Below are positions 1-64,000 of a DNA stretch of 64,000 nucleotides, one piece after another. The DNA comes from Fodinicola acaciae (GTDB lineage Bacteria; Actinomycetota; Actinomycetes; Mycobacteriales; HKI-0501), in contig NZ_WOTN01000001.1 of the NCBI RefSeq assembly GCF_010993745.1, positions 1,739,235-1,803,234 on the forward strand, given 5' to 3'. The notes under the pieces are model-generated. The model did no database searches and had not been told where the DNA came from. It worked only from the letters and a program-made list of their open reading frames with translations. Position 1 is the stretch's first letter. Every line of letters starts with the position of its first letter. Made by a program: the position numbers and the translations under genes.

Positions 1-138
1 CCGCGAGAGCCCACGCTGGCCGTCACCCCGCTCGGCGTGTTCGATCTTGATCACGTCGGCGCCCCAGTCGGCCAGCACCGCACCGGCGGCCGGTACGAAG
101 GTGAACTGCGCGACCTCCAGTACGCGTACGCCTTCCAT
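1..138 (-). CDS. CaiB/BaiF CoA-transferase, N-terminal end only
   Basis: Only the first 46 codons are in the window and the gene runs off the left edge. The peptide begins MEGVRVLEVAQFTFVPAAGA and continues with a WGADVIKIEH segment, the usual N-terminal Rossmann strand and CoA-binding start of class III (CaiB/BaiF) CoA-transferases. These move CoA between an acyl-CoA donor and a carboxylic acid. An in-frame GTG lies four codons upstream, so the start is uncertain. It follows the ferredoxin gene by 13 bases on the same strand and probably shares its transcript. The substrate cannot be judged from the fragment. Confidence 0.8.
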   Translation of the reverse strand, partial: MEGVRVLEVAQFTFVPAAGAVLADWGADVIKIEHAERGDGQRGLSR

Positions 139-151
139 CGGTCGATGCACG

Positions 152-340
152 TCAGTCGACCGTGATCGCGCGCTCGGGACAGGCGTACGCGCCCTCGCGC
201 GCCGCTTCCTCGAAGCCGTCCGGCACCTCGCCGTCGTACGGAATCGCGTAGCCGGCGTCATCGAGCTCGAACACCTCAGGTGCCGTCGCCGCGCACCGAG
301 CGTGTCCAGAGCATTTGTTGGCGTCGATAGTGACCTTCAT
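152..340 (-). CDS. 3Fe-4S type ferredoxin
   Basis: A 62-residue acidic protein with CSGHARC near residue 10 and a late CPE near residue 54. This is the three-cysteine pattern of actinobacterial single-cluster ferredoxins that pass electrons to cytochromes P450 or similar oxygenases. No P450 gene is beside it in the window; the nearest, at 33293, has its own ferredoxin. Its partner may lie left of base 1. It abuts the dehydrogenase gene upstream without a gap, so the two are probably translated together. Confidence 0.85.
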   Translation of the reverse strand: MKVTIDANKCSGHARCAATAPEVFELDDAGYAIPYDGEVPDGFEEAAREGAYACPERAITVD

Positions 341-1114
341 TCACACTCCCAGATTCATCGGACCGTCGTACGCGGCGGCCAGCAGATCCGACAGGTCGAC
401 ACCCACCTCGGCGGCGGCGTCCCGGCAGGCCACCAGGTCCTTGCGGAGGAACGGCGTGATCGCGGCAAGGTAGTTTTCCGAGCCGCCGCGGGCGTCCATC
501 TGCCGCGCCGCGGTGCTCCCACCGCTGCTGACCGCGAGCGCCTCCAGCAGCACGCTTTCGTCGATCCCCATCGCGCGGCCGGCCGCCAGCCCGCGCAGCG
601 TCGCCTGGGTGATCGCCGCGAGCAGCAGGTTGTTGATCAGCTTCACCCGCATCGCCGTGCCACGCCCACCGGTTGCGACAACCGGTCCCGCGTACGAGCT
701 GATGATCCAGCGGGCGGTCGCGACCTGCTCGGGCTCGCCGGCGAGATAGACGGTGAGCCGGCCGGCGCGTACGGCGTCGGCGGTGCCGCTGAACGGCGCC
801 TCCACGATCGCGGCATGACCCAGCCGCTGGAGCGTGCCCGGCCGGCCGGTGGTGTGCGAGATCAACAGGCCATCCAGCTCGGCGACGATCGCCGGCAACA
901 CCTCCAACACCTGCGCGTCGCTGTAAAGGCAACTGACCACGACATCGCAGGTAGCCAGCTCGCGTACCTCATCGACCGGCTTCGCACCGGCGGCCACCAG
1001 CCGCTCCAGCACGTCGGCCCGCCGCGCGTACACATGGACCTGATGACCGGCGGCCAGCAGCCGCTCGACCATCGGCTCGCCGATCCGTCCGGCGCCGACG
1101 AACCCCACCGTCAC
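341..1114 (-). CDS. NAD(P)-dependent beta-hydroxyacid dehydrogenase family protein
   Basis: 257 residues with an N-terminal GFVGAGRIGEPM dinucleotide-binding loop, then ARRADVLERLVAAGAKP and a TGRPGT segment. The layout is that of 3-hydroxyisobutyrate dehydrogenase / 6-phosphogluconate dehydrogenase-like enzymes, which oxidise small beta-hydroxy acids. The catalytic-lysine region is present as VKLINNLLLAA near residue 170. It is slightly shorter than typical members (about 290). It overlaps the small gene upstream by four bases, so coupling is likely. The real substrate is unknown; a role in handling short acids released by ring degradation is inference from context. Confidence 0.8.
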   Translation of the reverse strand: MTVGFVGAGRIGEPMVERLLAAGHQVHVYARRADVLERLVAAGAKPVDEVRELATCDVVVSCLYSDAQVLEVLPAIVAELDGLLISHTTGRPGTLQRLGHAAIVEAPFSGTADAVRAGRLTVYLAGEPEQVATARWIISSYAGPVVATGGRGTAMRVKLINNLLLAAITQATLRGLAAGRAMGIDESVLLEALAVSSGGSTAARQMDARGGSENYLAAITPFLRKDLVACRDAAAEVGVDLSDLLAAAYDGPMNLGV

Positions 1115-1320
1115 GGCTTGGTCGTTCCGTCAAGGTCGGCCGCGGCCTCGCGCAATGCGCGCAGCCGCGTCTCGTGCAGTTCCCGCGTTTCCGGGCCGGC
1201 GTTGGGTAAAAGTCGTTCGGTCTCGGTGATCTCCTGCGCCAGCCGCTGCCGCGCCTCGTCTCGGGTCAGCAGGTCCAGGTCGGTCCAGTCGGACCGTTCG
1301 GACTCCGGCCGCCAGGTCAT
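1111..1320 (-). CDS. small hypothetical protein
   Basis: A 69-residue, highly charged protein rich in Arg, Glu and Leu, beginning MTWRPESERSDWTDLDLLTR and probably mostly helical. I do not recognise a family. The ATG overlaps the amidohydrolase stop codon as ATGA, and the gene overlaps the dehydrogenase downstream by four bases. It is therefore embedded in a coupled operon, the best evidence that it is real. Such small helical proteins next to amidohydrolases may be accessory subunits; that is inference. Confidence 0.6.
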   Translation of the reverse strand: MTWRPESERSDWTDLDLLTRDEARQRLAQEITETERLLPNAGPETRELHETRLRALREAAADLDGTTKP

Positions 1321-2462
1321 GCCGGGACGTTGTAGAGCCGGCGGGTGTTCAGCTCGACGATCTGGTGCACCTCGTCGTCGGGCACGTCGGCCAGCACTTC
1401 CGCCGCGTACGCACGGCTCTTCGGCCAGTACGAGTCGGAGTGCGGATAGTCGCACTCCCAGGTGATCCGCTCGACGCCGATCTCATGGCGTACGCCCACG
1501 CCGAAGCGGTCGTCGATGAAACAGCCGTGGATGTGCTTCCTGAACAGGTCGGACGGCCGGGCTTCCTGATTCACGTTCTGGTAGAAGCGGTGCCGCTCCC
1601 AGGTGAAGTCGAGCCGCTCCAGCAGATACGGCATCCAGCCGATGCCGCCTTCGGACAGCGCCACCTTGAGCCGGGGATGCCGGTGGAACACGGGGGAGAA
1701 GACCAGGTCGGCCGTCGCGTACATCGAGTTGCAGCCGAACAGCGCGATCGTCACCGCGAACGGCGCTTCCGGCGCGGTGATCGGCGGCTTGCTGGAGGTG
1801 CCGAAATGCAGGCAGATCGGCAGGTCGGTCTCCTCAGCCGCGGAGAACACCGGGTCCCAATGGTCGGTGTGAAAGGACGGCAGACCCAGCGGCACCGGAT
1901 TTTCCGGGAAGGAGATGGCTTTCGCACCCTTGGCGGCCGTACGGTGAATCTCCTCGACGCAGGCCCGCGGGTCCCACAGCGGCAGGACGACCAGTGGAAT
2001 CAGCCGGCCCGGAGCGGTCGCCGCCCACTCATCGATCGAGAAGTCGTTCCATGCCCGTACGCACAACAGGGCCAACTCTTTATCCTGCCCCTCCAGGAAA
2101 ACCGTGCCGGCGAAGCGCGGGAACGACGGGAAGCTCAGCCCACCCCACACGCCGTCCAGGTCCATGTCGCGGATGCGCGCCTTCGGGTCGTAGCAGCCCG
2201 GGATCATCTCGTCGTAACGGGTCGGCTCCATGCCGAACTCCTCCGGCTTCTTGCCGGCCACCGCGTTGAGCCCGATGTACGGGTAGATCCGGCCCTCGTA
2301 CGTCCATACCTCGGCCGGCGCGGCGCCCTCGCCACGCGGCTTCTCGACGATCCGCGGACCGGCCTCCCGGAACTTCGCCGGCAGCCGATCCGACCACAGC
2401 CGGGGCGGCTCGATCAGGTGGTCATCGGTCGACAGCAACTTCATCCACGGCTGCAGCGGCAT
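1317..2462 (-). CDS. amidohydrolase family (TIM-barrel) protein
   Basis: About 381 residues from the ATG of MPLQPWMKLLSTDDHLIEPP; an in-frame TTG 14 codons upstream lies inside the promoter-like GTATAC sequence and is less likely. DDHLIEPP at the N terminus, a central HFGTSS and a late WECDYPHSDSYWP are typical of the amidohydrolase-2 (ACMSD-like) group: metal-dependent decarboxylases or hydrolases often found in actinobacterial aromatic and steroid gene clusters. It is first in a minus-strand operon with the small protein, dehydrogenase, ferredoxin and CoA-transferase, and is divergent from the DUF35-thiolase fusion. Substrate unknown. Confidence 0.8.
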   Translation of the reverse strand: MPLQPWMKLLSTDDHLIEPPRLWSDRLPAKFREAGPRIVEKPRGEGAAPAEVWTYEGRIYPYIGLNAVAGKKPEEFGMEPTRYDEMIPGCYDPKARIRDMDLDGVWGGLSFPSFPRFAGTVFLEGQDKELALLCVRAWNDFSIDEWAATAPGRLIPLVVLPLWDPRACVEEIHRTAAKGAKAISFPENPVPLGLPSFHTDHWDPVFSAAEETDLPICLHFGTSSKPPITAPEAPFAVTIALFGCNSMYATADLVFSPVFHRHPRLKVALSEGGIGWMPYLLERLDFTWERHRFYQNVNQEARPSDLFRKHIHGCFIDDRFGVGVRHEIGVERITWECDYPHSDSYWPKSRAYAAEVLADVPDDEVHQIVELNTRRLYNVPA

Positions 2463-2573
2463 CCTTCGACTGTAACCCCCGTCGACGTATTTCGGTATAC
2501 TCAATTAGCCAGTTCCTGGGCGTTTACGCGAGCCAATGCCGCTGTTCGGTATACCTATCTGGAGGAGCGCGAC
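2463..2573. promoter_or_regulatory. divergent promoter region with two TTCGGTATAC copies
   Basis: The 111 bases between the two divergent genes hold TTCGGTATAC twice in the same orientation, at 2491 and 2544. GTATAC is self-complementary, so TATAC(T/C) can act as a -10 element on either strand. The second copy is followed by GGAGGAG, the ribosome binding site of the plus-strand gene. The same hexamer recurs before other operons in the window, so either a shared sigma-factor signature or a repressor operator is possible. Confidence 0.5.
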
Positions 2574-4202
2574 GTGAGGCCATTGCCGCAGCCAACGCTG
2601 GCCAGCGCCGCGTTCTGGCGGTCCGGCGCCGACGGCGTGCTCCGGATCTGCCGGTGCGGCGACTGCGGCCGGCACTTCCATCCGCCGCTGCCGCTGTGCC
2701 CGTCCTGCCGTGGCCGCGAGGTCTCGCTGAGCCCCACGTCGGGGACCGCGGTGGTCGTCGGGTTCAGCGTCAACCACCAGCGCTGGCTGCCGGACTTCCC
2801 GCCGCCATACGTGGTGGCCGTCGTCGCGCTCGCCGAGGACGACCGGGCCCGGCTGACGACCAACATCGTCGGCTGCGAGCCGGACGAGGTGCACGTCGGC
2901 ATGCGCGTACGGGTGCGCTTCGAGCAGCACGAGGACGTGTACGTTCCGCTGTTCGAGCCGGACCCCGACGCCGGCGGACCCGGTCCCCTGCCGGTCGTAC
3001 GCGACGTACCCGCGACCGCACCGGTTTCGGCGCGCAAATACGAAGACAAGGTCGCGTTAACCGGCGTCGGGCAGTCGCGGGTGGGCCGGCGGCTGATGGT
3101 CAACCCCGTGTCGCTGACCGTCGACGCCTGCCTGGCCGCCGTCGCCGACGCGGGCCTGTCGCTGGCGGAGATCGACGGCCTCTCGACCTATCCCGGCCCG
3201 AGCCCGACCGGCTTGAGCGAGGGCGGCGTCACGGCCCTGTCCGAGGCGCTGCAACTGCGCCCCACCTGGATCAACGGCGGCACCGAGGTGCCCGGCCAGA
3301 TCGGCTCGATCACCGCCGCGATGCTCGCCGTCGCCGCCGGTTTGTGCCGGCACGTGCTCTGCTTCCGTACGGTGTGGGAGTCCTCGCATGCCGCGCTCAT
3401 ACGCTCCGGCCAATGGTCTGCCGACAACGGACGGGCGACCGGGATGTACGAGTGGCGAGCGCCGTTCGGGGCGATGTCGCCCGCACAGTGGATCGGCTGC
3501 AACGCTTCGCACTACCTGCACCGCTACGGCGTCGGCCGCGAGGCGATGGCCGCTATCGCCATCACCGCGCGGGCCGGTGCCGCGCGCAATCCGGACGCGC
3601 TTTATCGGGATCCCTTGACGGTTGAGGATTACTACGCCGCTCGCATCATCACGACGCCTTTTGGCCTGTACGACTGCGATGTGCCGTGCGACGGCGCGGT
3701 GGCGGTCGTCGTGTCAGCGGTCGAAACCAGCGTCGACCGGCCGAAGCCGCCGGTGCTGGTGGAGGCCGTCGGGTCGGCCGTTCTCGAACGGCTCAGCTGG
3801 GACCAGGACACCTTCAGCCATCTGCCACAATCCCGTGGCCCGGCCGCGCATCTCTGGACCCGTACCGATCTCACACCGTCCGATGTGGACGTCGCGCTGC
3901 TCTACGACGGGTTTACCTTCAACGCGTTGTCATGGCTGGAAAGTCTCGGATTCTGCGGACTGGGCGAGGCAACGGACTTCATCGCCGGCGGGAAGACGAT
4001 CGCCGCGGATGGGGCGCTCCCGTTGAACCCGCACGGCGGGCAGCTCTCCGCCGGCCGCCTACACGGCTACGGCTTCATCCGCGAAGCCATGCTTCAACTG
4101 CGCGGCGAAGCCAGCACTCAGGTGCCAGACGCACGTACGGCCGTCGTCACCGCCGGCGGCGGCGTCCCCTCCGGCGCCATGCTCCTACGCCAGTCGTCCT
4201 AG
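2574..4202 (+). CDS. DUF35 (zinc ribbon/OB-fold) - thiolase-like (Ltp2 type) fusion protein
   Basis: A 542-residue protein from a GTG start preceded by GGAGGAG. Residues 1 to about 140 are a DUF35 domain: a rubredoxin-like zinc ribbon (CGDCG near 28 and CPSC near 42) followed by an OB-fold. From about 160 (KVALTGVGQSRVGRR) to the end it is a thiolase-fold protein of the SCP2/lipid-transfer type, ending in an HGGQLSAGRLHGYGF region. In sterol side-chain degradation the aldolase Ltp2 works as a complex with the DUF35 domain of ChsH2; here both parts lie on one chain. Retro-aldol cleavage of a hydroxyacyl-CoA side chain is therefore the inferred role. No MaoC hydratase domain is present. Confidence 0.8.
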   Translation: MRPLPQPTLASAAFWRSGADGVLRICRCGDCGRHFHPPLPLCPSCRGREVSLSPTSGTAVVVGFSVNHQRWLPDFPPPYVVAVVALAEDDRARLTTNIVGCEPDEVHVGMRVRVRFEQHEDVYVPLFEPDPDAGGPGPLPVVRDVPATAPVSARKYEDKVALTGVGQSRVGRRLMVNPVSLTVDACLAAVADAGLSLAEIDGLSTYPGPSPTGLSEGGVTALSEALQLRPTWINGGTEVPGQIGSITAAMLAVAAGLCRHVLCFRTVWESSHAALIRSGQWSADNGRATGMYEWRAPFGAMSPAQWIGCNASHYLHRYGVGREAMAAIAITARAGAARNPDALYRDPLTVEDYYAARIITTPFGLYDCDVPCDGAVAVVVSAVETSVDRPKPPVLVEAVGSAVLERLSWDQDTFSHLPQSRGPAAHLWTRTDLTPSDVDVALLYDGFTFNALSWLESLGFCGLGEATDFIAGGKTIAADGALPLNPHGGQLSAGRLHGYGFIREAMLQLRGEASTQVPDARTAVVTAGGGVPSGAMLLRQSS

Positions 4203-4384
4203 CCTTGAGTTTCGCCATCTGCCTGATGAGTGTCGTGGGTGAAGCTTTGGCAGCTACCCCACCGATTCACCGAGAGACGGAAAAAGTTCCACTCTCGACG
4301 GCGAAAGTGGGTCTTTACCCGCCCCTCGCAGACGAGCCGGCCGCGCGGCGAGCGTGACATGTCAACGAATCGGTGGATCCAGGC
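4203..4384. other. convergent intergenic region with inverted repeats
   Basis: A 182-base gap between two converging genes with no credible gene. CCACCGATTC at 4259 pairs perfectly with GAATCGGTGG at 4367, and inside it CCACTCTCG and CGAAAGTGG form a second imperfect stem. This is plausibly a bidirectional terminator region, although there is no T-tract. Confidence 0.35.
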
Positions 4385-5575
4385 TTAGGCTTCCTTACCC
4401 AACCGCTGCGCGCGCAACGCCAGCTCCATGTCAAACCGCAGATCAGGGTTTCGCAGGCTGTCCCCGAAAAGCGTCTCCAACTGGTGCACCCGATACCGCA
4501 CGGTCTGCGGATGGACTCCCAACCGTACGGCCATCTCCGGCGCCCCGCCCCGCGCCTCTAGCCACGCGAGCAACGTGTCCCCCAGCCGCGAACGCTGCTT
4601 GGGAGTCAGCGACGCCAGTGGCGCCAGAACCCGGTCGCCGAGCGCGCGAGCCGTGACCGGATCGGACAGAAGCCAGAGGTCAGCGAGATGATCGGCACAG
4701 GTGGTCACCAGCTTGTCGGGCAACGCACCCGTACGTACGGCGGTCAGGGCGCGCCGGGCGACGCGCAGGGACGAGCGGGCGTTTTCGACCGGGACGGGCG
4801 GACCGACGGCGGCTCGCCAACCGGGTAGCTCGGTGGACAGGTCGGCCAGGTCCCGGTCCGGGTCGGGCGTCAGCAGGTACGGCTGCGGCCCGTCGAGATC
4901 GGCCAGCGCGGTCGACCCGAAGCCCGGCAGGCTCTGGTCGCCATTTCCTTGCGGGCGCTCAAAAGCCACGGCGCTCAGGCGCGCTGGAACCGGCCAGTTG
5001 GCGGCATCGGCGAGGTCGGCGAGTTGGTGGCGGGCCGGTTGGTCGGCGAGCAAGGCGTCTCTGAGCTGTCGTCGGCGCCGTTCGATGACGCCCGCGCTCT
5101 GCCTACGGGCGGTGGTGTAGCCGTCGGTGGACAGTCGGGAGATTTCGTTGACGTACGCGAAAATCGCCTCGCCGACCAGGCAGAGGACCGCAGTGGACAG
5201 ATCGGCACGCTGGCAGTTGGCGGCGGCGAGCCGCCAGGCGACCTGGCCGCCGAGACGGTACACGGTCAGCAGGCTGCCCAGCGACCGCCCATCGGCGAAC
5301 TCCTGCCGTCCGATCCTCCGAAACCACCGGGCCAGCGCACCGTCGGTGGCATTCCGGAGCTCCAGCCGGCGGACGAACAACGCAAGGCCGGCATCGACAC
5401 CGCGGGCCAGCTTCTGCGCGGACAACGGGCCAGCGACCTGGTATTCCGGGACGTGCAGCCGAATCTCCCGGAGAATCTCGCTGCCGGCGTGGGGCAGCCC
5501 CGGCCGGAGTACGTTCCCGACGTACGCCGGCAGCAACGTCCACACCAGCTGCGGCCGCACCGTCTCGGTAGTCAC
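4385..5575 (-). CDS. PucR/CdaR-type transcriptional regulator
   Basis: 396 residues from a GTG start 10 bases after the membrane-protein gene. The C-terminal 70 residues (LLAWLEARGG, then VHPQTVRYRVHQLE) are the PucR C-terminal helix-turn-helix, which recognises DNA as in purine-catabolism and CdaR-type activators. The N-terminal part is mostly helical, without a recognisable ligand domain. It is the last gene of the KstD operon, so it likely controls either its own operon or the divergent ring-cleavage operon, with a pathway intermediate as effector (inference). Confidence 0.85.
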   Translation of the reverse strand: MTTETVRPQLVWTLLPAYVGNVLRPGLPHAGSEILREIRLHVPEYQVAGPLSAQKLARGVDAGLALFVRRLELRNATDGALARWFRRIGRQEFADGRSLGSLLTVYRLGGQVAWRLAAANCQRADLSTAVLCLVGEAIFAYVNEISRLSTDGYTTARRQSAGVIERRRRQLRDALLADQPARHQLADLADAANWPVPARLSAVAFERPQGNGDQSLPGFGSTALADLDGPQPYLLTPDPDRDLADLSTELPGWRAAVGPPVPVENARSSLRVARRALTAVRTGALPDKLVTTCADHLADLWLLSDPVTARALGDRVLAPLASLTPKQRSRLGDTLLAWLEARGGAPEMAVRLGVHPQTVRYRVHQLETLFGDSLRNPDLRFDMELALRAQRLGKEA

Positions 5576-5585
5576 GGCGCGGCCG

Positions 5586-6308
5586 TCACGCGACTGCTGG
5601 TTGCAACGACTCGTGTTCGTGCGATCTCACCGCGCGAAGCAGCACGTAGATCATGGCGACTTTCCAGATCAGAAAGGCAAAAGCCGGCAGCCACATCGCG
5701 AAAACGCCGTTCCAGGCGAATGGCCCGTCGGCGCTGACGTAGACGAAGACTCCGGGCAGCAGGATGATGGCCAGCGCGAAGTTCAGATAGCCGAACCAGC
5801 GCGGGAAAACCGGCTCAGGGCGGCGGTCCACGATGGTGGCCACACCGATGATGGCCACGTTGACAACGAAAATGACTGCGACACCGACGTACGTGAGCCA
5901 GAACTGGTCGCTCAACAGCAGCATCAGGTCGGGATCGCGGTTCGGCCGGTACGCGGCGGTCGCGAGCACGGCCATCGGATACAGCCAACCGGTCGGCGCG
6001 ACGACGGCGGTGGTCAGCTGGATCATCGACAGCAGTCCCCAACCGCCCTCGATGCGGTTCATCTGCAAACTCGTGACGACCGCGAACGGATAGAAGAGCG
6101 GGGCGATAATCCCCATAATCACCACGGCGGTGAGAATCCTGGTCCGGTTTCCGGTCAGGAACGCGGCGATCTGCTGTGCGTCGGCGGTCGGCGAGGGCGG
6201 CGGATTGAGCTTGCCCACGACGGCAAAGGCGATGATGAACGCGACCAGCACAACCGCGCCGCACCACACCGACAGGCGATAAAACCGGAACTTCAGTTTC
6301 TCGTCCAC
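5586..6308 (-). CDS. multispanning membrane protein of unknown function
   Basis: About 240 residues from GTG, preceded by GAGGAG. I count roughly six hydrophobic segments, for example VWCGAVVLVAFIIAFAVVG near 14, ILTAVVIMGIIAPLFYPFAV near 60, a pair around 110-150, and two near the C terminus (LNFALAIILLPGVFVYV; WLPAFAFLIWKVAMIYVLL). A longer reading starting upstream would overlap the KstD gene and is less likely. Similar membrane proteins are often found beside actinobacterial KstD-like genes; substrate uptake or a membrane scaffold is possible, but nothing in the sequence proves it. Confidence 0.75.
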   Translation of the reverse strand: MDEKLKFRFYRLSVWCGAVVLVAFIIAFAVVGKLNPPPSPTADAQQIAAFLTGNRTRILTAVVIMGIIAPLFYPFAVVTSLQMNRIEGGWGLLSMIQLTTAVVAPTGWLYPMAVLATAAYRPNRDPDLMLLLSDQFWLTYVGVAVIFVVNVAIIGVATIVDRRPEPVFPRWFGYLNFALAIILLPGVFVYVSADGPFAWNGVFAMWLPAFAFLIWKVAMIYVLLRAVRSHEHESLQPAVA

Positions 6309-6318
6309 GTCAATCTCC

Positions 6319-7896
6319 TCACGTACCGGCGATATCGAGCACGGCGAGATACCCAAAAGCGAGACTGGATCCAATGGGCGTGCCCGCACCGGGATAAACC
6401 CGCCCGGACATCGGCGCCGCCGTGTTGCCCGCCGCGTACAGCCCCGCGATTGGCGTGCCGTCTTCGCGTAGTACGCGCGCGTGCTCGTCGATCTTCAGGC
6501 CGCCCTTGGTGCCGATGTCGGCCGGCACGATCGTCGCCACGTAATAGGGCGGGGTGTCCAGCGGCGGCAGCAGCGGGTTCGGCCAGCCCTCCGACGGCTT
6601 CGACGGGTACGCCTGCGCCGGCAGCGCGGGAAAACCGACGATGTGTTGCTGCATCAGGTCCCACGGCGTCTCGCCGCGATGAAACTCCTTGTCGACGCCG
6701 CTTTCCGCGTAGCCGTTGTACGTCTGGACCGTCCGGCTCAGCGCGTCGTACGGCACGTCGATCAGCCGTGCCAGCTCGGCCAGCGTGTCAGCCTTTTTCA
6801 GTGCACCCGAGGCAAACCAGCGCGGGTCGACCGGCTCGTCGGGCGGTCCGCCGAAGCTGTCCCTGTCCAGCTGCCGCTGGTCGAGCACCCAGTGCGTCGG
6901 GATGGCACGCCGGCGCATGATCTCGTGCCCGACCTGGTCGTACGGCGCCGTTTCGTTCACAAAACGCTCGCCGGCGCCGTCCACCCAGAAGCCGCCGCGG
7001 GTGCCGCAGAAGAACAACGTGGTCCCGTCCGGCTGGACGAGACCCGGCACGAACCAGGCCTCGTCGAGCAGCTCGGTGGCGGCACCGATCGCGATCCCGG
7101 CCCGCAACGCGTCGCCGGTGTTGCCCGGTGCGCCGTTGGACCATTCGCCGGTCAGCGGCGGCTGGTGTTTCGCGCGCAACTGCGCATCGCGCTCGAAACC
7201 GCCGGCGGCCAGGATGACGCCGCGACGTGCGTGGATGGTGGTCCGCTCACCATCACTGACCACTCCGAGGCCGACGACCCGGCCGTCCGCCACAATGAGG
7301 CGTTCCAGCGCCGTGTTCACCCGCACTGAACCAGTCCGCGTCTGGCGGAACGCTGACAGCGCCCGACCGATCAACGCACGACCGCCGCTGAGCACCGGCC
7401 CTTCGTCGATTCCCCACCGCTCCTGGTAGATGTTCCTGCGTAGCAACGAAATCTGCGTACCGAGGTCGGCGACCGGAAGTGGCTGCGGAAAGACGGTCCT
7501 GCCGGCCGCGGTAGCGCCGGGCGCGCCGGCGTAGTAATCCGGCACCGGGCCGTAGACGAACTCACCGAACCGCGGGCATTTCTCCAGCTCGTCGATCAAC
7601 CGTACGCCCGCGTCCAGATACGCGTCCTGCAGCGACTCGCGCGACCTGTCACCAATGATGTGCCGCAGGTAGGTCCGGGCGTCCGCAACACCCGACTCGA
7701 CGCCAGCGCGCTCGATCGGTGCGGAACCGGGAAACCACAGGCCGGCGCCGGAGTACGCGGTCGTACCGCCGACCAGGCCGGTCTTCTCGACTACTAACGT
7801 ACGGAGACCGCGCGACGCCGCAAGGTAAGCGCCGACCAAGCCGCCACCCCCGGACCCGACCACCACAACGTCGTACGTCTCGTCGGCAGCCGCCAT
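6319..7896 (-). CDS. kstD: 3-ketosteroid-delta1-dehydrogenase-like FAD flavoprotein
   Basis: 525 residues from an ATG preceded by TTGGAGG. The N terminus has YDVVVVGSGGGGLVGA (Rossmann FAD-binding loop), followed by LVVEKTGLVGGTTAYSGAG, the KstD/fumarate-reductase pattern in which GGT-SGG contacts FAD. The C-terminal AGLYAAGNTAAPMSGRVYPGAGTPIG block is also characteristic. KstD enzymes introduce the C1-C2 double bond of ring A of 3-ketosteroids, the trigger for ring B opening. It is the first gene of a minus-strand operon and divergent from the ring-cleavage operon, which fits. A second member of the family is at 35332, so substrates may be divided between them. Exact substrate unproven. Confidence 0.82.
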   Translation of the reverse strand: MAAADETYDVVVVGSGGGGLVGAYLAASRGLRTLVVEKTGLVGGTTAYSGAGLWFPGSAPIERAGVESGVADARTYLRHIIGDRSRESLQDAYLDAGVRLIDELEKCPRFGEFVYGPVPDYYAGAPGATAAGRTVFPQPLPVADLGTQISLLRRNIYQERWGIDEGPVLSGGRALIGRALSAFRQTRTGSVRVNTALERLIVADGRVVGLGVVSDGERTTIHARRGVILAAGGFERDAQLRAKHQPPLTGEWSNGAPGNTGDALRAGIAIGAATELLDEAWFVPGLVQPDGTTLFFCGTRGGFWVDGAGERFVNETAPYDQVGHEIMRRRAIPTHWVLDQRQLDRDSFGGPPDEPVDPRWFASGALKKADTLAELARLIDVPYDALSRTVQTYNGYAESGVDKEFHRGETPWDLMQQHIVGFPALPAQAYPSKPSEGWPNPLLPPLDTPPYYVATIVPADIGTKGGLKIDEHARVLREDGTPIAGLYAAGNTAAPMSGRVYPGAGTPIGSSLAFGYLAVLDIAGT

Positions 7897-8036
7897 CACT
7901 ACCTCCAACTGAGTAGCCTTATCTCACTGTGGCGTGGACTACATCCGCCGTGTAGTGGATCGTTGCGGCCGATGATCGCGATGTCAATCCTCAATTTGGT
8001 ATACTCATCTCAGCAACTCGAGGTCATAATGAGCCC
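7897..8036. promoter_or_regulatory. divergent promoter between KstD-like and meta-cleavage operons
   Basis: The 140-base gap contains TTGGTATACTCATCT, with TATACT at 8000, a good plus-strand -10 hexamer about 32 bases before the GTG start of the hydratase. A GAGG before that GTG shows this transcript has a leader. On the minus strand GATAAGGCTACT lies shortly before the KstD ribosome binding site. The GTATACTCA core is shared with 2491. Confidence 0.5.
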
Positions 8037-8852
8037 GTGACCCAACTGAGCCGCTTAACCCCGTCGGCCGATGCCGTGGCCACCGCGGTCGAGCGCTTGG
8101 AGCGAGCCAGCCGTGACCGGCAAACCTGCCTGCCAGTCAGCGACCTGATCGGCGGCACCGACATCGGCGTCGCCTATCGGGTGCAGAGCGCCCTGACCCA
8201 GCGCCGCCTGGACGCCGGGGCCACCGCGGTCGGCCGCAAGATCGGGCTGACCTCGGCGGCCATCCAGGCGCAGGTCGGCGTCGACCGGCCCGACTTCGGC
8301 GTGCTCTTCGACGACATGCGCTACGCCGACGGCGAGACCATCCCGTACGCGCGGCTGCTGCAGGCCAGAGCCGAGGCCGAGATCGCGTTCCTGCTTGGTG
8401 ACGACATCACCGACCCCGATCCGGCCGTCGTACGCAAAGCGGTTGAGCTGGCCCATCCGGCGCTGGAGATCGTCGACAGCCGGATCGCCGGCTGGCGGAT
8501 CGGCATCACCGACACCGTCGCCGACAATGCCTCGTCGGGCGTTTTCGTCGTTGGTACGCAAGGAAAAACACTCAAGGAGTTCGAGCCGGCCGACGTACGC
8601 ATGACGATGTGGCAGGACGGCACGGTGGTGTCGCGTGGCACCGGTCGCGACTGCCTCGGCGATCCCGTCAACGCGCTGGTCTGGCTGGCCACCACCGCGA
8701 TCGAGATCGGCTCGCCGCTGCGCGCCGGCGAGGTCGTGCTGTCCGGCGCGCTCGGCCCGATGGTCGAGGTCCGGCCGGGTGACGTGTTCGAAGCCGCGAT
8801 CGCACCACTGGGCGCGGTCACCGCGCGTTTTTCGGGAAAGGACGACGAATGA
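8037..8852 (+). CDS. hsaE: 2-hydroxypenta-2,4-dienoate hydratase-type enzyme (HsaE/MhpD)
   Basis: 271 residues, GTG start. [30 protein letters not shown] near residue 62 and the following [11 protein letters not shown] are hallmark segments of the hydratase/decarboxylase branch of the fumarylacetoacetase fold (MhpD/HsaE/TesE). The enzyme adds water to a 2-hydroxydienoate made by meta-cleavage hydrolysis, giving 4-hydroxy-2-oxoacids. The metal-binding Glu pair is in AEAEIAF. It opens the operon and overlaps the aldehyde dehydrogenase by four bases. Placing it in the steroid rather than a simple aromatic pathway rests on the KstD and HsaA/B neighbours. Confidence 0.88.
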
Positions 8853-9793
8853 CCGATCGGGTGGGAGTCGCGATCGTCGGCTCCGGCAACATCGGCACCG
8901 ATCTGCTGATCAAGATCAACCGGCTGTCCGAGCGCCTGGCGGTGCGCGCGATGGTCGGCATCGACCCCGACTCCGACGGGCTTGCCCGCGCCAGCCGGCT
9001 GGGCGTCGCGACCACCTCGGAAGGCGTGGCCGGCTTCGTCAGGATGCCGGAGTTCGCGGGCGTACGCATCGTATTGGACGCGACGAGCGCGGCGGCTCAT
9101 GTGGCCAACGCGAAATCTCTTGAACCGTACGGACTGCGGCTGGTCGATCTCACGCCGGCAGCGCTCGGCCCGTACGTGATCCCGCCGGTCAACCTTGCAG
9201 AACACCTGGACGCGCCGAACATCAACATGGTCACCTGCGGCGGGCAGGCCACCATCCCGATCGTCGCGGCCGTCTCCCGGGTGACCGAGGTCCCGTACGC
9301 GGAGATCGTCGCGTCGGTCGCGTCCCGGTCCGCCGGCCCCGGCACCCGCGCCAACATCGACGAATTCACCGCCACGACGGCAAAAGCCATCGAGGCGGTC
9401 GGCGGCGCCCGGCGTGGCAAGGCGATCATCATCCTCAACCCGGCCGAGCCGCCGCTGATCATGCGCGACACGATCTTCTGCCTGGTCGGCCGGGCCGACC
9501 ACGACGCCGTACGCGCGTCGATCGAGCACATGGTCGCCGAGGTCGCCGCGTACGTGCCGGGATATCGACTCGTACAGGAAGTGCAGTTCACCCCCGTCGA
9601 TCCGGACGAGCTCACCACCTTGCTGCCGGCCGGCGCCGGCCCGGTCGACACGAAGGTCTCGGTGTTCCTGGAGATCGAGGGTGCGGCACACTATTTGCCG
9701 TCGTACGCCGGAAATCTCGACATCATGACCTCGGCGGCCCTGCGGGTCGCGGAACTGATCGCCACCCGGCCGGAGCCGGCGGTGGCTCGATGA
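8849..9793 (+). CDS. hsaG: acetaldehyde dehydrogenase (acylating) (HsaG/MhpF)
   Basis: 314 residues with [17 protein letters not shown] at the N terminus (NAD-binding) and [16 protein letters not shown] near residue 128, holding the catalytic Cys of the acylating acetaldehyde/propionaldehyde dehydrogenases. These oxidise the short aldehyde released by the partner aldolase directly to acyl-CoA, with channelling in a stable complex. Four-base overlaps with both neighbours and the adjacent aldolase confirm the assignment. The HsaF-HsaG complex yields propionyl-CoA in the sterol pathway; chain preference cannot be read here. Confidence 0.92.
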
Positions 9794-10803
9794 CCCGGGT
9801 TTTCGTCGTGGACGTCACGCTGCGGGACGGGCTGCACGCCATCCGGCACCGGATTTCTCCGGAGCAGGTGGGGAAAATCGTCGCCGCTCTCGACACGGCC
9901 GGCGTCGCCGCGATCGAGGTCAGCCACGGCGACGGGCTCGCCGGCTCGAGCCTGAACTACGGACCGGGCAGCCACACCGACTGGGAGTGGATCGAGGCGG
10001 CGGTCGCGAACGACTCTCGGGCGATCGTCACCGCGCTGCTATTGCCGGGCGTCGGTACGGTCGATGAGCTGCGACGCGCGTACGAGCTCGGGGTGCGGTC
10101 GGTCCGGATCGCCACCCACTGCACCGAGGCCGACGTGGCCGCGCAACACATTTCCCAGGCGCGCGAGCTGGGCATGGACGTCGCCGGCTTTCTCATGATG
10201 GCCAACATGATCGGGCCGGCCGAGCTGGCTCAGCAGGCCCGCCTGATGGAGTTGTACGGCGCGCACTGTGTCTATATCACCGATTCCGCCGGCCGGCTGA
10301 CCACCAGGGACGTACGCGACCGGGTGCGCGCATACCGTGACGTGCTCGATCCGGCCACCCAGATTGGCATTCACGCGCATGAAAACCTGTCGCTCGCGGT
10401 GGCCAACTCGGTCGCCGCGGTGGAGGAAGGCGCCTACCGGGTGGACGCCTCGCTCGCCGGTCAGGGAGCGGCGGCCGGCAACGCGCCGATCGAGCCGTTC
10501 GTTGCTGTCGCCAACCTTCTCGGCTGGGAAACCGGATGCGACGTTTTCGGACTGCAGGACGCCGCCGACGATCTGGCGCGGCCGCTGCAGGACCGGCCGG
10601 TGCGGGTCGACCGGGAGACGCTCACGATCGGCTATGCCGGCGTCTACGGAAGTTTCCTGCGGCACGCCGAAACCGCGTCCCGGCTCTATCAGGTGGACAC
10701 CCGCGACATTCTCGTCGAGGCCGGCCGGCGCAAGCTCGTCGGCGGCCAGGAAGACATGCTCACCGACATCGCTTTGACGCTGGCAAAGGAGAACAGCGCA
10801 TGA
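9790..10803 (+). CDS. hsaF: 4-hydroxy-2-oxovalerate-type aldolase (HsaF/MhpE)
   Basis: 337 residues starting [20 protein letters not shown], the HMG-CoA-lyase-like TIM barrel start with the metal-binding Asp in [20 protein letters not shown] near 195 provides the HxH metal ligands, and the C-terminal communication domain that docks the dehydrogenase is present. It cleaves 4-hydroxy-2-oxoacids to pyruvate and a short aldehyde. It overlaps the preceding dehydrogenase and the following dioxygenase by four bases each. Confidence 0.92.
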
Positions 10804-11795
10804 CCCAGCCCGAGTACGATCCAGGACCACAGGTCGCGTACGCAGGGAGCATCAACCTCGGCACCCCGGACCTGGACGCCTCACTCTGGTTTTTCCGTGA
10901 CCTGCTGGGCATGGAGCTGGTCGAGCAGGTCGACGGCGTCGCGTATCTGCGCGGCTATCAGGAAAAGGTCCACCACTCGCTCGTGCTCACCTCGCAGGAC
11001 GAGGCCGTCGTCAACTCGTACGGCTTCCGGGTCAAGCGCAAGCAGGATGTCGAGCTTTTCCACAAGAAGTTCGAAAACCAGGGTGTGCAGACCCTCGACG
11101 CGTCGGGTCGGGAACGCGGTCGTGGCGAGGCGGTCCGGTTTCTGGTGCCGGGCAGCGAACATCCCTTCGAGTTTTACTACGACATCGACAAGCCGCTCGC
11201 CGAGGAGTCGATCCGCTCGAAGAACCTCAGCAACAGCTCGCGCCGCCGCGGTCTGGGCGTCCGCCGGATCGACCACATCAACCTGCAGACCAGCGCGAGT
11301 ACAGTCAATCAGGCGGAGAGCTGGATGCGCGACGAGCTGGGCTTCAAGCGGCGGGAGTTCGTCCGGATTCCGCAGGCGCCGGACATCATCATGGCGTCCT
11401 GGCTGTCGGTCACCTCGCAGGTGCATGACGTCGCCATTGGTGTGGCCGCCGAGGACGCGCCCGCCCAGTTCCACCATGTGGCCTTCAATGTGGAGAATTT
11501 CCACGACATCCTCACCGCCGCCGACGAGATCCGCGACCTGGACATCGCGTACGGTGCGGGCCCCGGCAAACACGGGATCGGCCAGGCGATGTATCTCTAC
11601 GTCCACGACCCCGGGTCCGGCCACCGGATCGAGCTGTACTCCGGCGGCTACCACATTTACGACCCCGACTGGGACGCGTTGGAGTGGAAGCTCCCGGAGC
11701 TGGCGCTCGGGCAGACCTGGTATGGCGACGTGCTCGACGTCGGCCCTGGCGGGTCTTTCCTTGGCACCACGCCATCCGCGGGACTGCAGCCGTGA
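10800..11795 (+). CDS. extradiol ring-cleavage dioxygenase, catechol 2,3-dioxygenase type
   Basis: 331 residues in two vicinal-oxygen-chelate halves. The C-terminal half carries the iron ligands: His159 in RIDHINL, His225/226 in FHHVAF and Glu278 in HRIELY. The N-terminal half lacks them, as usual. By position it should do the HsaC job (meta-cleavage of a 3,4-dihydroxy-9,10-seco steroid). However, the [13 protein letters not shown] segment and the long [17 protein letters not shown] tail look more like catechol 2,3-dioxygenases of the PheB/XylE type than mycobacterial HsaC. The ATG overlaps the aldolase stop as ATGA. Confidence 0.87.
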
Positions 11796-12658
11796 CGACG
11801 TACGAGTCGACCCGGCGCACCGTTGACGTCGACGGGCTCACCTTCGCCTATCACCAGGCCGGTGACGGCGAACCGCTGCTGATGCTGCACGGGTCAGGGC
11901 CCGGTGTCAGCGCCTGGTCCAATTTCCAGCACAACCTGCCGGTGTTCGCCGAGAAGTTCCGTACGATCATGCCGGATCTGCCAGGTTTTGGCGGGTCGGC
12001 GCTGCCCACCCTGGACGAGCCATACCCGCAGGTCGCGGCGAAGTCGATCACGCGACTGATGGACCGCCTGGGCATCGAATCGGCGGTATTCGTCGGAAAC
12101 TCCATGGGCGGCGCGGTCGCTGCGGAGCTGGCGGCACGATGTCCGGAACGGGTCTCGCGGATGGCGCTGATGGGCTCCGGCGGGCTGTCGGTCGGCATCT
12201 TCCAGACCGAGCCGAGCGAGGGTTTCCAGCGGCTGTTCGAGTTTCTCGGCGACCCCAGCCGTGAGCGGATGGTCACGTGGCTCAGGACCATGGTCTACGA
12301 CCACGGCCGGATCACCGACCAGCTCATCGACGAACGGATGCGCAACGCCACCGCCGACGGTGCTGTCGGGCGTATGCAGGCGATTTTCGGCTCTATGTTC
12401 GGCAACCAAACGTCGCCGCCGCTGTGGACGCGAGCGACCACCATCGCGACGCCCACTTTGCTGTTGTGGGGCCGCGACGACCGCATGCTCCCGTACGACC
12501 AAGCGCATTTCGCGACCCGCTGGCTGCCCGATGTCGAACTGCACACCTTCGCCCGCTGCGGCCACTGGATCCAGGTCGAGCGCAAGTCCGACTTCGAGCG
12601 CGTCGTGACCGAATTTCTCACTCGTAAGTCAGTAGGAGGTGCGCAGGATGGCACATGA
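11792..12658 (+). CDS. hsaD: meta-cleavage product hydrolase (HsaD/BphD type)
   Basis: 288 residues of alpha/beta-hydrolase fold from a GTG overlapping the dioxygenase stop. The nucleophile is Ser104 in VGNSMGGAVA, the oxyanion loop is LHGSGPGVSAWSNF, the acid is in LLLWGRDDRMLP and the histidine in FARCGHWIQVE. This set is characteristic of C-C bond hydrolases that split vinylogous diketones from extradiol cleavage. Together with the dioxygenase and the downstream monooxygenase it completes rings A/B processing. The 3' end overlaps the next gene by 11 bases. Confidence 0.9.
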   Translation: MTTYESTRRTVDVDGLTFAYHQAGDGEPLLMLHGSGPGVSAWSNFQHNLPVFAEKFRTIMPDLPGFGGSALPTLDEPYPQVAAKSITRLMDRLGIESAVFVGNSMGGAVAAELAARCPERVSRMALMGSGGLSVGIFQTEPSEGFQRLFEFLGDPSRERMVTWLRTMVYDHGRITDQLIDERMRNATADGAVGRMQAIFGSMFGNQTSPPLWTRATTIATPTLLLWGRDDRMLPYDQAHFATRWLPDVELHTFARCGHWIQVERKSDFERVVTEFLTRKSVGGAQDGT

Positions 12659-13829
12659 AGTCCTCGACCGTATCGGGGAACACGGGCCGCGGCTCGCGGC
12701 CTTGGCTGACGAGAACGAGAAACTCGGCAAGCTCAGCGCAGACACCGTCGCCCTGCTGCGCTCGGCCGGTGTGATGCGGTTGCTGCAGCCGACGACGTTC
12801 GGTGGCTACGCGGCACATCCGCGCGACTTCGCCGAGGCCGTGATGGCGGTCGCCGGCCACGACGGCGCCGCCGGCTGGGTGTGCGGCGTCGTCGGCGTGC
12901 ACCCGTGGGAGATCGCGCAGATGGATCCGCGGCTCGGCCAGGAAATCTGGGGCGATGACCCGGACGCCTGGATCGCGTCGCCGTACATGCCCAACGGGAT
13001 CGCCGAACCCAAGGACGGCGGCTACGTCCTCAATGGACGGTGGCCGTTCTCCTCGGGCAGCGACCACTGTGTATGGGATTTCCTCGGCGCACTGGTCGGA
13101 AACGGGAGCGGGAAACCGGCCGCGCCACCGACCGTGCTGCACGTGGTCCTGCCGCGGAACGACTACGAGATCATCGACGACTCGTGGGATGTGATCGGAC
13201 TTTCCGGCACTGGCAGCAAAGATGTGGTCGTCAGCGGCGCATACGTGCCGCAATATCGTACTGTCAACCAAATCGACGTCCAGGCCGGCGAGGCGGCGAA
13301 ACGCAACGGTGCGACCGAGACCCTCTACCAGCTGCCGTTCGCCACGATGTTTCCGCTGGGCCTCACGGCGGCCGTCATCGGGATCTGTGAGGGCGGGCTC
13401 GCCGCACACCTGAGCTTGCAACGCGACCGGGTGGCGGTGACCGGCGTGCAGGTGCGCGACGATCCGTACGCCCTTTATGCCGCAGGGGAAGCGGCGGCGG
13501 AGATCGCGGCATCGCGCGTGCAACTGATCGACGGGGTCAGCCGGCTCTACGATCTTGTCGACGCCGGCAAGCCGCTGACCGTCGAAGACCGGTCGGACGT
13601 ACGGCGTAACCAGGTGCGCTGCGCGTGGCGTGCGGTCTCCGCCCTGGACAGCATTTTCGCGTGGTCGGGCGGAAACGCGATCCGGCGCAACAACCCGCTG
13701 CAGCGGTTCTGGCGGGACGCGCACGTGGCGTTGCAGCACATGATCCACATTCCGGGCACCGCGTACCACGGCAACGCGCTGGCCAAGATGGGGCTGGAGC
13801 TGCCCGCACCGATGCGCGTACTGATCTGA
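12648..13829 (+). CDS. hsaA: flavin-dependent monooxygenase oxygenase subunit (HsaA-like)
   Basis: 393 residues, ATG with AGGAGG eight bases upstream. The protein has the acyl-CoA-dehydrogenase-like fold of group D flavin monooxygenases: WVCGVVGVHPWEIAQMD near 78, FSSGSDHCVWDF near 135 and a late NPLQRFWRDAHVALQHM, all close to HsaA of the sterol pathway. HsaA hydroxylates the 3-hydroxy aromatic ring A of the 9,10-seco intermediate, using reduced flavin supplied by HsaB. The reductase gene follows directly (TGATG overlap), confirming the two-component system. The C-terminal tail differs from mycobacterial HsaA. Confidence 0.88.
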   Translation: MAHEVLDRIGEHGPRLAALADENEKLGKLSADTVALLRSAGVMRLLQPTTFGGYAAHPRDFAEAVMAVAGHDGAAGWVCGVVGVHPWEIAQMDPRLGQEIWGDDPDAWIASPYMPNGIAEPKDGGYVLNGRWPFSSGSDHCVWDFLGALVGNGSGKPAAPPTVLHVVLPRNDYEIIDDSWDVIGLSGTGSKDVVVSGAYVPQYRTVNQIDVQAGEAAKRNGATETLYQLPFATMFPLGLTAAVIGICEGGLAAHLSLQRDRVAVTGVQVRDDPYALYAAGEAAAEIAASRVQLIDGVSRLYDLVDAGKPLTVEDRSDVRRNQVRCAWRAVSALDSIFAWSGGNAIRRNNPLQRFWRDAHVALQHMIHIPGTAYHGNALAKMGLELPAPMRVLI

Positions 13830-14335
13830 TGGACGGCCGGATTTTCCGCGACGTGCTGGGACACTTCCCCACCAGCGTGGTCGCCATCACCACCGAGGTC
13901 GACCGGCGACCGGAGGGGATGGTCGTCGGAACGTTCACCTCGGTCTCGCTGAGCCCCTCGCTGGTGTCATTTCTCGCCGACAGCTCGTCGCAGACGCTGC
14001 CCAGGATCCGGGCCGCCGGGCGGTTCTGCGCCAACGCGCTCGCCAGCGACCAGGAAGGCCTCTGCCGACAACTCGCGGCACGCGGCACCGACCGGTTCGC
14101 CAGCGTCGCCTGGAAGCCGTCTCCACTGGGCAATCCGGTGCTGAGCGGCGCGGTCGCCTGGGTCGACTGCGAGATCGCCCAGGTCGCCGAGATCGGCGAC
14201 CACCAACTGGTCGTCGGCCAAGTGCACCATCTCAACATCGAGTCGGCGAAAACGCCGCTGCTGTTCTTCCGCGGCGGATATGGCGACTATTTCTCGACAA
14301 CCTCACTGGTCCTGGACCAGCTGGTCGGTTGGTGA
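13829..14335 (+). CDS. hsaB: flavin reductase subunit (HsaB-like)
   Basis: 168 residues of the flavin-reductase-like split-barrel family: FRDVLGHFPTSVVAITTE at the start, then VGTFTSVSLSPSLVSFL (flavin-binding core) and FCANALASDQ. It reduces FMN or FAD with NAD(P)H and hands it to the adjacent monooxygenase. The ATG overlaps the hsaA-like stop codon, typical of strict stoichiometric coupling. Confidence 0.9.
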   Translation: MDGRIFRDVLGHFPTSVVAITTEVDRRPEGMVVGTFTSVSLSPSLVSFLADSSSQTLPRIRAAGRFCANALASDQEGLCRQLAARGTDRFASVAWKPSPLGNPVLSGAVAWVDCEIAQVAEIGDHQLVVGQVHHLNIESAKTPLLFFRGGYGDYFSTTSLVLDQLVGW

Positions 14336-14346
14336 AGGGGCACATC

Positions 14347-15207
14347 ATGGGACGCGTACAGGACAAGGTCGTACTCATCACCGGAGCCGCCCGCGGACAG
14401 GGACGCGCACACGCACTACGGCTCGCACAGGAGGGCGCCGACATCATCGCCGTCGACCTGTGCGCGCAGATCGACAGCGTCCGCTACCCGTTGGCCACCC
14501 GCGAAGACTTCGACGAAACCGTACGGCAGGTGGAAAAACTCGGCCGCCGGATCGTCGCTCTCACCGCCGACGTACGCGATCGGGCCGCAATGCTGGCTGC
14601 TGTTGCCGAAGGCGTCGCAGCACTCGGCAAACTGGACGCCGTCATCGCACAGGCCGGGATCGCCCCTATTGGAACTTTGGCCGATGCACAGCCCTTTCTC
14701 GATGCGATCACGGTCGACTTCAACGGCGTCGTACACACCGTCGAGGCCGCGCTCCCGCACCTGCCCGACGGCGCCGCCATCGTCGCCACCGGTTCGGCCG
14801 CGGCGTTGATGCCGCCGTCCGACAACGGCCGCCCGGACTTCGGGAAACTCGGCTATTCCTTCGCGAAACGCTCGGTGGCCAGCTTTGTCAACGACCTCGC
14901 CATCGCGCTGGCCCCGCGGCGCATTCGGGCGAACGCGGTGCACCCCACGAACACCAACACCGACATGCTCAACAACGACTCGATGTACCGGGAATTCCGC
15001 CCGGACCTGGAAAACCCGACCCGCGAGGACGCACTGCCGGCATTCCACGTCATGACCGCCTTCGGCCTGCCGTACGTGGAGCCCGGCGATGTCGCCGAGG
15101 CCGTCCTTTTCCTGGTCTCCGACGAATCCCGCTACGTAACCGGCGTCCAACTCCGGGTCGACGCCGGCGCCATCGTCCGCAAACGCCCGCAACAACCCCA
15201 GTTCTGA
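14347..15207 (+). CDS. mycofactocin-coupled SDR family oxidoreductase
   Basis: 286 residues, ATG preceded by GAAGGGG. The N terminus reads VVLITGAARGQGRAHALRLA, then IIAVDLCAQIDSVRYPLAT, an insertion after the second strand. That insertion is the signature of the SDR subfamily with non-exchangeable NAD that passes electrons to mycofactocin. Catalytic Tyr/Lys are in GYSFAKRSV. It ends the ring-cleavage operon. Likely role: oxidation of a hydroxyl in a steroid or terpenoid intermediate. The host should therefore make mycofactocin, whose genes are not in this window. Confidence 0.82.
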   Translation: MGRVQDKVVLITGAARGQGRAHALRLAQEGADIIAVDLCAQIDSVRYPLATREDFDETVRQVEKLGRRIVALTADVRDRAAMLAAVAEGVAALGKLDAVIAQAGIAPIGTLADAQPFLDAITVDFNGVVHTVEAALPHLPDGAAIVATGSAAALMPPSDNGRPDFGKLGYSFAKRSVASFVNDLAIALAPRRIRANAVHPTNTNTDMLNNDSMYREFRPDLENPTREDALPAFHVMTAFGLPYVEPGDVAEAVLFLVSDESRYVTGVQLRVDAGAIVRKRPQQPQF

Positions 15208-15226
15208 CCTGCCCACCGGCCCTGGC

Positions 15227-16372
15227 TCAGCTGAGCAGCTCGATAATGGTGGCGTTGGCGGTGCCACCGCCCTCGCACATGGTCTGCAGGCCATAGCGCG
15301 ACCCCGTGCGCCGCATCTGCGCGAGCAGACGGGTCATCAGGATCGCCCCGGACGCGCCGAGTGGGTGGCCGACGGCGATCGCACCGCCCAGCGGGTTCAG
15401 GCGCGCCGGATCGGCGCCGGTCTCGGCGAGCCAGGCCAGCGGGACCGGGGCGAAGGCCTCGTTGACCTCGAAAACCCCGATGTCTTCGATGGACAGCCGG
15501 GCCCGGCCAAGCACCTTCGCCGTCGCCGGGATCGGGCCGGTCAGCATGGTGATCGGGTCGGCGCCGCTGACCGCGCCGCTGTGGTAGCGGGCCAGCGGGG
15601 TCAGACCCAGCTCGCGGGCCCGCTCGGTCGTCGTGATGAGCAGCGCGGCGGCTCCGTCCGAGATCTGCGAGGCGTTGCCAGCGTGGATGACACCGTCCGA
15701 TTTGAACGACGGTGTGAGGCGTGCCAGCGTCTCGACCGACGTGCCCCGCCGCAGCCCTTCATCCGTGGTGAACGTCGTGCCGTCCACCTCGACCGGCACG
15801 AGATGGTCGTCGAAGACACCCGCGTCGATCGCGGCGGCCGCGTTGGCGTGCGACCTGCCCGCGTACGCGTCGAGCAGCTCGCGGCTGAAGGCCCACCGCT
15901 GCGCGATGAGCTCGGCGCCGATGCCCTGGTTGAACTCGAAACCGTTGTAGCGCGCCAAAACCGAGGGCCCGTACGGTTGGCCGGTGGTGCGGTGCGCGCC
16001 GAGCGGGATCCGCGTCATCGTCTCCACGCCGCCGGCCACCACCAGGTCGTACTGGCCGGCCATGACCGCGTGAGCGGCGGAGTCCACGGACTGCTGGCTG
16101 GAGCCGCACGCGCGGTTGATCGTCACGCCCGGCACGTGCTCGGGCCAGCCGGCGGCCAGCACCGCGCTCCTGGCGACATTGCTCGACTGATCGCCGATCT
16201 GCGTCACGCAACCCCACATCACGTCGTCCACGGTCGCCGGATCGACCCCGGTGCGTTCCACCAGCGCGTTGAGCACGTGGGCCGACAGGTCGGCCGCGTG
16301 CACCTGCGCGAGTGCACCGTCGCGCTTCCCGATCGGCGTACGTACCGCGTCGACGATGACGGCATCTCGCAT
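15227..16372 (-). CDS. acetyl-CoA acetyltransferase (thiolase, FadA type)
   Basis: 381 residues with all thiolase landmarks: AVRTPIGKRDGALAQ at the start, the acyl-accepting Cys in INRACGSSQQSVD near 90, GHPLGASGAILMTRL with the catalytic His near 340, and the second Cys in TMCEGGGTANATII near the end. It performs the last step of beta-oxidation. Start ATG has GAGGAG upstream. Divergent from the acyl-CoA dehydrogenase gene and convergent with the SDR, it probably acts with both in shortening an acyl side chain or ring-derived acyl-CoA; FadA5-like function is possible but not shown. Confidence 0.9.
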   Translation of the reverse strand: MRDAVIVDAVRTPIGKRDGALAQVHAADLSAHVLNALVERTGVDPATVDDVMWGCVTQIGDQSSNVARSAVLAAGWPEHVPGVTINRACGSSQQSVDSAAHAVMAGQYDLVVAGGVETMTRIPLGAHRTTGQPYGPSVLARYNGFEFNQGIGAELIAQRWAFSRELLDAYAGRSHANAAAAIDAGVFDDHLVPVEVDGTTFTTDEGLRRGTSVETLARLTPSFKSDGVIHAGNASQISDGAAALLITTTERARELGLTPLARYHSGAVSGADPITMLTGPIPATAKVLGRARLSIEDIGVFEVNEAFAPVPLAWLAETGADPARLNPLGGAIAVGHPLGASGAILMTRLLAQMRRTGSRYGLQTMCEGGGTANATIIELLS

Positions 16373-16468
16373 GATTTGGTCTCCTCATCACCGAACGATA
16401 CGGCGAACCTACGAGACCTGCTCTCGCGAGGCAATTGTCAACATCACAATTGATGATACTCTTTTTCG
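16373..16468. promoter_or_regulatory. divergent promoter with near-leaderless plus-strand start
   Basis: The 96 bases separating thiolase and acyl-CoA dehydrogenase genes contain TGATACT ending at 16460, only about eight bases before the GTG of the plus-strand gene. With no ribosome binding site between them, the transcript should be leaderless. The minus-strand gene keeps a normal GAGGAG. Confidence 0.5.
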
Positions 16469-17617
16469 GTGCGCCGGACCCTCTTCAACCAGGACCACGA
16501 GGACTTCCGGATGCTGGTGCGGGAGTTCTTGGCCCGCGAGGTCGAGCCGGTGTACGAGCGGTGGCGGCGCGCCGGGCTGGTGCCCCGCGAGCTGTTCACC
16601 GAGCTGGGCAAGCTCGGCATCATCGGCACCGCCATCCCGGAAACGTACGGTGGCGGCGGTCAGGACGACTACCGCTTCAACGTCGTCATCCAGGAGGAGA
16701 CCGCGAGGGCGGGCGTGACACTGGGCGGCTTGCGTACGCACCTGGACGTCGTCCTGCCGTATTTTCTCAGTCTTGCCAACGAAGAACAGCGCGACCGCTG
16801 GTTTGCCAGGCTGGCCCGCGGCGAGCTCTACACCGCGATCGCGATGAGCGAGCCGGGCGCCGGGTCCGACCTGGCCGGCATCACCACGAAGGCGGTCCGT
16901 GCCGGCGACCATTTCGTGCTCAACGGCGCGAAGACGTTCATCACCGGTGGCCAGCACGCCGACCTGGTGATCGCGGTGGCCCGCACCGGCACCGATCCGG
17001 ACAACCGCCGGAGCGGACTTTCGCTGCTCGTGGTGGAAAAAGGCATGCACGGCTACACAGTCGGCCGCAAGCTGGAAAAACTCGGGCTGACTGTGCAGGA
17101 CACGGTGGAGCTGTCGTTCACCGACGTACGCGTGCCGGCGGCCAACCTGCTCGGCGACGAAGGCGCGGCGTTCACGCATCTCACCAGCAATCTGGCCCAG
17201 GAACGGCTGGCCATCGCGGTCGGCGCGGTGGCCCAGGCGCGCGCGGCGGTCGACCAGACGATCGCGTACGTGCGCGACCGGCGCGTCTTCGGTAAGCCGG
17301 TCGCGGATTTCCAGAACACCAAGTTCGAACTGGCCGCCATGGCCACCGAACTGGCGGCCGGTCAGGCGATGCTGGACGCGGCCGTCGCCGCGCATGTCAA
17401 CCGCGAGCTGAGCGCGGTCGACGCGGCGAAAACCAAGCTGTTCTGCACCGAGATGCAGGGCCGCGTGGTCGACTGCTGCCTACAGTTGCATGGCGGATAC
17501 GGATACATCCTGGAATATCCGATCGCACGGCTGTACGCGGACGCGCGGGTCAGCCGTATCTACGGCGGCACCAGCGAGGTCATGAAAACAATCATCAGCA
17601 AATCCCTGGGATTGTGA
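16469..17617 (+). CDS. acyl-CoA dehydrogenase (FadE family)
   Basis: 382 residues from a GTG that I read as leaderless. It contains the FAD/substrate segment YTAIAMSEPGAGSDLAGI, then FITGGQHADLVIAVART, the conserved LAQERLAIAVGAV helix, and C-terminal LHGGYGYILEYPIARLYADARV with IYGGTSEVMK, whose Glu is the usual catalytic base. It oxidises an acyl-CoA to the enoyl-CoA. Full-length for the family. It leads an operon with an SDR. Confidence 0.9.
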   Translation: MRRTLFNQDHEDFRMLVREFLAREVEPVYERWRRAGLVPRELFTELGKLGIIGTAIPETYGGGGQDDYRFNVVIQEETARAGVTLGGLRTHLDVVLPYFLSLANEEQRDRWFARLARGELYTAIAMSEPGAGSDLAGITTKAVRAGDHFVLNGAKTFITGGQHADLVIAVARTGTDPDNRRSGLSLLVVEKGMHGYTVGRKLEKLGLTVQDTVELSFTDVRVPAANLLGDEGAAFTHLTSNLAQERLAIAVGAVAQARAAVDQTIAYVRDRRVFGKPVADFQNTKFELAAMATELAAGQAMLDAAVAAHVNRELSAVDAAKTKLFCTEMQGRVVDCCLQLHGGYGYILEYPIARLYADARVSRIYGGTSEVMKTIISKSLGL

Positions 17618-17628
17618 GGAGTTCGTCC

Positions 17629-18390
17629 ATGCGCGTCAACGAGTCGGTATGCCTGGTCACCGGCGGCGCCTCCGGGCTCGGCCTGGCCACCGCCCGCCGC
17701 ATCGCCGCGCGCGGCGGGCGTGTGGTGATCACCGATGTTTCTGAAGAACAGGGCGAAAAAGCCGCCGCCGAGCTCGACGGGGCCGCCCGCTTCGTACGCA
17801 CCGACGTGACCGACGAGGCGGATGTCGCGAACGCGTTGGACGCGGCCGCCGGCGTACGCTTCGTCGTGCACTGCGCCGGCCGCGGCGGTGACCGTACCCG
17901 AATCATCAACAGAGATCGGGTGCCCGGAGGGCTGGAAACGTTCGCCGAAGTCGTGCGGATCAACCTGGTCGGCACGTACAACGTGCTGCGGCTGGCCGCA
18001 TCGCGCATCGCCGAGAACGACCTCCTGGACGACGGCGACCGCGGTGCGATCGTACTCACCGCATCGGTCGCCGCGTTTGACGGTCAGATCGGCCAGACCT
18101 CGTACAGTGCGTCGAAGGCCGGCGTACACGGCATGACACTGGTCGCCGCCCGCGACCTGGCCAGCTGGCAGATTCGGGTCAACACGATCGCTCCCGGCGT
18201 GATGGACACGCCAATGCTCGGCCGGCTGCGCACCGACATCCGTACGGCCCTGGCCGCGTCGGTGCCGCACCCCAAGCGCCTCGGTGCCCCGGACGACTAC
18301 GCGCGGCTGGCCATCGAGCTGCTGGAAAACCCGTACCTCAACGGCCAGACCGTCCGCCTCGACGGCGCCATCCGGATGGCCCCCCGCTGA
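17629..18390 (+). CDS. SDR family oxidoreductase (hydroxyacyl-CoA/hydroxysteroid dehydrogenase type)
   Basis: 253 residues; the ATG with GAGGAG is preferred over an in-frame GTG overlapping the previous stop. VCLVTGGASGLGLATARRI is the glycine-rich NAD loop and SYSASKAGVHGMTL the catalytic YxxxK. Its overall form (about 250 residues, VRTDVTDEADV) matches type II 3-hydroxyacyl-CoA dehydrogenases / 17-beta-HSD10-like enzymes, so oxidation of a beta-hydroxyacyl-CoA made by the neighbouring enzymes is the most economical role. Confidence 0.85.
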   Translation: MRVNESVCLVTGGASGLGLATARRIAARGGRVVITDVSEEQGEKAAAELDGAARFVRTDVTDEADVANALDAAAGVRFVVHCAGRGGDRTRIINRDRVPGGLETFAEVVRINLVGTYNVLRLAASRIAENDLLDDGDRGAIVLTASVAAFDGQIGQTSYSASKAGVHGMTLVAARDLASWQIRVNTIAPGVMDTPMLGRLRTDIRTALAASVPHPKRLGAPDDYARLAIELLENPYLNGQTVRLDGAIRMAPR

Positions 18391-18446
18391 CCGACACGCC
18401 TGCGCGGCGGGCGCTCCCTCACCCAGGGCACCCATCAGGCAGATGG

Positions 18447-18758
18447 TTAGTCGGAGGCGGGAAGCGGCTTGGCGGGTTTCAGTGGCAGCGGCACGCCGTT
18501 CACGGCCAGCGTTCCCTGGCCCGGCTTGGTGCACAGCAACTCCAAGCCGAGCTCGTTGTCCGCATAGCGCTTGCCGAGCAGCGCACCGCCCTGCTGAGCC
18601 GGATCGGCCCGCCCCGCGATGCCCGCCTCCGGGCCGCGCGGATCCACCATCGGAGCCCCGCCGCAGGTGATCGCCAGATCGTCGTCAGGCGCGCGCACCA
18701 CGATGACCGCCGTCGTGTCGACAGTGCTCGCCAGCGTCTGCCCAATCCGCACCTTCAT
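18447..18758 (-). CDS. small conserved-looking hypothetical protein
   Basis: 103 residues from an ATG with GGGAGG five bases upstream. Predicted as a beta-rich soluble protein with a single CGG near residue 34 and a proline-rich end (PLPLKPAKPLPASD). I do not recognise a family. It is divergent from the enoyl-CoA hydratase and shares its 35-base promoter, so the two are probably co-regulated. Confidence 0.6.
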   Translation of the reverse strand: MKVRIGQTLASTVDTTAVIVVRAPDDDLAITCGGAPMVDPRGPEAGIAGRADPAQQGGALLGKRYADNELGLELLCTKPGQGTLAVNGVPLPLKPAKPLPASD

Positions 18759-18793
18759 CGGCACCTCCCGGAAAAAGAGTATACTATTAATCA
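18759..18793. promoter_or_regulatory. short divergent promoter, leaderless start on plus strand
   Basis: GAGTATACTATTAATCAG spans the gap. TATACT (18780-18785) ends eight bases before GTG at 18794, as expected for a leaderless mRNA. An ATG three codons further is the alternative. The palindromic GTATAC lets the same site serve the minus-strand gene, which keeps a ribosome binding site. Confidence 0.55.
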
Positions 18794-19567
18794 GTGCAGC
18801 CTATGACCGTACGGTATGACCTGACCGATCACGTCGCGACCGTCACGCTCAACCGCCCGGACGCCATGAACAGCTTCAACCAGGCGATGCTGGACGACTT
18901 CGCGGCGATCTGGCGGACGGTCAAAACAGATGACGACGCACGCGTCGTCGTCCTGCGCGCCGAGGGTGACCAGGCATTCTGTACGGGGGTGGACGTCAAG
19001 GAGGGCATCGACCGGCACCCGAACGTCTGGAGCCAGACCGATCCGGGCGAACACCTCTCCCCCAAACTCAACCAGGTGTGGAAACCGCTGGTCTGCGCGG
19101 TTCACGGCATGGCCGCCGGCGGCGCGTTCTACTGGCTCAACGAAGCCGATATCGTGATCTGCTCCGCGGACGCCACGTTTTTCGACCCGCACGTCAGCTA
19201 CGGGATGACCGCCGCGCTGGAGCCGATCGGTCTGGCCCGGCGGATTCCGCTCGGCGAAGCCCTGCGGATCGCGCTGCTCGGCCTGGACGAACGGCTCTCG
19301 GCGGCGCGCGCCCTGCAGATCGGCCTGGTCAGCGAGGTGGTGCCACGCGATCAGCTGTGGCACCGCGCCGACGAGATCGCCCGGATCATCGCCGCCAAGC
19401 CGCCGGCCGCGATCCAGGGCACCGTACGAGCGATCTGGGAATCGCTGGACACCTCCCGCACGCAGGCATTGCGCACCGGGTTGTCCTACACACAGCTCGG
19501 TAACCCGATCGGCAAGGCCGACATCGACCGTTCCGCGGTGCCTAGGCAACGGTGGCACCTTCGCTGA
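18794..19567 (+). CDS. enoyl-CoA hydratase/isomerase family protein
   Basis: 257 residues of crotonase fold: VATVTLNRPDAMNSFN at the start, AFCTGVDVKEG (first oxyanion strand) near 60, and VCAVHGMAAGGAFYWLNEADIVI near 95, the second oxyanion hole. The catalytic Glu pair of true hydratases is not clear, so isomerase or hydrolase chemistry cannot be excluded. It heads a two-gene operon with an LLM-class flavin oxidoreductase. Confidence 0.85.
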   Translation: MQPMTVRYDLTDHVATVTLNRPDAMNSFNQAMLDDFAAIWRTVKTDDDARVVVLRAEGDQAFCTGVDVKEGIDRHPNVWSQTDPGEHLSPKLNQVWKPLVCAVHGMAAGGAFYWLNEADIVICSADATFFDPHVSYGMTAALEPIGLARRIPLGEALRIALLGLDERLSAARALQIGLVSEVVPRDQLWHRADEIARIIAAKPPAAIQGTVRAIWESLDTSRTQALRTGLSYTQLGNPIGKADIDRSAVPRQRWHLR

Positions 19568-19581
19568 AAAGAGCACACTTT

Positions 19582-20592
19582 ATGCGCTTCGGCATGCCAT
19601 GGCCCGGCGCCGCCCTCGCCCGCGAGGCCGAGCGCGCCGGTGTCAGCGCGTTCTGCACCGGCGATTTCGCCGACCACGACGCGTACCTCACGCTCGCCGA
19701 GATGGTCGCGCACACCGATCGCGCACTGGTCGGCCCGGCCATCGCGTACGCCTTCGCCAGGACTCCGTACGCGCATGCCACCGCGATCCGGCAACTGCAC
19801 GCGGCGGCACCCGGCCGGCTGTTCCTCGGGCTGGGCACCGGTGCTTACCGCGTCAACCGCGACTGGTTCGCCGTGCCCGCCGATCGCCCGGTGGACCGGG
19901 TCGCCGAGACCGCGCAGGCCGTCCGCGCCTGGCTGCGGGCGGACAACGGCGAAAAAGTCCGCTATTCCGGCGAGTTCTACGAGATCGACGCCGACGTACG
20001 CGCACCGGTCCTCGGCCGGTTGGACGTGCCGGTGCTGCTCGCCGCGTTCAACAAACGCATGGCCGAAACCGCCGGCCGGATCGCCGACGGCGTCATCGGG
20101 CACGGGCTGTTCACCCGCTCGTGGTGGGACGACGTCGTACGACCGGCGGTGCATGACGCATACCCGCGTCCGGAGCCGGCGGCCGAGCATGGCTGGATCA
20201 TCACCGCCATCGACGACGCGGCCCCGGAGCGCGCGATCGCCGACGCGCGGCGGATGATCGCGTTCTATCTCACCGTGAAAACGTACGACCCCTACGTCAC
20301 TCACCACGACTGGGAGAGTCCGGTCCGACAGCTGCGAACAGCGTTCCGGAGAGGCGACACCGACGGAATGGCCGCCGCCGTCACCGACGAGATGCTTGCC
20401 GAGATCGCCATCTGCGGTACGACGTCGGACGCGAAGCAGACGCTGGTACGCCGCGCCGGATCGCTCCCCCGCGACATCGGGTATTTCGCGCCGCCCAGCT
20501 TCCTGGTGGGCCGCAAGCGCCGCGCCGCCTACGCGCTGTCCAGCCTCGCGCTGAACACCGGATACCAAACACCGAACGGATCGTCGCTGTAG
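19582..20592 (+). CDS. LLM-class (F420-dependent type) oxidoreductase
   Basis: 336 residues with luciferase-like TIM-barrel order: MRFGMPWPGAALAREAERAG, FCTGDFADHDAYLTLAEM, LVGPAIAYAFARTPYAHA, then AAPGRLFLGLGTGAYR, the phosphate-binding strand. The form is that of mycobacterial F420-dependent reductases and dehydrogenases. Cofactor F420 versus FMN cannot be settled by eye. Its last 64 bases overlap the convergent LigB-like gene, so one of the two ends may be regulated by antisense transcription. Confidence 0.82.
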   Translation: MRFGMPWPGAALAREAERAGVSAFCTGDFADHDAYLTLAEMVAHTDRALVGPAIAYAFARTPYAHATAIRQLHAAAPGRLFLGLGTGAYRVNRDWFAVPADRPVDRVAETAQAVRAWLRADNGEKVRYSGEFYEIDADVRAPVLGRLDVPVLLAAFNKRMAETAGRIADGVIGHGLFTRSWWDDVVRPAVHDAYPRPEPAAEHGWIITAIDDAAPERAIADARRMIAFYLTVKTYDPYVTHHDWESPVRQLRTAFRRGDTDGMAAAVTDEMLAEIAICGTTSDAKQTLVRRAGSLPRDIGYFAPPSFLVGRKRRAAYALSSLALNTGYQTPNGSSL

Positions 20593-21206
20593 TGACATTC
20601 GGTGCGGACGAGCGATCCGCACGCGCCGGCCAGCACCTGCCATGCCGCCCGGCCGCCGATCAGCAGGTCGTCGGCCACGTCTGGCCGCAGCCCGAGCAGT
20701 CGCTCGAACGCGCCGGAACGCAGAGCGTCCTCGATTTGCCGGTCCACCACCAATGCACGTGGATCGGCATATCCGGGTGCCTTCGGGCCGCGTCGCGCAC
20801 TGCCGTCGGCCATGACCAGCAGGCCAATCCGGTCAGCGTGGCGGGCGAGACCGCGGCCGTACGCGCGGCAATCCGCGGGCGGCGACGCGTGGTCGATGCC
20901 ATGCAGCTCGATCGGCAGCCTGACACTGGCCAGCAGCTCCCGGGCGACGGCGAGACTGAGCGGCAGCGTCTCGTCGGGCTCCGGTTTCCCATACGGTGCA
21001 AACAAAAGTCGCGGGGAAGGAGCCAGCGGCGACCACCGACCCGTACGCGCCGCACCCCCGACGACCGCGATGAGGTCGGCGGCGGCGAGGTGGTCGATCG
21101 CGGCCGCGCAGGACGCGCGCAGTTTCTCGACCTCGGGCACCACACCGCCGGTCACACCGGGAAGCAGCAGCGGCGGCTGCGGGCAACTGGCGACGGCGAC
21201 GATCAC
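20529..21206 (-). CDS. LigB-like (class III extradiol dioxygenase fold) protein
   Basis: 225 residues starting VAVASCPQPPLLLPGVTGG and containing a PIELHGIDHASPPADC segment and LLVMADGSARRG. This resembles the LigB/MEMO-type fold proteins often annotated as class III extradiol dioxygenase B-like in actinobacteria, and in several of them the gene is next to a dihydropteroate synthase homologue, as here. Enzyme activity is unproven. It overlaps the folP2-like gene by four bases and the convergent LLM gene by 64. Confidence 0.7.
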   Translation of the reverse strand: MIVAVASCPQPPLLLPGVTGGVVPEVEKLRASCAAAIDHLAAADLIAVVGGAARTGRWSPLAPSPRLLFAPYGKPEPDETLPLSLAVARELLASVRLPIELHGIDHASPPADCRAYGRGLARHADRIGLLVMADGSARRGPKAPGYADPRALVVDRQIEDALRSGAFERLLGLRPDVADDLLIGGRAAWQVLAGACGSLVRTECHYSDDPFGVWYPVFSARLDSA

Positions 21207-22111
21207 GCCAGCCCGCGTACGGCTCGCGTCGGCGGCTTACGTCCCGCCAGCACCGCGACCATGTCCAGGACCTCTCGGGTCTGGCCGACATTGTGCGTAC
21301 GGAACATGGCGGCGCCCTGCCAGGCGCACACCGCGGTGACCGCGAGGCTGCCGGCGAGCCGGTCCGGCACCGCCGCGTCCAGCGCCTCACCGATGAAGTC
21401 CTTGTTGGACACCGACGCCAGCACCGGCCAGCCGAGCCCGGTCAACTCGCCGAACCGCCGGGTCAGCTCCAGCGAATGCCAGGTGTTCTTCCCGAAGTCG
21501 TGCGCGGGGTCGATCAGGATGCCCTCTCGCGGAACGCCCGCGCGCACCAACGCCTCGGCGCGGTGCATGACCTCGTTGACCACGTCCGCCACCACATCGC
21601 CAAACGCGACCCGGTGTGGCCGGGTACGCGGAGCGGCGGTGCCGGTGTGCGTACAGACATAGCCGGCGCCGAACTCGGCGGCCACCTCGGCGAGCTGCGG
21701 ATCGGCGCCGGCCCAGCTGTCGTTGAGCAGGTCGGCGCCCTCCTGGCAGGCCGGCCGGCCGACCTCGTGCCGCCAGGTGTCGACGCTGATCGCCACCTCG
21801 GGAAACCGGCCACGGATCTCCGCCACCACCGGAATCACCCGGCGGATCTCCTCGCGTACGTCCACCTCGGCTCCGGGCCCTGCCTTGACGCCTCCGACGT
21901 CGATGACGTCCGCGCCCTCGGCGACGGCCCGCTCGACGGCGGCGACGGCACTCGCCCAGTCGTACGTCCGGCCACGGTCGTAGAAGGAGTCCGGGGTGCG
22001 GTTCACGATCGCCATGAGCAACGCGCGATCCTGCCGCATCACCCGACCACACAGCCGTATTGGGTGCTCCCAATAAGATGACTTAGCTATCGCTTCCCAT
22101 GACACCATCAC
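21203..22111 (-). CDS. folP2: dihydropteroate synthase homologue, FolP2 type
   Basis: 302 residues. ALLMAIVNRTPDSFYDRG, GADVIDVGGVKAGPGAEVDV, ISVDTWRHEVGRPAC, LIDPAHDFGKNTWHS and the very end PPTRAVRGLA match mycobacterial FolP2, which has the DHPS fold but has been reported not to act as a DHPS. GPGAE replaces the canonical P-aminobenzoate loop sequence, as in FolP2. Start is uncertain: GTG/ATG at the 5' end, or the ATG of MRQDRALLM 24 codons in. It is divergent from the aldehyde dehydrogenase with only 29 bases between. Probably unrelated to steroid breakdown. Confidence 0.85.
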   Translation of the reverse strand: MMVSWEAIAKSSYWEHPIRLCGRVMRQDRALLMAIVNRTPDSFYDRGRTYDWASAVAAVERAVAEGADVIDVGGVKAGPGAEVDVREEIRRVIPVVAEIRGRFPEVAISVDTWRHEVGRPACQEGADLLNDSWAGADPQLAEVAAEFGAGYVCTHTGTAAPRTRPHRVAFGDVVADVVNEVMHRAEALVRAGVPREGILIDPAHDFGKNTWHSLELTRRFGELTGLGWPVLASVSNKDFIGEALDAAVPDRLAGSLAVTAVCAWQGAAMFRTHNVGQTREVLDMVAVLAGRKPPTRAVRGLA

Positions 22112-22140
22112 AGTCTAGCCAAATTCAGTATCCTTAATCC
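22112..22140. promoter_or_regulatory. 29-bp divergent promoter, leaderless aldehyde dehydrogenase start
   Basis: The gap holds TTCAGTATCCTTAATCC directly before the ATG. TATCCT ends six bases upstream of the ATG, so the plus-strand mRNA is predicted to be leaderless. Read on the other strand the same block is AAGGATACTG, a -10-like element for the folP2-like gene. Confidence 0.5.
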
Positions 22141-23598
22141 ATGTTCTCCTCGCAGCTCTATATCGGCGGCCGGCGTACCGACGGCGGTTCGGACCACTGG
22201 ACGACGGTCCGTAACCCGGCGACACAGGAGCAGATCGCCGAGGTCCCCAAGGCGTCCATGGCCGACGTACGGCAGGCCATCACCGCCGCCCGTACGTCGT
22301 TCGACGACGGCCCGTGGCCACGGATGAAGCCGGCCGAGCGAGCAGCGGTGCTGCTGCGGATGGCCGAGGAGGCCGAGCGCCGGATGCCGGAGCTGGTGGC
22401 GGTCAACATGGCCGAGGCGGGATCGGTGCGGGCACTGGCGGAGAGCATCCAGACCGGCGTGCCGGTGGCGCACCTGCGGGACATGGCCGAGCGCGTGCTG
22501 CCCCGCTTCGCCTGGGAGCGGGCGATCGAGCCCACCGTGGGTCCGGCCATCTTCCAGGGTGTGCTGCGCCGTGAGGCGTACGGCGTGTGCGCGCTGATCC
22601 CGGCGTACAACTTCCCGTTCTTCCTCAGCATGATGAAGCTGATCCCGGCCCTGGCCGCCGGCTGCACGGCGGTGCTGAAGCCGGCGCCGATGACGCCACT
22701 GGAGTCACTGCTGATCGGTGATCTCGCCGACGTGGCCGGCATCCCGCCGGGGGTGGTCAACGTCGTCACCGGCGACGCCGAGGCTGGCCGGGTGCTCACC
22801 ACCGATCCGATGGTCGACGTGGTGAGCTTCACCGGCTCGGATTCGGTCGGCCGGACGGTCTACGCCCAGGCCGCCGCCTCCATGAAGAAGGTCGTTTTGG
22901 AGCTCGGCGGCAAGTCGGCGAACATCGTACGCGCCGACGCCGACCTCGACGCCGCCGCGCGGTCCACGCTTGCCGGCATCACCACGCACGCCGGGCAGGG
23001 TTGCTCGCTGCTGACCCGCACGTTGGTCCACGAGTCGGTGCACGACGAGCTGGTGGAGCGGGTCCGCACCGGGCTGGCGAGGGTCGTGGTCGGCGACCCG
23101 ATCGAGGCGGCCACCACGATGGGTCCGCTGATCAGTGCGGCACAGCGAGCGAAAGTGGAGAAGCTGATCCGCTCCGGCGAACAGCAGGGCGGGCAGGTCG
23201 TCTTCGGCGGTGGGCGTCCGGCCGGCCTCGACCGCGGCTTTTTCGTGGAGCCCACGCTGTTCACCGGTATCACCAACGCGATGACGATCGCACGTACGGA
23301 AATCTTCGGCCCGGTCGGTGTCGTCATCCCGTTCCGCACCGATGACGAGGCCGTCGAGATCGCCAACGACAGCCCGTACGGTCTGTCCGGCGGCGTCTTC
23401 ACCGCCGACATGGTGGCCGCGTACGACATCGCCGCCCGCCTGCGTACCGGCACGGTCACCATCAACGGCGGCAGCGCCGGGGTCTCGCCCCGTGCGGCGT
23501 TCGGGGGTTACAAGCAGAGCGGGATCGGTCGCGAGTGGGGCGAGTTCGGGCTCGACGAGTTCCTGCAAACCAAGACCATCAATTGGGCAGCGCGCTGA
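22141..23598 (+). CDS. aldehyde dehydrogenase family protein
   Basis: 485 residues with NAD-binding IPAYNFPFFLSMMKLIPALAAG, the catalytic Glu in LELGGKSANIV near 250 and the nucleophile in HAGQGCSLLTR near 285. NPSYGLSG-like DSPYGLSGGVF and the C-terminal GGYKQSGIGREWG are also present. It oxidises an aldehyde to an acid with NAD. Neighbours suggest an aldehyde from alcohol or side-chain oxidation, but ALDH substrate ranges are broad. The TetR gene follows 29 bases later and is a candidate regulator. Confidence 0.9.
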   Translation: MFSSQLYIGGRRTDGGSDHWTTVRNPATQEQIAEVPKASMADVRQAITAARTSFDDGPWPRMKPAERAAVLLRMAEEAERRMPELVAVNMAEAGSVRALAESIQTGVPVAHLRDMAERVLPRFAWERAIEPTVGPAIFQGVLRREAYGVCALIPAYNFPFFLSMMKLIPALAAGCTAVLKPAPMTPLESLLIGDLADVAGIPPGVVNVVTGDAEAGRVLTTDPMVDVVSFTGSDSVGRTVYAQAAASMKKVVLELGGKSANIVRADADLDAAARSTLAGITTHAGQGCSLLTRTLVHESVHDELVERVRTGLARVVVGDPIEAATTMGPLISAAQRAKVEKLIRSGEQQGGQVVFGGGRPAGLDRGFFVEPTLFTGITNAMTIARTEIFGPVGVVIPFRTDDEAVEIANDSPYGLSGGVFTADMVAAYDIAARLRTGTVTINGGSAGVSPRAAFGGYKQSGIGREWGEFGLDEFLQTKTINWAAR

Positions 23599-23627
23599 CC
23601 AACCATGAGGCGGCTAAGCTCTCCATC

Positions 23628-24305
23628 GTGCCGAAGCCAGCCATCACCCGGTCTCGGATGAGCAGCGGCGCCGGCAACACCGAAACCCGGCGGGCGATCC
23701 TGGACGCGGCCGAGCGACTGTTCGCCGAGGAAGGCGTCCAAGCCGTCTCCAACCGCCAGATCGCCGCCGCCGCCGGCCGCGGCGACACATCCGTCGTCGG
23801 CTACTACTTCGAGTCGAAGGCCGACCTGGTCAGGGAGCTGCTGCGCCGCTACAACACGCGGGTCGACCTGCTGCGGGACAAGATGCTTGACCAGGTCGGC
23901 GAGTCGGAGTCGCTGCGCGACTGGATCGAATGCCTGGTCTACCCGTACACCGACATCTTCGACGCCGACGGTGTTCCCGGCTGGCATGCGCGGCTCGGCG
24001 TCCAGATCGTGGCCGACCCGACATTGCGCGACATCGCCGTACAGGAGACCAACACGGCGACCTTCCGGCGCCTGCTGCGCGGTCTCGACCGCTGCCTGCC
24101 GGAGCTGTCGCCGGAGCTGAAGCGCGAGCGTACGCGGATCGCCAGCCACGTCATCGTGCACAGCTGCGCCGACCTCGAACGCGCCATGGCAAACGGCCTG
24201 CCGCTGCCGTTTCCGTCCTGGAGCGAGTCGGCCGCGGTGATCATCGACGCGATCGTGGGATTGCTGACCGCGCCCGTGTCAGAACCGGGCCGGCGCGGCG
24301 GCTGA
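23628..24305 (+). CDS. TetR family transcriptional regulator
   Basis: 225 residues. TRRAILDAAERLFAEEG then VSNRQIAAAAGRGDTSVVGYYF is a textbook TetR helix-turn-helix (residues about 22-65); the C-terminal helical ligand domain is unspecific. I chose the GTG because TAAGCT lies seven bases upstream, the spacing of a leaderless promoter; the ATG ten codons in is the alternative. The regulator may bind one of the GTATACT-like sites. The 3' end overlaps the convergent E1-beta-like gene by 27 bases. Confidence 0.88.
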   Translation: MPKPAITRSRMSSGAGNTETRRAILDAAERLFAEEGVQAVSNRQIAAAAGRGDTSVVGYYFESKADLVRELLRRYNTRVDLLRDKMLDQVGESESLRDWIECLVYPYTDIFDADGVPGWHARLGVQIVADPTLRDIAVQETNTATFRRLLRGLDRCLPELSPELKRERTRIASHVIVHSCADLERAMANGLPLPFPSWSESAAVIIDAIVGLLTAPVSEPGRRGG

Positions 24306-24839
24306 CCGAGGGCCGGTCGCGTCGTAGAGGGCGACCGGCTCGACGACGACACACGGAGCCGGGTCGAGGATCGCGGCGTGCAGGAAGGTCTCGGCTTCGG
24401 CGGGAGTACGCGGGGTCAGCACGTTCAGGCCCGGGATCAACGCGAACCAGCGCGTACGCGCGCCGCCACGCAGGGCGTCAGCGGGCATCGGCACCCGGAA
24501 GACCGGTGAGCCGTACCCGTTAGCTCCGGGGAAAAGCGCCGCCGCATGCGCCAGCTGATCCAACGCCGGCCCGGCGATCGCCGCGACCGAAAGCTCGACG
24601 ACCGGGACCATCCCCTCCAGCGCCGCGCCGACAGCGACGCCGGTCATGCCGGTCACCGGGCCGGGCAGGTTGACCACCCGGTGGCGACCGTACGTGGTCG
24701 ACAGGCCGCCGGTGACTCCGTACGCGCCGCCAATCGGGTCGGCGATGTCCTGACCGAGGAGCAAAACGCGATCATCGGCGGCGAGGGCGCGACGGAGGGC
24801 CTGGTTGAGCGCATCGCGACCGGAGTACTCGCTCACCAT
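24279..24839 (-). CDS. 2-oxoacid dehydrogenase E1 beta-like protein lacking the C-terminal domain
   Basis: 186 residues covering only the transketolase pyrimidine-binding domain: RDALNQALRRALAADDRVLLLGQDIADPIGGAYGVT at the start, then VVELSVAAIAGPALDQLAHAAA. Normal E1 beta subunits are about 325 residues with a C-terminal transketolase domain, which is absent here. The reading frame ends in a natural stop inside the TetR overlap. It is coupled to the E1 alpha gene (seven-base overlap). Whether it forms a working heterodimer is open. Confidence 0.75.
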   Translation of the reverse strand: MVSEYSGRDALNQALRRALAADDRVLLLGQDIADPIGGAYGVTGGLSTTYGRHRVVNLPGPVTGMTGVAVGAALEGMVPVVELSVAAIAGPALDQLAHAAALFPGANGYGSPVFRVPMPADALRGGARTRWFALIPGLNVLTPRTPAEAETFLHAAILDPAPCVVVEPVALYDATGPRSAAAPARF

Positions 24840-25723
24840 GAGATGACCTCCTCGACCTCACGCCTGGCGGCCGACGCGATCCGCGCCAGGCTCTCCGGAT
24901 CGATGCCAGTGGTCTCCCGCAGCCACCGCTCGTATCGCGGCACGGGATCCTCCGCCATGGCCATCGCCAGGTCCTCCGGCGGGATGTAGTCCGGCCCGTC
25001 CCCGGCCCGATAGCCGCCGAGCCGGAACGTCACGCACTCCACCAGCATCGGCCCGCCACCGGCCCTGGCCAAAGCGACCGCCTCGCCGACCGCCTCGCGT
25101 ACGGCCACCGGGTCGTTGCCGTCAACGGTCCGTCCCGGCATCCCGTACGCCTGCGCCCGCGCCGCGATCCGGTTGATTCGCATCGTTTCCAGCACCGGGG
25201 TGTAACGGCTGTAGAGATTGTTCTGGCACAGCAGCACAAGCGGCAGCCGTTGTACGGCCGCCAGGTTCGCCGCCTCGTGGAAAGCGCCGGTGTTCGTCGC
25301 ACCGTCACCAAACGACACGACCACCACCCGGTCGCTCCCGGTGACCTTCGCGGCAAGGGCCGCGCCAGCCGCCACCGGAATGCCCGCCCCCGGAGTGCCG
25401 GTGGAGAAAATGACACCGTGCGCCGGAGCCGACGCACGCGCCTCCGCGGCACCCCACTGCGCGGCCGCCAGCCGTACGACGTCTCGCAGCGGCACGCCGC
25501 AGGCGACCAGCTCATGCAGGCAGCGCCGGGTCGTGACCAGCCGGTCGCCCTCGTCCAGGGCCGCCGCGGTCCCGGCGGCGACCGCCTCCTGCCCTCGTAC
25601 GGGCAGGTAGTCGGCCCCGGCCAGGGACAGGACGGCCTCCTCGCACAGCCGGGTCTTCACCATCGCCGCGTACATCGACAGCAGCGTGTCCCGGTGGTTA
25701 CTCAGCAACGTGAGGACGGTCAT
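24833..25723 (-). CDS. 2-oxoacid dehydrogenase E1 alpha subunit
   Basis: 296 residues from an ATG with AGGGG upstream. The thiamine diphosphate motif is clear: VVVSFGDGATNTGAFHEAAN followed by LLCQNNLYSRYTP (GDG...NN). YAAMVKTRLCEEAV and LPVRGQEAVAAGTA fit E1 alpha of pyruvate, branched-chain or acetoin dehydrogenases. No E2 or E3 gene is near, so the pair may use host components or act as a stand-alone decarboxylase. Upstream is the 168-bp palindrome. Confidence 0.85.
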   Translation of the reverse strand: MTVLTLLSNHRDTLLSMYAAMVKTRLCEEAVLSLAGADYLPVRGQEAVAAGTAAALDEGDRLVTTRRCLHELVACGVPLRDVVRLAAAQWGAAEARASAPAHGVIFSTGTPGAGIPVAAGAALAAKVTGSDRVVVVSFGDGATNTGAFHEAANLAAVQRLPLVLLCQNNLYSRYTPVLETMRINRIAARAQAYGMPGRTVDGNDPVAVREAVGEAVALARAGGGPMLVECVTFRLGGYRAGDGPDYIPPEDLAMAMAEDPVPRYERWLRETTGIDPESLARIASAARREVEEVISW

Positions 25724-25733
25724 CGGTGTGCCC

Positions 25734-25901
25734 CTAGGGTCTGTCTCGAAGTCCCAGGTGGATGAGAGTCGAGATCCAAACGTCGTGTGCCGGTGCCGGA
25801 CGATGGCCCAAATAGCAGCGCTATGGTGGGTCATCGGCCGGTGCCGGCACGCGGCGTTTGGGCTCGGCTATCGCCGCCTGGGACTTCGAGGCAGGCCCTA
25901 G
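25734..25901. repeat. 168-bp near-complete palindrome bounded by CTAGGG/CCCTAG
   Basis: Both outer ends read CTAGGG(T/C)CTG(T/C)CTCGAAG going inward on opposite strands. The two arms stay alignable for about 80 bases (CCAAACG, GTGCCGG and CGATG blocks recur in order) up to an ATAGC-AGC-GCTAT centre. One arm encodes the last 26 or so residues of the acyl-CoA synthetase; the other is a decayed inverted copy. Possible explanations: a MITE related to CTAG-targeting IS5-type elements, an inverted duplication, or a large bidirectional terminator. Confidence 0.65.
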
Positions 25902-27356
25902 TTGGGCGACGATGTCGTCGCGCCGGATCTTGCCGGTGGGGGTACGCGGCAACTCGTCCCAGACGGCGATCCGGTCGGGGGTTTTGGAGCCGCGTACGAC
26001 CTGGCGGACGCTCTCGCGAAGCTGGTCCGGGTCCAGCGAGACACCGGGCTCGGGCGCGACGACCGCCTCGATCCGCTGCCCCCACTCCTGGTCGGGGACG
26101 CCAACGACAACGGCGTCGGCAACGCCGCTCAGCCGCAGCAGCACGTCCTCGATCTCGGCGGGAGCGATGTTCTCCGCTCCCCTGATGATCGTGTCGTCCT
26201 CGCGGCCTTCGATGAACAGGAAGCCCGCGCTGTCGAGCCGGCCGAGGTCGCGGGTGTCGAGCCAACCGTCGCTTCGTCCCGGCTTTCCGGCATATCCCGC
26301 GGAAACCTGGGCGCCGCGGATCCAGATGCGCCCGGAGACCCCGACGGGCACGACCTTCCCGGCTGGGTCGCGGACTTCGATCGCCACACCGGGGATCGGG
26401 CGCCCGGCCGAATGCAGCCGGGCGCGCGCGTCCGGGTCGGTCGCGGCGAACGCGTTCCGGTGGTCGTCGGGTCCGAGAACGCAGACGGTCGAGCTGGTCT
26501 CGGTCAGCCCGTATGCGTTGACGAACCCGACGTCGGGCCATTCACGCATTGCCTGTTCGATGACCCGCGGCGGCATCGACGCGCCGCCGTACGCGAGCGT
26601 ACGCAGGCTCGGGACCTTACGGTCCACGGTGTCGTCGGCCATGATCCGGGCCAGCATGGTCGGCACCACCATCGCGTGGGTGACCCGCTCGCCGCGTACG
26701 GCGTCGAGCCAGCCGGCCGGCGTGAACGGATCGAGAAACACCAGCCGGCGGCCGGAATAAAGGTTGGTCAGCACGTTCGACACGCCCGCGATGTGGTAGG
26801 GCGGCGCGCACAACAAAGACGCCTCGCCGGCGGCCGCGCTGCCGAACTCGACCGTGCCGATCACGTACGACACGAGGTTGGCGTGCTTCAGGAGCACACC
26901 TTTGGGCGCTGAGGTGGTCCCACTGGTGTAGATGATCACCGCCGTCGACTCCGGATCCGGTTCCGGCAACGGGTTGCCGGGCCGGTCGGTCGTCAGGTCA
27001 AACCATTCGTCCGGGGTCACCAGTCCCGCGGCGCCCGGCTTGGCGATCACGGCCTGCGGCCCGGTGGCGATCACCAAAGCGCCCGGGTGGTTGGCCAGCA
27101 AGGAAATCAGCTGCGCCTCCCCCAATCGATAGTTGACCGGTACGAACGGCACCCCGGCGACAGCGGCCGCGAACAGCGCGACCGGAAACGCCGGCCCGTT
27201 CGGCGCCAGATAGACCACCGCGGACGCCCCGGCCTGGGTCAACACCACCGCGCCGCGCCGCGCCGCCGTACGCAGGTCGCCGGCCGACAGCTCGCCGAGC
27301 ACCGTACGCCCGTCCGAGCCGTCGGCCGCCATGTCCAGCAACGTCGTCAGGTTCAT
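25821..27356 (-). CDS. acyl-CoA synthetase (AMP-forming, FadD-like)
   Basis: 511 residues. P-loop VIIYTSGTTSAPKGVLLKH near 160, VNAYGLTETSST near 290, GWLDTRDLGRLD near 370, and the C-terminal catalytic lysine motif LPRTPTGKIRRDDIVAQL near 480. It activates a carboxylic acid to its CoA ester through an acyl-adenylate. The final residues after VAQLG fall inside the palindrome and look like an added tail. It sits six bases after the double CoA-transferase gene, so both ways of making CoA esters are in one operon. Confidence 0.9.
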   Translation of the reverse strand: MNLTTLLDMAADGSDGRTVLGELSAGDLRTAARRGAVVLTQAGASAVVYLAPNGPAFPVALFAAAVAGVPFVPVNYRLGEAQLISLLANHPGALVIATGPQAVIAKPGAAGLVTPDEWFDLTTDRPGNPLPEPDPESTAVIIYTSGTTSAPKGVLLKHANLVSYVIGTVEFGSAAAGEASLLCAPPYHIAGVSNVLTNLYSGRRLVFLDPFTPAGWLDAVRGERVTHAMVVPTMLARIMADDTVDRKVPSLRTLAYGGASMPPRVIEQAMREWPDVGFVNAYGLTETSSTVCVLGPDDHRNAFAATDPDARARLHSAGRPIPGVAIEVRDPAGKVVPVGVSGRIWIRGAQVSAGYAGKPGRSDGWLDTRDLGRLDSAGFLFIEGREDDTIIRGAENIAPAEIEDVLLRLSGVADAVVVGVPDQEWGQRIEAVVAPEPGVSLDPDQLRESVRQVVRGSKTPDRIAVWDELPRTPTGKIRRDDIVAQLGPASKSQAAIAEPKRRVPAPADDPP

Positions 27357-27362
27357 GCGTCA

Positions 27363-29657
27363 CTACCAGGCTGGCCGGTCACCGATCACGCCTTCCTCCG
27401 CGAGCGCGGCGATCTGGTCGGCGGTCAACCCGAGTCCGCTCAGCACTTCGGTGTTGTGCTCGCCAAGAAGCGGCGCGTGCCGCCGGTGCATCTCATCTCC
27501 CAACCGAAACGGCAGGGTGCTGTAACGGGCACTGCCCACCACCGGATGTTCGACGGTCTCGAAGAAACCGCGCGCCCGCAGCTGCTCAAGCTCGGTCTGG
27601 CGATGTGGCTGCAGCACCGGCGCGACCGGGACACCGGCCTCCCAGAGCAGGTCAACGATCTCGGCGCTGGTACGCCGTGCGCACCACAGGCTCAGCTGCT
27701 TGTCGATGAGATCGTGCCGCGTTCGCCGGGCCGCGGCGTCCGGCATCTGCGCGATCCAGTCGGGCCGGTCGATCGCCTGGCACAGCGCCGACCACTGCTC
27801 GTCGGTGCTGACCGCGATCGCCACCCACGAGTCGTCGCCGCCGGACTCGTCCGGCTCGGCCGTCCGGTAGAGGTTCTGCGGCGCCGACACCGGCCCGCGG
27901 TTACCCGCCCGGTCGAGCCGCGCGCCGTACGCGGAGTGCTCGATGACCTGCTCGGCGGCGATGTTGATCGCGGCCTCGGCCATCGAAGCCTCGACCAGCA
28001 TGCCCTCGCCCGTACGCCGCCGGTGCTCGAGCGCGAGCAGCAGGCCGTTGAGGGCGTGTAGCCCGGCGTTCGGGTCGCCCAGCGTGTACGGCTCGACCGG
28101 ATTCTGGTCCGGATGGCCGGTCAGCCAGGTCAGCCCGGACACGTCCTCGATGACGTACGCCAGAGCCGTGTTGTCACGCCACGGCCCGGCCAGACCGAAG
28201 CCCGGCATGCGAACCATGATCGCATCGGGCCGGATCGCGCGTACGGCGTCGTAGCCCAGTCCGACCTGGTCCAGCACTCGCGGCGTGTAGTTTTCCACGA
28301 CCACATTGCATTGGGCGATCAACTCGCGTACCAGCTGCTGGCCGCGCTCGGTCTGGAAGTTGATCGTCACGCTCTTCTTGTTGGTGTTGAGCCCGGCGAA
28401 TATCCCGGACTTCTCCCACCACCGGTCCTCGGTCATCGGCACACCGGCGATCATCCGGGTGCCGTCGGGACGGGTGGTGGACTCCAGGTGGATCACCTCG
28501 GCGCCGAGCATCGCCAGCACATGCGTACACGACGGGCCGGCCCAGAACGCCGTCATGTCCAGCACCCGCATCCCCGAGAGCGGAAGGCGTGGATCCGGTG
28601 GCGTCCGGGGGAAGTCGGAATCCGGTTCTGCGGCGTACGGCTCGATGCCGACCGGCTCGCGGAGCACGTCCGGGGTCAGTCGGTACGCCGGACGCGGCTG
28701 TCGGAACCCGTCGCGCGGATGCGGCCGGAAGGTGTCCGCGAACTGCTCGAAACCGGGGATGACCGACCCATTGCCGACCGGCCCGTTCGGGATCCGGAAG
28801 GCGGTCGCCAGCTCACAGATCTCGGCGACCGTGTGCTCCGCGATCCAGCCGTAGATCTGCGCGGCGTGCTTCGTGGTGACCTCGAAGATGGCGATGGGCG
28901 CGTCAGTGTCGACCCATTCCGGATGGCCGACCATCGCGCACAGGTCCATCAACTGTTGTGCCGTCGCGCAGCCGAGCGCGACGAGCCCGTCCTTCGCCGT
29001 GGACACCCCGGGGATGAACAGCGACCGTACCGAGCGGAACGGCCGGCCGTTCACCTCGAAGAAGGTCACCGGGTAGTAGGTGAGGCACAGGACGTTGACT
29101 TCCAGCATCGAGAGGTCGACGAGGCGGCCCCGGCCGATCAGCGTTCCGGCCGCCGCGTACGCACCGGCCAACCACTCGCCGACCTGCCCACCGATGTGGA
29201 CCGGGGCCCGGTCGGGCGCGCCGCGGCCGAGACCGATGATGCCGCCGGACCACGCCTGCAGGGTGAACTCGGTGGCCGGCTTGTCCCGCCACGGCCCCGC
29301 CAACCCGAACGGGGTGATCGAGGTGACCGTCAGATGCGGGTGGGCCGCGCGGATCTCGTACGGGTGCAAAGGCGAACCCTGCGACCACAGGACCGCGTCG
29401 GCGCCAGCCAGCAGCGCACGTACGCCGTCCGGGTCAGCGACGACGCTTTTCTTGGAACAGGACAAAAAGCTGAACAGAGCACCGTCGGAGTCCGGCGGGA
29501 TGTCGGCGCCGGAGGCCGACCACCGCCGCAGCGGATCACCCTGCGGCGGCTCCACCCTGATGACGTTGGCACCCCCGTCGGCCAGGATCTTGGTGCAGTA
29601 CGCACCGGCGATCCCGACCGACAGGTCGACGACCGTGAAACCGGCGAGGGGGTTCAT
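27363..29657 (-). CDS. tandem (two-domain) CaiB/BaiF CoA-transferase
   Basis: 764 residues, about twice the usual 380-400. The first half starts LAGFTVVDLSVGIAGAYCTKILADGGANVIRVEPPQG; a second copy starts near 365 with LSGMRVLDMTAFWAGPSCTHVLAMLGAEVIHLES. It continues through LNTNKKSVTINFQTERG and VVENYTPRVLDQVGLGYDA, the typical class III core with its catalytic Asp region (GDPNAGLHALNGLL). CaiB enzymes are interlocked dimers, so a tandem chain can form a pseudo-dimer with one or two active sites. It overlaps the upstream hydratase gene by four bases. Confidence 0.88.
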   Translation of the reverse strand: MNPLAGFTVVDLSVGIAGAYCTKILADGGANVIRVEPPQGDPLRRWSASGADIPPDSDGALFSFLSCSKKSVVADPDGVRALLAGADAVLWSQGSPLHPYEIRAAHPHLTVTSITPFGLAGPWRDKPATEFTLQAWSGGIIGLGRGAPDRAPVHIGGQVGEWLAGAYAAAGTLIGRGRLVDLSMLEVNVLCLTYYPVTFFEVNGRPFRSVRSLFIPGVSTAKDGLVALGCATAQQLMDLCAMVGHPEWVDTDAPIAIFEVTTKHAAQIYGWIAEHTVAEICELATAFRIPNGPVGNGSVIPGFEQFADTFRPHPRDGFRQPRPAYRLTPDVLREPVGIEPYAAEPDSDFPRTPPDPRLPLSGMRVLDMTAFWAGPSCTHVLAMLGAEVIHLESTTRPDGTRMIAGVPMTEDRWWEKSGIFAGLNTNKKSVTINFQTERGQQLVRELIAQCNVVVENYTPRVLDQVGLGYDAVRAIRPDAIMVRMPGFGLAGPWRDNTALAYVIEDVSGLTWLTGHPDQNPVEPYTLGDPNAGLHALNGLLLALEHRRRTGEGMLVEASMAEAAINIAAEQVIEHSAYGARLDRAGNRGPVSAPQNLYRTAEPDESGGDDSWVAIAVSTDEQWSALCQAIDRPDWIAQMPDAAARRTRHDLIDKQLSLWCARRTSAEIVDLLWEAGVPVAPVLQPHRQTELEQLRARGFFETVEHPVVGSARYSTLPFRLGDEMHRRHAPLLGEHNTEVLSGLGLTADQIAALAEEGVIGDRPAW

Positions 29658-30613
29658 TCCGGTTTCCTTCGGCCCTTCCGGCTGAGCCGGAAGTCTGGGG
29701 GGAACTGGGCGTCGTTGTCCTTGACGGCGTTGTTCAGACCACGCTCGAAAACTCCGTCGTCGAGCACCAGCTCGTCCTTGTCGGGGCGGGCGTAGTTGCC
29801 CAGGCTCTCGAATAGGCCGGTGAGCATGCTGCCCAGGTATTCGCCCTGAAACTGTTTCATCATCATGAAGAACAGCTTCTGCTGGTAGACGGTGTCGGTC
29901 GGCCGGTTACGGGCGCAGGCGAGCGCGTACTTGTCGACCTCGGCGGCCAGCTGGTCGCGAGGCACAACCGAGTTGAGGAAGTTGCATTCGTGCATCTCGG
30001 CGGCGGTGAACGGCCGGCCGGTGAACACCATTTCCTGGAACTTGCGCAGCCCCATGGTCTGCGCCCAGGTCCACATCCGCGGACCCCAGCCGGCATAGCG
30101 GAACGCGGCGTGCCCGAACAGCGCGTCGTCAGACGAGATCACCAGGTCCGCGTCGGCCGCCTGGTAGAAGTGCCAGCCGTAGCAGTACCCCTTGGCCTCC
30201 AGGATGCTGATCTTCTTGAAGTCCTGCAGGGTGCGACAGCCCGACCGCGGATCGGCGAACCACTGGCCGATCTGCGCTCCGCCGCGGAACGAGCCGCGCG
30301 GCGGCAACCGTACGTCGTCCGCGGCCGAGAGGGTGAACTCCCGCAGCCGCGGCTCGTCGTCGTCCGACCCGTAGATCTCCATGAACTCCGGGAGATCGAC
30401 GCCGCTGCCCAGATCGTTGCCGGCCCCACGGATGACCAGCACCTTGACCTCGTCGTCGATGTTGGCGCGGTGCAGCAGCTCGGCGTACCGGAGTCGGGCA
30501 CCGACCGTCGGCGCGTTGAGCTGCTCGGGCCGGTCGAAGGTGATGGTGGCGATCCGGGTCGCCGGATCCTTGTCGTAGCGGATGATCTGCTCGGGGGTAG
30601 GACGGTCAGCCAT
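29654..30613 (-). CDS. enoyl-CoA hydratase/isomerase family protein
   Basis: 319 residues, longer than usual crotonases because of an insertion around residues 75-115 (EIYGSDDDEPRLREFTLSAAD) and a C-terminal extension ending in RLSRKGRRKPE. Core segments IATITFDRPEQLNAP, VLVIRGAGNDLGSGVDL and EAKGYCYGWHFYQAADADLVI form the two oxyanion strands. No clear catalytic Glu pair. It lies between the M24 genes and the CoA transferase, with overlaps on both sides. Confidence 0.85.
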   Translation of the reverse strand: MADRPTPEQIIRYDKDPATRIATITFDRPEQLNAPTVGARLRYAELLHRANIDDEVKVLVIRGAGNDLGSGVDLPEFMEIYGSDDDEPRLREFTLSAADDVRLPPRGSFRGGAQIGQWFADPRSGCRTLQDFKKISILEAKGYCYGWHFYQAADADLVISSDDALFGHAAFRYAGWGPRMWTWAQTMGLRKFQEMVFTGRPFTAAEMHECNFLNSVVPRDQLAAEVDKYALACARNRPTDTVYQQKLFFMMMKQFQGEYLGSMLTGLFESLGNYARPDKDELVLDDGVFERGLNNAVKDNDAQFPPDFRLSRKGRRKPE

Positions 30614-31715
30614 GGGACAACACCTCGGCGTCGCCGTCGGTGATGACGATGGTGTCTCTCCGGAAAACCGCGCCGATGTCCTGCTCCCACACGTAGGCGG
30701 TGAGCGCGAACACCATGCCCGCCTCGAGTGTCTCGGCGGCCGCGGTGGCGGGCAGGCCGCGAGTCACGACCGGCGGATCGAAGCCAAGGCCCAGCCCGCG
30801 CGCCACTGCCATTGGCGGCAACGGCTCGCCGGCCGCCTCGTACGCGTCGAACAGCCGGCTCGCTGGTGCGCCCGCGCGGCAGGCGGAGATCAGCCGATCC
30901 CAGAGCGCGTCGCACCGGCCGTACAGCCCGTTGGTGGGCTCGTCCCGCTCTCCGCTGACCGGGTACGTCCGGCCGACCTCGCCGATGTATCCGCCGGCGA
31001 CCACCCCGGCGGAGAACGCGACCAGATCGCCAGGCACGGCCGCCCGCTGCTCTCGTACGCGCCGCCACCGGTGCTGGCGGCTGGTGATCCACGCGGCGTC
31101 CTGCACGGCCGGGGTGGTCACGCCACCCGCGGCCGCCGCTTCCAGCAGCACACCGGACAGCTCCCGCTCGGTGACTCCGGGCCGGAGCTCGCCGACCGCC
31201 GCGGCCAGGCCGGCTTCGGCGACCGCGACGGACTCGCGGATGGCCGTCAGCTCTTCGATCGTCTTGATCCGGCGGGCCGCTCGCATCGCCGGCTCACCGT
31301 CGACCAGCTCCGCCGCCGGGAACGCCATCGGCAGCAACTGGCCGAACATCGGCGACAGTGCGTCGGTCCCGACGCGCCGCGCGTCCGCGACGCCCTTTAT
31401 CCCGCGCAGGAGCTCGATGGTGTTCATCGGGTTCCAGGTCAGGGTGAACAGGTGCTCATGCGGGATGTCGTCCGGGATGCCCTCGTCGTCCCATTGGCTG
31501 AACAGGTGAATATCGCCTGACCGGGTCAACGCACAGGTCGGTGCGAACGGTGAGGTCCCGGCGAGCCACAGGGTGATCGCGCCGGTCACGTAATGGACAT
31601 TGGCGGCGCGGCCGACGATGAGCGCGTCGAGATCGTGGGCTTTCATTTGCGCCAACACACGCTCACGCCGCCCGGAGCGCAGAGCGTGGTCGTGCGGCAC
31701 GACGTCAGTCGCCAT
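30606..31715 (-). CDS. M24-family protein with degenerate metal site
   Basis: 369 residues of pita-bread fold: N-terminal creatinase-like domain (LDALIVGRAANVHYVTG) and C-terminal domain. The metal-ligand positions expected as D...D, H, E, E are not conserved: the region reads VAFSAGVVAGGYIGEVGRTYPV, ARGLGLGFD and VFALTAYVW. It is therefore unlikely to be a metallopeptidase. As in creatinase, the fold may work without metal, or it may be a partner of the intact paralogue encoded just upstream (11-base overlap). Confidence 0.8.
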   Translation of the reverse strand: MATDVVPHDHALRSGRRERVLAQMKAHDLDALIVGRAANVHYVTGAITLWLAGTSPFAPTCALTRSGDIHLFSQWDDEGIPDDIPHEHLFTLTWNPMNTIELLRGIKGVADARRVGTDALSPMFGQLLPMAFPAAELVDGEPAMRAARRIKTIEELTAIRESVAVAEAGLAAAVGELRPGVTERELSGVLLEAAAAGGVTTPAVQDAAWITSRQHRWRRVREQRAAVPGDLVAFSAGVVAGGYIGEVGRTYPVSGERDEPTNGLYGRCDALWDRLISACRAGAPASRLFDAYEAAGEPLPPMAVARGLGLGFDPPVVTRGLPATAAAETLEAGMVFALTAYVWEQDIGAVFRRDTIVITDGDAEVLSHG

Positions 31716-32916
31716 AGGGGTGATAGGGGTAATCGGTGAGCTGGATGTAGCCGTCGTCCGTGATCACGAAGATCTCCTCAGCGCGGAATCCGCCGGTGTT
31801 GTCCGCCCAGGCGATTGGCTCCAGTACGAGCACGCTGCCGGCCTGCAACACCTGGTTCTCGTCGAATGCCTGGCCCAGGTCGGTGCCCACGAACGGCAGC
31901 TCCGCCGCGTCGACGCCCAGCCCGTGACCGAGGTAGAAGTGCTCGACCCACGGCCGCTCGCCGCCGTTGGCCTCGATGGCCGCCCGGGTCAGGTCGGCCG
32001 CGGTGACGCCGGCCCTGAGCACCGCGAGCACGGCGTCGAGGATCTCCCGCCACCGGCGGAACTGCGCTTGCTGACGCGGCGCCGGGTCCTGGCCGACGCA
32101 CCAGGTGCGCCCGAAGTCCGAGCAATATCCCTCGTACGTGATGCTCACGTCGGTCCACAGCACGTCACCGCGGGCGAGCTCGCGTTCGGTGGACTTGCGG
32201 GGCAGCGAGAGATCGCCGTGCGGCGTCCACACCTCCTGCTCGGCCCGGCTGGGTGGCATGACCTCCCAGATCGGGTCGAGCAGGTACGCCGTCGCGCCCA
32301 GCTCGAAGGAGCGGCGTACGAACCGGGCGGACAGGTCGATCTGCCGGACCCCTGGCGCGACCGCCGCGTCGATGTCGACCATCGCCTCGGCCGTGATGCG
32401 CGACGCGATCCGCAGGCAAGCCAGCTCGTCCGGTGTCTTGATCAGCTTCGCCATGGCCATCAGCGAGACGCCGTCAGCCGGGGTTTGGCCGCGGAACAGT
32501 CGCTCGTGGTTACGTCGCATCGCACCGGTGAGCTCGTCGACTGCGTACGCCGCGCCGGCCGGTGCGAGATCGGCGAGTACGGCGGCGAACTTCTCCACGC
32601 CCTCGTCGAACTCGAGATAGACCGGCGGGTGGATGTGGTCGGCCGGTAGCGCCGACTCGTGCGCCAAACCCTCGCTGAACGGCAGGAACAGATGCGGCCA
32701 GTCGTCACTGGCGAGCACTACGGCCACCGGCCGGTCGTCATGTGCGAGACCCCAGTCGCCGAGTGGCCAGCTGGCGCCGGTCGCGTACGTGACGTTGCTG
32801 TTGCCGAGCAGCACGAGGACGTCGACGCCCTGCGCCGTCATAGTCTCCCGGAGCCGCGCGCCAACCTCTCGGCGCATCCGTGACAGGTCGGGGGTCTGCG
32901 GAATCGCGATCATCAT
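31705..32916 (-). CDS. M24-family metallopeptidase (Xaa-Pro aminopeptidase/creatinase-like)
   Basis: 403 residues. All metal ligands appear intact: LWTDVSITYEGYCSDFGRTW (two Asp), LGHGLGVDAAELP (His), VLVLEPIAWAD (Glu) and GGFRAEEIFVI (Glu). The N-terminal domain has VLVLLGNSNVTYATGAS. Such enzymes cleave X-Pro peptides or related C-N bonds. It is the first gene of the long minus-strand operon that continues to the CoA transferase, which suggests hydrolysis of an amide or amino-acid conjugate of the substrate rather than peptide turnover (inference). Confidence 0.82.
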   Translation of the reverse strand: MMIAIPQTPDLSRMRREVGARLRETMTAQGVDVLVLLGNSNVTYATGASWPLGDWGLAHDDRPVAVVLASDDWPHLFLPFSEGLAHESALPADHIHPPVYLEFDEGVEKFAAVLADLAPAGAAYAVDELTGAMRRNHERLFRGQTPADGVSLMAMAKLIKTPDELACLRIASRITAEAMVDIDAAVAPGVRQIDLSARFVRRSFELGATAYLLDPIWEVMPPSRAEQEVWTPHGDLSLPRKSTERELARGDVLWTDVSITYEGYCSDFGRTWCVGQDPAPRQQAQFRRWREILDAVLAVLRAGVTAADLTRAAIEANGGERPWVEHFYLGHGLGVDAAELPFVGTDLGQAFDENQVLQAGSVLVLEPIAWADNTGGFRAEEIFVITDDGYIQLTDYPYHPYGD

Positions 32917-33090
32917 CTCGGTCCCAGGCGTTTCGGTATGTCGGTCATCTGGCCCCCTTGGGCGATTTGCGAGTGGTCGCAGTCACACGGCTGTGAGGCA
33001 GTAGACACCCGTACGCGACTTTGCGTCAAGCGGTTGATTGAAAGTAGTCTCGGAACGTAGTCTTCGATCTCATCCGGGAGGAGATCCGCC
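32917..33090. promoter_or_regulatory. divergent promoter region, M24 operon / ferredoxin-P450 operon
   Basis: 174 bases with no gene. TTGATT at about 33032, then AGTAGTCT and GTAGTCTT as a close direct repeat, could form -35/-10 elements or a regulator site for the plus-strand operon. GGGAGGAG lies before the ferredoxin GTG. The GTATACT hexamer seen at other promoters is not present. Confidence 0.35.
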
Positions 33091-33291
33091 GTGCGGGTCA
33101 GTATCGAGCAGGACAAATGCATCGGCGCCGGGCAGTGCGCTCTGGCGGCGCCGGAGGTCTTCGACCAGCGCGACGAGGACGGCGTCGTGGTGCTTCTCAC
33201 GCCGTCGGCGCCGGCCGGGACGCAGGACGGCGTACGCCACGCCGTCGCGGTCTGCCCCGCTGCCGCCATTCACATCGACGTTGAGGACTGA
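33091..33291 (+). CDS. 3Fe-4S type ferredoxin, P450 partner
   Basis: 66 residues from GTG with GGGAGGAG upstream. IEQDKCIGAGQCALAAPEVF and the late VAVCPAAAIHIDVED give the three-Cys cluster of P450-associated ferredoxins. The P450 gene starts two bases after its stop, so this is almost certainly its electron donor. Confidence 0.9.
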   Translation: MRVSIEQDKCIGAGQCALAAPEVFDQRDEDGVVVLLTPSAPAGTQDGVRHAVAVCPAAAIHIDVED

Positions 33292-33292
33292 G

Positions 33293-34507
33293 ATGACCGA
33301 ACCTGCGACCGACGTTCCGTACTTTCCGATGCCGCGCGCGGAGGGCTGCCCGTTCGACCCGCCGCCGCCACTGCGAACGACGGTCGCCGAGCGGCCGCTG
33401 TCCCGCGTACGAATCTGGAACGGCAGCACGCCATGGATCGTGACCGGCCACCGGGAGCAGCGTGCGTTGCTCGCCGACCCGCGCGTCAGCGTCGACGACC
33501 GGCTGCCGGGATTTCCGCACTGGCACGAGGGAATGGCGGCGATGGCGCCGCACCGGCCGGACGCGGTTTTCAACACCGACCCGCCGGTGCACACGCAGCA
33601 CCGCCGCAGGATGACCGCGCCGTTCACGGTCAAGCGGGTCCAGGCGATGCGGCCGGTCGTACAGAAAATGACCGAGGATCTGCTCGACCGGATGGTCGCC
33701 GGGCCGCAGCCGGCCGATCTGGTCGAGGCATTGGCGCTGCCGCTGCCGACGCTGATGATCAGCGAGATTCTTGGCGTGCCGTACGAGGATCACGAGTTTT
33801 TCCAGAAACAGGCGGCCATCGGCATAGACAGCAACGCCACCGGCGAGGCGGCGATGAAGGCGTTCGCGGCACAGAACGAATATCTGGCCGGGCTGGTCCA
33901 GAAACGGATGGCCGCGCCACAGGATGACGTTGTCTCCGACTTCGCCGCGCGGGTCAACGCCGGCGAGATCGGCGTGGCCGAGGCAGCGCAGATGGCGCTG
34001 GGGCTCTTGGTCGCCGGCCACGAAACCAGCGCCAACATGATCGGCCTTGGCACGCTCGTACTGCTGGAAAATCCCGACCAGCTGGCGCTGCTGCGGGAAG
34101 CGGACGACGACGCCGTCGCGAACGCCGTCGAGGAGCTGCTCCGCTATCTGGGCATCATCCATGGCGCGCAGCGGCGGATCGCCACCGCGGACATCGACAT
34201 CGCCGGCGAGGTGATCCGTGCGGGCGAGGGCATCCTGATCGAGTTCGCCACCGCCAACCGTGACCCGCGTACGTTCGACCGCCCCGACGAGCTGGACGTA
34301 CGGCGCTCGGCGCGCGAGCATCACGCGTTCGGCTACGGCGCTCACCAGTGCATCGGCCAGCAGCTGGCGCGGGTCGAGCTGCAGGTGGTGTTCCCGACGA
34401 TTTTCCGCCGGGTGCCGGCGCTGCGGCTGGCCACCACGATCGACCAGATCCGGTTCAAGCAGGACCGCTTGGCGTACGGCGTCTACGAACTCCCGGTCGC
34501 GTGGTAG
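33293..34507 (+). CDS. cytochrome P450
   Basis: 404 residues. I-helix LLVAGHETSANM near 240 (acid-alcohol pair for O2 activation), EELLRY in the K-helix (ExxR) and the haem loop HHAFGYGAHQCIGQQLARVE with the ligand Cys near residue 353. A bacterial soluble class I enzyme fed by the adjacent ferredoxin. Operon neighbours are an SDR, a KstD-like protein and a sterol-oxidase-like protein, so hydroxylation of a steroid-like substrate is likely. I cannot assign a CYP family by eye. Confidence 0.93.
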   Translation: MTEPATDVPYFPMPRAEGCPFDPPPPLRTTVAERPLSRVRIWNGSTPWIVTGHREQRALLADPRVSVDDRLPGFPHWHEGMAAMAPHRPDAVFNTDPPVHTQHRRRMTAPFTVKRVQAMRPVVQKMTEDLLDRMVAGPQPADLVEALALPLPTLMISEILGVPYEDHEFFQKQAAIGIDSNATGEAAMKAFAAQNEYLAGLVQKRMAAPQDDVVSDFAARVNAGEIGVAEAAQMALGLLVAGHETSANMIGLGTLVLLENPDQLALLREADDDAVANAVEELLRYLGIIHGAQRRIATADIDIAGEVIRAGEGILIEFATANRDPRTFDRPDELDVRRSAREHHAFGYGAHQCIGQQLARVELQVVFPTIFRRVPALRLATTIDQIRFKQDRLAYGVYELPVAW

Positions 34508-34524
34508 TCGAGAAAGGCGAGGAC

Positions 34525-35328
34525 ATGAGCGAGCTGTCAGGACGGGTCGCGATCGTCACCGGCGGCGCCGCGGGCCTGGGTCGTGGCATCTCAGAGCGTT
34601 TCGCGGCCGCCGGCGCCCGGGTCGTGGTTGCCGATGTCGACGAGGAACGCGGCCGGGTCGTCGCCTCCGGACCGGCCTTCGCGTTCCGCAGGACCGATGT
34701 CGCCAATCCCGACGAGATGCGGGATCTGGTGGCGTACGCGGTGGACACCTTCGGCGGGCTCCACGTCATGGTCAACAACGCCGGTGTCTCCGGCGCCATG
34801 CACGCCGCCTTCCTGGACGACGACTTCGCCGACTTCGACCGGGTGATGGCGATCAACGTGCTCGGGGTGATGGCGGGCACGCAGCACGCCGCCCGGCACA
34901 TGGCCGCCAACGGCGGCGGCTCGATCGTGAACGTCACCTCGATCGGCGGAATCACCGCCGGGCGCGGGGTGATGAGCTACCGCGCCTCCAAAGCGGCGGT
35001 CATTCACCTGAGCAAGTCGGTCGCGATCGACCTGGCCGAGCACGGCGTGCGCGTCAACTGCATCGCGCCCGGCAACATCCCCACCGAACTGCTCGCCAGC
35101 TCGATGGACGACGAGAGCACGGCGCCGTACCGCGCCGTCATGAACATGACCCGTCCGCTGCGGAAAACCGGCACGCCCGCCGATGTCGCCGAGGCCGCGC
35201 TCTATCTGGCCAGCGACCGGTCGGCGTACGTGACGGGGGCGGTCCTGGCGGTGGACGGCGGCTCTTCGGCCGGTTTTCCCCTCACGATGCCCGATCTGCT
35301 GCGGGCAGCCGGGACGACGGTGGGCTGA
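34525..35328 (+). CDS. SDR family oxidoreductase (hydroxysteroid dehydrogenase-like)
   Basis: 267 residues, ATG with a GAGG-containing site upstream. VAIVTGGAAGLGRGISERF, VMVNNAGVSGAM and SYRASKAAVIHLSKSVAIDLAEHGVRVNCIAPG are full classical-SDR motifs including catalytic Tyr and Lys. It sits between the P450 and KstD-like genes (three-base gap to the latter); oxidation of a P450-made hydroxyl or a 3/17-hydroxyl is a reasonable inference. Confidence 0.88.
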   Translation: MSELSGRVAIVTGGAAGLGRGISERFAAAGARVVVADVDEERGRVVASGPAFAFRRTDVANPDEMRDLVAYAVDTFGGLHVMVNNAGVSGAMHAAFLDDDFADFDRVMAINVLGVMAGTQHAARHMAANGGGSIVNVTSIGGITAGRGVMSYRASKAAVIHLSKSVAIDLAEHGVRVNCIAPGNIPTELLASSMDDESTAPYRAVMNMTRPLRKTGTPADVAEAALYLASDRSAYVTGAVLAVDGGSSAGFPLTMPDLLRAAGTTVG

Positions 35329-35331
35329 GCC

Positions 35332-36987
35332 ATGCCGGACTGGGACTCCTCGTACGATTTCGTCAGCGTCGGCAGCGGCGGTGGCGGGCTGGTCGGCGCG
35401 TTGCGGGCGGCCGACCTGGGAAACTCGGCTCTGGTCATCGAAAAACAACCGCTGGTCGGCGGCTCGACCGCGATGTCCGGTGGAATGGTGTGGATCCCGG
35501 ACAATCCGTTGATGAAGGTGGACGGCATCGCCGACTCGTACGACGACGGGATGGCCTACTTCGAGGACGTCGTCGGCAATGCCGGGCCCGGCTCGTCGCG
35601 CGAGCGGCGGCACGCGTATCTCACCGCCGGACCGCGGATGGTCTCCTTCCTGCAGGGCGCCGGGCTGCTTTTCCACCGATGTGCCGGATATCCCGACTAC
35701 TACGACACGGCCAAGGGCGGCAACGCGCAGGGACGGTCCATCGAAGGCATTCCGTACGACGCGCGCCGGCTCGGCGAGTGGCGGCTGAAGCTGCAACCGG
35801 GTTTGGCCGCCTCCATCGGGTTTTCGGCGATGACTGAGGAAATCCCGTACATGATGCACTTCAACCGGTCGTTGCGCAGTCTTGGCGTCACCGCTCGGAT
35901 CGCGTTGCGGACGCTGCGCGCTTCGGTGTTTCGCCGGCCGGTGCTGACAAACGGCTCCTCGTTGGTCGGGCAGTTGGTGGAACGCGCCGTCGCGCGAGAC
36001 ATCCCGATCTGGCTGGACGCCACTGTTGAGGATCTCGTCGTCGAGGACGGGCAGGTGACCGGCGTACTCGTCCGCCGCAACAATGTCATCTTGACAGTCC
36101 AGGCCCGCAAAGGCGTGCTACTGGCCGCCGGAGGTTTCGCGCACAACAAGGACATGCGGCTGAAGTACGGCGGTGACCAGCGGACGTCGGGTGAATGGTC
36201 GATGTCCAATCCGGGTGACACGGGCGAGGTGCTGGCCGCTGCGATGGCGCTCGGTGCGCGGACCGACCTGCTGGACGAGGCTTGGTGGCTGCCCAGTCCG
36301 TCGGCGTACTTCGGCATGTCGGCGTTGAACAGCGCGCGCCAACGGCCACACACCATTTTCGTTGACAACGCGGGGAAACGTTTCTGCAACGAGGCCAATT
36401 CCTACGTCGAGGTCGGGAAGGCCATGTTCGCGCGGAAGGCGGTGCCGTGCTGGCTGGTCTTCGACGACAGCTACCGGCGCGCGTACACCCACTCGCAAAC
36501 CAGTGTCGGTCGGCTGCCCGCCGAATGGCTGAAGAGCGGTGAGATCAAAACGGCCGAAACGGTGACCGCACTCGCTCGGGCCTGCGGGATCGACGCCACC
36601 GGTCTGGCCAGGACGGTCACCGAGTTCAATCTGCATGCGCGCGACGGACTCGATCCGGCGTACGGCCGCGGGGAGTCCGCGTACAACAAACATTTGGGCG
36701 ATCCCGCCAACAAAACCAATCCGGCCATCGGGCCGATCGACCGGGCGCCGTTCTATGCCCTCCCGATCTTTCCCAGCGACGTGGGCACATGTGGCGGGTT
36801 GGTGACGGACGAACACGCACGCGTACTCGGTGCCGGCGGGCCGTTAGCTGGCCTGTACGCGACCGGAAACATCACCGCCACCGTGATGGGCCGGCAGTAT
36901 CTGGGGGCCGGTGGCAGCATCGGCAACACTATGGTTTTCGGTTTTGTGGCCGCGGAACACGCATGTGAGGCCGACACGAACAGGTAG
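35332..36987 (+). CDS. second 3-ketosteroid-delta1-dehydrogenase-like flavoprotein
   Basis: 551 residues. SSYDFVSVGSGGGGLVGALRA, LVIEKQPLVGGSTAMSGGMVWIPDNPLM, and the C-terminal GLYATGNITATVMGRQYLGAGGSIGNTMVFGF are the FAD-binding and capping motifs of the KstD family. The IPDNPLM segment is typical of KstD/KsdD-like oxidoreductases. It differs clearly from the copy at 6319 and lies with a P450 and a cholesterol-oxidase-like gene, so a different ring or side-chain stage is plausible. Delta4-(5-alpha) dehydrogenase activity is the main alternative. Confidence 0.82.
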   Translation: MPDWDSSYDFVSVGSGGGGLVGALRAADLGNSALVIEKQPLVGGSTAMSGGMVWIPDNPLMKVDGIADSYDDGMAYFEDVVGNAGPGSSRERRHAYLTAGPRMVSFLQGAGLLFHRCAGYPDYYDTAKGGNAQGRSIEGIPYDARRLGEWRLKLQPGLAASIGFSAMTEEIPYMMHFNRSLRSLGVTARIALRTLRASVFRRPVLTNGSSLVGQLVERAVARDIPIWLDATVEDLVVEDGQVTGVLVRRNNVILTVQARKGVLLAAGGFAHNKDMRLKYGGDQRTSGEWSMSNPGDTGEVLAAAMALGARTDLLDEAWWLPSPSAYFGMSALNSARQRPHTIFVDNAGKRFCNEANSYVEVGKAMFARKAVPCWLVFDDSYRRAYTHSQTSVGRLPAEWLKSGEIKTAETVTALARACGIDATGLARTVTEFNLHARDGLDPAYGRGESAYNKHLGDPANKTNPAIGPIDRAPFYALPIFPSDVGTCGGLVTDEHARVLGAGGPLAGLYATGNITATVMGRQYLGAGGSIGNTMVFGFVAAEHACEADTNR

Positions 36988-37018
36988 CCGTCCGACGGCA
37001 ATCCCAGGAGGTTAGGTC

Positions 37019-38593
37019 ATGCCAGATCTCAGCAGGAGGGCTTTCCTTCAAGGCGCCGCCGCGACCAGCCTGATTCTGTTACCCAGTGCGGCAAAAGCTC
37101 AGGTCCGCTCGACCAACGAGGACCACCGCGTCGTCGTCATCGGTTCCGGATTCGGCGGCGGCGTCACCGCATTGCGGCTCGCGCAGGCCGGCGTACGGGT
37201 GCACGTGCTCGAACGCGGGATCCGCTGGCCCACCGGCCCCAACGCGGAGACGTTCCCACACGCGAGCAGCCCGGACAAGCGGATGTTCTGGATGGGACTG
37301 TCCGGCTTGCTGCCGGGTATGCCCAGCCTGCCCGGCGGTACGCCGGCCGAGCACTACACCGGGCTGCTGGAATTCATCGTCGGCAACGGGATGACGCAGG
37401 TGGTCGCGGCCGGTGTCGGCGGCGGCTCGCTGGTCTACCAGGGCATGACGCTGCAGCCCGCCGAGGCCGTCTTCAACGCGACTTTCCCTGACGCGCTGGA
37501 CTATGCGGAGCTGAGCCGGACGTACTATCCGCGAGTCGCGCAGATGCTGCGGATCGCGACCGCGCCAGATCAGCTCATCAACAGCAAAACGTACGCGGCT
37601 GCCCGTGTTTTCGCCCGCAACACAACGCAACAGGGCTATCCGCTATCGAAAATCGCGATGCCGATCGACTGGAATTTCGCGCTAGCGGAACTACGCGGGG
37701 AGATGAAACCGTCGTATACCAACGGCGACTGTGCCGTCGGTGTCAACAACGGCGGTAAGCATTCCGTCGATGTCACCTATATAGCCGCCGCAGAGGCGAC
37801 CGGAAACTGCACTGTCGCAACCCAGCACAACGTCACCGACGTCGCGCTTGCTCCCGACGGGCGGTGGACCATCAACGTCGATCGGATCGATACCGATGGG
37901 ACCGTATTGGAGAAGAAAGTCGTCACCGCGAAGGCACTTGTCATGGCCGCGGGGACCGCGGGCACGACGCGGTTGCTCATGCGGGCGAGCGGCAAAGGGC
38001 TGATTCCCGACCTGCCGGACGGCCTGGGAAAGAACTGGGGCTCCAACGGAGATCAGATCTACACCTGGACCAGTCTGGCCGACGATTTCGGCTCCCCGCA
38101 GGGCGGTCCGGTCGTCTACGGCAGCCGGGAATGGGATAACCCGGATTCCGCCAACACGGTCATCCAGGCATCACTGCCACCGACGCCCAACCTACGCAGC
38201 ACGATGCTCGTCGGTTACGGCGTCAGCAAGGGACGGGGTCATTTCGCGTATGACGCGCGGAAAGACGACGCCACGCTGAACTGGGCGGCCGGTTCAGACA
38301 GCGTACTAGCCGCCCGAATTGCCAAGCGGATCAACGATATCGGCGGCCCTCTCGCGGTCAAGCTCGACACCACCAGCCTGCTGCCCAGCACCTGGCATCC
38401 GCTCGGCGGAGCCTCGATGAACCTGGTGTGCGATCTCGAAGGCCGTGTCCAGGGACATCGCGGGCTCTACGTGCTTGACGGCGCGCTCATGCCGGGCACG
38501 ACCGCGGCATGCAATCCGTCGATGACCATCGCGGCCGTCGCCGAGCGCGCGCTCGACAGGATCGTCGCCAACGACGTCGGCACCATTTTTTGA
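37019..38593 (+). CDS. Tat-exported GMC-type sterol/cholesterol oxidase-like protein
   Basis: 524 residues, ATG with AGGAGG. It starts LSRRAFLQGAAATSLILLPSAAKA, a twin-arginine signal with a likely AKA cleavage site, so a folded flavoprotein is exported. HRVVVIGSGFGGGVTALRL is the FAD loop. SLLPSTWHPLGGASMN and the final PGTTAACNPSMTIAAVAERALDRI carry the His and Asn expected at the active site of Streptomyces-type cholesterol oxidases. It would oxidise and isomerise 3-hydroxysterols to 4-en-3-ones outside the membrane, feeding the KstD enzymes. Exact substrate unproven. Confidence 0.87.
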   Translation: MPDLSRRAFLQGAAATSLILLPSAAKAQVRSTNEDHRVVVIGSGFGGGVTALRLAQAGVRVHVLERGIRWPTGPNAETFPHASSPDKRMFWMGLSGLLPGMPSLPGGTPAEHYTGLLEFIVGNGMTQVVAAGVGGGSLVYQGMTLQPAEAVFNATFPDALDYAELSRTYYPRVAQMLRIATAPDQLINSKTYAAARVFARNTTQQGYPLSKIAMPIDWNFALAELRGEMKPSYTNGDCAVGVNNGGKHSVDVTYIAAAEATGNCTVATQHNVTDVALAPDGRWTINVDRIDTDGTVLEKKVVTAKALVMAAGTAGTTRLLMRASGKGLIPDLPDGLGKNWGSNGDQIYTWTSLADDFGSPQGGPVVYGSREWDNPDSANTVIQASLPPTPNLRSTMLVGYGVSKGRGHFAYDARKDDATLNWAAGSDSVLAARIAKRINDIGGPLAVKLDTTSLLPSTWHPLGGASMNLVCDLEGRVQGHRGLYVLDGALMPGTTAACNPSMTIAAVAERALDRIVANDVGTIF

Positions 38594-38594
38594 T

Positions 38595-39626
38595 TCACGG
38601 ATCCGCGAAACCGTCCACCAAGCCCCACCGCAGCGCCGTCTCCGCCGGCAGCGGCTGGCCGGAAAGCGCAAGATGGAGCGTACGCCAGCGACCGATCCTG
38701 CGCGGAATGCCAACGGTGCCGCCCGCGCCCGGAATAAGCCCCATGGCAATCTCCGGCAGCCGAAAACTGGCGTCCGCGGCCGCGACAACGCGGCGTGCCA
38801 GAGAGGGAATTTCCACACCTGCACCGACACAACTCCCGTGCACTCGCACCTCGATCCGGTTTCCGAGTGCGTGTACGAGCAGACCGGCACTAACCGTCGT
38901 ACGAATGAAATGCGCGGTGGCGACATCCGGCGTGGTGCCGAATTCCGCCAAGTCGCCACCGGCGCAAAAAGACCGGCCGGCGCCGTCGACCACGACCTGA
39001 TTGACTGAGCGATCCACCAACGCGATTCTCAGCGCGTCACACAAGGCTTGACGCATTTCCCTGCCGTACGCGTTGCGGCGCTCTGGGCGGTTGAGCGTGA
39101 TATACAGAGTGTCATCCGTACGCCCGACAAGCAGCGGCTCGTCCGCGGTCGCCATGGGTGCGAGCGGGCCGCGGTCCTCCAGCCATTGCCGGAATTCCAA
39201 GCCCCCCAGCAAGGTGGAATACGCGTACGACTCCATCTCCAGTGCCGTCCGCACCGGAAGTCTGACGTTGCCGCGGAGCAGTTGGCGCAGCGACAGCGCC
39301 GCCTGCGGATTGCGTACGACGGCCGCCGCGAGCTCGTGCGCCTCCCGCTCAGGCTCCGCGACCGCGACCGTTTCGCAGCCGACATCGGCAGTGCTGAGGG
39401 TGAGGTCGACAGCCGCGGTCAGCCGCGAAGCCACATTTGACGTGACCCCGATCAGCAGCCGATCGCAGCCCTCGGCAAATGCGCGGGCCCGCTTCTGCGC
39501 GTGTTGGGACGCGCCCGGCTGGATGTCGACGAGCATTACCGGATCGACCAGCCGGCCATCCTCATTTAGAACCGGCGCATGCGCCGCGCCGTCGGCAAGA
39601 TCTGCGATGGTGATTGTTTTGACCAT
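38595..39626 (-). CDS. enoyl-CoA hydratase/isomerase family protein, N-terminally extended
   Basis: 343 residues from an ATG with GGGGGAA upstream. The crotonase core is in the C-terminal 200 residues: TLYITLNRPERRNAYGREM, VVVDGAGRSFCAGGDLAEF and GLIPGAGGTVGIPRRIGRWR. The first ~130 residues (ARAFAEGCDRLLIGVTSNVAS) form an extra domain I do not recognise. The PGAGGTVGIPRRIG motif normally holds the second catalytic acid. It ends two bases from the convergent sterol oxidase gene and is the last gene of the catabolic island. Confidence 0.82.
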   Translation of the reverse strand: MVKTITIADLADGAAHAPVLNEDGRLVDPVMLVDIQPGASQHAQKRARAFAEGCDRLLIGVTSNVASRLTAAVDLTLSTADVGCETVAVAEPEREAHELAAAVVRNPQAALSLRQLLRGNVRLPVRTALEMESYAYSTLLGGLEFRQWLEDRGPLAPMATADEPLLVGRTDDTLYITLNRPERRNAYGREMRQALCDALRIALVDRSVNQVVVDGAGRSFCAGGDLAEFGTTPDVATAHFIRTTVSAGLLVHALGNRIEVRVHGSCVGAGVEIPSLARRVVAAADASFRLPEIAMGLIPGAGGTVGIPRRIGRWRTLHLALSGQPLPAETALRWGLVDGFADP

Positions 39627-40061
39627 TTCCCCCAGCCTATCTGGGCCGGGTGCCAGAGAACACCTACTACTCACCGGCGCTGGGGCGATATCGGACCCTG
39701 CCACGCTTGCATCGAACATCTCGAAATTTCCGGCACGACCGGCAGCGCGTACGAGGCGGACCTGCCGTTCGGAGATGCCCATGCGGTCAGTTACCTCGCC
39801 GTCCTTTCTACCTTCGGCGCGGATGCTCTCCCAGACGCGGAGCCAGCAGGACTGCGCAGTGGGGACTGTCCCAGGAACGGTGTTTTCGGTCCGACACACC
39901 GGGCTAAGGTCCGGTGGGATGGGCACGGACAGTGATGGCATCTGAGGTTGTGACGACTCCGAAGGCGAAGCGTAGGCAGGGCGAGCGCCTCGGTGGCGAC
40001 GTCGCCAGCGTGGGACCCTCTTCGCGGTAGCAGGCGTCAAGCGCTGATCATGACGAGGTTT
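39627..40061. other. 435-base gap with no confident gene
   Basis: I see no complete gene. On the minus strand between about 39735 and 39870 an open frame contains DRMGISERQVRLVRAAG, a helix-turn-helix-like phrase, perhaps the remnant of a regulator or transposase. The stretch marks the change from the catabolic island to mobile DNA. Confidence 0.3.
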
Positions 40062-40223
40062 CTACGTCTCGATCCAGATTCGGTCCATGTCGGCGTGGTC
40101 GTAGATTTCGTCCCACCAGTAGTTGAATTCGTCTTGTGTGGTGGTGACCGTCGTCAGCTCGTTGAGCGCCTCGAGTACCGCGTCGTGGTCGCCGTTGTCT
40201 CGCAGCCACGCGGAGCTCGACAT
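40062..40223 (-). CDS. small acidic hypothetical protein
   Basis: 53 residues beginning MSSSAWLRDNGDHDAVLEAL and ending in an acidic, Trp-rich tail (YWWDEIYDHADMDRIWIET). Composition is protein-like, but there is no good ribosome binding site and I know no family. It sits next to a truncated MFS gene, so it may itself be a remnant. Confidence 0.4.
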   Translation of the reverse strand: MSSSAWLRDNGDHDAVLEALNELTTVTTTQDEFNYWWDEIYDHADMDRIWIET

Positions 40224-40234
40224 TTGGCGGATCG

Positions 40235-40590
40235 ATGCAGCAGATCTGGCCCTCGCTCGTCGATTCGGCCGATGATCTACCGACGGCGTACGCGCTACAG
40301 GCCCTGCTGGAGGACCTCGTCTCGGTCGCCGGACCACTGATCACCTCCGCACTGCTGTTTGTCGTGCCGCCGGCGGCGATCCTGGCCCTCGCCGAGGCCG
40401 CCGCGCTGACCGGGACGGTGGTCTACGCCAGAGCTCCAGCCGCGCGAGCCGCTCGCGGACGAGCCGTGAGGCGAACGAGCCTGCTCGGTACACTGAGCAC
40501 TCCGGGAATGCGTACGCTCGTGCTGACCCTGCTCGCGGCCGGCATCGTCATCGGCATGCTCTACATCGCCTCGTCCGGCGCCCTTCTTGG
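40235..40590 (+). pseudogene. truncated MFS transporter fragment
   Basis: The frame reads IWPSLVDSADDLPTAYALQ, VAGPLITSALLFVVPPAAILA, then LLGTLSTPGMRTLVLTLLAAG. This is the middle of a major-facilitator permease (about TM4 to the start of TM7). The N-terminal third and the second half are missing and the homology stops near 40575, where unrelated sequence begins. It probably marks a recombination or insertion breakpoint of the mobile element. Confidence 0.6.
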
Positions 40591-40735
40591 GTGCGGGAAT
40601 CCGAACAACCGGTGGGCCGCCGCTTTCAGGGGCCGAATCTTGTATTGGCTTGTGCTTTCTGCACCTCTTCTGGCCGGGCGCACGAGGGTGCGTCAACGAG
40701 CAGGTCGTGCTCCTGAGGCGAGAGATGCTGACTCA

Positions 40736-41329
40736 TCAGGCTGCCTTCTTATGCGTCACAGCGCTGCATGGTGTGTCGGAAGCGGTTGGGCGACGCGGCC
40801 ACGGCGGTGCGCTTGATGTGATCTCCCACCGCATGCGCGCCACATTGTCGGCTCCGCGATTGGCCCGGCGTCGTGATGGTGTATCCCAGCCCGCGCGTGG
40901 GGCCAACTCGGCAACTGGTCGCCAGCCGGCCGCGCGGAGCGATGCGCCGGACTCACGTACTTGCGTGTAGGTGATGGCTCGGCGGTATCCGAGTGCCTGG
41001 GCCGCGCGCCATGCCGTGCCGTAGAGCGCGGAGTTGGCGTTGCGGGTGCCGTCCGTGGCTGAGCGGTTGACCTCGACGGTCCGACCATCCTGCATCCGGC
41101 GAGCTGAAGGCCGGGCAACGGTCACCACCCCCACCACCTGTCCCTTTTCGTTGGCGACCGCGGCGCAGAACAGATAGCCGTGGGGGCGCCCGTGATGGCG
41201 GTGCTGGGCGTCGATGAAAGCGGCTGCTTCGTCACGGACAGTCAGCACGATGGTCAAACGGCCGGTGCGCGGCGACTTCGTGGTGGCACGGAGCGCAGTC
41301 GGCGATTGCGTCATCAGTGGATTCGTCAT
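40736..41329 (-). CDS. XF1762-like / GNAT-type protein of mobile elements
   Basis: 197 residues. FIDAQHRHHGRPHGYLFCAAVANEKGQVVGVVTVARPSARR and ALYGTAWRAAQALGYRRAITYTQVRESGASLRAAGW are characteristic of the XF1762 family, small GNAT-fold proteins found in phages and integrative elements; the substrate is unknown. The usual end (MRWEI) is followed by about 30 extra residues with random composition, so the original stop may be lost. The ATG overlaps the recombinase remnant stop. Confidence 0.72.
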   Translation of the reverse strand: MTNPLMTQSPTALRATTKSPRTGRLTIVLTVRDEAAAFIDAQHRHHGRPHGYLFCAAVANEKGQVVGVVTVARPSARRMQDGRTVEVNRSATDGTRNANSALYGTAWRAAQALGYRRAITYTQVRESGASLRAAGWRPVAELAPRAGWDTPSRRRANRGADNVARMRWEITSSAPPWPRRPTASDTPCSAVTHKKAA

Positions 41330-41894
41330 CGCAGAGCCTCCGGTAGCTCAGCGGGGCGTGGGACAGCCGGAATACCGAGGCCGACGGCCGGACGACGGAG
41401 TCGGCGTTGGGCGTCTTCGCGTTTGGCTCGGAGGAAGGTAAGGGTCATGTCGATGCCCTCGATCTCGCCGGCCCAGCCTTCGATCTGTGCGTGGGCTCGG
41501 CTGTCGAGGAGGTCGGGTCTCAAGCTCGTCGGGCCGGGTGAGCATCTTGGGTTGACGTGCAGCATCGGGCAGCAGATGCAGGCGTGTTCGTGCTGGCAGG
41601 GCGTGCCGTAGAGGCGCCCTCAGGAGCCGAGCTCGACCTTGTGCTGTCGAAGTGTTCGTCAAACTCGGCCAATTCCTCACTGGTGGCCTCGCGGTACTCG
41701 TCGATCGGTCGGAGCTCGCGGCGGTAGTCGAGGAAGGTGACGTAGTGACGGACGATGTCTTTGTCGAAGACGGCCACATAGCCGCGGGTGGTCTGGATGT
41801 TGAGGTGGCCGAGCAGGGCTGCGCCGATGTGGATGAGCTGACGGCGAAGTTCCGCTGGCGTCTCCTTGATCACGACGTGAAGAGCCATGATCAA
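41326..41894 (-). pseudogene. tyrosine recombinase (integrase), decayed C-terminal part
   Basis: LIHIGAALLGHLNIQTTRGYVAVFDKDIVRHY contains the LGH and the Tyr region of phage-type integrases. The frame then leaves the family; the expected continuation (KVELGS, stop, GRLYGTPCQHEHACI, later DLLDSRAHAQIEGWAGEIEG and TLTFLRAKREDAQRRL) is found in other frames. I count at least two frameshifts and one internal stop. The catalytic N-terminal half is absent. This is the only recombinase trace in the window, so the element cannot excise with this copy. Confidence 0.75.
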
Positions 41895-42248
41895 TCAGCG
41901 GGAGATGGTGCAGATAACTGAGAACTGGCGACGACCGAGGCCTTGGATCCATCAACGTCGCGGACATAAAGCGGTATGGAGACGAAGCGCCGGTCCGGGT
42001 TGAGCGCGTCGGCGCGGATGTTTCCGGCCGAGACTCGGCAGACGGGGATGCCGTGCCGCGCGGCGTACGCGCAGAGCCGGTCGAGGTGGCGATACACAGC
42101 CGCCGGTTCCCAGCCGGTGTCGGCAAAAGAGCGCGTAGTGGAATCGCGGGATATCGCCGTGGCAGGCCGACAGCAGCAGCGTTGTGCTCTGCACACCCGC
42201 GCCCAACGACAGCAGTCTCAACACCGGCTCGACCGCCTCCCCGTACAA
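41891..42248 (-). pseudogene. PAPS-reductase/adenine nucleotide alpha-hydrolase-like, frameshifted
   Basis: The upstream frame gives VLRLLSLGAGVQSTTLLLSA (SGGxxS-like P-loop) and IPRFHYALF; the next frame continues FADTGWEPAAVYRHLDRLCAYAARHGIPV and NIRADALNPDRRFVSIPLYV. The switch occurs at a TTTT run (complement of 42125-42128); removing one T restores the ALFADTGW reading. The C-terminal half is missing too. Phage and island PAPS-reductase-like proteins of this type are linked to DNA sulfur or nucleotide chemistry, but this copy looks dead. Confidence 0.7.
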
Positions 42249-42359
42249 AGCGCGCTGTCGCGGCGCGACGTGGCCTCTGTCTTGTTCGTCTCGGTGTCGG
42301 GTGCACCGGTGGGATGGGTGGCCGTGGGCTGAGTGTCGATGGTGGCCGCCATGTCCGCC

Positions 42360-42983
42360 TCACACCGGGATCGTGACCGCGAGGGTCTGCGGGTGCGATG
42401 GTCGTGCCGCGCTGGTGCCGATGAAGGCGATGGAGCCGCGCCAGCTGCACCTCAAGGTGGCGGTGGTTGTGGTCGGTGGAACCGGTGCGATGAGCCGGAC
42501 CAGTTCGCTGCCGACGGTGACCTGCTGAGCGATGACCGGGCGCCCCGACCCGGTGGTGAGGGTGAAGGAGTTGAGTGCGAATTTGGGGATGCCGATGCCG
42601 GAGTCGGTGCTGGCGTCAGTGATCGTAATGGCGAGCCAGGTGGATCCGGGTGGGGCGTATCCGCGGTCGCGGTCGAACGGTGTGAGCACGGCTGAGGCGG
42701 CGGTGAGGTGGAAGCGGATGGTGTTGCCGCTGCGGATGTTGGTGAGCGCCCCTATGAGCTGGTTGCCCAGGATGGCGTGGTTGCGGCGGCGGTAGATCGG
42801 CGCGAACTCGGGTACGGTGACGCGCTCGCCGGTACGCAGGTTAACCCGCTGGGCACGGCCCTGGTCGCTGATTTCCAGGTAGGCGGCGGTGTTGATCGGC
42901 ACTGAGACCGCCAGTGTGCCGCCGTTGATGACGGGTGAGCCGTTGACGGCCGGCAGCGGGCGCGGGGTGGCTCCGATGATCAC
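42360..42983 (-). CDS. C-terminal part of a split surface/conjugation lipoprotein
   Basis: 207 residues from a GTG without a ribosome binding site. Beta-rich sequence (VINGGTLAVSVPINTAAYLE, GNTIRFHLTAASAVL, TWLAITITDASTDSGIG) suggesting an extracytoplasmic beta-sandwich. It is in the same frame as the lipoprotein gene upstream, separated by one TAG and 30 sense codons, so it is best read as the second half of one protein of about 490 residues. No family recognised. Located before the NlpC/P60 hydrolase in the transfer region. Confidence 0.6.
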   Translation of the reverse strand: MIIGATPRPLPAVNGSPVINGGTLAVSVPINTAAYLEISDQGRAQRVNLRTGERVTVPEFAPIYRRRNHAILGNQLIGALTNIRSGNTIRFHLTAASAVLTPFDRDRGYAPPGSTWLAITITDASTDSGIGIPKFALNSFTLTTGSGRPVIAQQVTVGSELVRLIAPVPPTTTTATLRCSWRGSIAFIGTSAARPSHPQTLAVTIPV

Positions 42984-43073
42984 GGCGCCGGTGGCCGTCG
43001 GAAGGGGCTGGTTGGCGAGCTGCCCGGGCGGGGTGTCGGTGGATACCGCGGTGGCGAATGCAGGTGTGGGCGC

Positions 43074-43838
43074 CTATTGGAGGAACAGGAACTGTTCGCC
43101 GTTGGCGGCGCTGCGAGCTCCCAGTCCGCGGCCGTACGCCGGCGCTGCGCCGATAGCGGCGATCTTCGCGGCGAGCATCGGGCTGAGCAGCAGGCCGTCG
43201 CCCGCTGGTGCCTTCATCGGAACGCTGACGAGGTCGGCCGGGCTGATGTACTTCATGTCCCCGGGTTGATCGGACGGTGGACGCGGCGCGGGAAGGTTCG
43301 CGCCGTCGTCGGGCTGGGCGCCGTCGGGTCGCGCCAAGGTGAGTCCAGCTGGGCGGGGCTTGGGCGGGAACTCCGGAGTAGTCGGTCGTGGGAGGCCGGA
43401 GTCGGTGACATGCACGGGCATGGTCGCCCAGAGATCGGTCCGTGCCGTGCCGTACATGAGGACCGGACCGCAGATCAAGCTGTCGCCAGCCTCGCTGTGG
43501 TTGGTCGTGGCGTAGGTAAGGAAGCAACGCGAGGACCCGTTGACTGCGGCACCGCCGGCCCGGACAGCGCGTTGGAAAATCGCGTCCGCATCGTCGATCA
43601 AGTGGGTGACTTGCTCTTTGCCCAAAATGTGACCGGCGACCGTGACCTTCTCGGGAATGGCGGCCGCGCATCCTCCCGCCCCAACCAGGGTGGCCGCCGA
43701 GGCGAGGAGCGCGACGGCAAAAGCCGCCACATGAGGTACACGCCTGCGACTCAGACGGATCCGGCTGGGCGTCGTAGAGGACGGCGAGACAGGCGGGCTG
43801 ACTGCTATCGGAGCGGTAATGAATGCGGGATTGGTCAT
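43074..43838 (-). CDS. predicted lipoprotein of the conjugative element (N-terminal part)
   Basis: 254 residues from ATG with TTTGGAGAG upstream. After a basic stretch (RIRLSRRRVPHV) comes a hydrophobic segment ending in VGAGGCAAA, a plausible lipobox with the Cys near residue 60. The rest is VAGHILGKEQVTHLIDD, CFLTYATTNHSEAGDSLICGPV and a Pro-rich linker. The frame ends in TAG at 43074 and then stays open for 30 codons into the next gene. Likely an envelope component of the transfer apparatus. Confidence 0.65.
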   Translation of the reverse strand: MTNPAFITAPIAVSPPVSPSSTTPSRIRLSRRRVPHVAAFAVALLASAATLVGAGGCAAAIPEKVTVAGHILGKEQVTHLIDDADAIFQRAVRAGGAAVNGSSRCFLTYATTNHSEAGDSLICGPVLMYGTARTDLWATMPVHVTDSGLPRPTTPEFPPKPRPAGLTLARPDGAQPDDGANLPAPRPPSDQPGDMKYISPADLVSVPMKAPAGDGLLLSPMLAAKIAAIGAAPAYGRGLGARSAANGEQFLFLQ

Positions 43839-43901
43839 GAGGCTCTCCAAAGAGATACGCATCCGGGCGCAAGGGTCTGATGTATTCAAGAAAGATTGGT
43901 C

Positions 43902-44831
43902 TTAGCCGTATCGGACAAAATCGAGACGGTCGCGTGTGCGCCACAATTCCTCGATTTTCACGTCTTGACCGACGTCGGGTGCGTGGAGAATTTGATTGTT
44001 GCCAACGTAGATTCCGACGTGGTGGCGGCGGCTGGTTGGGTTGCCTGGCGTGTAGAAGAAGATGAGGTCGCCAGGTGCTGCCTGCGCGCGGGTGATCTGG
44101 GTTCCCATTGGCAACTGTGCGCCGGCGAGGTGCGGTAGACGGATCCTTCCGTTGCTCGCTTGATAGATCGCGTACATGGTGAGGCCGCTGCAGTCGATGT
44201 GGCCGCTGGTGGGTCCGTTGTACCCGCCGGCGCCCCACGCGTACGGAGTTCCGAGTAGGCGCTTGCCGAAGGCGACGACGCGGAGGCCGAAGGCACTCGC
44301 CGCCGAGCAGATGTTCGTTGCGACAGCGACGACGATGCGAGTCGCGAGCGGCTCGTGTTTCGCGTACGCATTCGGATAGGCACTACCCTGCACCGCTTGT
44401 GCGGCCACTGTGAGTGGAAGCCTTTGCCAGCGCGGCACCTTGAGGAGTTTGGTGTAGAACTGCCGCGATGCGTACCGCGGATCGTGGACCTGCGCAGCAC
44501 TCCCCCAGCCTTGCGAGGGGCGCTGCTGAAACAGTCCGATGGAGTCACGGTCGCCATCTGGCCGATTGATGAGGCTCGACTCCTGCATTGCCGTTGCGAC
44601 GGCGATAACCCATCCACCTTGCGGGACTCTCATTTCTTGGCCGACTTCGACGACGACCGCTGCATTAGCGAACATCTCAGCTGTGATACCGGCACGAGCG
44701 AGATCTGCGGGAAGGGCGGGAACGCAACCGCCACTGCCACCACCGGCAAGTCCAAGACGTGCGGCAATGGCACCACCGATGACCAGTATCAGCATTAGCG
44801 GCACAGCAAATATCGCGAGGAATTTCAACAA
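43902..44831 (-). CDS. conjugation-associated peptidoglycan hydrolase (lytic transglycosylase + NlpC/P60)
   Basis: 309 residues. An N-terminal membrane anchor (IFAVPLMLILVIGGAIAA), then a lysozyme-like domain with Glu84 in VATAMQESSLINRP and GLFQQRPSQGWGS, then NlpC/P60 with Cys214 in GHIDCSGLTMYAIYQ, His271 in RRHHVGIYVG and His283 in ILHAPD. The combination is the standard cell-wall-opening enzyme of actinobacterial type IV conjugation systems (VirB1/TcpG-like). Start is a TTG; the exact start is uncertain. Lies opposite in strand to the main transfer operon. Confidence 0.88.
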   Translation of the reverse strand: MLKFLAIFAVPLMLILVIGGAIAARLGLAGGGSGGCVPALPADLARAGITAEMFANAAVVVEVGQEMRVPQGGWVIAVATAMQESSLINRPDGDRDSIGLFQQRPSQGWGSAAQVHDPRYASRQFYTKLLKVPRWQRLPLTVAAQAVQGSAYPNAYAKHEPLATRIVVAVATNICSAASAFGLRVVAFGKRLLGTPYAWGAGGYNGPTSGHIDCSGLTMYAIYQASNGRIRLPHLAGAQLPMGTQITRAQAAPGDLIFFYTPGNPTSRRHHVGIYVGNNQILHAPDVGQDVKIEELWRTRDRLDFVRYG

Positions 44832-44930
44832 GGAAAATGCCGATCCTGAGAAGGATTCAGCGCCAGTTAGCGTCGACCAAACGACGCGTCGGTCGCTGCC
44901 GACCCCGGTCGATCGATGCAGTGGATTACG

Positions 44931-45665
44931 TCAAGCGCGAGCTGTTGGTGCGAGGTTTGCCGCCGCCGGTACGCCCAGGAGAAGTCGCAGAGCATGCGCC
45001 GCTTGCTGGGGTACGACGCCGTCGCCGAGGATCTTTAGTTGTGCCGTCCGGGGCAGGCCGATCGCGGTGACGTAACCCTCCGGAAGACCCATCAGCCATT
45101 CCACGAAGACCGGGTTCAGACGCGGTCGTTTCGTCGGCCCGATCGAGGTGGACTCAGGGGCAGATCGCCCAAGAGCTCGCTCCCAACGCCGGATCGCGGC
45201 CTCGTACGGTCCCCAGGTCAACGCCTGGCCTGCAGCTCGCTGCATCACGCTGTTCGCGCGGCATACACATGGCTTGAGCCCTGCAACCCGAGCGTTGATT
45301 TCAACCGCTGGTGGGGCCAGGTAGCAGCGCCACACGTCCGTCAAATTCACCTGCTGGCGGGGACGATGAAGACGTCGCTCGGTGACGCAACGGCCGCCGG
45401 CGACTGCCGCATCAATCGTCTGGGGCGTGGGCAGCAGCTCAAGCCTGTCTGCCTCGAAGACCGAGGATGAACATGCGGTCGCGGTTATGAGCGGCGCCGA
45501 CATCGGATGCGCGTACGCACATCCATGCCGTGTCATACCCGAGCGCGGCCAGGTCGGTTTGGACCCGGTCGAGTCCGCGGACACGGAGCGGAGGTACGTT
45601 TTCCACGAACACGAGCGGCGGTCGAAGTACGCGAATTGCGTCCGCGATGGTGAGCCAAAGGCCAC
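44931..45665 (-). CDS. DNA cytosine-5 methyltransferase, C-terminal part in a shifted frame
   Basis: From about 45470 to the stop this frame carries the C-terminal end of a C5-methyltransferase: RLELLPTPQTIDAA, LTWGPYEAAIRRWERALG and NPVFVEWLMGLPEGYVTAIG with ILGDGVVPQQAAHALRLLLG (motifs IX-X). The part upstream of 45470 overlaps the N-terminal frame, yet reads CSWKTYLRSVSAD and TWPRSGMTRHG, phrases that resemble phage methyltransferase-associated proteins. It is either a frameshifted gene or a true overlap. Confidence 0.65.
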   Translation of the reverse strand: MAFGSPSRTQFAYFDRRSCSWKTYLRSVSADSTGSKPTWPRSGMTRHGCAYAHPMSAPLITATACSSSVFEADRLELLPTPQTIDAAVAGGRCVTERRLHRPRQQVNLTDVWRCYLAPPAVEINARVAGLKPCVCRANSVMQRAAGQALTWGPYEAAIRRWERALGRSAPESTSIGPTKRPRLNPVFVEWLMGLPEGYVTAIGLPRTAQLKILGDGVVPQQAAHALRLLLGVPAAANLAPTARA

Positions 45666-45999
45666 TGCGGTTGCCCTCTTTCAGACCGATTCGGAAGCCG
45701 GCGTTGCTCGTGTCCTGACACGGGAATCCGGCGACGAGGGCGTCGACTTCTGCGACTCGGCTCCAGTCGACTGCGGTGATGTCGCCGAGATTTGGTACGC
45801 CTGGATACCGGTGCTTGAGGAGGGTCGCGACATACGGATCTGAGTCCGCACACCAGACGACCTCTCCGTCGAGCACGTCGATCGCCGCTGCGTCGAGGCC
45901 GCCGTATCCGGTGCAGAGCGAGCCAATGCGTCGCTTCCTCGACGAAGCGCCACTGGATGAGATCGACGCCGCGTCGAGTGGACGCCTCCGCGCCTTCAT
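45439..45999 (-). CDS. DNA cytosine-5 methyltransferase, N-terminal part
   Basis: 186 residues from an ATG with GAGGG upstream. RIGSLCTGYGGLDAAAIDVL is the SAM-binding motif I; VDALVAGFPCQDTSNAG holds the catalytic PCQ loop (motif IV); FVENVPPLRVRGL is the ENV motif VI; and SDVGAAHNRDRMFILG is motif VIII. The frame stops right after motif VIII and the rest follows in another frame. With one base change it would be a complete orphan methyltransferase that could protect the element from restriction. Confidence 0.72.
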   Translation of the reverse strand: MKARRRPLDAASISSSGASSRKRRIGSLCTGYGGLDAAAIDVLDGEVVWCADSDPYVATLLKHRYPGVPNLGDITAVDWSRVAEVDALVAGFPCQDTSNAGFRIGLKEGNRSGLWLTIADAIRVLRPPLVFVENVPPLRVRGLDRVQTDLAALGYDTAWMCVRASDVGAAHNRDRMFILGLRGRQA

Positions 46000-46019
46000 A
46001 TGGCCCTCGGTGCAGCCGT

Positions 46020-46628
46020 CTAATCCGGCCATTTGCGCCACCAATGCGGCCATCGATATCCGGCTGCGATCTCGGCGGTAATCGAGCTCGGAGATGAGCC
46101 TGGAGCGGTGTACGCGTACGTCGTCGCAGCGTCGTCGCTGACCGGAATTCGGCTCCACGTCCACCCCATGGCGCGCAGCGCCGGGACGTAGCCAGCGCGG
46201 GTGATCAGCCGCTGGTATCCGAGTCCAAATACAGCACGTCGAGCGGCGCCGTACATCATGGCGGCCGCGTGGTTCGCGGACCGATATCGGAAGACGTACG
46301 TGTCCGTCAGTTCCAACGTCACGCCGTCGTCCGCGCCGCTGCCGATGGCCGCGTCGGCAGCAATCGTGACGGCGACTGGCCGCGCGTCCATTGCGCATGC
46401 CCGGCTCAGAATCTCATCCACTTCGTCAACGGATCCCATCTCCGAAGCTGTCGACCGACGGCGGGCGAAAGGGCGGCCGTCGGCGATGTCGAAGACCGCG
46501 ATCGCCAGGCGGTCACGTCGGCGGGACGTGCCTCGAACTGGGTAGCGATGATCAAGTGCGTCCCGCGGCTGCACAGCGATCCAGGCTCGTGCGCCGCGTA
46601 CGGAAACGGGAACAAGGACGAGGCTCAC
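46020..46628 (-). CDS. XF1762/GNAT-like hypothetical protein (paralogue of the gene at 40736)
   Basis: 202 residues from a GTG with GAAGGGA upstream. TDTYVFRYRSANHAAAMMYGAARRAVFGLGYQRLITRAGYVPALRAMGWTW parallels YGTAWRAAQALGYRRAITYT in the gene at 40736, suggesting distant homology. The N-terminal part (AVFDIADGRPFARRRSTAS) is different. Function unknown; proteins of this type travel with methyltransferases in phages and integrative elements, as here. Confidence 0.55.
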   Translation of the reverse strand: MSLVLVPVSVRGARAWIAVQPRDALDHRYPVRGTSRRRDRLAIAVFDIADGRPFARRRSTASEMGSVDEVDEILSRACAMDARPVAVTIAADAAIGSGADDGVTLELTDTYVFRYRSANHAAAMMYGAARRAVFGLGYQRLITRAGYVPALRAMGWTWSRIPVSDDAATTYAYTAPGSSPSSITAEIAAGYRWPHWWRKWPD

Positions 46629-46677
46629 GCCAAGAGTCCCTTCGTATGAGGAACGCGTCGGGAGGCGCGCAGAGGGG

Positions 46678-47298
46678 CTAACTGGCGACGGCAAATTCAC
46701 CGGTCGGGAGCTGATAACCAGGCGTGACAACCACGAGCGTGCCGAGCGGTACGACCGCTTCAACGTCGGCCGTCCGGTGGTCGGCCGCGGCGACGTCGTG
46801 AGCGATCCGCAGCGTCGCCAGGTGGCCGTCGGGCCGAAGGATGCGCCGAATCGCCGGCAGCAGGCCCAAGCGGTCAGTTGGCTCGGCTCGCGATGTGCTG
46901 ACCACGGCAAGGGCGGCTTTCTGGCTGGGCCGCCGGCATGAATCCGGCAGCACAGTGGCCGCTTTCTCCGGCCGTACCAAGCCGATCCGCATCAGATTGC
47001 GACGGTGGAGGGGCAGAGCCGTTTCACGCAGCAGGCAGAGCTGGTTGAGCTGCCCTTCCGACGCGGCGAGATTGACGCTGCGCCGACCGAGTCGAGCGGC
47101 GGCGGTCGCGATGGCCGGCAGGCCGTCGACGTTCACGACGATCTCGCCGGCGTGGCTGTAGTCGCGTACGAGATCCTCCGCCCATCCGGCGCGGATGTGC
47201 ATCGTGCGCGGAGGTACGACGGACCGCTTTAACGGCCGGACTTCGACGTAGTCGCTCTCGCAAATACGCGTCGCGGCGGGGCAGGCGATGGCTTCCAT
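46678..47298 (-). CDS. hypothetical protein, possible degenerate SAM-methyltransferase fold
   Basis: 206 residues. The only suggestive stretch is ALAVVSTSRAEPTDRLGLLPAIRRILRPDGHLATLRI, which resembles strands 4-5 of class I methyltransferases (acceptor-loop position, then LRPGG-like). The Asp-Pro-Pro-Tyr catalytic motif is missing. N-terminal half unrecognised. It is the first gene of the minus-strand group that includes the cytosine methyltransferase. Confidence 0.5.
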   Translation of the reverse strand: MEAIACPAATRICESDYVEVRPLKRSVVPPRTMHIRAGWAEDLVRDYSHAGEIVVNVDGLPAIATAAARLGRRSVNLAASEGQLNQLCLLRETALPLHRRNLMRIGLVRPEKAATVLPDSCRRPSQKAALAVVSTSRAEPTDRLGLLPAIRRILRPDGHLATLRIAHDVAAADHRTADVEAVVPLGTLVVVTPGYQLPTGEFAVAS

Positions 47299-47740
47299 GT
47301 CTGGCTGCTTTCGGGGAGACGACTCGATGAAATCGCTTCACCCGACGAATGCCTCCACAAACCGAGAAACCGAACACGGGACCGCACAACTCGGCGAACG
47401 CTTTCGCTATTCGACCCGTCCACGGACGGCCAAATGTGACGGGGCGCACAGTCGGCATTTACTCGTACTCAGGCACAGGCGCCCGGCACGTTCGTCATAG
47501 AGGCTCTGACCTGCAGTTTTATAGACCAGAACAGATACGTCGTGGTGGCAGACAGGACGGACATCGCGCCCTGATGTACGCGCCACGTACTCGCCGCGTA
47601 CTCGTGTCGACTGCCCGCGTACGCGCTCGGTACGCGGTGCGTACTCGGGTCTCCGGCCTACTCGATATGGCCCAATTCATCGCCGCGCCGCCGACACGTA
47701 CGGCACGCCGGCAATCCCGTCATATCGAGGTGGATCTGCC
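47299..47740. promoter_or_regulatory. 442-base divergent control region with CGTAC cluster and inverted repeat
   Basis: No credible gene. Between 47575 and 47650 the pentamer GTACG or CGTAC occurs about six times in 75 bases, partly as CGTACTCG copies. Just downstream CTCGATATG (47661) is inverted perfectly as CATATCGAG (47721), 51 bases apart, ending 11 bases before the ATG of the sigma-like gene. It is the divergent promoter of the minus-strand modification genes and the plus-strand transfer operon, and a candidate iteron or operator region. Confidence 0.45.
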
Positions 47741-48508
47741 ATGCAGTCAATCCCGTACCCATCTCCAGCAGCGGCCGCGGAATCGGTCGCCAACGTCCGC
47801 GAGAACGGATCGTTGCTCGACAAAATCGAGGCTTCCTTCCAGCTGCTTTCGAAAGGGCCGGCGCGGGTGTCGGTCGACGGCGGCGCCCTCGGCTTCGGCC
47901 TGCCAACACGGTCGATGTCGCTGCCCGAACTCCAGGCGATCCTTCTGCATCCGTCGTGTTCGACTGCGGCACGCGACGCCGCGTGGAGCCTGCTCGTCAG
48001 CAGCGCACAAACCGATGGCCCACAGTGGGTGATCGGTGCGCTCGGGGTTGCACTTCCACGCCTGCGAACCATGGCCGGGCGCCTTACTCGCGGCTACTGC
48101 GGTTGTACAGCCGACTTGGACGCGGAACTGGTGACCGCATTCGTCGAGCGTCTTCGTCGGGCCGACGCCAACGCCTCCAGCTTGTGCGGTCGACTGTGTT
48201 GGGGTGCGTACAAGGATGCACTGCGCGCCAAGAAGAAGGATGTCGACGAGGTCGGTCGGCACGCTGACCTCAGCGCCACGATCGTCCACCAGGACTCAGC
48301 CGGCCATCCCGACCTCGTACTGGCCCGCGCGGTCCGCGCGAGCATCATCACGGCGGCGGAGGCGGAGCTCATCAGCCGTACGCGGATCGGCGGCGAGCGG
48401 CTGACTGACATTGCCGCGGAGCAGGGTACGAACGTGGACGCGTTGAGGATGCGGCGCAAGCGCGCCGAGAGGCGTCTGGCGGCTGCCATGGAATGCGGCG
48501 ATCTCTGA
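47741..48508 (+). CDS. sigma-factor-like regulator of the element
   Basis: 255 residues. The C terminus ELISRTRIGGERLTDIAAEQGTNVDALRMRRKRAERRLAAAM is a sigma-70 region 4-type helix-turn-helix. The middle (GYCGCTADLDAELVTAFVERL, LCWGAYKDALRAKK) resembles region 2-like helices of divergent ECF-type factors in integrative elements. It is the first gene of the transfer direction and follows the CGTAC-rich region, so it is the best candidate for the switch that turns on transfer. Confidence 0.7.
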   Translation: MQSIPYPSPAAAAESVANVRENGSLLDKIEASFQLLSKGPARVSVDGGALGFGLPTRSMSLPELQAILLHPSCSTAARDAAWSLLVSSAQTDGPQWVIGALGVALPRLRTMAGRLTRGYCGCTADLDAELVTAFVERLRRADANASSLCGRLCWGAYKDALRAKKKDVDEVGRHADLSATIVHQDSAGHPDLVLARAVRASIITAAEAELISRTRIGGERLTDIAAEQGTNVDALRMRRKRAERRLAAAMECGDL

Positions 48509-48720
48509 ATTTTGCTGGTGCGGTGTTCGGTTTCCGGCCTCCGGCAGGCATTTGACCGGTTGAGGGGAACACCCGACCGCCCGTGCCACGACGCGGGGTG
48601 TTTGCCCCTCCGCCCCGGAGGCCGGACGAGCCCGACCTCTTCGGCCTCCGGGGACCACGACAGGTGCCGCGGCATGTGCCGCCGGACCGCATCCGCCCAC
48701 CGAAGCCAGGTAGGTATTCC
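48509..48720. ncRNA. highly structured leader before the pilin gene
   Basis: CCGGCCTCCGG at 48533 (A) is the exact complement of CCGGAGGCCGG at 48614 (B). B, extended to CCCCGGAGGCCG, is also the exact complement of CGGCCTCCGGGG at 48641 (C). A-B and B-C pairings exclude each other. Inside A-B, GAGGGGAACACCC (48561) pairs with GGGTGTTTGCCCCTC (48595). A GC-rich hairpin around GGTGCCGCGGCATG follows before the ribosome binding site AGGTAGG. There is no T-tract. An RNA switch, attenuator or DNA-level transfer site are all possible. Confidence 0.55.
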
Positions 48721-49128
48721 ATGCCGACGACCGGCGCCACCCTTACCCCCGACGAGGATTCGCATCCGTACATGCGGAACGTCCTTCGCTTCGTTGCTCT
48801 TCCGGTATTCACGATCGTCGTTGGCCTCGCTGCGATGACCGTTCTGACGTACGCCGAGCCGTCGTACGCAGCGCCGCCGAGTTCCAGCGAACCACTGGCG
48901 ATCGCCGGCTCGCTAGGCGAGGTCATCGGCAACGTCAAGGCCTGGTTGACCGGACTCGCAGTCGCCGTTTGGGGAGCGATGTTCGTCTACGGCGCACTTC
49001 TCTATTCGGCAGCCGGCATCGGAACCAAGGAAATGGGGAAGCAGACGATGCGATACGCGTGCATCGGTTTCGTCTTGACGATGCTGGCGCCACTCGCGCT
49101 GACGATCCTGCAGGGATTCGTGGACTGA
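48721..49128 (+). CDS. VirB2/TrbC-like pilin subunit
   Basis: 135 residues. A first hydrophobic stretch (FVALPVFTIVVGLAAMTVLTY) with a likely cleavage after SYAAP, then two membrane helices (WLTGLAVAVWGAMFVYGALLYSAAG and MRYACIGFVLTMLAPLALTIL). Size and topology are those of VirB2/TrbC-type major pilins of actinobacterial type IV systems. It heads the transfer operon, two bases before the VirB6-like gene. Confidence 0.75.
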   Translation: MPTTGATLTPDEDSHPYMRNVLRFVALPVFTIVVGLAAMTVLTYAEPSYAAPPSSSEPLAIAGSLGEVIGNVKAWLTGLAVAVWGAMFVYGALLYSAAGIGTKEMGKQTMRYACIGFVLTMLAPLALTILQGFVD

Positions 49129-49129
49129 A

Positions 49130-50878
49130 ATGTCGTCGACTTCCACCACCTCACGCGGCCATTTCCGCATTCGCCGCATCGCGCTCGTGAGCTTGCTTGT
49201 GGCACTCGCGATCAGCGGTTTGGTCGTGGGAATCGCACCCGGATCCCCCGCTTCGGCCGCGCCCTGCGAACCGTCGCGCCCAACCCCCAAACCGACGATC
49301 TATCTGCCGCCAGGACCGCCCATACCGAAGCCGTTTCCCACCTGCGACACGCCGGCACCTGCGGTCTCCCCGCCACCGACCGACGCGCCACCAGAATCCG
49401 TCAATCCGGTCACGGGATGGATAACGGATGCGATCGCACAATGGTTCGCCGGCGTCGTCGCATTGACCCTGAACCCGGTCCTTGAATTCCTTGGCCAGAC
49501 GGTCCTGACGACGCCAGATCCGACCCAGGATGGCCGTGTACATCAACTGTGGGACGCCGCTCGACTGGCCGTGAATGTGGCGTACGTGCTGTTCATTTTG
49601 GTCGGCGGATTCATCCTCATGACGCGCGAGAGCGTCCAATCCCGGATAGGTCTCCGGGAGATCACGCCGCGACTGGTGATCGGCTTTATCGCCGCGAACA
49701 CCAGCAGCTTGGTGATATCAAAGGCGATAGAACTAAGCAACGCCGTGACGGCCGCGGCCGTGGGCGTTGGAGTTGATCCGGCAGCTGTGTCCGTAGCCGT
49801 TCGGCAGATGGTTGGCAACGAGCTCAACGGACTCGGATTTCTCGCAAATCTGCTTCGGATAGCGATCATCGTGATGGCGTTGATGGTCGTCGTCACGTTC
49901 ATCGTACGGATGGCGGCGATGGTGTTGCTGACTGTTGCCGCACCACTCGCGCTCGCCTGCCATGCGCTGCCGCAAACTGAGAAAGTCGCATTCATTTGGT
50001 GGCGTACGCTCACCGCGTGCCTGGCTTCACAAGTCGGCCAGGCGTTTTGTCTCGTGGTCTTCCTACGGGTATATCTGTCGCCGGCCGGCCGAACATTGTT
50101 CGGCATTCCAACGGGTGGCACCGCCTGGGTGAACATCCTGGTCGGGCTCTGCCTGTTGTGGCTGACTGTAAAGATCCCCTTCTGGGCTCGACGCGCTGCC
50201 TTCGGAGGATCCACCGGCCGATCGCGAATCATCAGCATCATCAAGACCATCGTCATTGCCAAGACCCTTGGCGCCCTTGGGGTCGGCTTCGGCGGAGCGA
50301 GCAAAGTCAGACCCAGTCGTACGGCAAAGCTGGCCCCTAAGACGCTCCCATCGGCGACACGACGGCGTCCCGCAACCGGTGGACCCAGGCGACGGCCGCC
50401 GCACAAGCCGGCTCCGAAACCCACGGCTGCAACACGCGCTCCGAAGGCAACGTCCGCGACCTTTTCTAATGCGCCGATCAATCAAGTTCCGCGGTCGACG
50501 CCGACCGGCGCAGCCTCGACTGCGACGTTTAGTCACGCACCTTCTGCCGCGACCCCACCACCGAAGCCGAAGACCCCGCCACCGACGGCGGCGTTCTCCA
50601 GTGCACCCAAACCGGGTCATCCGGTATCGACGTCGACCACACCCCCACGGACGACGACGTTCAGCAATGCGCCCGGTACGGATCAACCGCGCCGTACGCC
50701 GCCGTCACCGCCTCACACGAGTTTCAGCGATGCACCTAAGTCACAGGCAGCGCATCCACGGTCTGGCTATGCCGCTCGACCGACCTTCTCTGACCAGGCG
50801 CCGCTGCCGCCAAAGAAGGTCGTTCAGAAACCACGAACGCCACCCGTGCGGCGATCACCGGAGGGAGGTCAGCCGTGA
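49130..50878 (+). CDS. VirB6/TrbL-like polytopic conjugation protein with repeat tail
   Basis: 582 residues. A signal-like N terminus (LVSLLVALAISGLVVGIA...ASAA), a Pro-rich stretch, then five or more membrane helices between about 95 and 370, including VAYVLFILVGGFILM, IAIIVMALMVVVTFIVRM and ILVGLCLLWLTVKIPFW. The C-terminal ~200 residues are a Pro/Ala-rich soluble tail with six regularly spaced [TA]FSxAP motifs. The core matches VirB6/TrbL-type channel proteins next to the PrgI and VirB4 genes. It overlaps the next gene by four bases. Confidence 0.82.
   Translation: MSSTSTTSRGHFRIRRIALVSLLVALAISGLVVGIAPGSPASAAPCEPSRPTPKPTIYLPPGPPIPKPFPTCDTPAPAVSPPPTDAPPESVNPVTGWITDAIAQWFAGVVALTLNPVLEFLGQTVLTTPDPTQDGRVHQLWDAARLAVNVAYVLFILVGGFILMTRESVQSRIGLREITPRLVIGFIAANTSSLVISKAIELSNAVTAAAVGVGVDPAAVSVAVRQMVGNELNGLGFLANLLRIAIIVMALMVVVTFIVRMAAMVLLTVAAPLALACHALPQTEKVAFIWWRTLTACLASQVGQAFCLVVFLRVYLSPAGRTLFGIPTGGTAWVNILVGLCLLWLTVKIPFWARRAAFGGSTGRSRIISIIKTIVIAKTLGALGVGFGGASKVRPSRTAKLAPKTLPSATRRRPATGGPRRRPPHKPAPKPTAATRAPKATSATFSNAPINQVPRSTPTGAASTATFSHAPSAATPPPKPKTPPPTAAFSSAPKPGHPVSTSTTPPRTTTFSNAPGTDQPRRTPPSPPHTSFSDAPKSQAAHPRSGYAARPTFSDQAPLPPKKVVQKPRTPPVRRSPEGGQP
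50459..50800 (+). repeat. six periodic [T/A/S]-F-S-x-A-P motifs in the VirB6-like tail
   Basis: The motif starts at 50459, 50525, 50591, 50657, 50720 and 50783, a period of 66, 66, 66, 63 and 63 bases (22 or 21 residues). Variable residues are N, H, S, N, D and D(Q). Between motifs the sequence is Pro/Thr/Lys-rich and poorly conserved. This is a protein-level tandem array, not a recent DNA duplication. Confidence 0.8.
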
Positions 50879-51882
50879 ACGACTACGACCCGTATGGCAC
50901 AACGAGGCTACCTGCCGACGTCGACCGGCCAGACACCCTGATGTTCGGCCTCAGCGCCCGCCAACTCCTCATCCTGGGCGTAGTCGGCCTGGCGTTGTGG
51001 GGGCTGTGGATGCTCTCCGCCCCTCATCTGCCAATTCCCGTTCTCGCCTGCATCACGCTGCCAATCGGCGCTGCTGCGCTCGCGGTAGCGGTCGGCCGCC
51101 GCGACGGCGTGACGCTCGATCGCTGGATCGTCGCCGCGGCCCGACACCAACTCCGACACAAACACCTCGTCTCCGTCGACGCAGGCGGAGCTGGCGAGGG
51201 GCCGCCGCCGTGGGTGCGACGTTCGGCGCGGAGCACGCAGCCCGCCGTACACGCATCGCCTGGCCTGCTGCACATGCCCGTTCGCGACGTCACCGATACC
51301 GGCGTGCTGGATCTCGGACGCGATGGCTACGCGGCGTTGGCCGCCGCCGGGACTGTCAATTTCGCGCTGCGGACCGCCGATGAGCAGGCCGCTCTGGTCG
51401 CCGGATTCGGATCGTGGTTGAACACACTGGACGGTCCGGCGCAGATCGTCGTACGCACTCACCGAGCCGACCTCGCCACGCTCGCAGACCGCATCACCGA
51501 CATCGCTCCCGCGCTGCCCCATCCGGCCTTGGAATCCGCCGCCCGGTCGCACGCCGACTTCATCCGCGACCTCAGCGACCGGCACGAACTTCTCCACCGC
51601 GGTGTACTGATCGCCGTACGCCAACCTGAGTCCGGCGCGCACGCCGCCGCCCGCGCAGCGCATGCGATCGAACGGACAACCCACGCACTGGCCGGATGTG
51701 GGATCACCGCGAGCGTGCTCGACGGGCCGACCGCTCAGTGGGTCATCGCCGACACCGCCGACCCCTACCGCGACGACTACGACGATCCGACAGCCGAGGC
51801 GTCGTACGCACCGCCTGACGCGATCATCACCGCCGCCGGCCGTTTGGCGCCCACCTGGACCACAACAGAAGGGCCGTCGTGA
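50875..51882 (+). CDS. PrgI-family / SCO6880-like conjugation protein
   Basis: 335 residues. RLPADVDRPDTLMFGLSARQLLILGVVGLALWGLWML and IPVLACITLPIGAAALAVAVGRRDGVTLDRWI give the two N-terminal helices and linker of PrgI/VirB3-like proteins. The C-terminal 200 residues resemble the N-terminal domain of VirB4 partners. The gene overlaps the VirB6-like and VirB4 genes, the usual order in Gram-positive type IV systems. Confidence 0.8.
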   Translation: MNDYDPYGTTRLPADVDRPDTLMFGLSARQLLILGVVGLALWGLWMLSAPHLPIPVLACITLPIGAAALAVAVGRRDGVTLDRWIVAAARHQLRHKHLVSVDAGGAGEGPPPWVRRSARSTQPAVHASPGLLHMPVRDVTDTGVLDLGRDGYAALAAAGTVNFALRTADEQAALVAGFGSWLNTLDGPAQIVVRTHRADLATLADRITDIAPALPHPALESAARSHADFIRDLSDRHELLHRGVLIAVRQPESGAHAAARAAHAIERTTHALAGCGITASVLDGPTAQWVIADTADPYRDDYDDPTAEASYAPPDAIITAAGRLAPTWTTTEGPS

Positions 51883-53657
51883 TGCGGAACCTGCTGGCAG
51901 GCCTGCTCCGCGTCAACGACGATGCCGAGGATGTCGACCGTCGGATAGCGCCCGACGGCGTGGAAGTCAGCGCCCGGCAGGTCCGCGCGGGCAACGGGTA
52001 CGCCGCCACCTTGGCGATCACCGGCTATCCGGCGGAGGTCCCGAGCGGCTGGCTTGAGCCGCTGATCACCTTCCCCGCGCGGGTGGATGTGTCGCTGCAC
52101 ATCGAGCCGATTCCGTCTCTAGTCGCCGCCCGGCAGCTGAAGAAACAGCGGGAGCGGTTCGAATCTCAACGCCGTTTTGCTGCCCAGCACGGCCAACTGC
52201 ATGACCCTGAGGTCGAGGCAGCCGCGTACGACGCCGCCGACCTTGCCGGACGACTTGCCCGCGGTCACGACCGGCTCTATCGCCTCGGCCTGTACCTCAC
52301 CGTGCACGCAGAAACCGAGAATGCACTACAACGCGACCTAGCCGACATCCAAGCGTTGGCCGACTCCATGCTCCTGCAGGCGACGCCGGTGACGTGGCGC
52401 GCCTTGGAAGGTTGGTCATCGACACTGCCCGTCGCGGTCGACGCGCTGTGTCTGACCAGAGTCATGGACACGTCCGCGTTGTCGTCGGCCTTTCCATTCA
52501 CGAGCGCGGACTTGCCTGGGCCGGATCCGACACGGCCGACCGAGTTCGGCGACGGCATTCTTTACGGCACCAACGTCAGCTCGCCCGGCGTCGTGGTGTG
52601 GGATCGGTGGGCCTGCGACAACGCCAACATGGTCGTACTCGGCCGCTCCGGCGCCGGCAAATCCTATTTCGGCAAGCTCGACCTGCTGCGCAATCTCTAC
52701 CTCGACAGCGACGCCACCGTCATCGACCCCGAAGACGAGTACGTCGCGCTCTCGGAGATGGTCGGCGGCACGACGATCCATTTCGGCCGGCCCGGCGTAC
52801 GCATCAATCCGTTCGACCTGCCAGCTGCGGCTTCGCCTGACTCCGATGCAATACCCGGCACGGACAGCCTGACCGGGCAGGCGCTCTTCTTGCACACGCT
52901 CATCGGTGTGCTGCTGAAACAGCCATTGTCTGCGACCGAGGCATCGACCTTGGACACCGCGATCATGGATGCGTACCGCGGTGCCGGCATCAGTCTCGAC
53001 CCAAGAACGTGGCGTCGGCCCGCGCCTGTTCTCGCCGATCTCTCAACGGCTCTCCGGACACACGGTGAGATCGGGAATGCGATCGCTGATCGCCTTGCAC
53101 CGTACGTGACGGGCAGCCATCGAGCACTTTTCGACGGCCCTTCCACGATAACGCCCGGCGGGCACCTAACCGTTTATTCGTTGCGGCAGCTGCCGGAGGA
53201 GTTGCACGCCGCCGGCACGCTCCTCGTCCTCAACGCCATCAGCCGCACCATCGCGGACCCGACGCGTACGCGCCGACACCTCATCTACGTCGACGAGGCC
53301 TGGACCCTGCTCCGCGACGGAACCGGAGCGCGCTTTCTCTTCCGGGTCGCGAAGTCCATCCGCAAAAACAACGGCGCCCTAGTTGTCATTACTCAAGACG
53401 TTGACGACGTGCTTCACAGCGACCTCGGACGCGCAGTCATCAACAACGCAGCGACGTACGTCTTGCTAGGACAGGCCCCTCAGGCTCTCGATGCCGTCAC
53501 CAGCGCGTTCTCACTCACCGGCGGCGAGCGTACGGCGCTCTCCACGGCCCGGCGGGGGCACGCGTTGCTGATCGCCGGCGCACATCGCGTCGGATTTCTC
53601 GCCCAAGCCAGCGCCGAAGAAGAGCGCGTCATTCGCACAGACCCAGACTTCCGCTAG
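51882..53657 (+). CDS. virB4: VirB4/TraC-type conjugative ATPase
   Basis: 591 residues from the ATG at the preceding stop (TGATG); GTG three bases earlier is possible. Walker A VVLGRSGAGKSYFGK near 253-262, then VIDPEDEYVALSEMVGG, and Walker B HLIYVDEAWTLLRD near 466 followed by VVITQDVDDVLHSDLG (sensor). The energy-providing ATPase of type IV secretion/conjugation. The most diagnostic gene of the transfer module and fully intact. Confidence 0.92.
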   Translation: MRNLLAGLLRVNDDAEDVDRRIAPDGVEVSARQVRAGNGYAATLAITGYPAEVPSGWLEPLITFPARVDVSLHIEPIPSLVAARQLKKQRERFESQRRFAAQHGQLHDPEVEAAAYDAADLAGRLARGHDRLYRLGLYLTVHAETENALQRDLADIQALADSMLLQATPVTWRALEGWSSTLPVAVDALCLTRVMDTSALSSAFPFTSADLPGPDPTRPTEFGDGILYGTNVSSPGVVVWDRWACDNANMVVLGRSGAGKSYFGKLDLLRNLYLDSDATVIDPEDEYVALSEMVGGTTIHFGRPGVRINPFDLPAAASPDSDAIPGTDSLTGQALFLHTLIGVLLKQPLSATEASTLDTAIMDAYRGAGISLDPRTWRRPAPVLADLSTALRTHGEIGNAIADRLAPYVTGSHRALFDGPSTITPGGHLTVYSLRQLPEELHAAGTLLVLNAISRTIADPTRTRRHLIYVDEAWTLLRDGTGARFLFRVAKSIRKNNGALVVITQDVDDVLHSDLGRAVINNAATYVLLGQAPQALDAVTSAFSLTGGERTALSTARRGHALLIAGAHRVGFLAQASAEEERVIRTDPDFR

Positions 53658-53815
53658 AACGCCGGGCGTACGCGATGAGACGCGACGCGCCCGGCCGGTA
53701 TCCGCCGAGCGTCGGTCAACCTGCGAGCGCCTCGCTCCATGTCGCTCTCAATGCGTCCGCCGCAGGAGTTCGGCTGCCGCTGCTTCGAGGCCTTCACCAT
53801 CTCCAGGAGCCTGCC

Positions 53816-54511
53816 ATGCCCGCAGCAGAAACGACCCCCGCCGATCCCTCTGTCGACCCGCAGGCCCCGACATCGCGCTGTCGCCGGCGACATCCAGTCG
53901 CCGGGGTGGCATCCGGTCTGCTGCTGGCCGCCACAGTCGTCGCCGCCAACACGATGACAACGCGACTCGGTGTGGTACAGATCGGTTTCGGGCTGGCAGC
54001 ACCCGCCGGCGTTTACGCGGTCGGTCTGCTGCTCGTCCTGCGCAATGTCGTCCAGGCCGCGCTCGGCAGCCGAGGTGCGTGGGCGGTCGTGTTCGCTGGC
54101 ACAGGACTGTCGTTGGCGACCGCTGACGCAAACATTGTCCTTGCCAGCGGAGCGGCATTCGCGTTCTCCGAGACACTCGCGCTCGCAGGATTCGCCCTGC
54201 TGGAGCGCCGGTGGCCCGCACTGTGTCTCGTCGTATCGGCAGCCGCTGCAGCGATCGCCGACAGCATGGTTTTCCTTTTCCTCGCCTTCGGCCCACCGAC
54301 ATTGTGGACGCTGCTCCCCGGCCAACTCCTCGGCAAGACGTTGGGTGCTCTAGCGGCTCTGCTCGTTCTCCGCGTTCTGGGGTTGGCTGTTCGGCTCGCC
54401 GCAGGCCTTGTCATCCGTCGTGCTATCGGTCCAGCTGTCAGTTCCGTTCTGGGCGCCGTTGCCGATGCGTTGACCGCTGCAAACGCCCGACGCCGAGACG
54501 ACGCCAGATGA
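53816..54511 (+). CDS. VUT-family transporter (YhhQ/QueT-like, candidate 7-deazaguanine uptake)
   Basis: 231 residues, ATG with AGGAG six bases upstream. About six membrane helices with the VUT signatures GLLLAATVVAANTMTTRLG, GFGLAAPAGVYAVGLLLVLRNVVQAALG, FSETLALAGFALLERR and IADSMVFLFLAFG...PGQLLGKTLGAL. VUT proteins include YhhQ, which imports the queuosine precursors preQ0/preQ1. Its stop codon overlaps the ATG of the transglycosylase-like gene (ATGA), so precursor import and base exchange are probably coupled. Specific substrate is inference from that pairing. Confidence 0.8.
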   Translation: MPAAETTPADPSVDPQAPTSRCRRRHPVAGVASGLLLAATVVAANTMTTRLGVVQIGFGLAAPAGVYAVGLLLVLRNVVQAALGSRGAWAVVFAGTGLSLATADANIVLASGAAFAFSETLALAGFALLERRWPALCLVVSAAAAAIADSMVFLFLAFGPPTLWTLLPGQLLGKTLGALAALLVLRVLGLAVRLAAGLVIRRAIGPAVSSVLGAVADALTAANARRRDDAR

Positions 54512-55281
54512 GGTTCTACCTCGGCACACATCACCCCCACTGGCTACGTACCATCGAAGTGCCGCTGTTCATCTCCGATCGGACGCTGCGTCGTTATCGG
54601 ACGCTGCCAACCGCGTCGGGACTGTGGGCGCTGGACTCCGGCGGGTTCACCGAACTGACCAGATATGGCGGCTGGCATCGCAGCCCAGCGCACGCGTACG
54701 CCACCAGGGTCCAGCGCTACCACGATGAGATCGGTGGGCTCGTATGGGCCGCGCCGCAGGATTGGATGTGCGAGCCGCAGGTGCTCGCGGCCACCGGCCA
54801 AACGGTCGCCGAGCACCAGCGCCGGACCGTCATGAACTACCTCCGACTGCGGCGCATCACGCCAAACCTGCCCTTCATCCCTGTTCTTCAAGGGTGGACC
54901 AGCCGCGAATACCTCGACTGCGTAAGCCGGTACGAAGACGCCGGAGTGGACCTGGCATCCGCGCTCGTGGTGGGGGTCGGCTCGGTCTGTCGCCGGCAGG
55001 GCACCGCCGACTCGGCTGCGATCTTCACCGCAATTCACACACGCGTTCCCGGGATCCGGGCACACGGATTCGGCGTCAAGACCTCGGGACTCGCACTTTA
55101 CGGCCACCTGCTTACGAGCGCAGATAGCCTCGCCTGGTCGCTGGCAGCGCGATTCCGTCCACCGCTTCCCGGCTGTCACCGACATGGCAGCTGCGCCAAC
55201 TGCCCCCGATTCGCACTCCGTTGGCGAAACGAGGTACTCGCCAACCTCCAACAGGCCTCCAGAAAGTCTTGCTTGCAATGA
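54508..55281 (+). CDS. dpdA: DpdA-like (TGT-family) transglycosylase, candidate 7-deazaguanine DNA-modifying enzyme
   Basis: 257 residues. LWALDSGGFTELTRYGGW (Asp43-Phe47) matches the TGT-type DSGGF active-site loop. AAPQDWMCEP near 81-90, AEHQRRTVMNYLRLR, LPFIPVLQGWT, VGVGSVCRRQ and HGFGVKTSGLALYGHL follow, with a Cys/His zinc-like cluster at 223-232 (GCHRHGSCANCP). This set is characteristic of the small DpdA-like proteins of actinobacteriophages and integrative elements, which are thought to exchange guanine for 7-deazaguanines in DNA. Tight coupling to the transporter supports a salvage route. Activity is not proven. Confidence 0.78.
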   Translation: MRFYLGTHHPHWLRTIEVPLFISDRTLRRYRTLPTASGLWALDSGGFTELTRYGGWHRSPAHAYATRVQRYHDEIGGLVWAAPQDWMCEPQVLAATGQTVAEHQRRTVMNYLRLRRITPNLPFIPVLQGWTSREYLDCVSRYEDAGVDLASALVVGVGSVCRRQGTADSAAIFTAIHTRVPGIRAHGFGVKTSGLALYGHLLTSADSLAWSLAARFRPPLPGCHRHGSCANCPRFALRWRNEVLANLQQASRKSCLQ

Positions 55282-55389
55282 CGGTTGGCCGGCGGGCATT
55301 TTTCGTTCCTGCAAGCGCGAATCGGCCCAAGAAATCGCAACAGATCCAACCTTCAGCAAATCGAGCTGAACCAATTCTCAGGAGGACCC

Positions 55390-55656
55390 ATGCCTCACCA
55401 GACTCGTACCGCCGACAACCAGTCCACGTCTTTCTCCGCCGAGCGTCCGCAGTGCATCGGACGGGCTTCTGTCCATACGCCCCTGCCGCGCTTCAGTCGA
55501 GAGCAGCTCCGCTTCATCACGCTGGTCTGTGTTCTCACCGGCTTCGGAACCGTCGCCGCCGGAAGCGCCGTCCTCATGGTCGCCTATCTCTTCTACGCCG
55601 TTCTCGCGATTCGGTCCGGTGTCTACGTGATGTCCGGGTGGCCGTACCTGCGGTAG
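55390..55656 (+). CDS. small membrane protein
   Basis: 88 residues from ATG with AGGAGGA upstream. One long hydrophobic region, LRFITLVCVLTGFGTVAAG plus SAVLMVAYLFYAVLAIRSG, likely a helical hairpin near the C terminus; the first 45 residues are polar. Unrecognised, but situated between the DpdA-like and coupling-protein genes and probably part of the transfer complex. Confidence 0.6.
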   Translation: MPHQTRTADNQSTSFSAERPQCIGRASVHTPLPRFSREQLRFITLVCVLTGFGTVAAGSAVLMVAYLFYAVLAIRSGVYVMSGWPYLR

Positions 55657-55668
55657 GTGAAATTCGGG

Positions 55669-56808
55669 ATGGACGTTCGGTCGTTCGAGCTACCGCTCAC
55701 TTATCTCCCATACTTTTTGGCTGCCGGCGCGATAATCGCGCTCTCGTGGTTGCTTGCCAAGGCATTCCTGACGAAGCGTGCACGATCAATGGCCGTCTGG
55801 GTCGAGATCACCGTTCCCGAGGCGCTTCAAGCACGGCAGGTGGCGGCGCTATGGCGGCTCGTGGCAGGCATTCTGCCGGCCGCCCGATGGTGGCGCTTGA
55901 CGCCTGGTCACGTGACATTCGAGGTCCACGCCGCCGCTGACCGGCTGCGATGCGGCCTCTGGCTTCCGCCGTCGGTTCACCCTTCCCCGGTGATGCGAGC
56001 CGTTGTTCGCGCCTGGCCAGGTGCCGCTGCAAGCATCACGACTCCGCCGACACTTCCTGGTGATCTGTCCGTCCTCGGCCGTCGCCTCCGATATCGCGAG
56101 ACCGGGTGGGACCAACTGCGGGAAGACGACAAACCCTCGACCAGCCGTACGTCCTCAGCCCGCAGCGATGATTCGCATGCCGTGTACGACGCGCTCGTCG
56201 CGGCCAGCAACGCAGGAGCAGGGATACTCCAGATAGCTGTCAGCCGGCCGCCGATGCGGCGGCTCGGCGTACTGCGCGAGGCGGCTGGCACAAAGCCACA
56301 GGCGGGCCTGAACGCAACGATTGCAAAGCTGCCGCTAGCTGTGGCCCGTTGGCTGCTCGAAGCCGTCGTGGATTTGATCGGCCCCAGCAACTCGACTCAG
56401 CTCAGCAGTCAGGCCAACGTAAAGCGCGACGACCCGTACACGGTTCGGCTCGCGCGTCGTAAGCTCGCCGGCGCACCGCATTTCGTCGTCGACGTACGCG
56501 CGGCAGTCGCGTGCAAGTCCCGGCGAAAAGCGTCGACCATTGCAGCCGATATCACCCGTGGCTATGCGGTCTTGACGAATGCGCTGCTGCCTATCCCCTG
56601 GTGGTTCGCTCGGAAGGCTGTCGCACGGCGTGATCTGCCGGGTCGGATGTCGATTCTGACGACAGCTGCCGAAGCGGCTGTGCTGATTCCTCTACCGGCA
56701 GAGCCGACGCTCTACGCGATGCCAGCCGCACCCGGCCGTCAGCGACCGGCGAGCACCGAGCTTTGGTCGCCGGATCCCGCGGCGTGGTCCAGATCCGACC
56801 ATCTCTGA
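55669..56808 (+). CDS. membrane-anchored conjugation protein of unknown function
   Basis: About 379 residues; ATG with AGGTGA upstream chosen over the in-frame GTG immediately after the previous stop. An N-terminal helix (LPYFLAAGAIIALSWLLAKAFL) anchors a long soluble domain (VWVEITVPEALQARQVAALWRLVAG; FHFVVDVRAAV-like AGAPHFVVDVRAAVACKSRRKASTIA). Proteins of this layout precede TraG/VirD4 genes in actinobacterial elements. It ends 19 bases before the coupling ATPase. I recognise no named family. Confidence 0.65.
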   Translation: MDVRSFELPLTYLPYFLAAGAIIALSWLLAKAFLTKRARSMAVWVEITVPEALQARQVAALWRLVAGILPAARWWRLTPGHVTFEVHAAADRLRCGLWLPPSVHPSPVMRAVVRAWPGAAASITTPPTLPGDLSVLGRRLRYRETGWDQLREDDKPSTSRTSSARSDDSHAVYDALVAASNAGAGILQIAVSRPPMRRLGVLREAAGTKPQAGLNATIAKLPLAVARWLLEAVVDLIGPSNSTQLSSQANVKRDDPYTVRLARRKLAGAPHFVVDVRAAVACKSRRKASTIAADITRGYAVLTNALLPIPWWFARKAVARRDLPGRMSILTTAAEAAVLIPLPAEPTLYAMPAAPGRQRPASTELWSPDPAAWSRSDHL

Positions 56809-56827
56809 CGGGCAGGAGGGCGACACC

Positions 56828-58297
56828 GTGCCGCGACCTGTCCTGCGCAAGAAGACGACGGCATCTGCGGACACCGGAGTCGCCGAGTCACAACTCCGGC
56901 TTGTCCCACCCGCTCAACGAGGCGGCCCGCAAGGCAAGGTGCTCGGCTACACGACTGTCGGCCGCCGGATCCCCGCCGGCGTTTCGCTGGTCGACGGCCG
57001 GCATCACTTCTCGGTGCTTGGGCCCACCGGCGTCGGCAAGTCGACGCTGCTGACGAACATGGCCGTGCAGGAAGCCACTGCCGGCCGCGGAATCGCCGTA
57101 CTCGATCCCAAAGGCGACCTCATCCGCGACATTCTCGACCGGCTTGCGGCCGACTGCGGCGACCGCTTGGTGCTGATCGATCCGGACGACCCCGACGCGA
57201 TGCCGGCGATCAACCTGCTGGATCTCACTGTCGCCGGTGGCTCGGCGTACCGTGCGGCCGCCACGACGACATCAGTGATGGGCCAACTGTGGGCACGTTG
57301 GTGGGGCCACCGCTCGGCGGATATCGCGTACCACGCAGCCCTCACCTTGTCGCAGTTTCCCGGCGGAACTCTCGGCCAAATGTCCCGCCTGCTCGTCGAC
57401 GATGTTTGGCGCCGCGGTGTCGTTTCCTCAGTCCGAGCAGATCTGGGGCCGGCTCGCGAGGGAACGATCGGCGAGTTCTGGCATAGCTGGGACCGCCTCC
57501 CGCCAGGAAATCGCATCACGTCTGCGGCGCCGCTGCTCGCCAAACTCCGGATGGTCCTGGGACATCCGCTGCCGGCCGGGATCTTCGGCGTACCGCGTAC
57601 GACCTTCCGGTTCGACCAGATCCTAGACGGCGCGATTCTTCTCGCGCGTCTGCCGAAGAACGAGATCGGACCCGATGCGGCTCGTTTAGTCGGATCGATG
57701 TTGACGACGGGCCTGATCAATGCTGCCGGCGCACGGGCTCGACAGGTCGAAGACGAACGGCTCGACTGCACGATCATCTTGGACGAGGCACATAACTTTC
57801 TCCATCTGCCGATCGGAGTAGACGACGCGCTGGCCGAGCTGCGCGGCTTTCACGTATCGTTCGTGCTCGCGAACCAAATTCTCGGGCAGCTAACTGGACC
57901 AATGCAGGCGGCAATCGATGGGAACGCCCGCAACAAGGTATTCTTTACCTTGGAAGCAGGCGATGCGCGCGAACTGGCCCGGCACGTCGCACCGTACCTC
58001 GACGAACAAGACCTTCGTCGGTTGCCGGCTTATACGATCGCGCTTCGGCCAATATCCGGCTCGCGTCCGATACCGCCGGTCACATTGCGTACGCTCGGGA
58101 CGTTGGCACCCGTAGCAGGCCGCGCGGAAATGCTACGAAAAGCCGCTCGCGCGACGACGGGGATCGCCGAAAGGGAGCGCGCCAAACTGCACGTACCGGC
58201 TGCCGTTTCGTTTCTCGGCAGCGATGCCATACCTGGATGCGAACCCAACGATTCAGCCATGCTCCTGGACATTGACGAGTCGAATCTTGACTGGTGA
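56828..58297 (+). CDS. VirD4/TraG-type coupling ATPase
   Basis: 489 residues. Walker A FSVLGPTGVGKSTLLTNMA near 62-78, GIAVLDPKGDLIRDIL, Walker B CTIILDEAHNFLHLPIG near 313, then FVLANQILGQLTGPM (sensor). The T4SS coupling protein that docks the relaxase-DNA complex at the channel. No N-terminal membrane helices are visible; anchoring may come from the preceding protein. Full-length and intact, and the last gene of the transfer operon before the palindrome. Confidence 0.87.
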   Translation: MPRPVLRKKTTASADTGVAESQLRLVPPAQRGGPQGKVLGYTTVGRRIPAGVSLVDGRHHFSVLGPTGVGKSTLLTNMAVQEATAGRGIAVLDPKGDLIRDILDRLAADCGDRLVLIDPDDPDAMPAINLLDLTVAGGSAYRAAATTTSVMGQLWARWWGHRSADIAYHAALTLSQFPGGTLGQMSRLLVDDVWRRGVVSSVRADLGPAREGTIGEFWHSWDRLPPGNRITSAAPLLAKLRMVLGHPLPAGIFGVPRTTFRFDQILDGAILLARLPKNEIGPDAARLVGSMLTTGLINAAGARARQVEDERLDCTIILDEAHNFLHLPIGVDDALAELRGFHVSFVLANQILGQLTGPMQAAIDGNARNKVFFTLEAGDARELARHVAPYLDEQDLRRLPAYTIALRPISGSRPIPPVTLRTLGTLAPVAGRAEMLRKAARATTGIAERERAKLHVPAAVSFLGSDAIPGCEPNDSAMLLDIDESNLDW

Positions 58298-58820
58298 TGA
58301 CCTGGCCAACTGGCTGGCTCTTTGAGTGGCGCGCTCAATGGCGCTTTGGGTGGGTCTGGAGAGAGCCGCCTGGCGCGCTCGCATTTTCCCTGGCCGGCAG
58401 GGGCGCGGCCGGATGGAAAACGTCTCCGACTGGTCTACGACCAGAGTGAAAGAGGTGTGCGACCCAGCCTCCGCTGGCACCTACCGGTGGAGCGGGTGCT
58501 GAGTCACACCCCTCTTTCATTCTGGTCTCCGCCTAGCGGCGGCCTCGGCGGCCTCGGCGGCTCGCCGGCGGAACTGGCAGCTGCTCCCGTCTCGGCGACG
58601 TTGGCGGCCTCGACGTGCGCCCCCAAAAGAAAAAGTGCCAGTAGCGCCACCGTACCAGATTTTCGTTACAGAGAGCCCAGAGTCGTCACATAAAATTACC
58701 AGCCACTGACTCTTGGCAAGCATCCGAATTGGTCGATAGCTTTCCATCAGTCGGATGGTTGGGACGGCAACCCTGAACATCCGACCCACCCAATCAATCA
58801 ACGCTAGGGATGTGGTCGGC
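58298..58820. repeat. 523-base gap with a nested 71-bp palindrome (candidate oriT or terminator)
   Basis: The segment from 58448 starts GAAAGAGG and is matched by an inverted copy ending CCTCTTTC at 58518. The two 21-base arms agree at 18 positions without gaps. The 29-base loop contains a further CTCCGC/GTGGAG stem. Downstream GGCGGCCTCGGC repeats run from 58535 to 58565. An open frame on the minus strand here looks like a shadow. Nested palindromes after the coupling-protein gene are a common setting for an origin of transfer. Confidence 0.5.
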
Positions 58821-59621
58821 GTGTCAAACGATCTCTGTTGCCCCCGTGTCGAACAGTTCTTTATCGGCGTCGAGAGCGAGCCGACCGTACGGGCGGTACT
58901 GGACGACATGGAGACTGACTCGGCGGCGAGCGCTGCGATCAGAGAGGTTCTCGACTGTTTCCCCGGACGTGACTCTTCCCTGTATCTCGTCGACATGCTG
59001 CGGAAGATCAGCCTTGACGACTTCTCACCCGGGAACGATCTCTCCGCGCTGGAGCGCTATTCGGACCGCGGTTCACGGCTCTATGAGCTTGAAAAGTACG
59101 GAATCGTCACTGACGTTGACGGATGGCACGAAGACTCGAGTGGCGCCTACCTCTCGGACGGGCGTGGTCTCACTACCTTCTACGTCCCCCGCACCGTGAT
59201 TCCCGTCGAGGTTCTTTACCACTTCCCGGAGTATTGGAGTGGACGCAGTTGCTCTGCCTCGCACTGGGAGATCACGGACACGTTGGCTCGCGTGCCCGCA
59301 GGCTGGTATCTGCTTGGCGAAACGGGCGACCACCGCATGTCGACCGTCGGCGTAGCCTATCTCGGCCTTTCGTCGGACGTGCCGTCCGATCTGGTTTGCT
59401 ACGCCGCAGAGGTCGAGGGATTTATGGCTTCGCGGTGCGATGCTCGGTGCAATTCGTGCGAGTCTCGGTGGTTCGCCGAGTCTGGCTCTTGGAAATTTGA
59501 GCCGGAGTACGGCTGCGCTGCCGATCCGTGGATGTTCGACGATGCTGAAGACTTTGACGTCGACGACTGCGTCAAGTGTCCGTACTGCATCGTGGGACGC
59601 GTCGGTTTCCTCGTCTACTGA
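58821..59621 (+). CDS. hypothetical protein with C-terminal zinc-ribbon-like cysteines
   Basis: About 266 residues from GTG with AGGGA upstream; start uncertain. Acidic N-terminal region (VESEPTVRAVLDDMETDSAAS), then VPAGWYLLGETGDHRM and at the end CDARCNSCESRW followed by CVKCPYCIVG, which together could bind one zinc. No family recognised. It lies beside ardA and could be another anti-defence or regulatory protein of the element. Confidence 0.6.
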   Translation: MSNDLCCPRVEQFFIGVESEPTVRAVLDDMETDSAASAAIREVLDCFPGRDSSLYLVDMLRKISLDDFSPGNDLSALERYSDRGSRLYELEKYGIVTDVDGWHEDSSGAYLSDGRGLTTFYVPRTVIPVEVLYHFPEYWSGRSCSASHWEITDTLARVPAGWYLLGETGDHRMSTVGVAYLGLSSDVPSDLVCYAAEVEGFMASRCDARCNSCESRWFAESGSWKFEPEYGCAADPWMFDDAEDFDVDDCVKCPYCIVGRVGFLVY

Positions 59622-59699
59622 CAGCGCTCACCTGAGACACCGCCCACCGGAGAGCGCTACGCGCGCTCTCCATCCCTCTGCCTGACTTGAAGGTACAAC

Positions 59700-60206
59700 A
59701 TGCGCACAGATAATCCGACCATCTACGTATCAGATCCCGCCCATCAGCGCGGTGCGTGGATCGATGCGACGCAAGACCCCGAAGATATTCGACTCGAGAT
59801 AACGGACCGAGTTAAAACGGAAGAGTACACGATTTTCGACTACGACGGCTTTGGTCCCGTAGAAATTCGCGAGTACGCACCGCTGGACGTAGTGTCCCGG
59901 GTCGCACAAGGTATCAAAGAGCACGGCAACGCGTTCGCACACTGGGTCACCGACGTGCTCGGCTCTGTGGACTATCTCTCGGAGCCTTCGAGGTTTGAAG
60001 ACGCGTACCTCGGCACTTGGAAAGACGTCGAGGCATACGCCGACAGTCTCATCGATGACATGGGGTGGTACGCAGTCATGGAAGAGCACAGGATTCCGAT
60101 CGGCTACTTCGACATCAAGGCATTCGCGCGAGACCTGGTGCTCGGCGGCGACATCGCCGCCTCCGAAGATGGCCTTGAGGTTCACATCTTCGATCCCCGT
60201 ATCTGA
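59700..60206 (+). CDS. ardA: ArdA-like antirestriction protein
   Basis: 168 residues, strongly acidic (pI should be low). TIYVSDPAHQRGAWIDATQDPEDI, YTIFDYDGFGPVEIREYAPLDVVSRVAQGI and GYFDIKAFARDLVLGGDI match ArdA. ArdA mimics bent B-DNA and blocks type I restriction enzymes while the element enters as single strands. The usual three-domain length is present. A perfect terminator-like hairpin follows. Confidence 0.88.
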   Translation: MRTDNPTIYVSDPAHQRGAWIDATQDPEDIRLEITDRVKTEEYTIFDYDGFGPVEIREYAPLDVVSRVAQGIKEHGNAFAHWVTDVLGSVDYLSEPSRFEDAYLGTWKDVEAYADSLIDDMGWYAVMEEHRIPIGYFDIKAFARDLVLGGDIAASEDGLEVHIFDPRI

Positions 60207-60242
60207 GTGGGCCAGTCCAGGAAAGGACGCCTTCAAGAGACG

Positions 60243-60283
60243 GCGATGTCTCCCGCCGAGGAGGGGTGGGCGGGAGACATCGC
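60243..60283 (+). terminator. strong hairpin after ardA
   Basis: GCGATGTCTCCCGCC is followed after 11 bases by its perfect complement GGCGGGAGACATCGC. A short CTTTTC lies eight bases further. A 15-bp perfect stem is long for an actinobacterial intrinsic terminator; it could also stabilise the ardA mRNA end. The rest of the 287-base gap up to the next gene shows no gene. Confidence 0.6.
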
Positions 60284-60493
60284 TCCACTGGCTTTTCTTG
60301 GTCCTCGACTCCGAACCTGACGTCTCGCTAGATCGACCGCTGAGCGCCAAGAAAGCCCCTGGCTACGTCATGCAGCTGAACGTATCCGGATCGATCAGAG
60401 CTTCGTTTCTAGGTCAGCTAAGCCAAGCAGGCCCAGAGAACGCCACCGGCTCGTTCTCCACTTCTACGTCTATCTCGCAAAGAAAGGATCCCA

Positions 60494-61363
60494 ATGACTG
60501 AGAACGCCACCCCGCGCAGGCTCGCCGCGGAGCTCGCACGCCTGACGCCTCGCGACAAATGGCTTCTCCGCATGCTTCGCGAACATCAGACACTGACGAC
60601 CGAGCACATCACCGAGTTGAGCTATCAAAGCGCGCATCGCGCTCGCAAACGGCTCTTTCTGCTGTACAAGCGCGACGTACTCGACCGCTGGCGTCACCAC
60701 GTGCGGCCGGGATCGCAGAGCTGGCGGTGGACCGTCGGACCCATCGGCGCTGCCTTGCTGCATGCAGAAGCAGGCAAAGACATTCCTCGGCCCGCGACCG
60801 TACGAGCGGCAACGGATCGGCTCGCGGCCTCGACAACCGAACACCTTCTTGGCATCAACACGTTCTTCGTGCGTCTCTTCTCGTTTGCACGTACCAATCC
60901 GCGGTACAAACTCTTGAGTTGGCTGTCAGAGCGAAGTGCGACTAACGCGGTTCAAGGCATCGTACGGCCCGACGGGTACGGCATCTGGCGCGATCACGAC
61001 GCTCGTACGCCGTTCTGGCTGGAGTTCGACACCGGCACGGAACGGCTGCGTCAGCTGTCGGAGAAACTGACCGGATACGGCCGCCTCGTTGGTACGCAAC
61101 TGAACTTCGCACTGCTGTTCTGGTTCACCTCCGACAACCGCGAATCAAATGCACACAGGCAGCTCACCGCACATACGCCGGCCGGCCTGACTATTGCAAC
61201 GGCAAGCGGAGAGAATGACCGTCATCCGGCCACCGATTGCTGGCGGATCGTTGGCGAATCTCACCGTCGAGTCAGGCTCTCTGAGATCTCACCAACACCG
61301 ATGGACGATGACCTACTTCTACTCGCAAATCATAAGGAGGTGGCGAACAACGACAGGCATTAG
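60494..61363 (+). CDS. replication-relaxation family protein
   Basis: 289 residues, ATG preceded by AAAGGA. PRDKWLLRMLREHQTLTTEHITELSYQSAHRARKRLFLL is a winged-helix start, and VRPDGYGIWRD...FWLEFDTGTERL a nuclease-like EFD core. Both are characteristic of the replication-relaxation proteins of actinobacterial plasmids and integrative elements. Likely role: DNA processing at the transfer or replication origin. It could act at the palindrome near 58480 (inference). Confidence 0.78.
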   Translation: MTENATPRRLAAELARLTPRDKWLLRMLREHQTLTTEHITELSYQSAHRARKRLFLLYKRDVLDRWRHHVRPGSQSWRWTVGPIGAALLHAEAGKDIPRPATVRAATDRLAASTTEHLLGINTFFVRLFSFARTNPRYKLLSWLSERSATNAVQGIVRPDGYGIWRDHDARTPFWLEFDTGTERLRQLSEKLTGYGRLVGTQLNFALLFWFTSDNRESNAHRQLTAHTPAGLTIATASGENDRHPATDCWRIVGESHRRVRLSEISPTPMDDDLLLLANHKEVANNDRH

Positions 61364-61453
61364 CAAGTAGTCGAGCAGCGGCCGATGGCTCTAGGACGGC
61401 AACCCGAAGAGCCATCGGAAGTCCACTCATTCCAACCACATCGAGGTTCCGCT

Positions 61454-61951
61454 ATGACCGCGTTTCCCACCCCGGACGCCGGCGAGCCCCCAGCCGTCGA
61501 TCCCGATCTGTTTGGCGATCCCTCAACCGCGGCACCGCTTCGGGCGATCCTCACCAAGCCCCTTCCTTGCGGCACGGTAATCCACTTTCTCGACAACAAC
61601 GAAGACGTGCTCTTTGCAGAGGTCTTCCTTGGCGCCTCCGATACCGGCGGCTCCGTTGGTTGCCTCACCGTCTCAGAGCTTGAGCGCGCCAGTGTCGCCG
61701 AAGTCCTTGCTGCCTCCGAAGTGCGTAACGGTGGTACGACGGCCGTGATCGTCGTCCCCAAAATGTTCTCAGTCGTCGACGTGCAGCGGCTGGAGACGCC
61801 AGGCCCGTCCGCCGATCCGCCGGTCGGCGTCTCTCGGCGGCCTATTGCCGCCGGCGCGTACGTCGTCTGGCGTTCGCTGATCACCACGCCGGCCGTGTGC
61901 GTCTGGTACGTCGGCCCGCTGCAGCGCCGAGTCGAGGGCGGGCGAATCTGA
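61454..61951 (+). CDS. hypothetical protein
   Basis: 165 residues, ATG with GAGG upstream. PDLFGDPSTAAPLRAILTK, LPCGTVIHFLDNNEDVLF and VIVVPKMFSVVDVQ suggest a compact alpha/beta domain. No family recognised. It overlaps the DUF2637 gene (TGATG), so they are translated together. Confidence 0.55.
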   Translation: MTAFPTPDAGEPPAVDPDLFGDPSTAAPLRAILTKPLPCGTVIHFLDNNEDVLFAEVFLGASDTGGSVGCLTVSELERASVAEVLAASEVRNGGTTAVIVVPKMFSVVDVQRLETPGPSADPPVGVSRRPIAAGAYVVWRSLITTPAVCVWYVGPLQRRVEGGRI

Positions 61952-62802
61952 TGAACGAGATCAACCACGACGATCCGGAGCCCCACGAGACCGAACCGTT
62001 TGAGAGCGCCACCCAGACGGCTCCCACAACGACGGCGCGGCGGAACGGAGACATCGGCACGACCGTCGGCCTGTTGGTCGTCGGGGCAGGATCCGGGCTC
62101 TTGTCGTTGGCGACATGGGCGAACCTCTCCGACCTCGTAGGAGTCACGACCACCGTACGGATCCTCGGCGTCTCCATCAGGATGGCGTGGCTCCTGCCGC
62201 TCATCGTCGACGCATTCCTGATCATCACGACTCGCGACTGGCAGCGGCCGGCGCATGCGATCTCCGAGGGCACTCGCGCGCTCGCACGTCGGTGCGCCAT
62301 CGGCGCTGTGATCGTATCCATCCTCGCCAACGCGATCTATCAAGCCCTCACAACTCCGGGTGGCATCACCCGCCTGCAGTGGTGGATCGCGGTCTTCGTC
62401 GCCGCGATGCCGCCGGTCATGTTTGCCCTCGCCGCACACCTACGCGCGCGGCATCGCAGCGACCGCGAGCATCCGACCGCCGTCGACACTTCATCCGCGG
62501 GCTGCGGTCATGACCTGACCAAAGTCGAGAAGATGCGCGCGCACTGGCTGAACGAGACAGCCACCGGTCGTACGCCGAGCAGTGCCGAGCTCGCACGTAC
62601 GGCAGGGGCGTCGCTATCGCACGCCCGTGCCGAGCGCCGGGGCTGGCTCCGCGAGTTCAAGGATGCGCAGCAAACTAAGACGCCAGGTGGCAGCGCGCCC
62701 ACGGACCGGGCCGACTCGGATCTGAGCATCGATAGCGCAGCCGGCTTGCCGGAAACCGGCCGACCCACGGCCATCGTCAACGGTGCAAGGCCTCGACCCT
62801 GA
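61951..62802 (+). CDS. DUF2637-type membrane protein of mobile elements
   Basis: 283 residues. After a polar N terminus, four helices: TTVGLLVVGAGSGLLSLATWANL, RMAWLLPLIVDAFLII, RRCAIGAVIVSILANAIYQAL and WWIAVFVAAMPPVMFALAAHL. The order matches DUF2637 (SpdB-like) proteins linked to plasmid spread. The C-terminal third is soluble, with a helix-turn-helix-like phrase (TPSSAELARTAGASLSHARAERR). An excisionase or replication role for that domain is possible. Confidence 0.75.
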   Translation: MNEINHDDPEPHETEPFESATQTAPTTTARRNGDIGTTVGLLVVGAGSGLLSLATWANLSDLVGVTTTVRILGVSIRMAWLLPLIVDAFLIITTRDWQRPAHAISEGTRALARRCAIGAVIVSILANAIYQALTTPGGITRLQWWIAVFVAAMPPVMFALAAHLRARHRSDREHPTAVDTSSAGCGHDLTKVEKMRAHWLNETATGRTPSSAELARTAGASLSHARAERRGWLREFKDAQQTKTPGGSAPTDRADSDLSIDSAAGLPETGRPTAIVNGARPRP

Positions 62803-62814
62803 CCGCTGTCAGGC

Positions 62815-62860
62815 GGCCGGGAGCGGAACGCCCGAAGGCGTCGGCAACCCGCTCCCGGCC
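62815..62860. terminator. GC-rich inverted repeat after the DUF2637 gene
   Basis: GGCCGGGAGCGG and CCGCTCCCGGCC form a perfect 12-bp stem with a 22-base loop. It lies 13 bases after the stop codon, the right place for a terminator between converging transcripts. No T-tract. Confidence 0.5.
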
Positions 62861-63132
62861 TGGTCGCAGGCACGGCCACTCAGGTCCAACCAGACCCATC
62901 TCCGCGCTGCGACGTAGGGGATTCTACGGATCACGCAGCCGCTCCGCCTGGGTTCGGCGACGCACGACGTGGACCGAGGGAAGATTGCCCGTGTCAACGA
63001 CCGCACCGCTCACGGACACATCCGCGAGCTCCCTTACCGTGGACGACCGTATTCATCGATGCTCTTTACGTCGTTCGTTGGCGCGGCGACATCGTGGTCT
63101 TGTCTCCGGGGTCACTGCGTGGAACTGGCTGA

Positions 63133-64000
63133 TCATCGACCGCGTTGGGGCAGCTGGAAGAATGTTGCTGGGCTGAGCGCGCCGGTCGCCGCGGCGGTCG
63201 GGCTTTGCCAGTCGGTCACGGATACATCGACGTGGACGTGCCCGGAGACCGCGTTGCCGGACATTCCTGAACGGCCGAGAACGGTCGGGTTTTCCAGCGT
63301 GACGGGGTCGCCGATCCGTAACCGTGGCGTGATCCAGCTCAGGTGCGTATAGGCCACCGTGACGAAGATCCGCCGGTTTGCCGCGTTCCGATACGTGTTG
63401 AACACTCACCGCAGCACCGCCTGGGCGCTCCAGCGAGACGGCCTCACCTGGCCGGTACGTCTCGTCGTCGCCGGAGCCGCTGGGTGGGCGGTCCACCCCC
63501 GACGCCGGACGTGCGGCCGTATGCGCCGTAACCGCCCACAGGTACCGCTCGACAGCGTGACGTAGCTGGTCGTCCGAGGCCAGTGCCCGCCGCGTAGCCT
63601 GTCGTACGGGATCGACGTACTGCCGATATTCGATCGGCACGCCGCTCGCCCACCATGCGGTGGAACGACGCGAGGCGTCCACCGACTGGAGAATGTCGCC
63701 GACGGGTACACCTGCGAGCTGTACGTCAGTCGACAGTGCCGAGACCAGCGCGGCTCGCAACTCGGCGCGCATGGCACCGACTGTCGGGCCGGAACCGGCC
63801 GTGGATCGGTTCGCTGGTGCTGCGGGCGCACGTCGGCCTAGCGTGGGTTCGACTCCGATGACCGGATCGATGAAGAGCACACCGGCTAGGAAGCGATCTG
63901 GATCCACGCCACCGCGCTGCAAGCCCGCGATTCGGCCGACAATATCGGCTGGCATCACATAACCGGGATCCACCGGTGGCCCCGCCTGCACCGAACCACC
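63133..64000 (-). pseudogene. M23-peptidase-like protein, frameshifted and cut by the window edge
   Basis: The right part (from 64000 to about 63405) reads YVMPADIVGRIAGLQRGGVD, AMRAELRAALVSALST and DETYRPGEAVSLERPGG. The next frame continues FNTYRNAANRRIFVTVAYTHLSWITP and GNAVSGHVHVDVSVTDWQSP, which resembles the YxHL and GxSGxSxGxHxHFEV blocks of M23 lysostaphin-type peptidases. One base removed near GTGAGTGTTC (about 63405) would join the frames. The gene continues past the right edge. The catalytic site cannot be judged fully. Confidence 0.5.

Follow-up and report, generated by a model that had tools for sequence, protein, structure and literature searches.

Among described systems, the closest to the locus analyzed here are those in which DpdA modifies DNA with 7-deazaguanines and those in which a transporter salvages such bases from outside. 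According to Hutinet et al. 2019 (PMC6884629), the DpdA of phage 9g was by itself sufficient for dPreQ0 in E. coli, and dPreQ0 was measured in the DNA of phage Rosebush. For phage Orion, which they group with the DpdA-only phages, no modification could be detected in M. smegmatis, a null result that the authors expected, since neither phage nor host makes preQ0. They also ask whether singleton DpdAs have diverged and leave open what the synthesis-less DpdA phages use and whether their DpdA works. As for the transporters, excerpts of Zallot et al. 2017 (PMC5372724) identify YhhQ/COG1738 as a preQ0 transporter and place COG1738 in bacteria that are devoid of tRNA-guanine transglycosylase (TGT) and carry deazapurine DNA modification genes. 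YhhQ is present in about 9% of dpd islands, with salvage proposed, in the excerpted GATOR-GC preprint (PMC11888242), and fusions termed QPTR-bTGT figure in an excerpt of PMC11130926. Within the parts of the literature consulted (among PMC6884629, PMC5372724, PMC11888242, PMC11130926, and PMC9837993), some phages are said to carry YhhQ, with no correlation to group.

The window, by which we mean the whole 64,000-nt stretch that was analyzed (C1:1739235-1803234 of the 8.86-Mb genome of the soil actinomycete Fodinicola acaciae, rated 100% complete), encodes a VUT/YhhQ-like transporter (VUT) and a DpdA-like transglycosylase in overlapping genes of a transfer operon. Judged from titles and excerpts, we recognized no published description of VUT and DpdA genes paired within an operon for conjugation. 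Our favored reading, which we hold to be probable, is that the pair forms a salvage-type 7-deazaguanine DNA modification cassette, in which an imported base would be exchanged into DNA by DpdA.

The gene pair and its transfer operon

The genes of the element are ordered pilin-like, TrbL-like, PrgI, VirB4, VUT, dpdA, conserved ORF, coupling protein, ORF, ArdA, and Replic_Relax (Table 1). Coordinates and profile matches bear out the first-pass annotation in placing the VUT and DpdA genes between VirB4 and the coupling protein, with an ATGA overlap through which their translation is likely coupled. Elsewhere in this genome (C3:980000-999000), a related conjugative element contains a second VUT-dpdA pair, ArdA, and Replic_Relax in matching order, and its DpdA is 73% identical to that of the window. 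Between these two copies, dN is 0.20 and dS 1.0 for dpdA (dN/dS about 0.20), versus 0.45 and 1.25 for vut (dN/dS about 0.36); both genes appear to be under purifying selection, at dS values near saturation. The window gene order is also found in Fodinicola feengrottensis, where VUT-dpdA lies between VirB4 and the conserved ORF at a locus without an ArdA match, many of whose genes have broken frames, perhaps reflecting assembly quality. A relative of the window DpdA occurs in two of the three genomes examined from the host's family.

Table 1. Features of the transfer operon and its flank, in window coordinates
Feature	Position	Strand	Basis
T4SS pilin-like protein	48583..49128	+	PF18895, 1.2e-9
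TrbL-like T4SS membrane protein	49130..50878	+	PF19597, 2.9e-4, under gathering score; conserved in related elements
PrgI-family T4SS protein	50875..51882	+	PF12666, 4.4e-17
VirB4-type transfer ATPase	51879..53657	+	Profile match; homologue in C3 element, 72% aa identity
VUT/YhhQ-superfamily transporter, 231 aa (predicted 7-deazapurine importer)	53816..54511	+	Vut_1, phrog_4899, hhalign, predicted fold
ATGA stop/start overlap of VUT and dpdA	54508..54511	+	Sequence
DpdA-family transglycosylase, 257 aa	54508..55281	+	PF23859, phrog_1279, predicted fold, residue conservation
Conserved 383-aa element protein, dpdA to coupling protein	55657..56808	+	Homologues at the same place in the C3 element (L020) and F. 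feengrottensis (L031)
VirD4/TraD-type coupling protein	56828..58297	+	PF10412, 1.9e-6; TIGR03743, 5.4e-7, under its cut-off
ArdA antirestriction protein	59700..60206	+	PF07275, 2.3e-26; also in own C3 element
Replication-relaxation family protein (Replic_Relax)	60494..61363	+	PF13814, 1.2e-37; C3 element, 6.9e-45

The element is probably self-transferring. Its earlier description as an integrative and conjugative element is plausible; the type IV secretion system (T4SS) ATPase and the coupling protein are present, and no integrase or classical relaxase was recognized among the scanned ORFs (a part of the total) of the window and the C3 element. Control of the pair by a preQ1 riboswitch is disfavored, none being present among the Rfam matches to positions 50000 to 60000 (four, all sub-threshold), and PADLOC returned no match. 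Long ORFs without a Pfam match (359, 420, 460, and 884 aa) lie at its right side (window 61360-62439, minus strand; locus L021 2288-7714, minus strand), where neither a boundary nor an integrase was found. An ORF at 45439-46398 (minus strand) matches only the first half of a C5-cytosine DNA methylase domain (PF00145, 1.1e-29, profile positions 3-163 of 324); the second half is absent from the one neighboring ORF tested (44931-45662), and the gene may be truncated.

Identity of the transglycosylase and the transporter

The assignment of the second protein to DpdA, made in the first-pass annotation, holds: it matches the Pfam DpdA profile PF23859 at 1e-95 (320.5 bits against a cut-off of 27), without a Pfam match to TGT, and phrog_1279 of PHROGs at 7.9e-98. 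Its predicted structure (pLDDT 96.4, pTM 0.92), compared with TGT/DpdA folds as that annotation had advised, confidently models as a TGT/DpdA barrel. Foldseek ranks the DNA preQ0 insertase DpdA (7ui4) first, at E 1e-7, with TGTs next, and VIA returns what amount to ties (Z 20.1 for archaeosine tRNA TGT, 19.4 for DpdA, and 19.2 for bacterial TGT), the best extending over 236 to 238 residues. The link to these structures is made by fold and not by sequence, comparisons of which with PDB chains and E. coli TGT gave nothing useful; by itself, the modeled fold does not tell a DNA from a tRNA substrate.

Five residues of the window DpdA (D43, D85, Q128, G158, and D206) are invariant in 118/118 rows of an alignment that kept 117 relatives out of the 139 that remained once redundancy among 169 had been removed. 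They follow the order and similar spacing of D89, D143, Q187, G213, and D264 of E. coli TGT, a correspondence drawn from motif and order and not from model coordinates; we take the latter to be active-site positions, comprising the catalytic Asp pair and base binding. The Asp pair, whose absence the first-pass annotation had named as fatal to its reading, is present. A zinc-like motif, C223-H226-C229-C232, is conserved to differing degrees across the same 118 rows (Cys in 80 or His in 27, His in 114, Cys in 103, and Cys in 118, respectively).

The transporter falls within the Vut_1/YhhQ superfamily, of which it is a divergent member. Its match to Vut_1 (PF02592) is marginal (4.5e-6; 27.5 bits, cut-off 27.2), and its score against the NCBIfam YhhQ equivalog TIGR00697 is under the cut-off (22.7 versus 50.95 bits); in PHROGs it matches phrog_4899 (1.7e-23). 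The family profile built from it gives an hhalign match to E. coli YhhQ (95%, 2.7e-8), and a search from E. coli YhhQ retrieved 23 ORFs in its first round and 50 after iteration, all 40 that were listed adjoining dpdA. We consider this transporter family related to YhhQ, a link seen from both search directions. At the level of predicted structure (pLDDT 91.5), the first 16 VIA rows are ECF S components with Z of 9.6 to 6.6, unrelated folds reaching at most 5.8, values that may run modest for a helical protein such as this; some of these rows we assigned to the S-component type from what we presume to be their family, the rest by title. Foldseek alone offered BioY at E 0.09. Sequence comparison with PDB chains yielded nothing useful, and the link to ECF S components is thus one of fold.

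Two altered sites set this transporter lineage apart: N77 and A122 of the window protein, shared by its C3 copy, take the place of an Asp that is present in E. coli YhhQ and, at each site, in 31 of 34 aligned rows (33 of 34 relatives were kept for the alignment, a truncated one being left out). Since no residue is universal in COG1738 according to the excerpt of PMC5372724, the two Asp residues are no formal criterion of membership. Their replacement suggests that substrate or coupling may differ, and the purifying selection on both genes makes such a change likelier than decay.

Recurrence of the pair in bacteria, plasmids, and phages

The first-pass annotation had called for a search for the same pair in other elements and had presented it as a minimal form of the chemistry; far from being a one-off, the cassette recurs in phages, in plasmids, and in at least two conjugative lineages. 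With VUT genes identified by a VUT profile iterated to saturation, the pair occurs on the same strand in 16/80 bacterial loci (the best 80 of 143) and 26/90 viral loci (10 plus the best 80 of 278, with L007 and L179 lying on one contig), rates that hold for relatives close to the window DpdA. Thinning the loci at DpdA similarity of at least 90% leaves it in 12/70 and 23/73, respectively. VUT is upstream of dpdA in 38 pairs and downstream in four closely alike viral loci; no VUT match occurs elsewhere in those loci, and the VUT of L149 is ~0.7 kb from dpdA. In 36 of the 38 upstream pairs, VUT stops at most 40 nt from the start of the DpdA domain, and in 15 of the 16 bacterial pairs at most 21 nt from it, the frames of the F. 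feengrottensis locus being too broken to measure.

The alternative of two functionally unconnected genes that lie side by side by coincidence could draw on the fact that the transporter stands at only a quarter (42/170) of DpdA loci, being absent alongside dpdA from 64/80 bacterial and 64/90 viral loci. Random placement of the Pfam matches in 50 genomes would put a VUT gene within 10 kb in about 0.1/80 loci, against 16/80 observed, a disparity that disfavors chance. Moreover, both gene orders occur, the junctions are tight, and the transporter family is also found near another transglycosylase family (see below). On a dpdA tree of 119 rows, the pair label needs 16 changes, of which at least five are forced by well-supported branches (in a quick tree, with 45 of 116 inner branches open). 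Taken with these points, an accidental association is very improbable.

T4SS genes like those of the window lie near 11/16 pair loci versus 2/64 others (p 3e-8), or 7/12 versus 2/58 after thinning (p 2e-5), p-values that are not clean, given that related elements remain and that the markers came from the window; the 90 viral loci have none. The pair resides in two distant conjugative lineages, that of the window and another found chiefly in Pseudonocardiaceae. Conjugation and VUT-dpdA genes occupy identical positions in two species each of Prauserella and Amycolatopsis (L088, L091, L092, and L093), which suggests that one element was transferred recently. A DpdA match is present in 110 plasmid records; of four examined, three have a gene annotated VUT and "queuosine salvage" immediately ahead of the DpdA gene, itself annotated hypothetical, and one has no VUT.

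Mutual exclusion of VUT and a local QueC gene has no support (local QueC in 0/42 pair loci versus 3/128; p = 1, with a weak QueC-like match of 0.0085 near L046 left out of the counts). Where VUT is lacking, a crude hydropathy count was used to look for different membrane genes upstream of dpdA, and nine such ORFs were read by eye, some of which we take to be plasmid-transfer membrane proteins.

Among phages, the transporter family extends to neighbors other than PF23859 DpdA. In phage Pam5, a single gene separates a phrog_4899 transporter from a transglycosylase of phrog_887 (gp30), whose label rests on the PHROGs match (1.1e-50) and the record, there being no match to the DpdA profile. In ReqiPine5 and Aoka, the phrog_4899 transporter adjoins, or is one gene from, a phrog_15826 protein (the small ReqiPine5 gp03, Aoka gp40) that is of "unknown function" in PHROGs and has no match to the DpdA profile; "DpdA-like" comes from the annotation of the Aoka depositors and from gp03, which in BLAST weakly resembles the DpdA of Kheth. 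The annotated genes of Pam5, Aoka, and ReqiPine5 include none named for preQ0 synthesis, although many are hypothetical and ReqiPine5 gp02 is a "PAPS reductase." ReqiPine5 is, by its own annotation, largely collinear with Rosebush. Near TerL, it has VUT, gp03, and gp02 (gp02 to gp04) where Kheth has DpdA-QueC-QueD-QueE-FolE (gp2 to gp6); in this sample of one, synthesis looks to have been replaced by import.

For the window DpdA, 391 of 400 matching phage records are from Mycobacterium phages. A profile search of three mycobacteriophage records found no VUT next to dpdA, and the window VUT itself matches five phage records, none from Mycobacterium, in a search of limited sensitivity. Phage Thunderbird gp19 is a PF23859 member, and no VUT or Que gene was found beside its dpdA.

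Such solitary genes bear on the alternative that the singleton DpdAs of the window family have diverged, so that they insert a different base or their action on DNA yields no 7-deazaguanine, the transporter bringing in another purine. The absence of detectable modification in Orion (PMC6884629, excerpt; likened here through the DpdA-only class of Hutinet et al. and not through PF23859 membership) would fit such divergence, as would the Thunderbird gene, the N77 and A122 changes in the window lineage, and the 20/34 VUT-lacking DpdA genomes that are also without a strong QueC match. Against it stand the five invariant active-site positions and the PF23859 DpdAs of three viral contigs (L136, L146, and L153), which adjoin QueC, QueD, or QueE without a VUT gene and, by this gene neighborhood, tie the family to preQ0. 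On balance, we regard divergence of this kind as unlikely.

Source and fate of the base, and comparison with known systems

The first-pass annotation had noted that preQ0 synthesis genes were not visible near the pair and had left the choice between import and host supply; a search of the whole host genome, which it had recommended, found no match for the preQ0 synthesis genes covered (QueC, QueD/PTPS, and QueF), for tRNA TGT, or for the DndB/DpdB family (PF14072). The same profiles match in 14 control genomes (QueC in 12, QueD/PTPS in nine, QueF in eight, TGT in all 14, and DndB in two). The only Vut_1 matches in the genome (that of the C3 copy falling under the Pfam cut-off) and its only relatives of the window DpdA are the two adjacent pairs on the two related elements. 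By gene content, then, the host would neither make preQ0 nor use it in tRNA, which argues against both host supply and tRNA queuosine, disfavors the former in a genome rated complete, and leaves import as the remaining route.

Absence of synthesis is no general property of hosts of the pair. We searched 50 host genomes (all 16 with pair loci and a hand-chosen 34 of the other 64, of unstated completeness, which makes absences less sure), leaving out matches with E above 1e-7 as weak. Strong QueC matches occur in 7/16 pair genomes versus 14/34 without the pair (p = 1), so hosts that lack synthesis are not the only ones to carry it. Strong TGT matches occur in 0/16 (one weak, 1.7e-4, in G006) versus 4/34 (p = 0.29), a difference without statistical support. 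All four TGT-bearing genomes also have a strong VUT match, at most 0.5 kb from TGT in three of them; two transporter kinds thus appear to serve two transglycosylase kinds. In three genomes (G006:C34, G019:C42, and G037:C5), weak TGT-like matches lie ~2.6 to 4.4 kb from a strong QueC match, with a VUT gene nearby in G006, and these are possibly separate deazapurine loci.

These VUT-TGT salvage pairs, along with the QPTR-bTGT fusions of the PMC11130926 excerpt, lend some plausibility to the alternative that the window enzyme puts an imported base into tRNA, as a simple queuosine-like salvage in a TGT-less host; it belongs to the TGT superfamily, and VIA ranks an archaeosine tRNA TGT first, albeit in a tie. 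The Pfam match, the leading Foldseek hit to a DNA DpdA, and the occurrence of DpdA relatives on phages and in transfer operons all point away from tRNA, as does, weakly, the length of 257 aa versus 375 aa in E. coli TGT. We judge tRNA to be a distinctly unlikely target, the case for DNA being one of family and context.

For the favored DNA modification cassette, we infer that the co-expressed genes would act in sequence. The transporter would import a free 7-deazaguanine released by other bacteria, most likely preQ0, possibly preQ1 or queuine, and DpdA would swap this base for guanine in DNA by TGT chemistry. From their position in the transfer operon, the two genes may modify the DNA of the element, and probably that of the host too, in the donor or in a new host; such DNA would be poorly recognized by restriction enzymes, with ArdA acting alongside. 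Restriction evasion is perhaps the purpose, ArdA being nearby in both elements of this genome. Points against the favored reading are the two replaced Asp residues of the transporter, the absence of detectable modification in Orion, the QueC frequency that is alike in hosts with and without the pair, the majority of DpdA loci in which the transporter is missing, a fold that is neutral between DNA and tRNA, and the lack of a PADLOC match. More tentatively, it is possible that element DNA is dressed on demand: an auxotrophic element would import a base made only by other members of the community, its DNA chemistry and its success against restriction in recipients would follow supply, and the base, given a transporter without the two Asp residues, may be new to DNA.

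If correct, the favored reading would give queuosine salvage a parallel that acts on DNA, carry deazaguanine DNA modification beyond phages and dpd islands into conjugation, and make a DNA modification dependent on cross-feeding. The recurring cassette also suggests outside supply as a testable answer for part of the DpdA-only phages, and phrog_4899, a phage family of unknown function in PHROGs, gains a predicted role.

Relative to known systems, the window pair resembles the singleton mycobacteriophage DpdAs (as excerpted in PMC6884629) in having DpdA without preQ0 synthesis genes but differs in its transporter partner and in its location on a conjugative element. It shares DpdA with the Rosebush-type phages (DpdA, QueC, QueD, QueE, and FolE), whose excerpted exemplar has dPreQ0 in its DNA; these phages make their own preQ0, and their DpdA, represented by Kheth (the same virus species as Rosebush per the Kheth taxonomy line), is a distinct subfamily (hhalign, 90%, 1.7e-6) without a Pfam match. 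Bacterial dpd islands (dpdA-K) likewise contain DpdA, whereas the window genome has no DndB/DpdB match, and no restriction part was seen; a dpd island is disfavored. The transporter belongs to the superfamily of YhhQ/COG1738 but scores under the TIGR00697 cut-off and has other residues in place of two conserved Asp. In the VUT-TGT queuosine salvage pairs (here, in three Nocardia genomes), a transporter also adjoins a transglycosylase, which in the window is DpdA, in a genome that has no TGT match. The components are known, and what is new is their recurrence as a cassette on conjugative elements.
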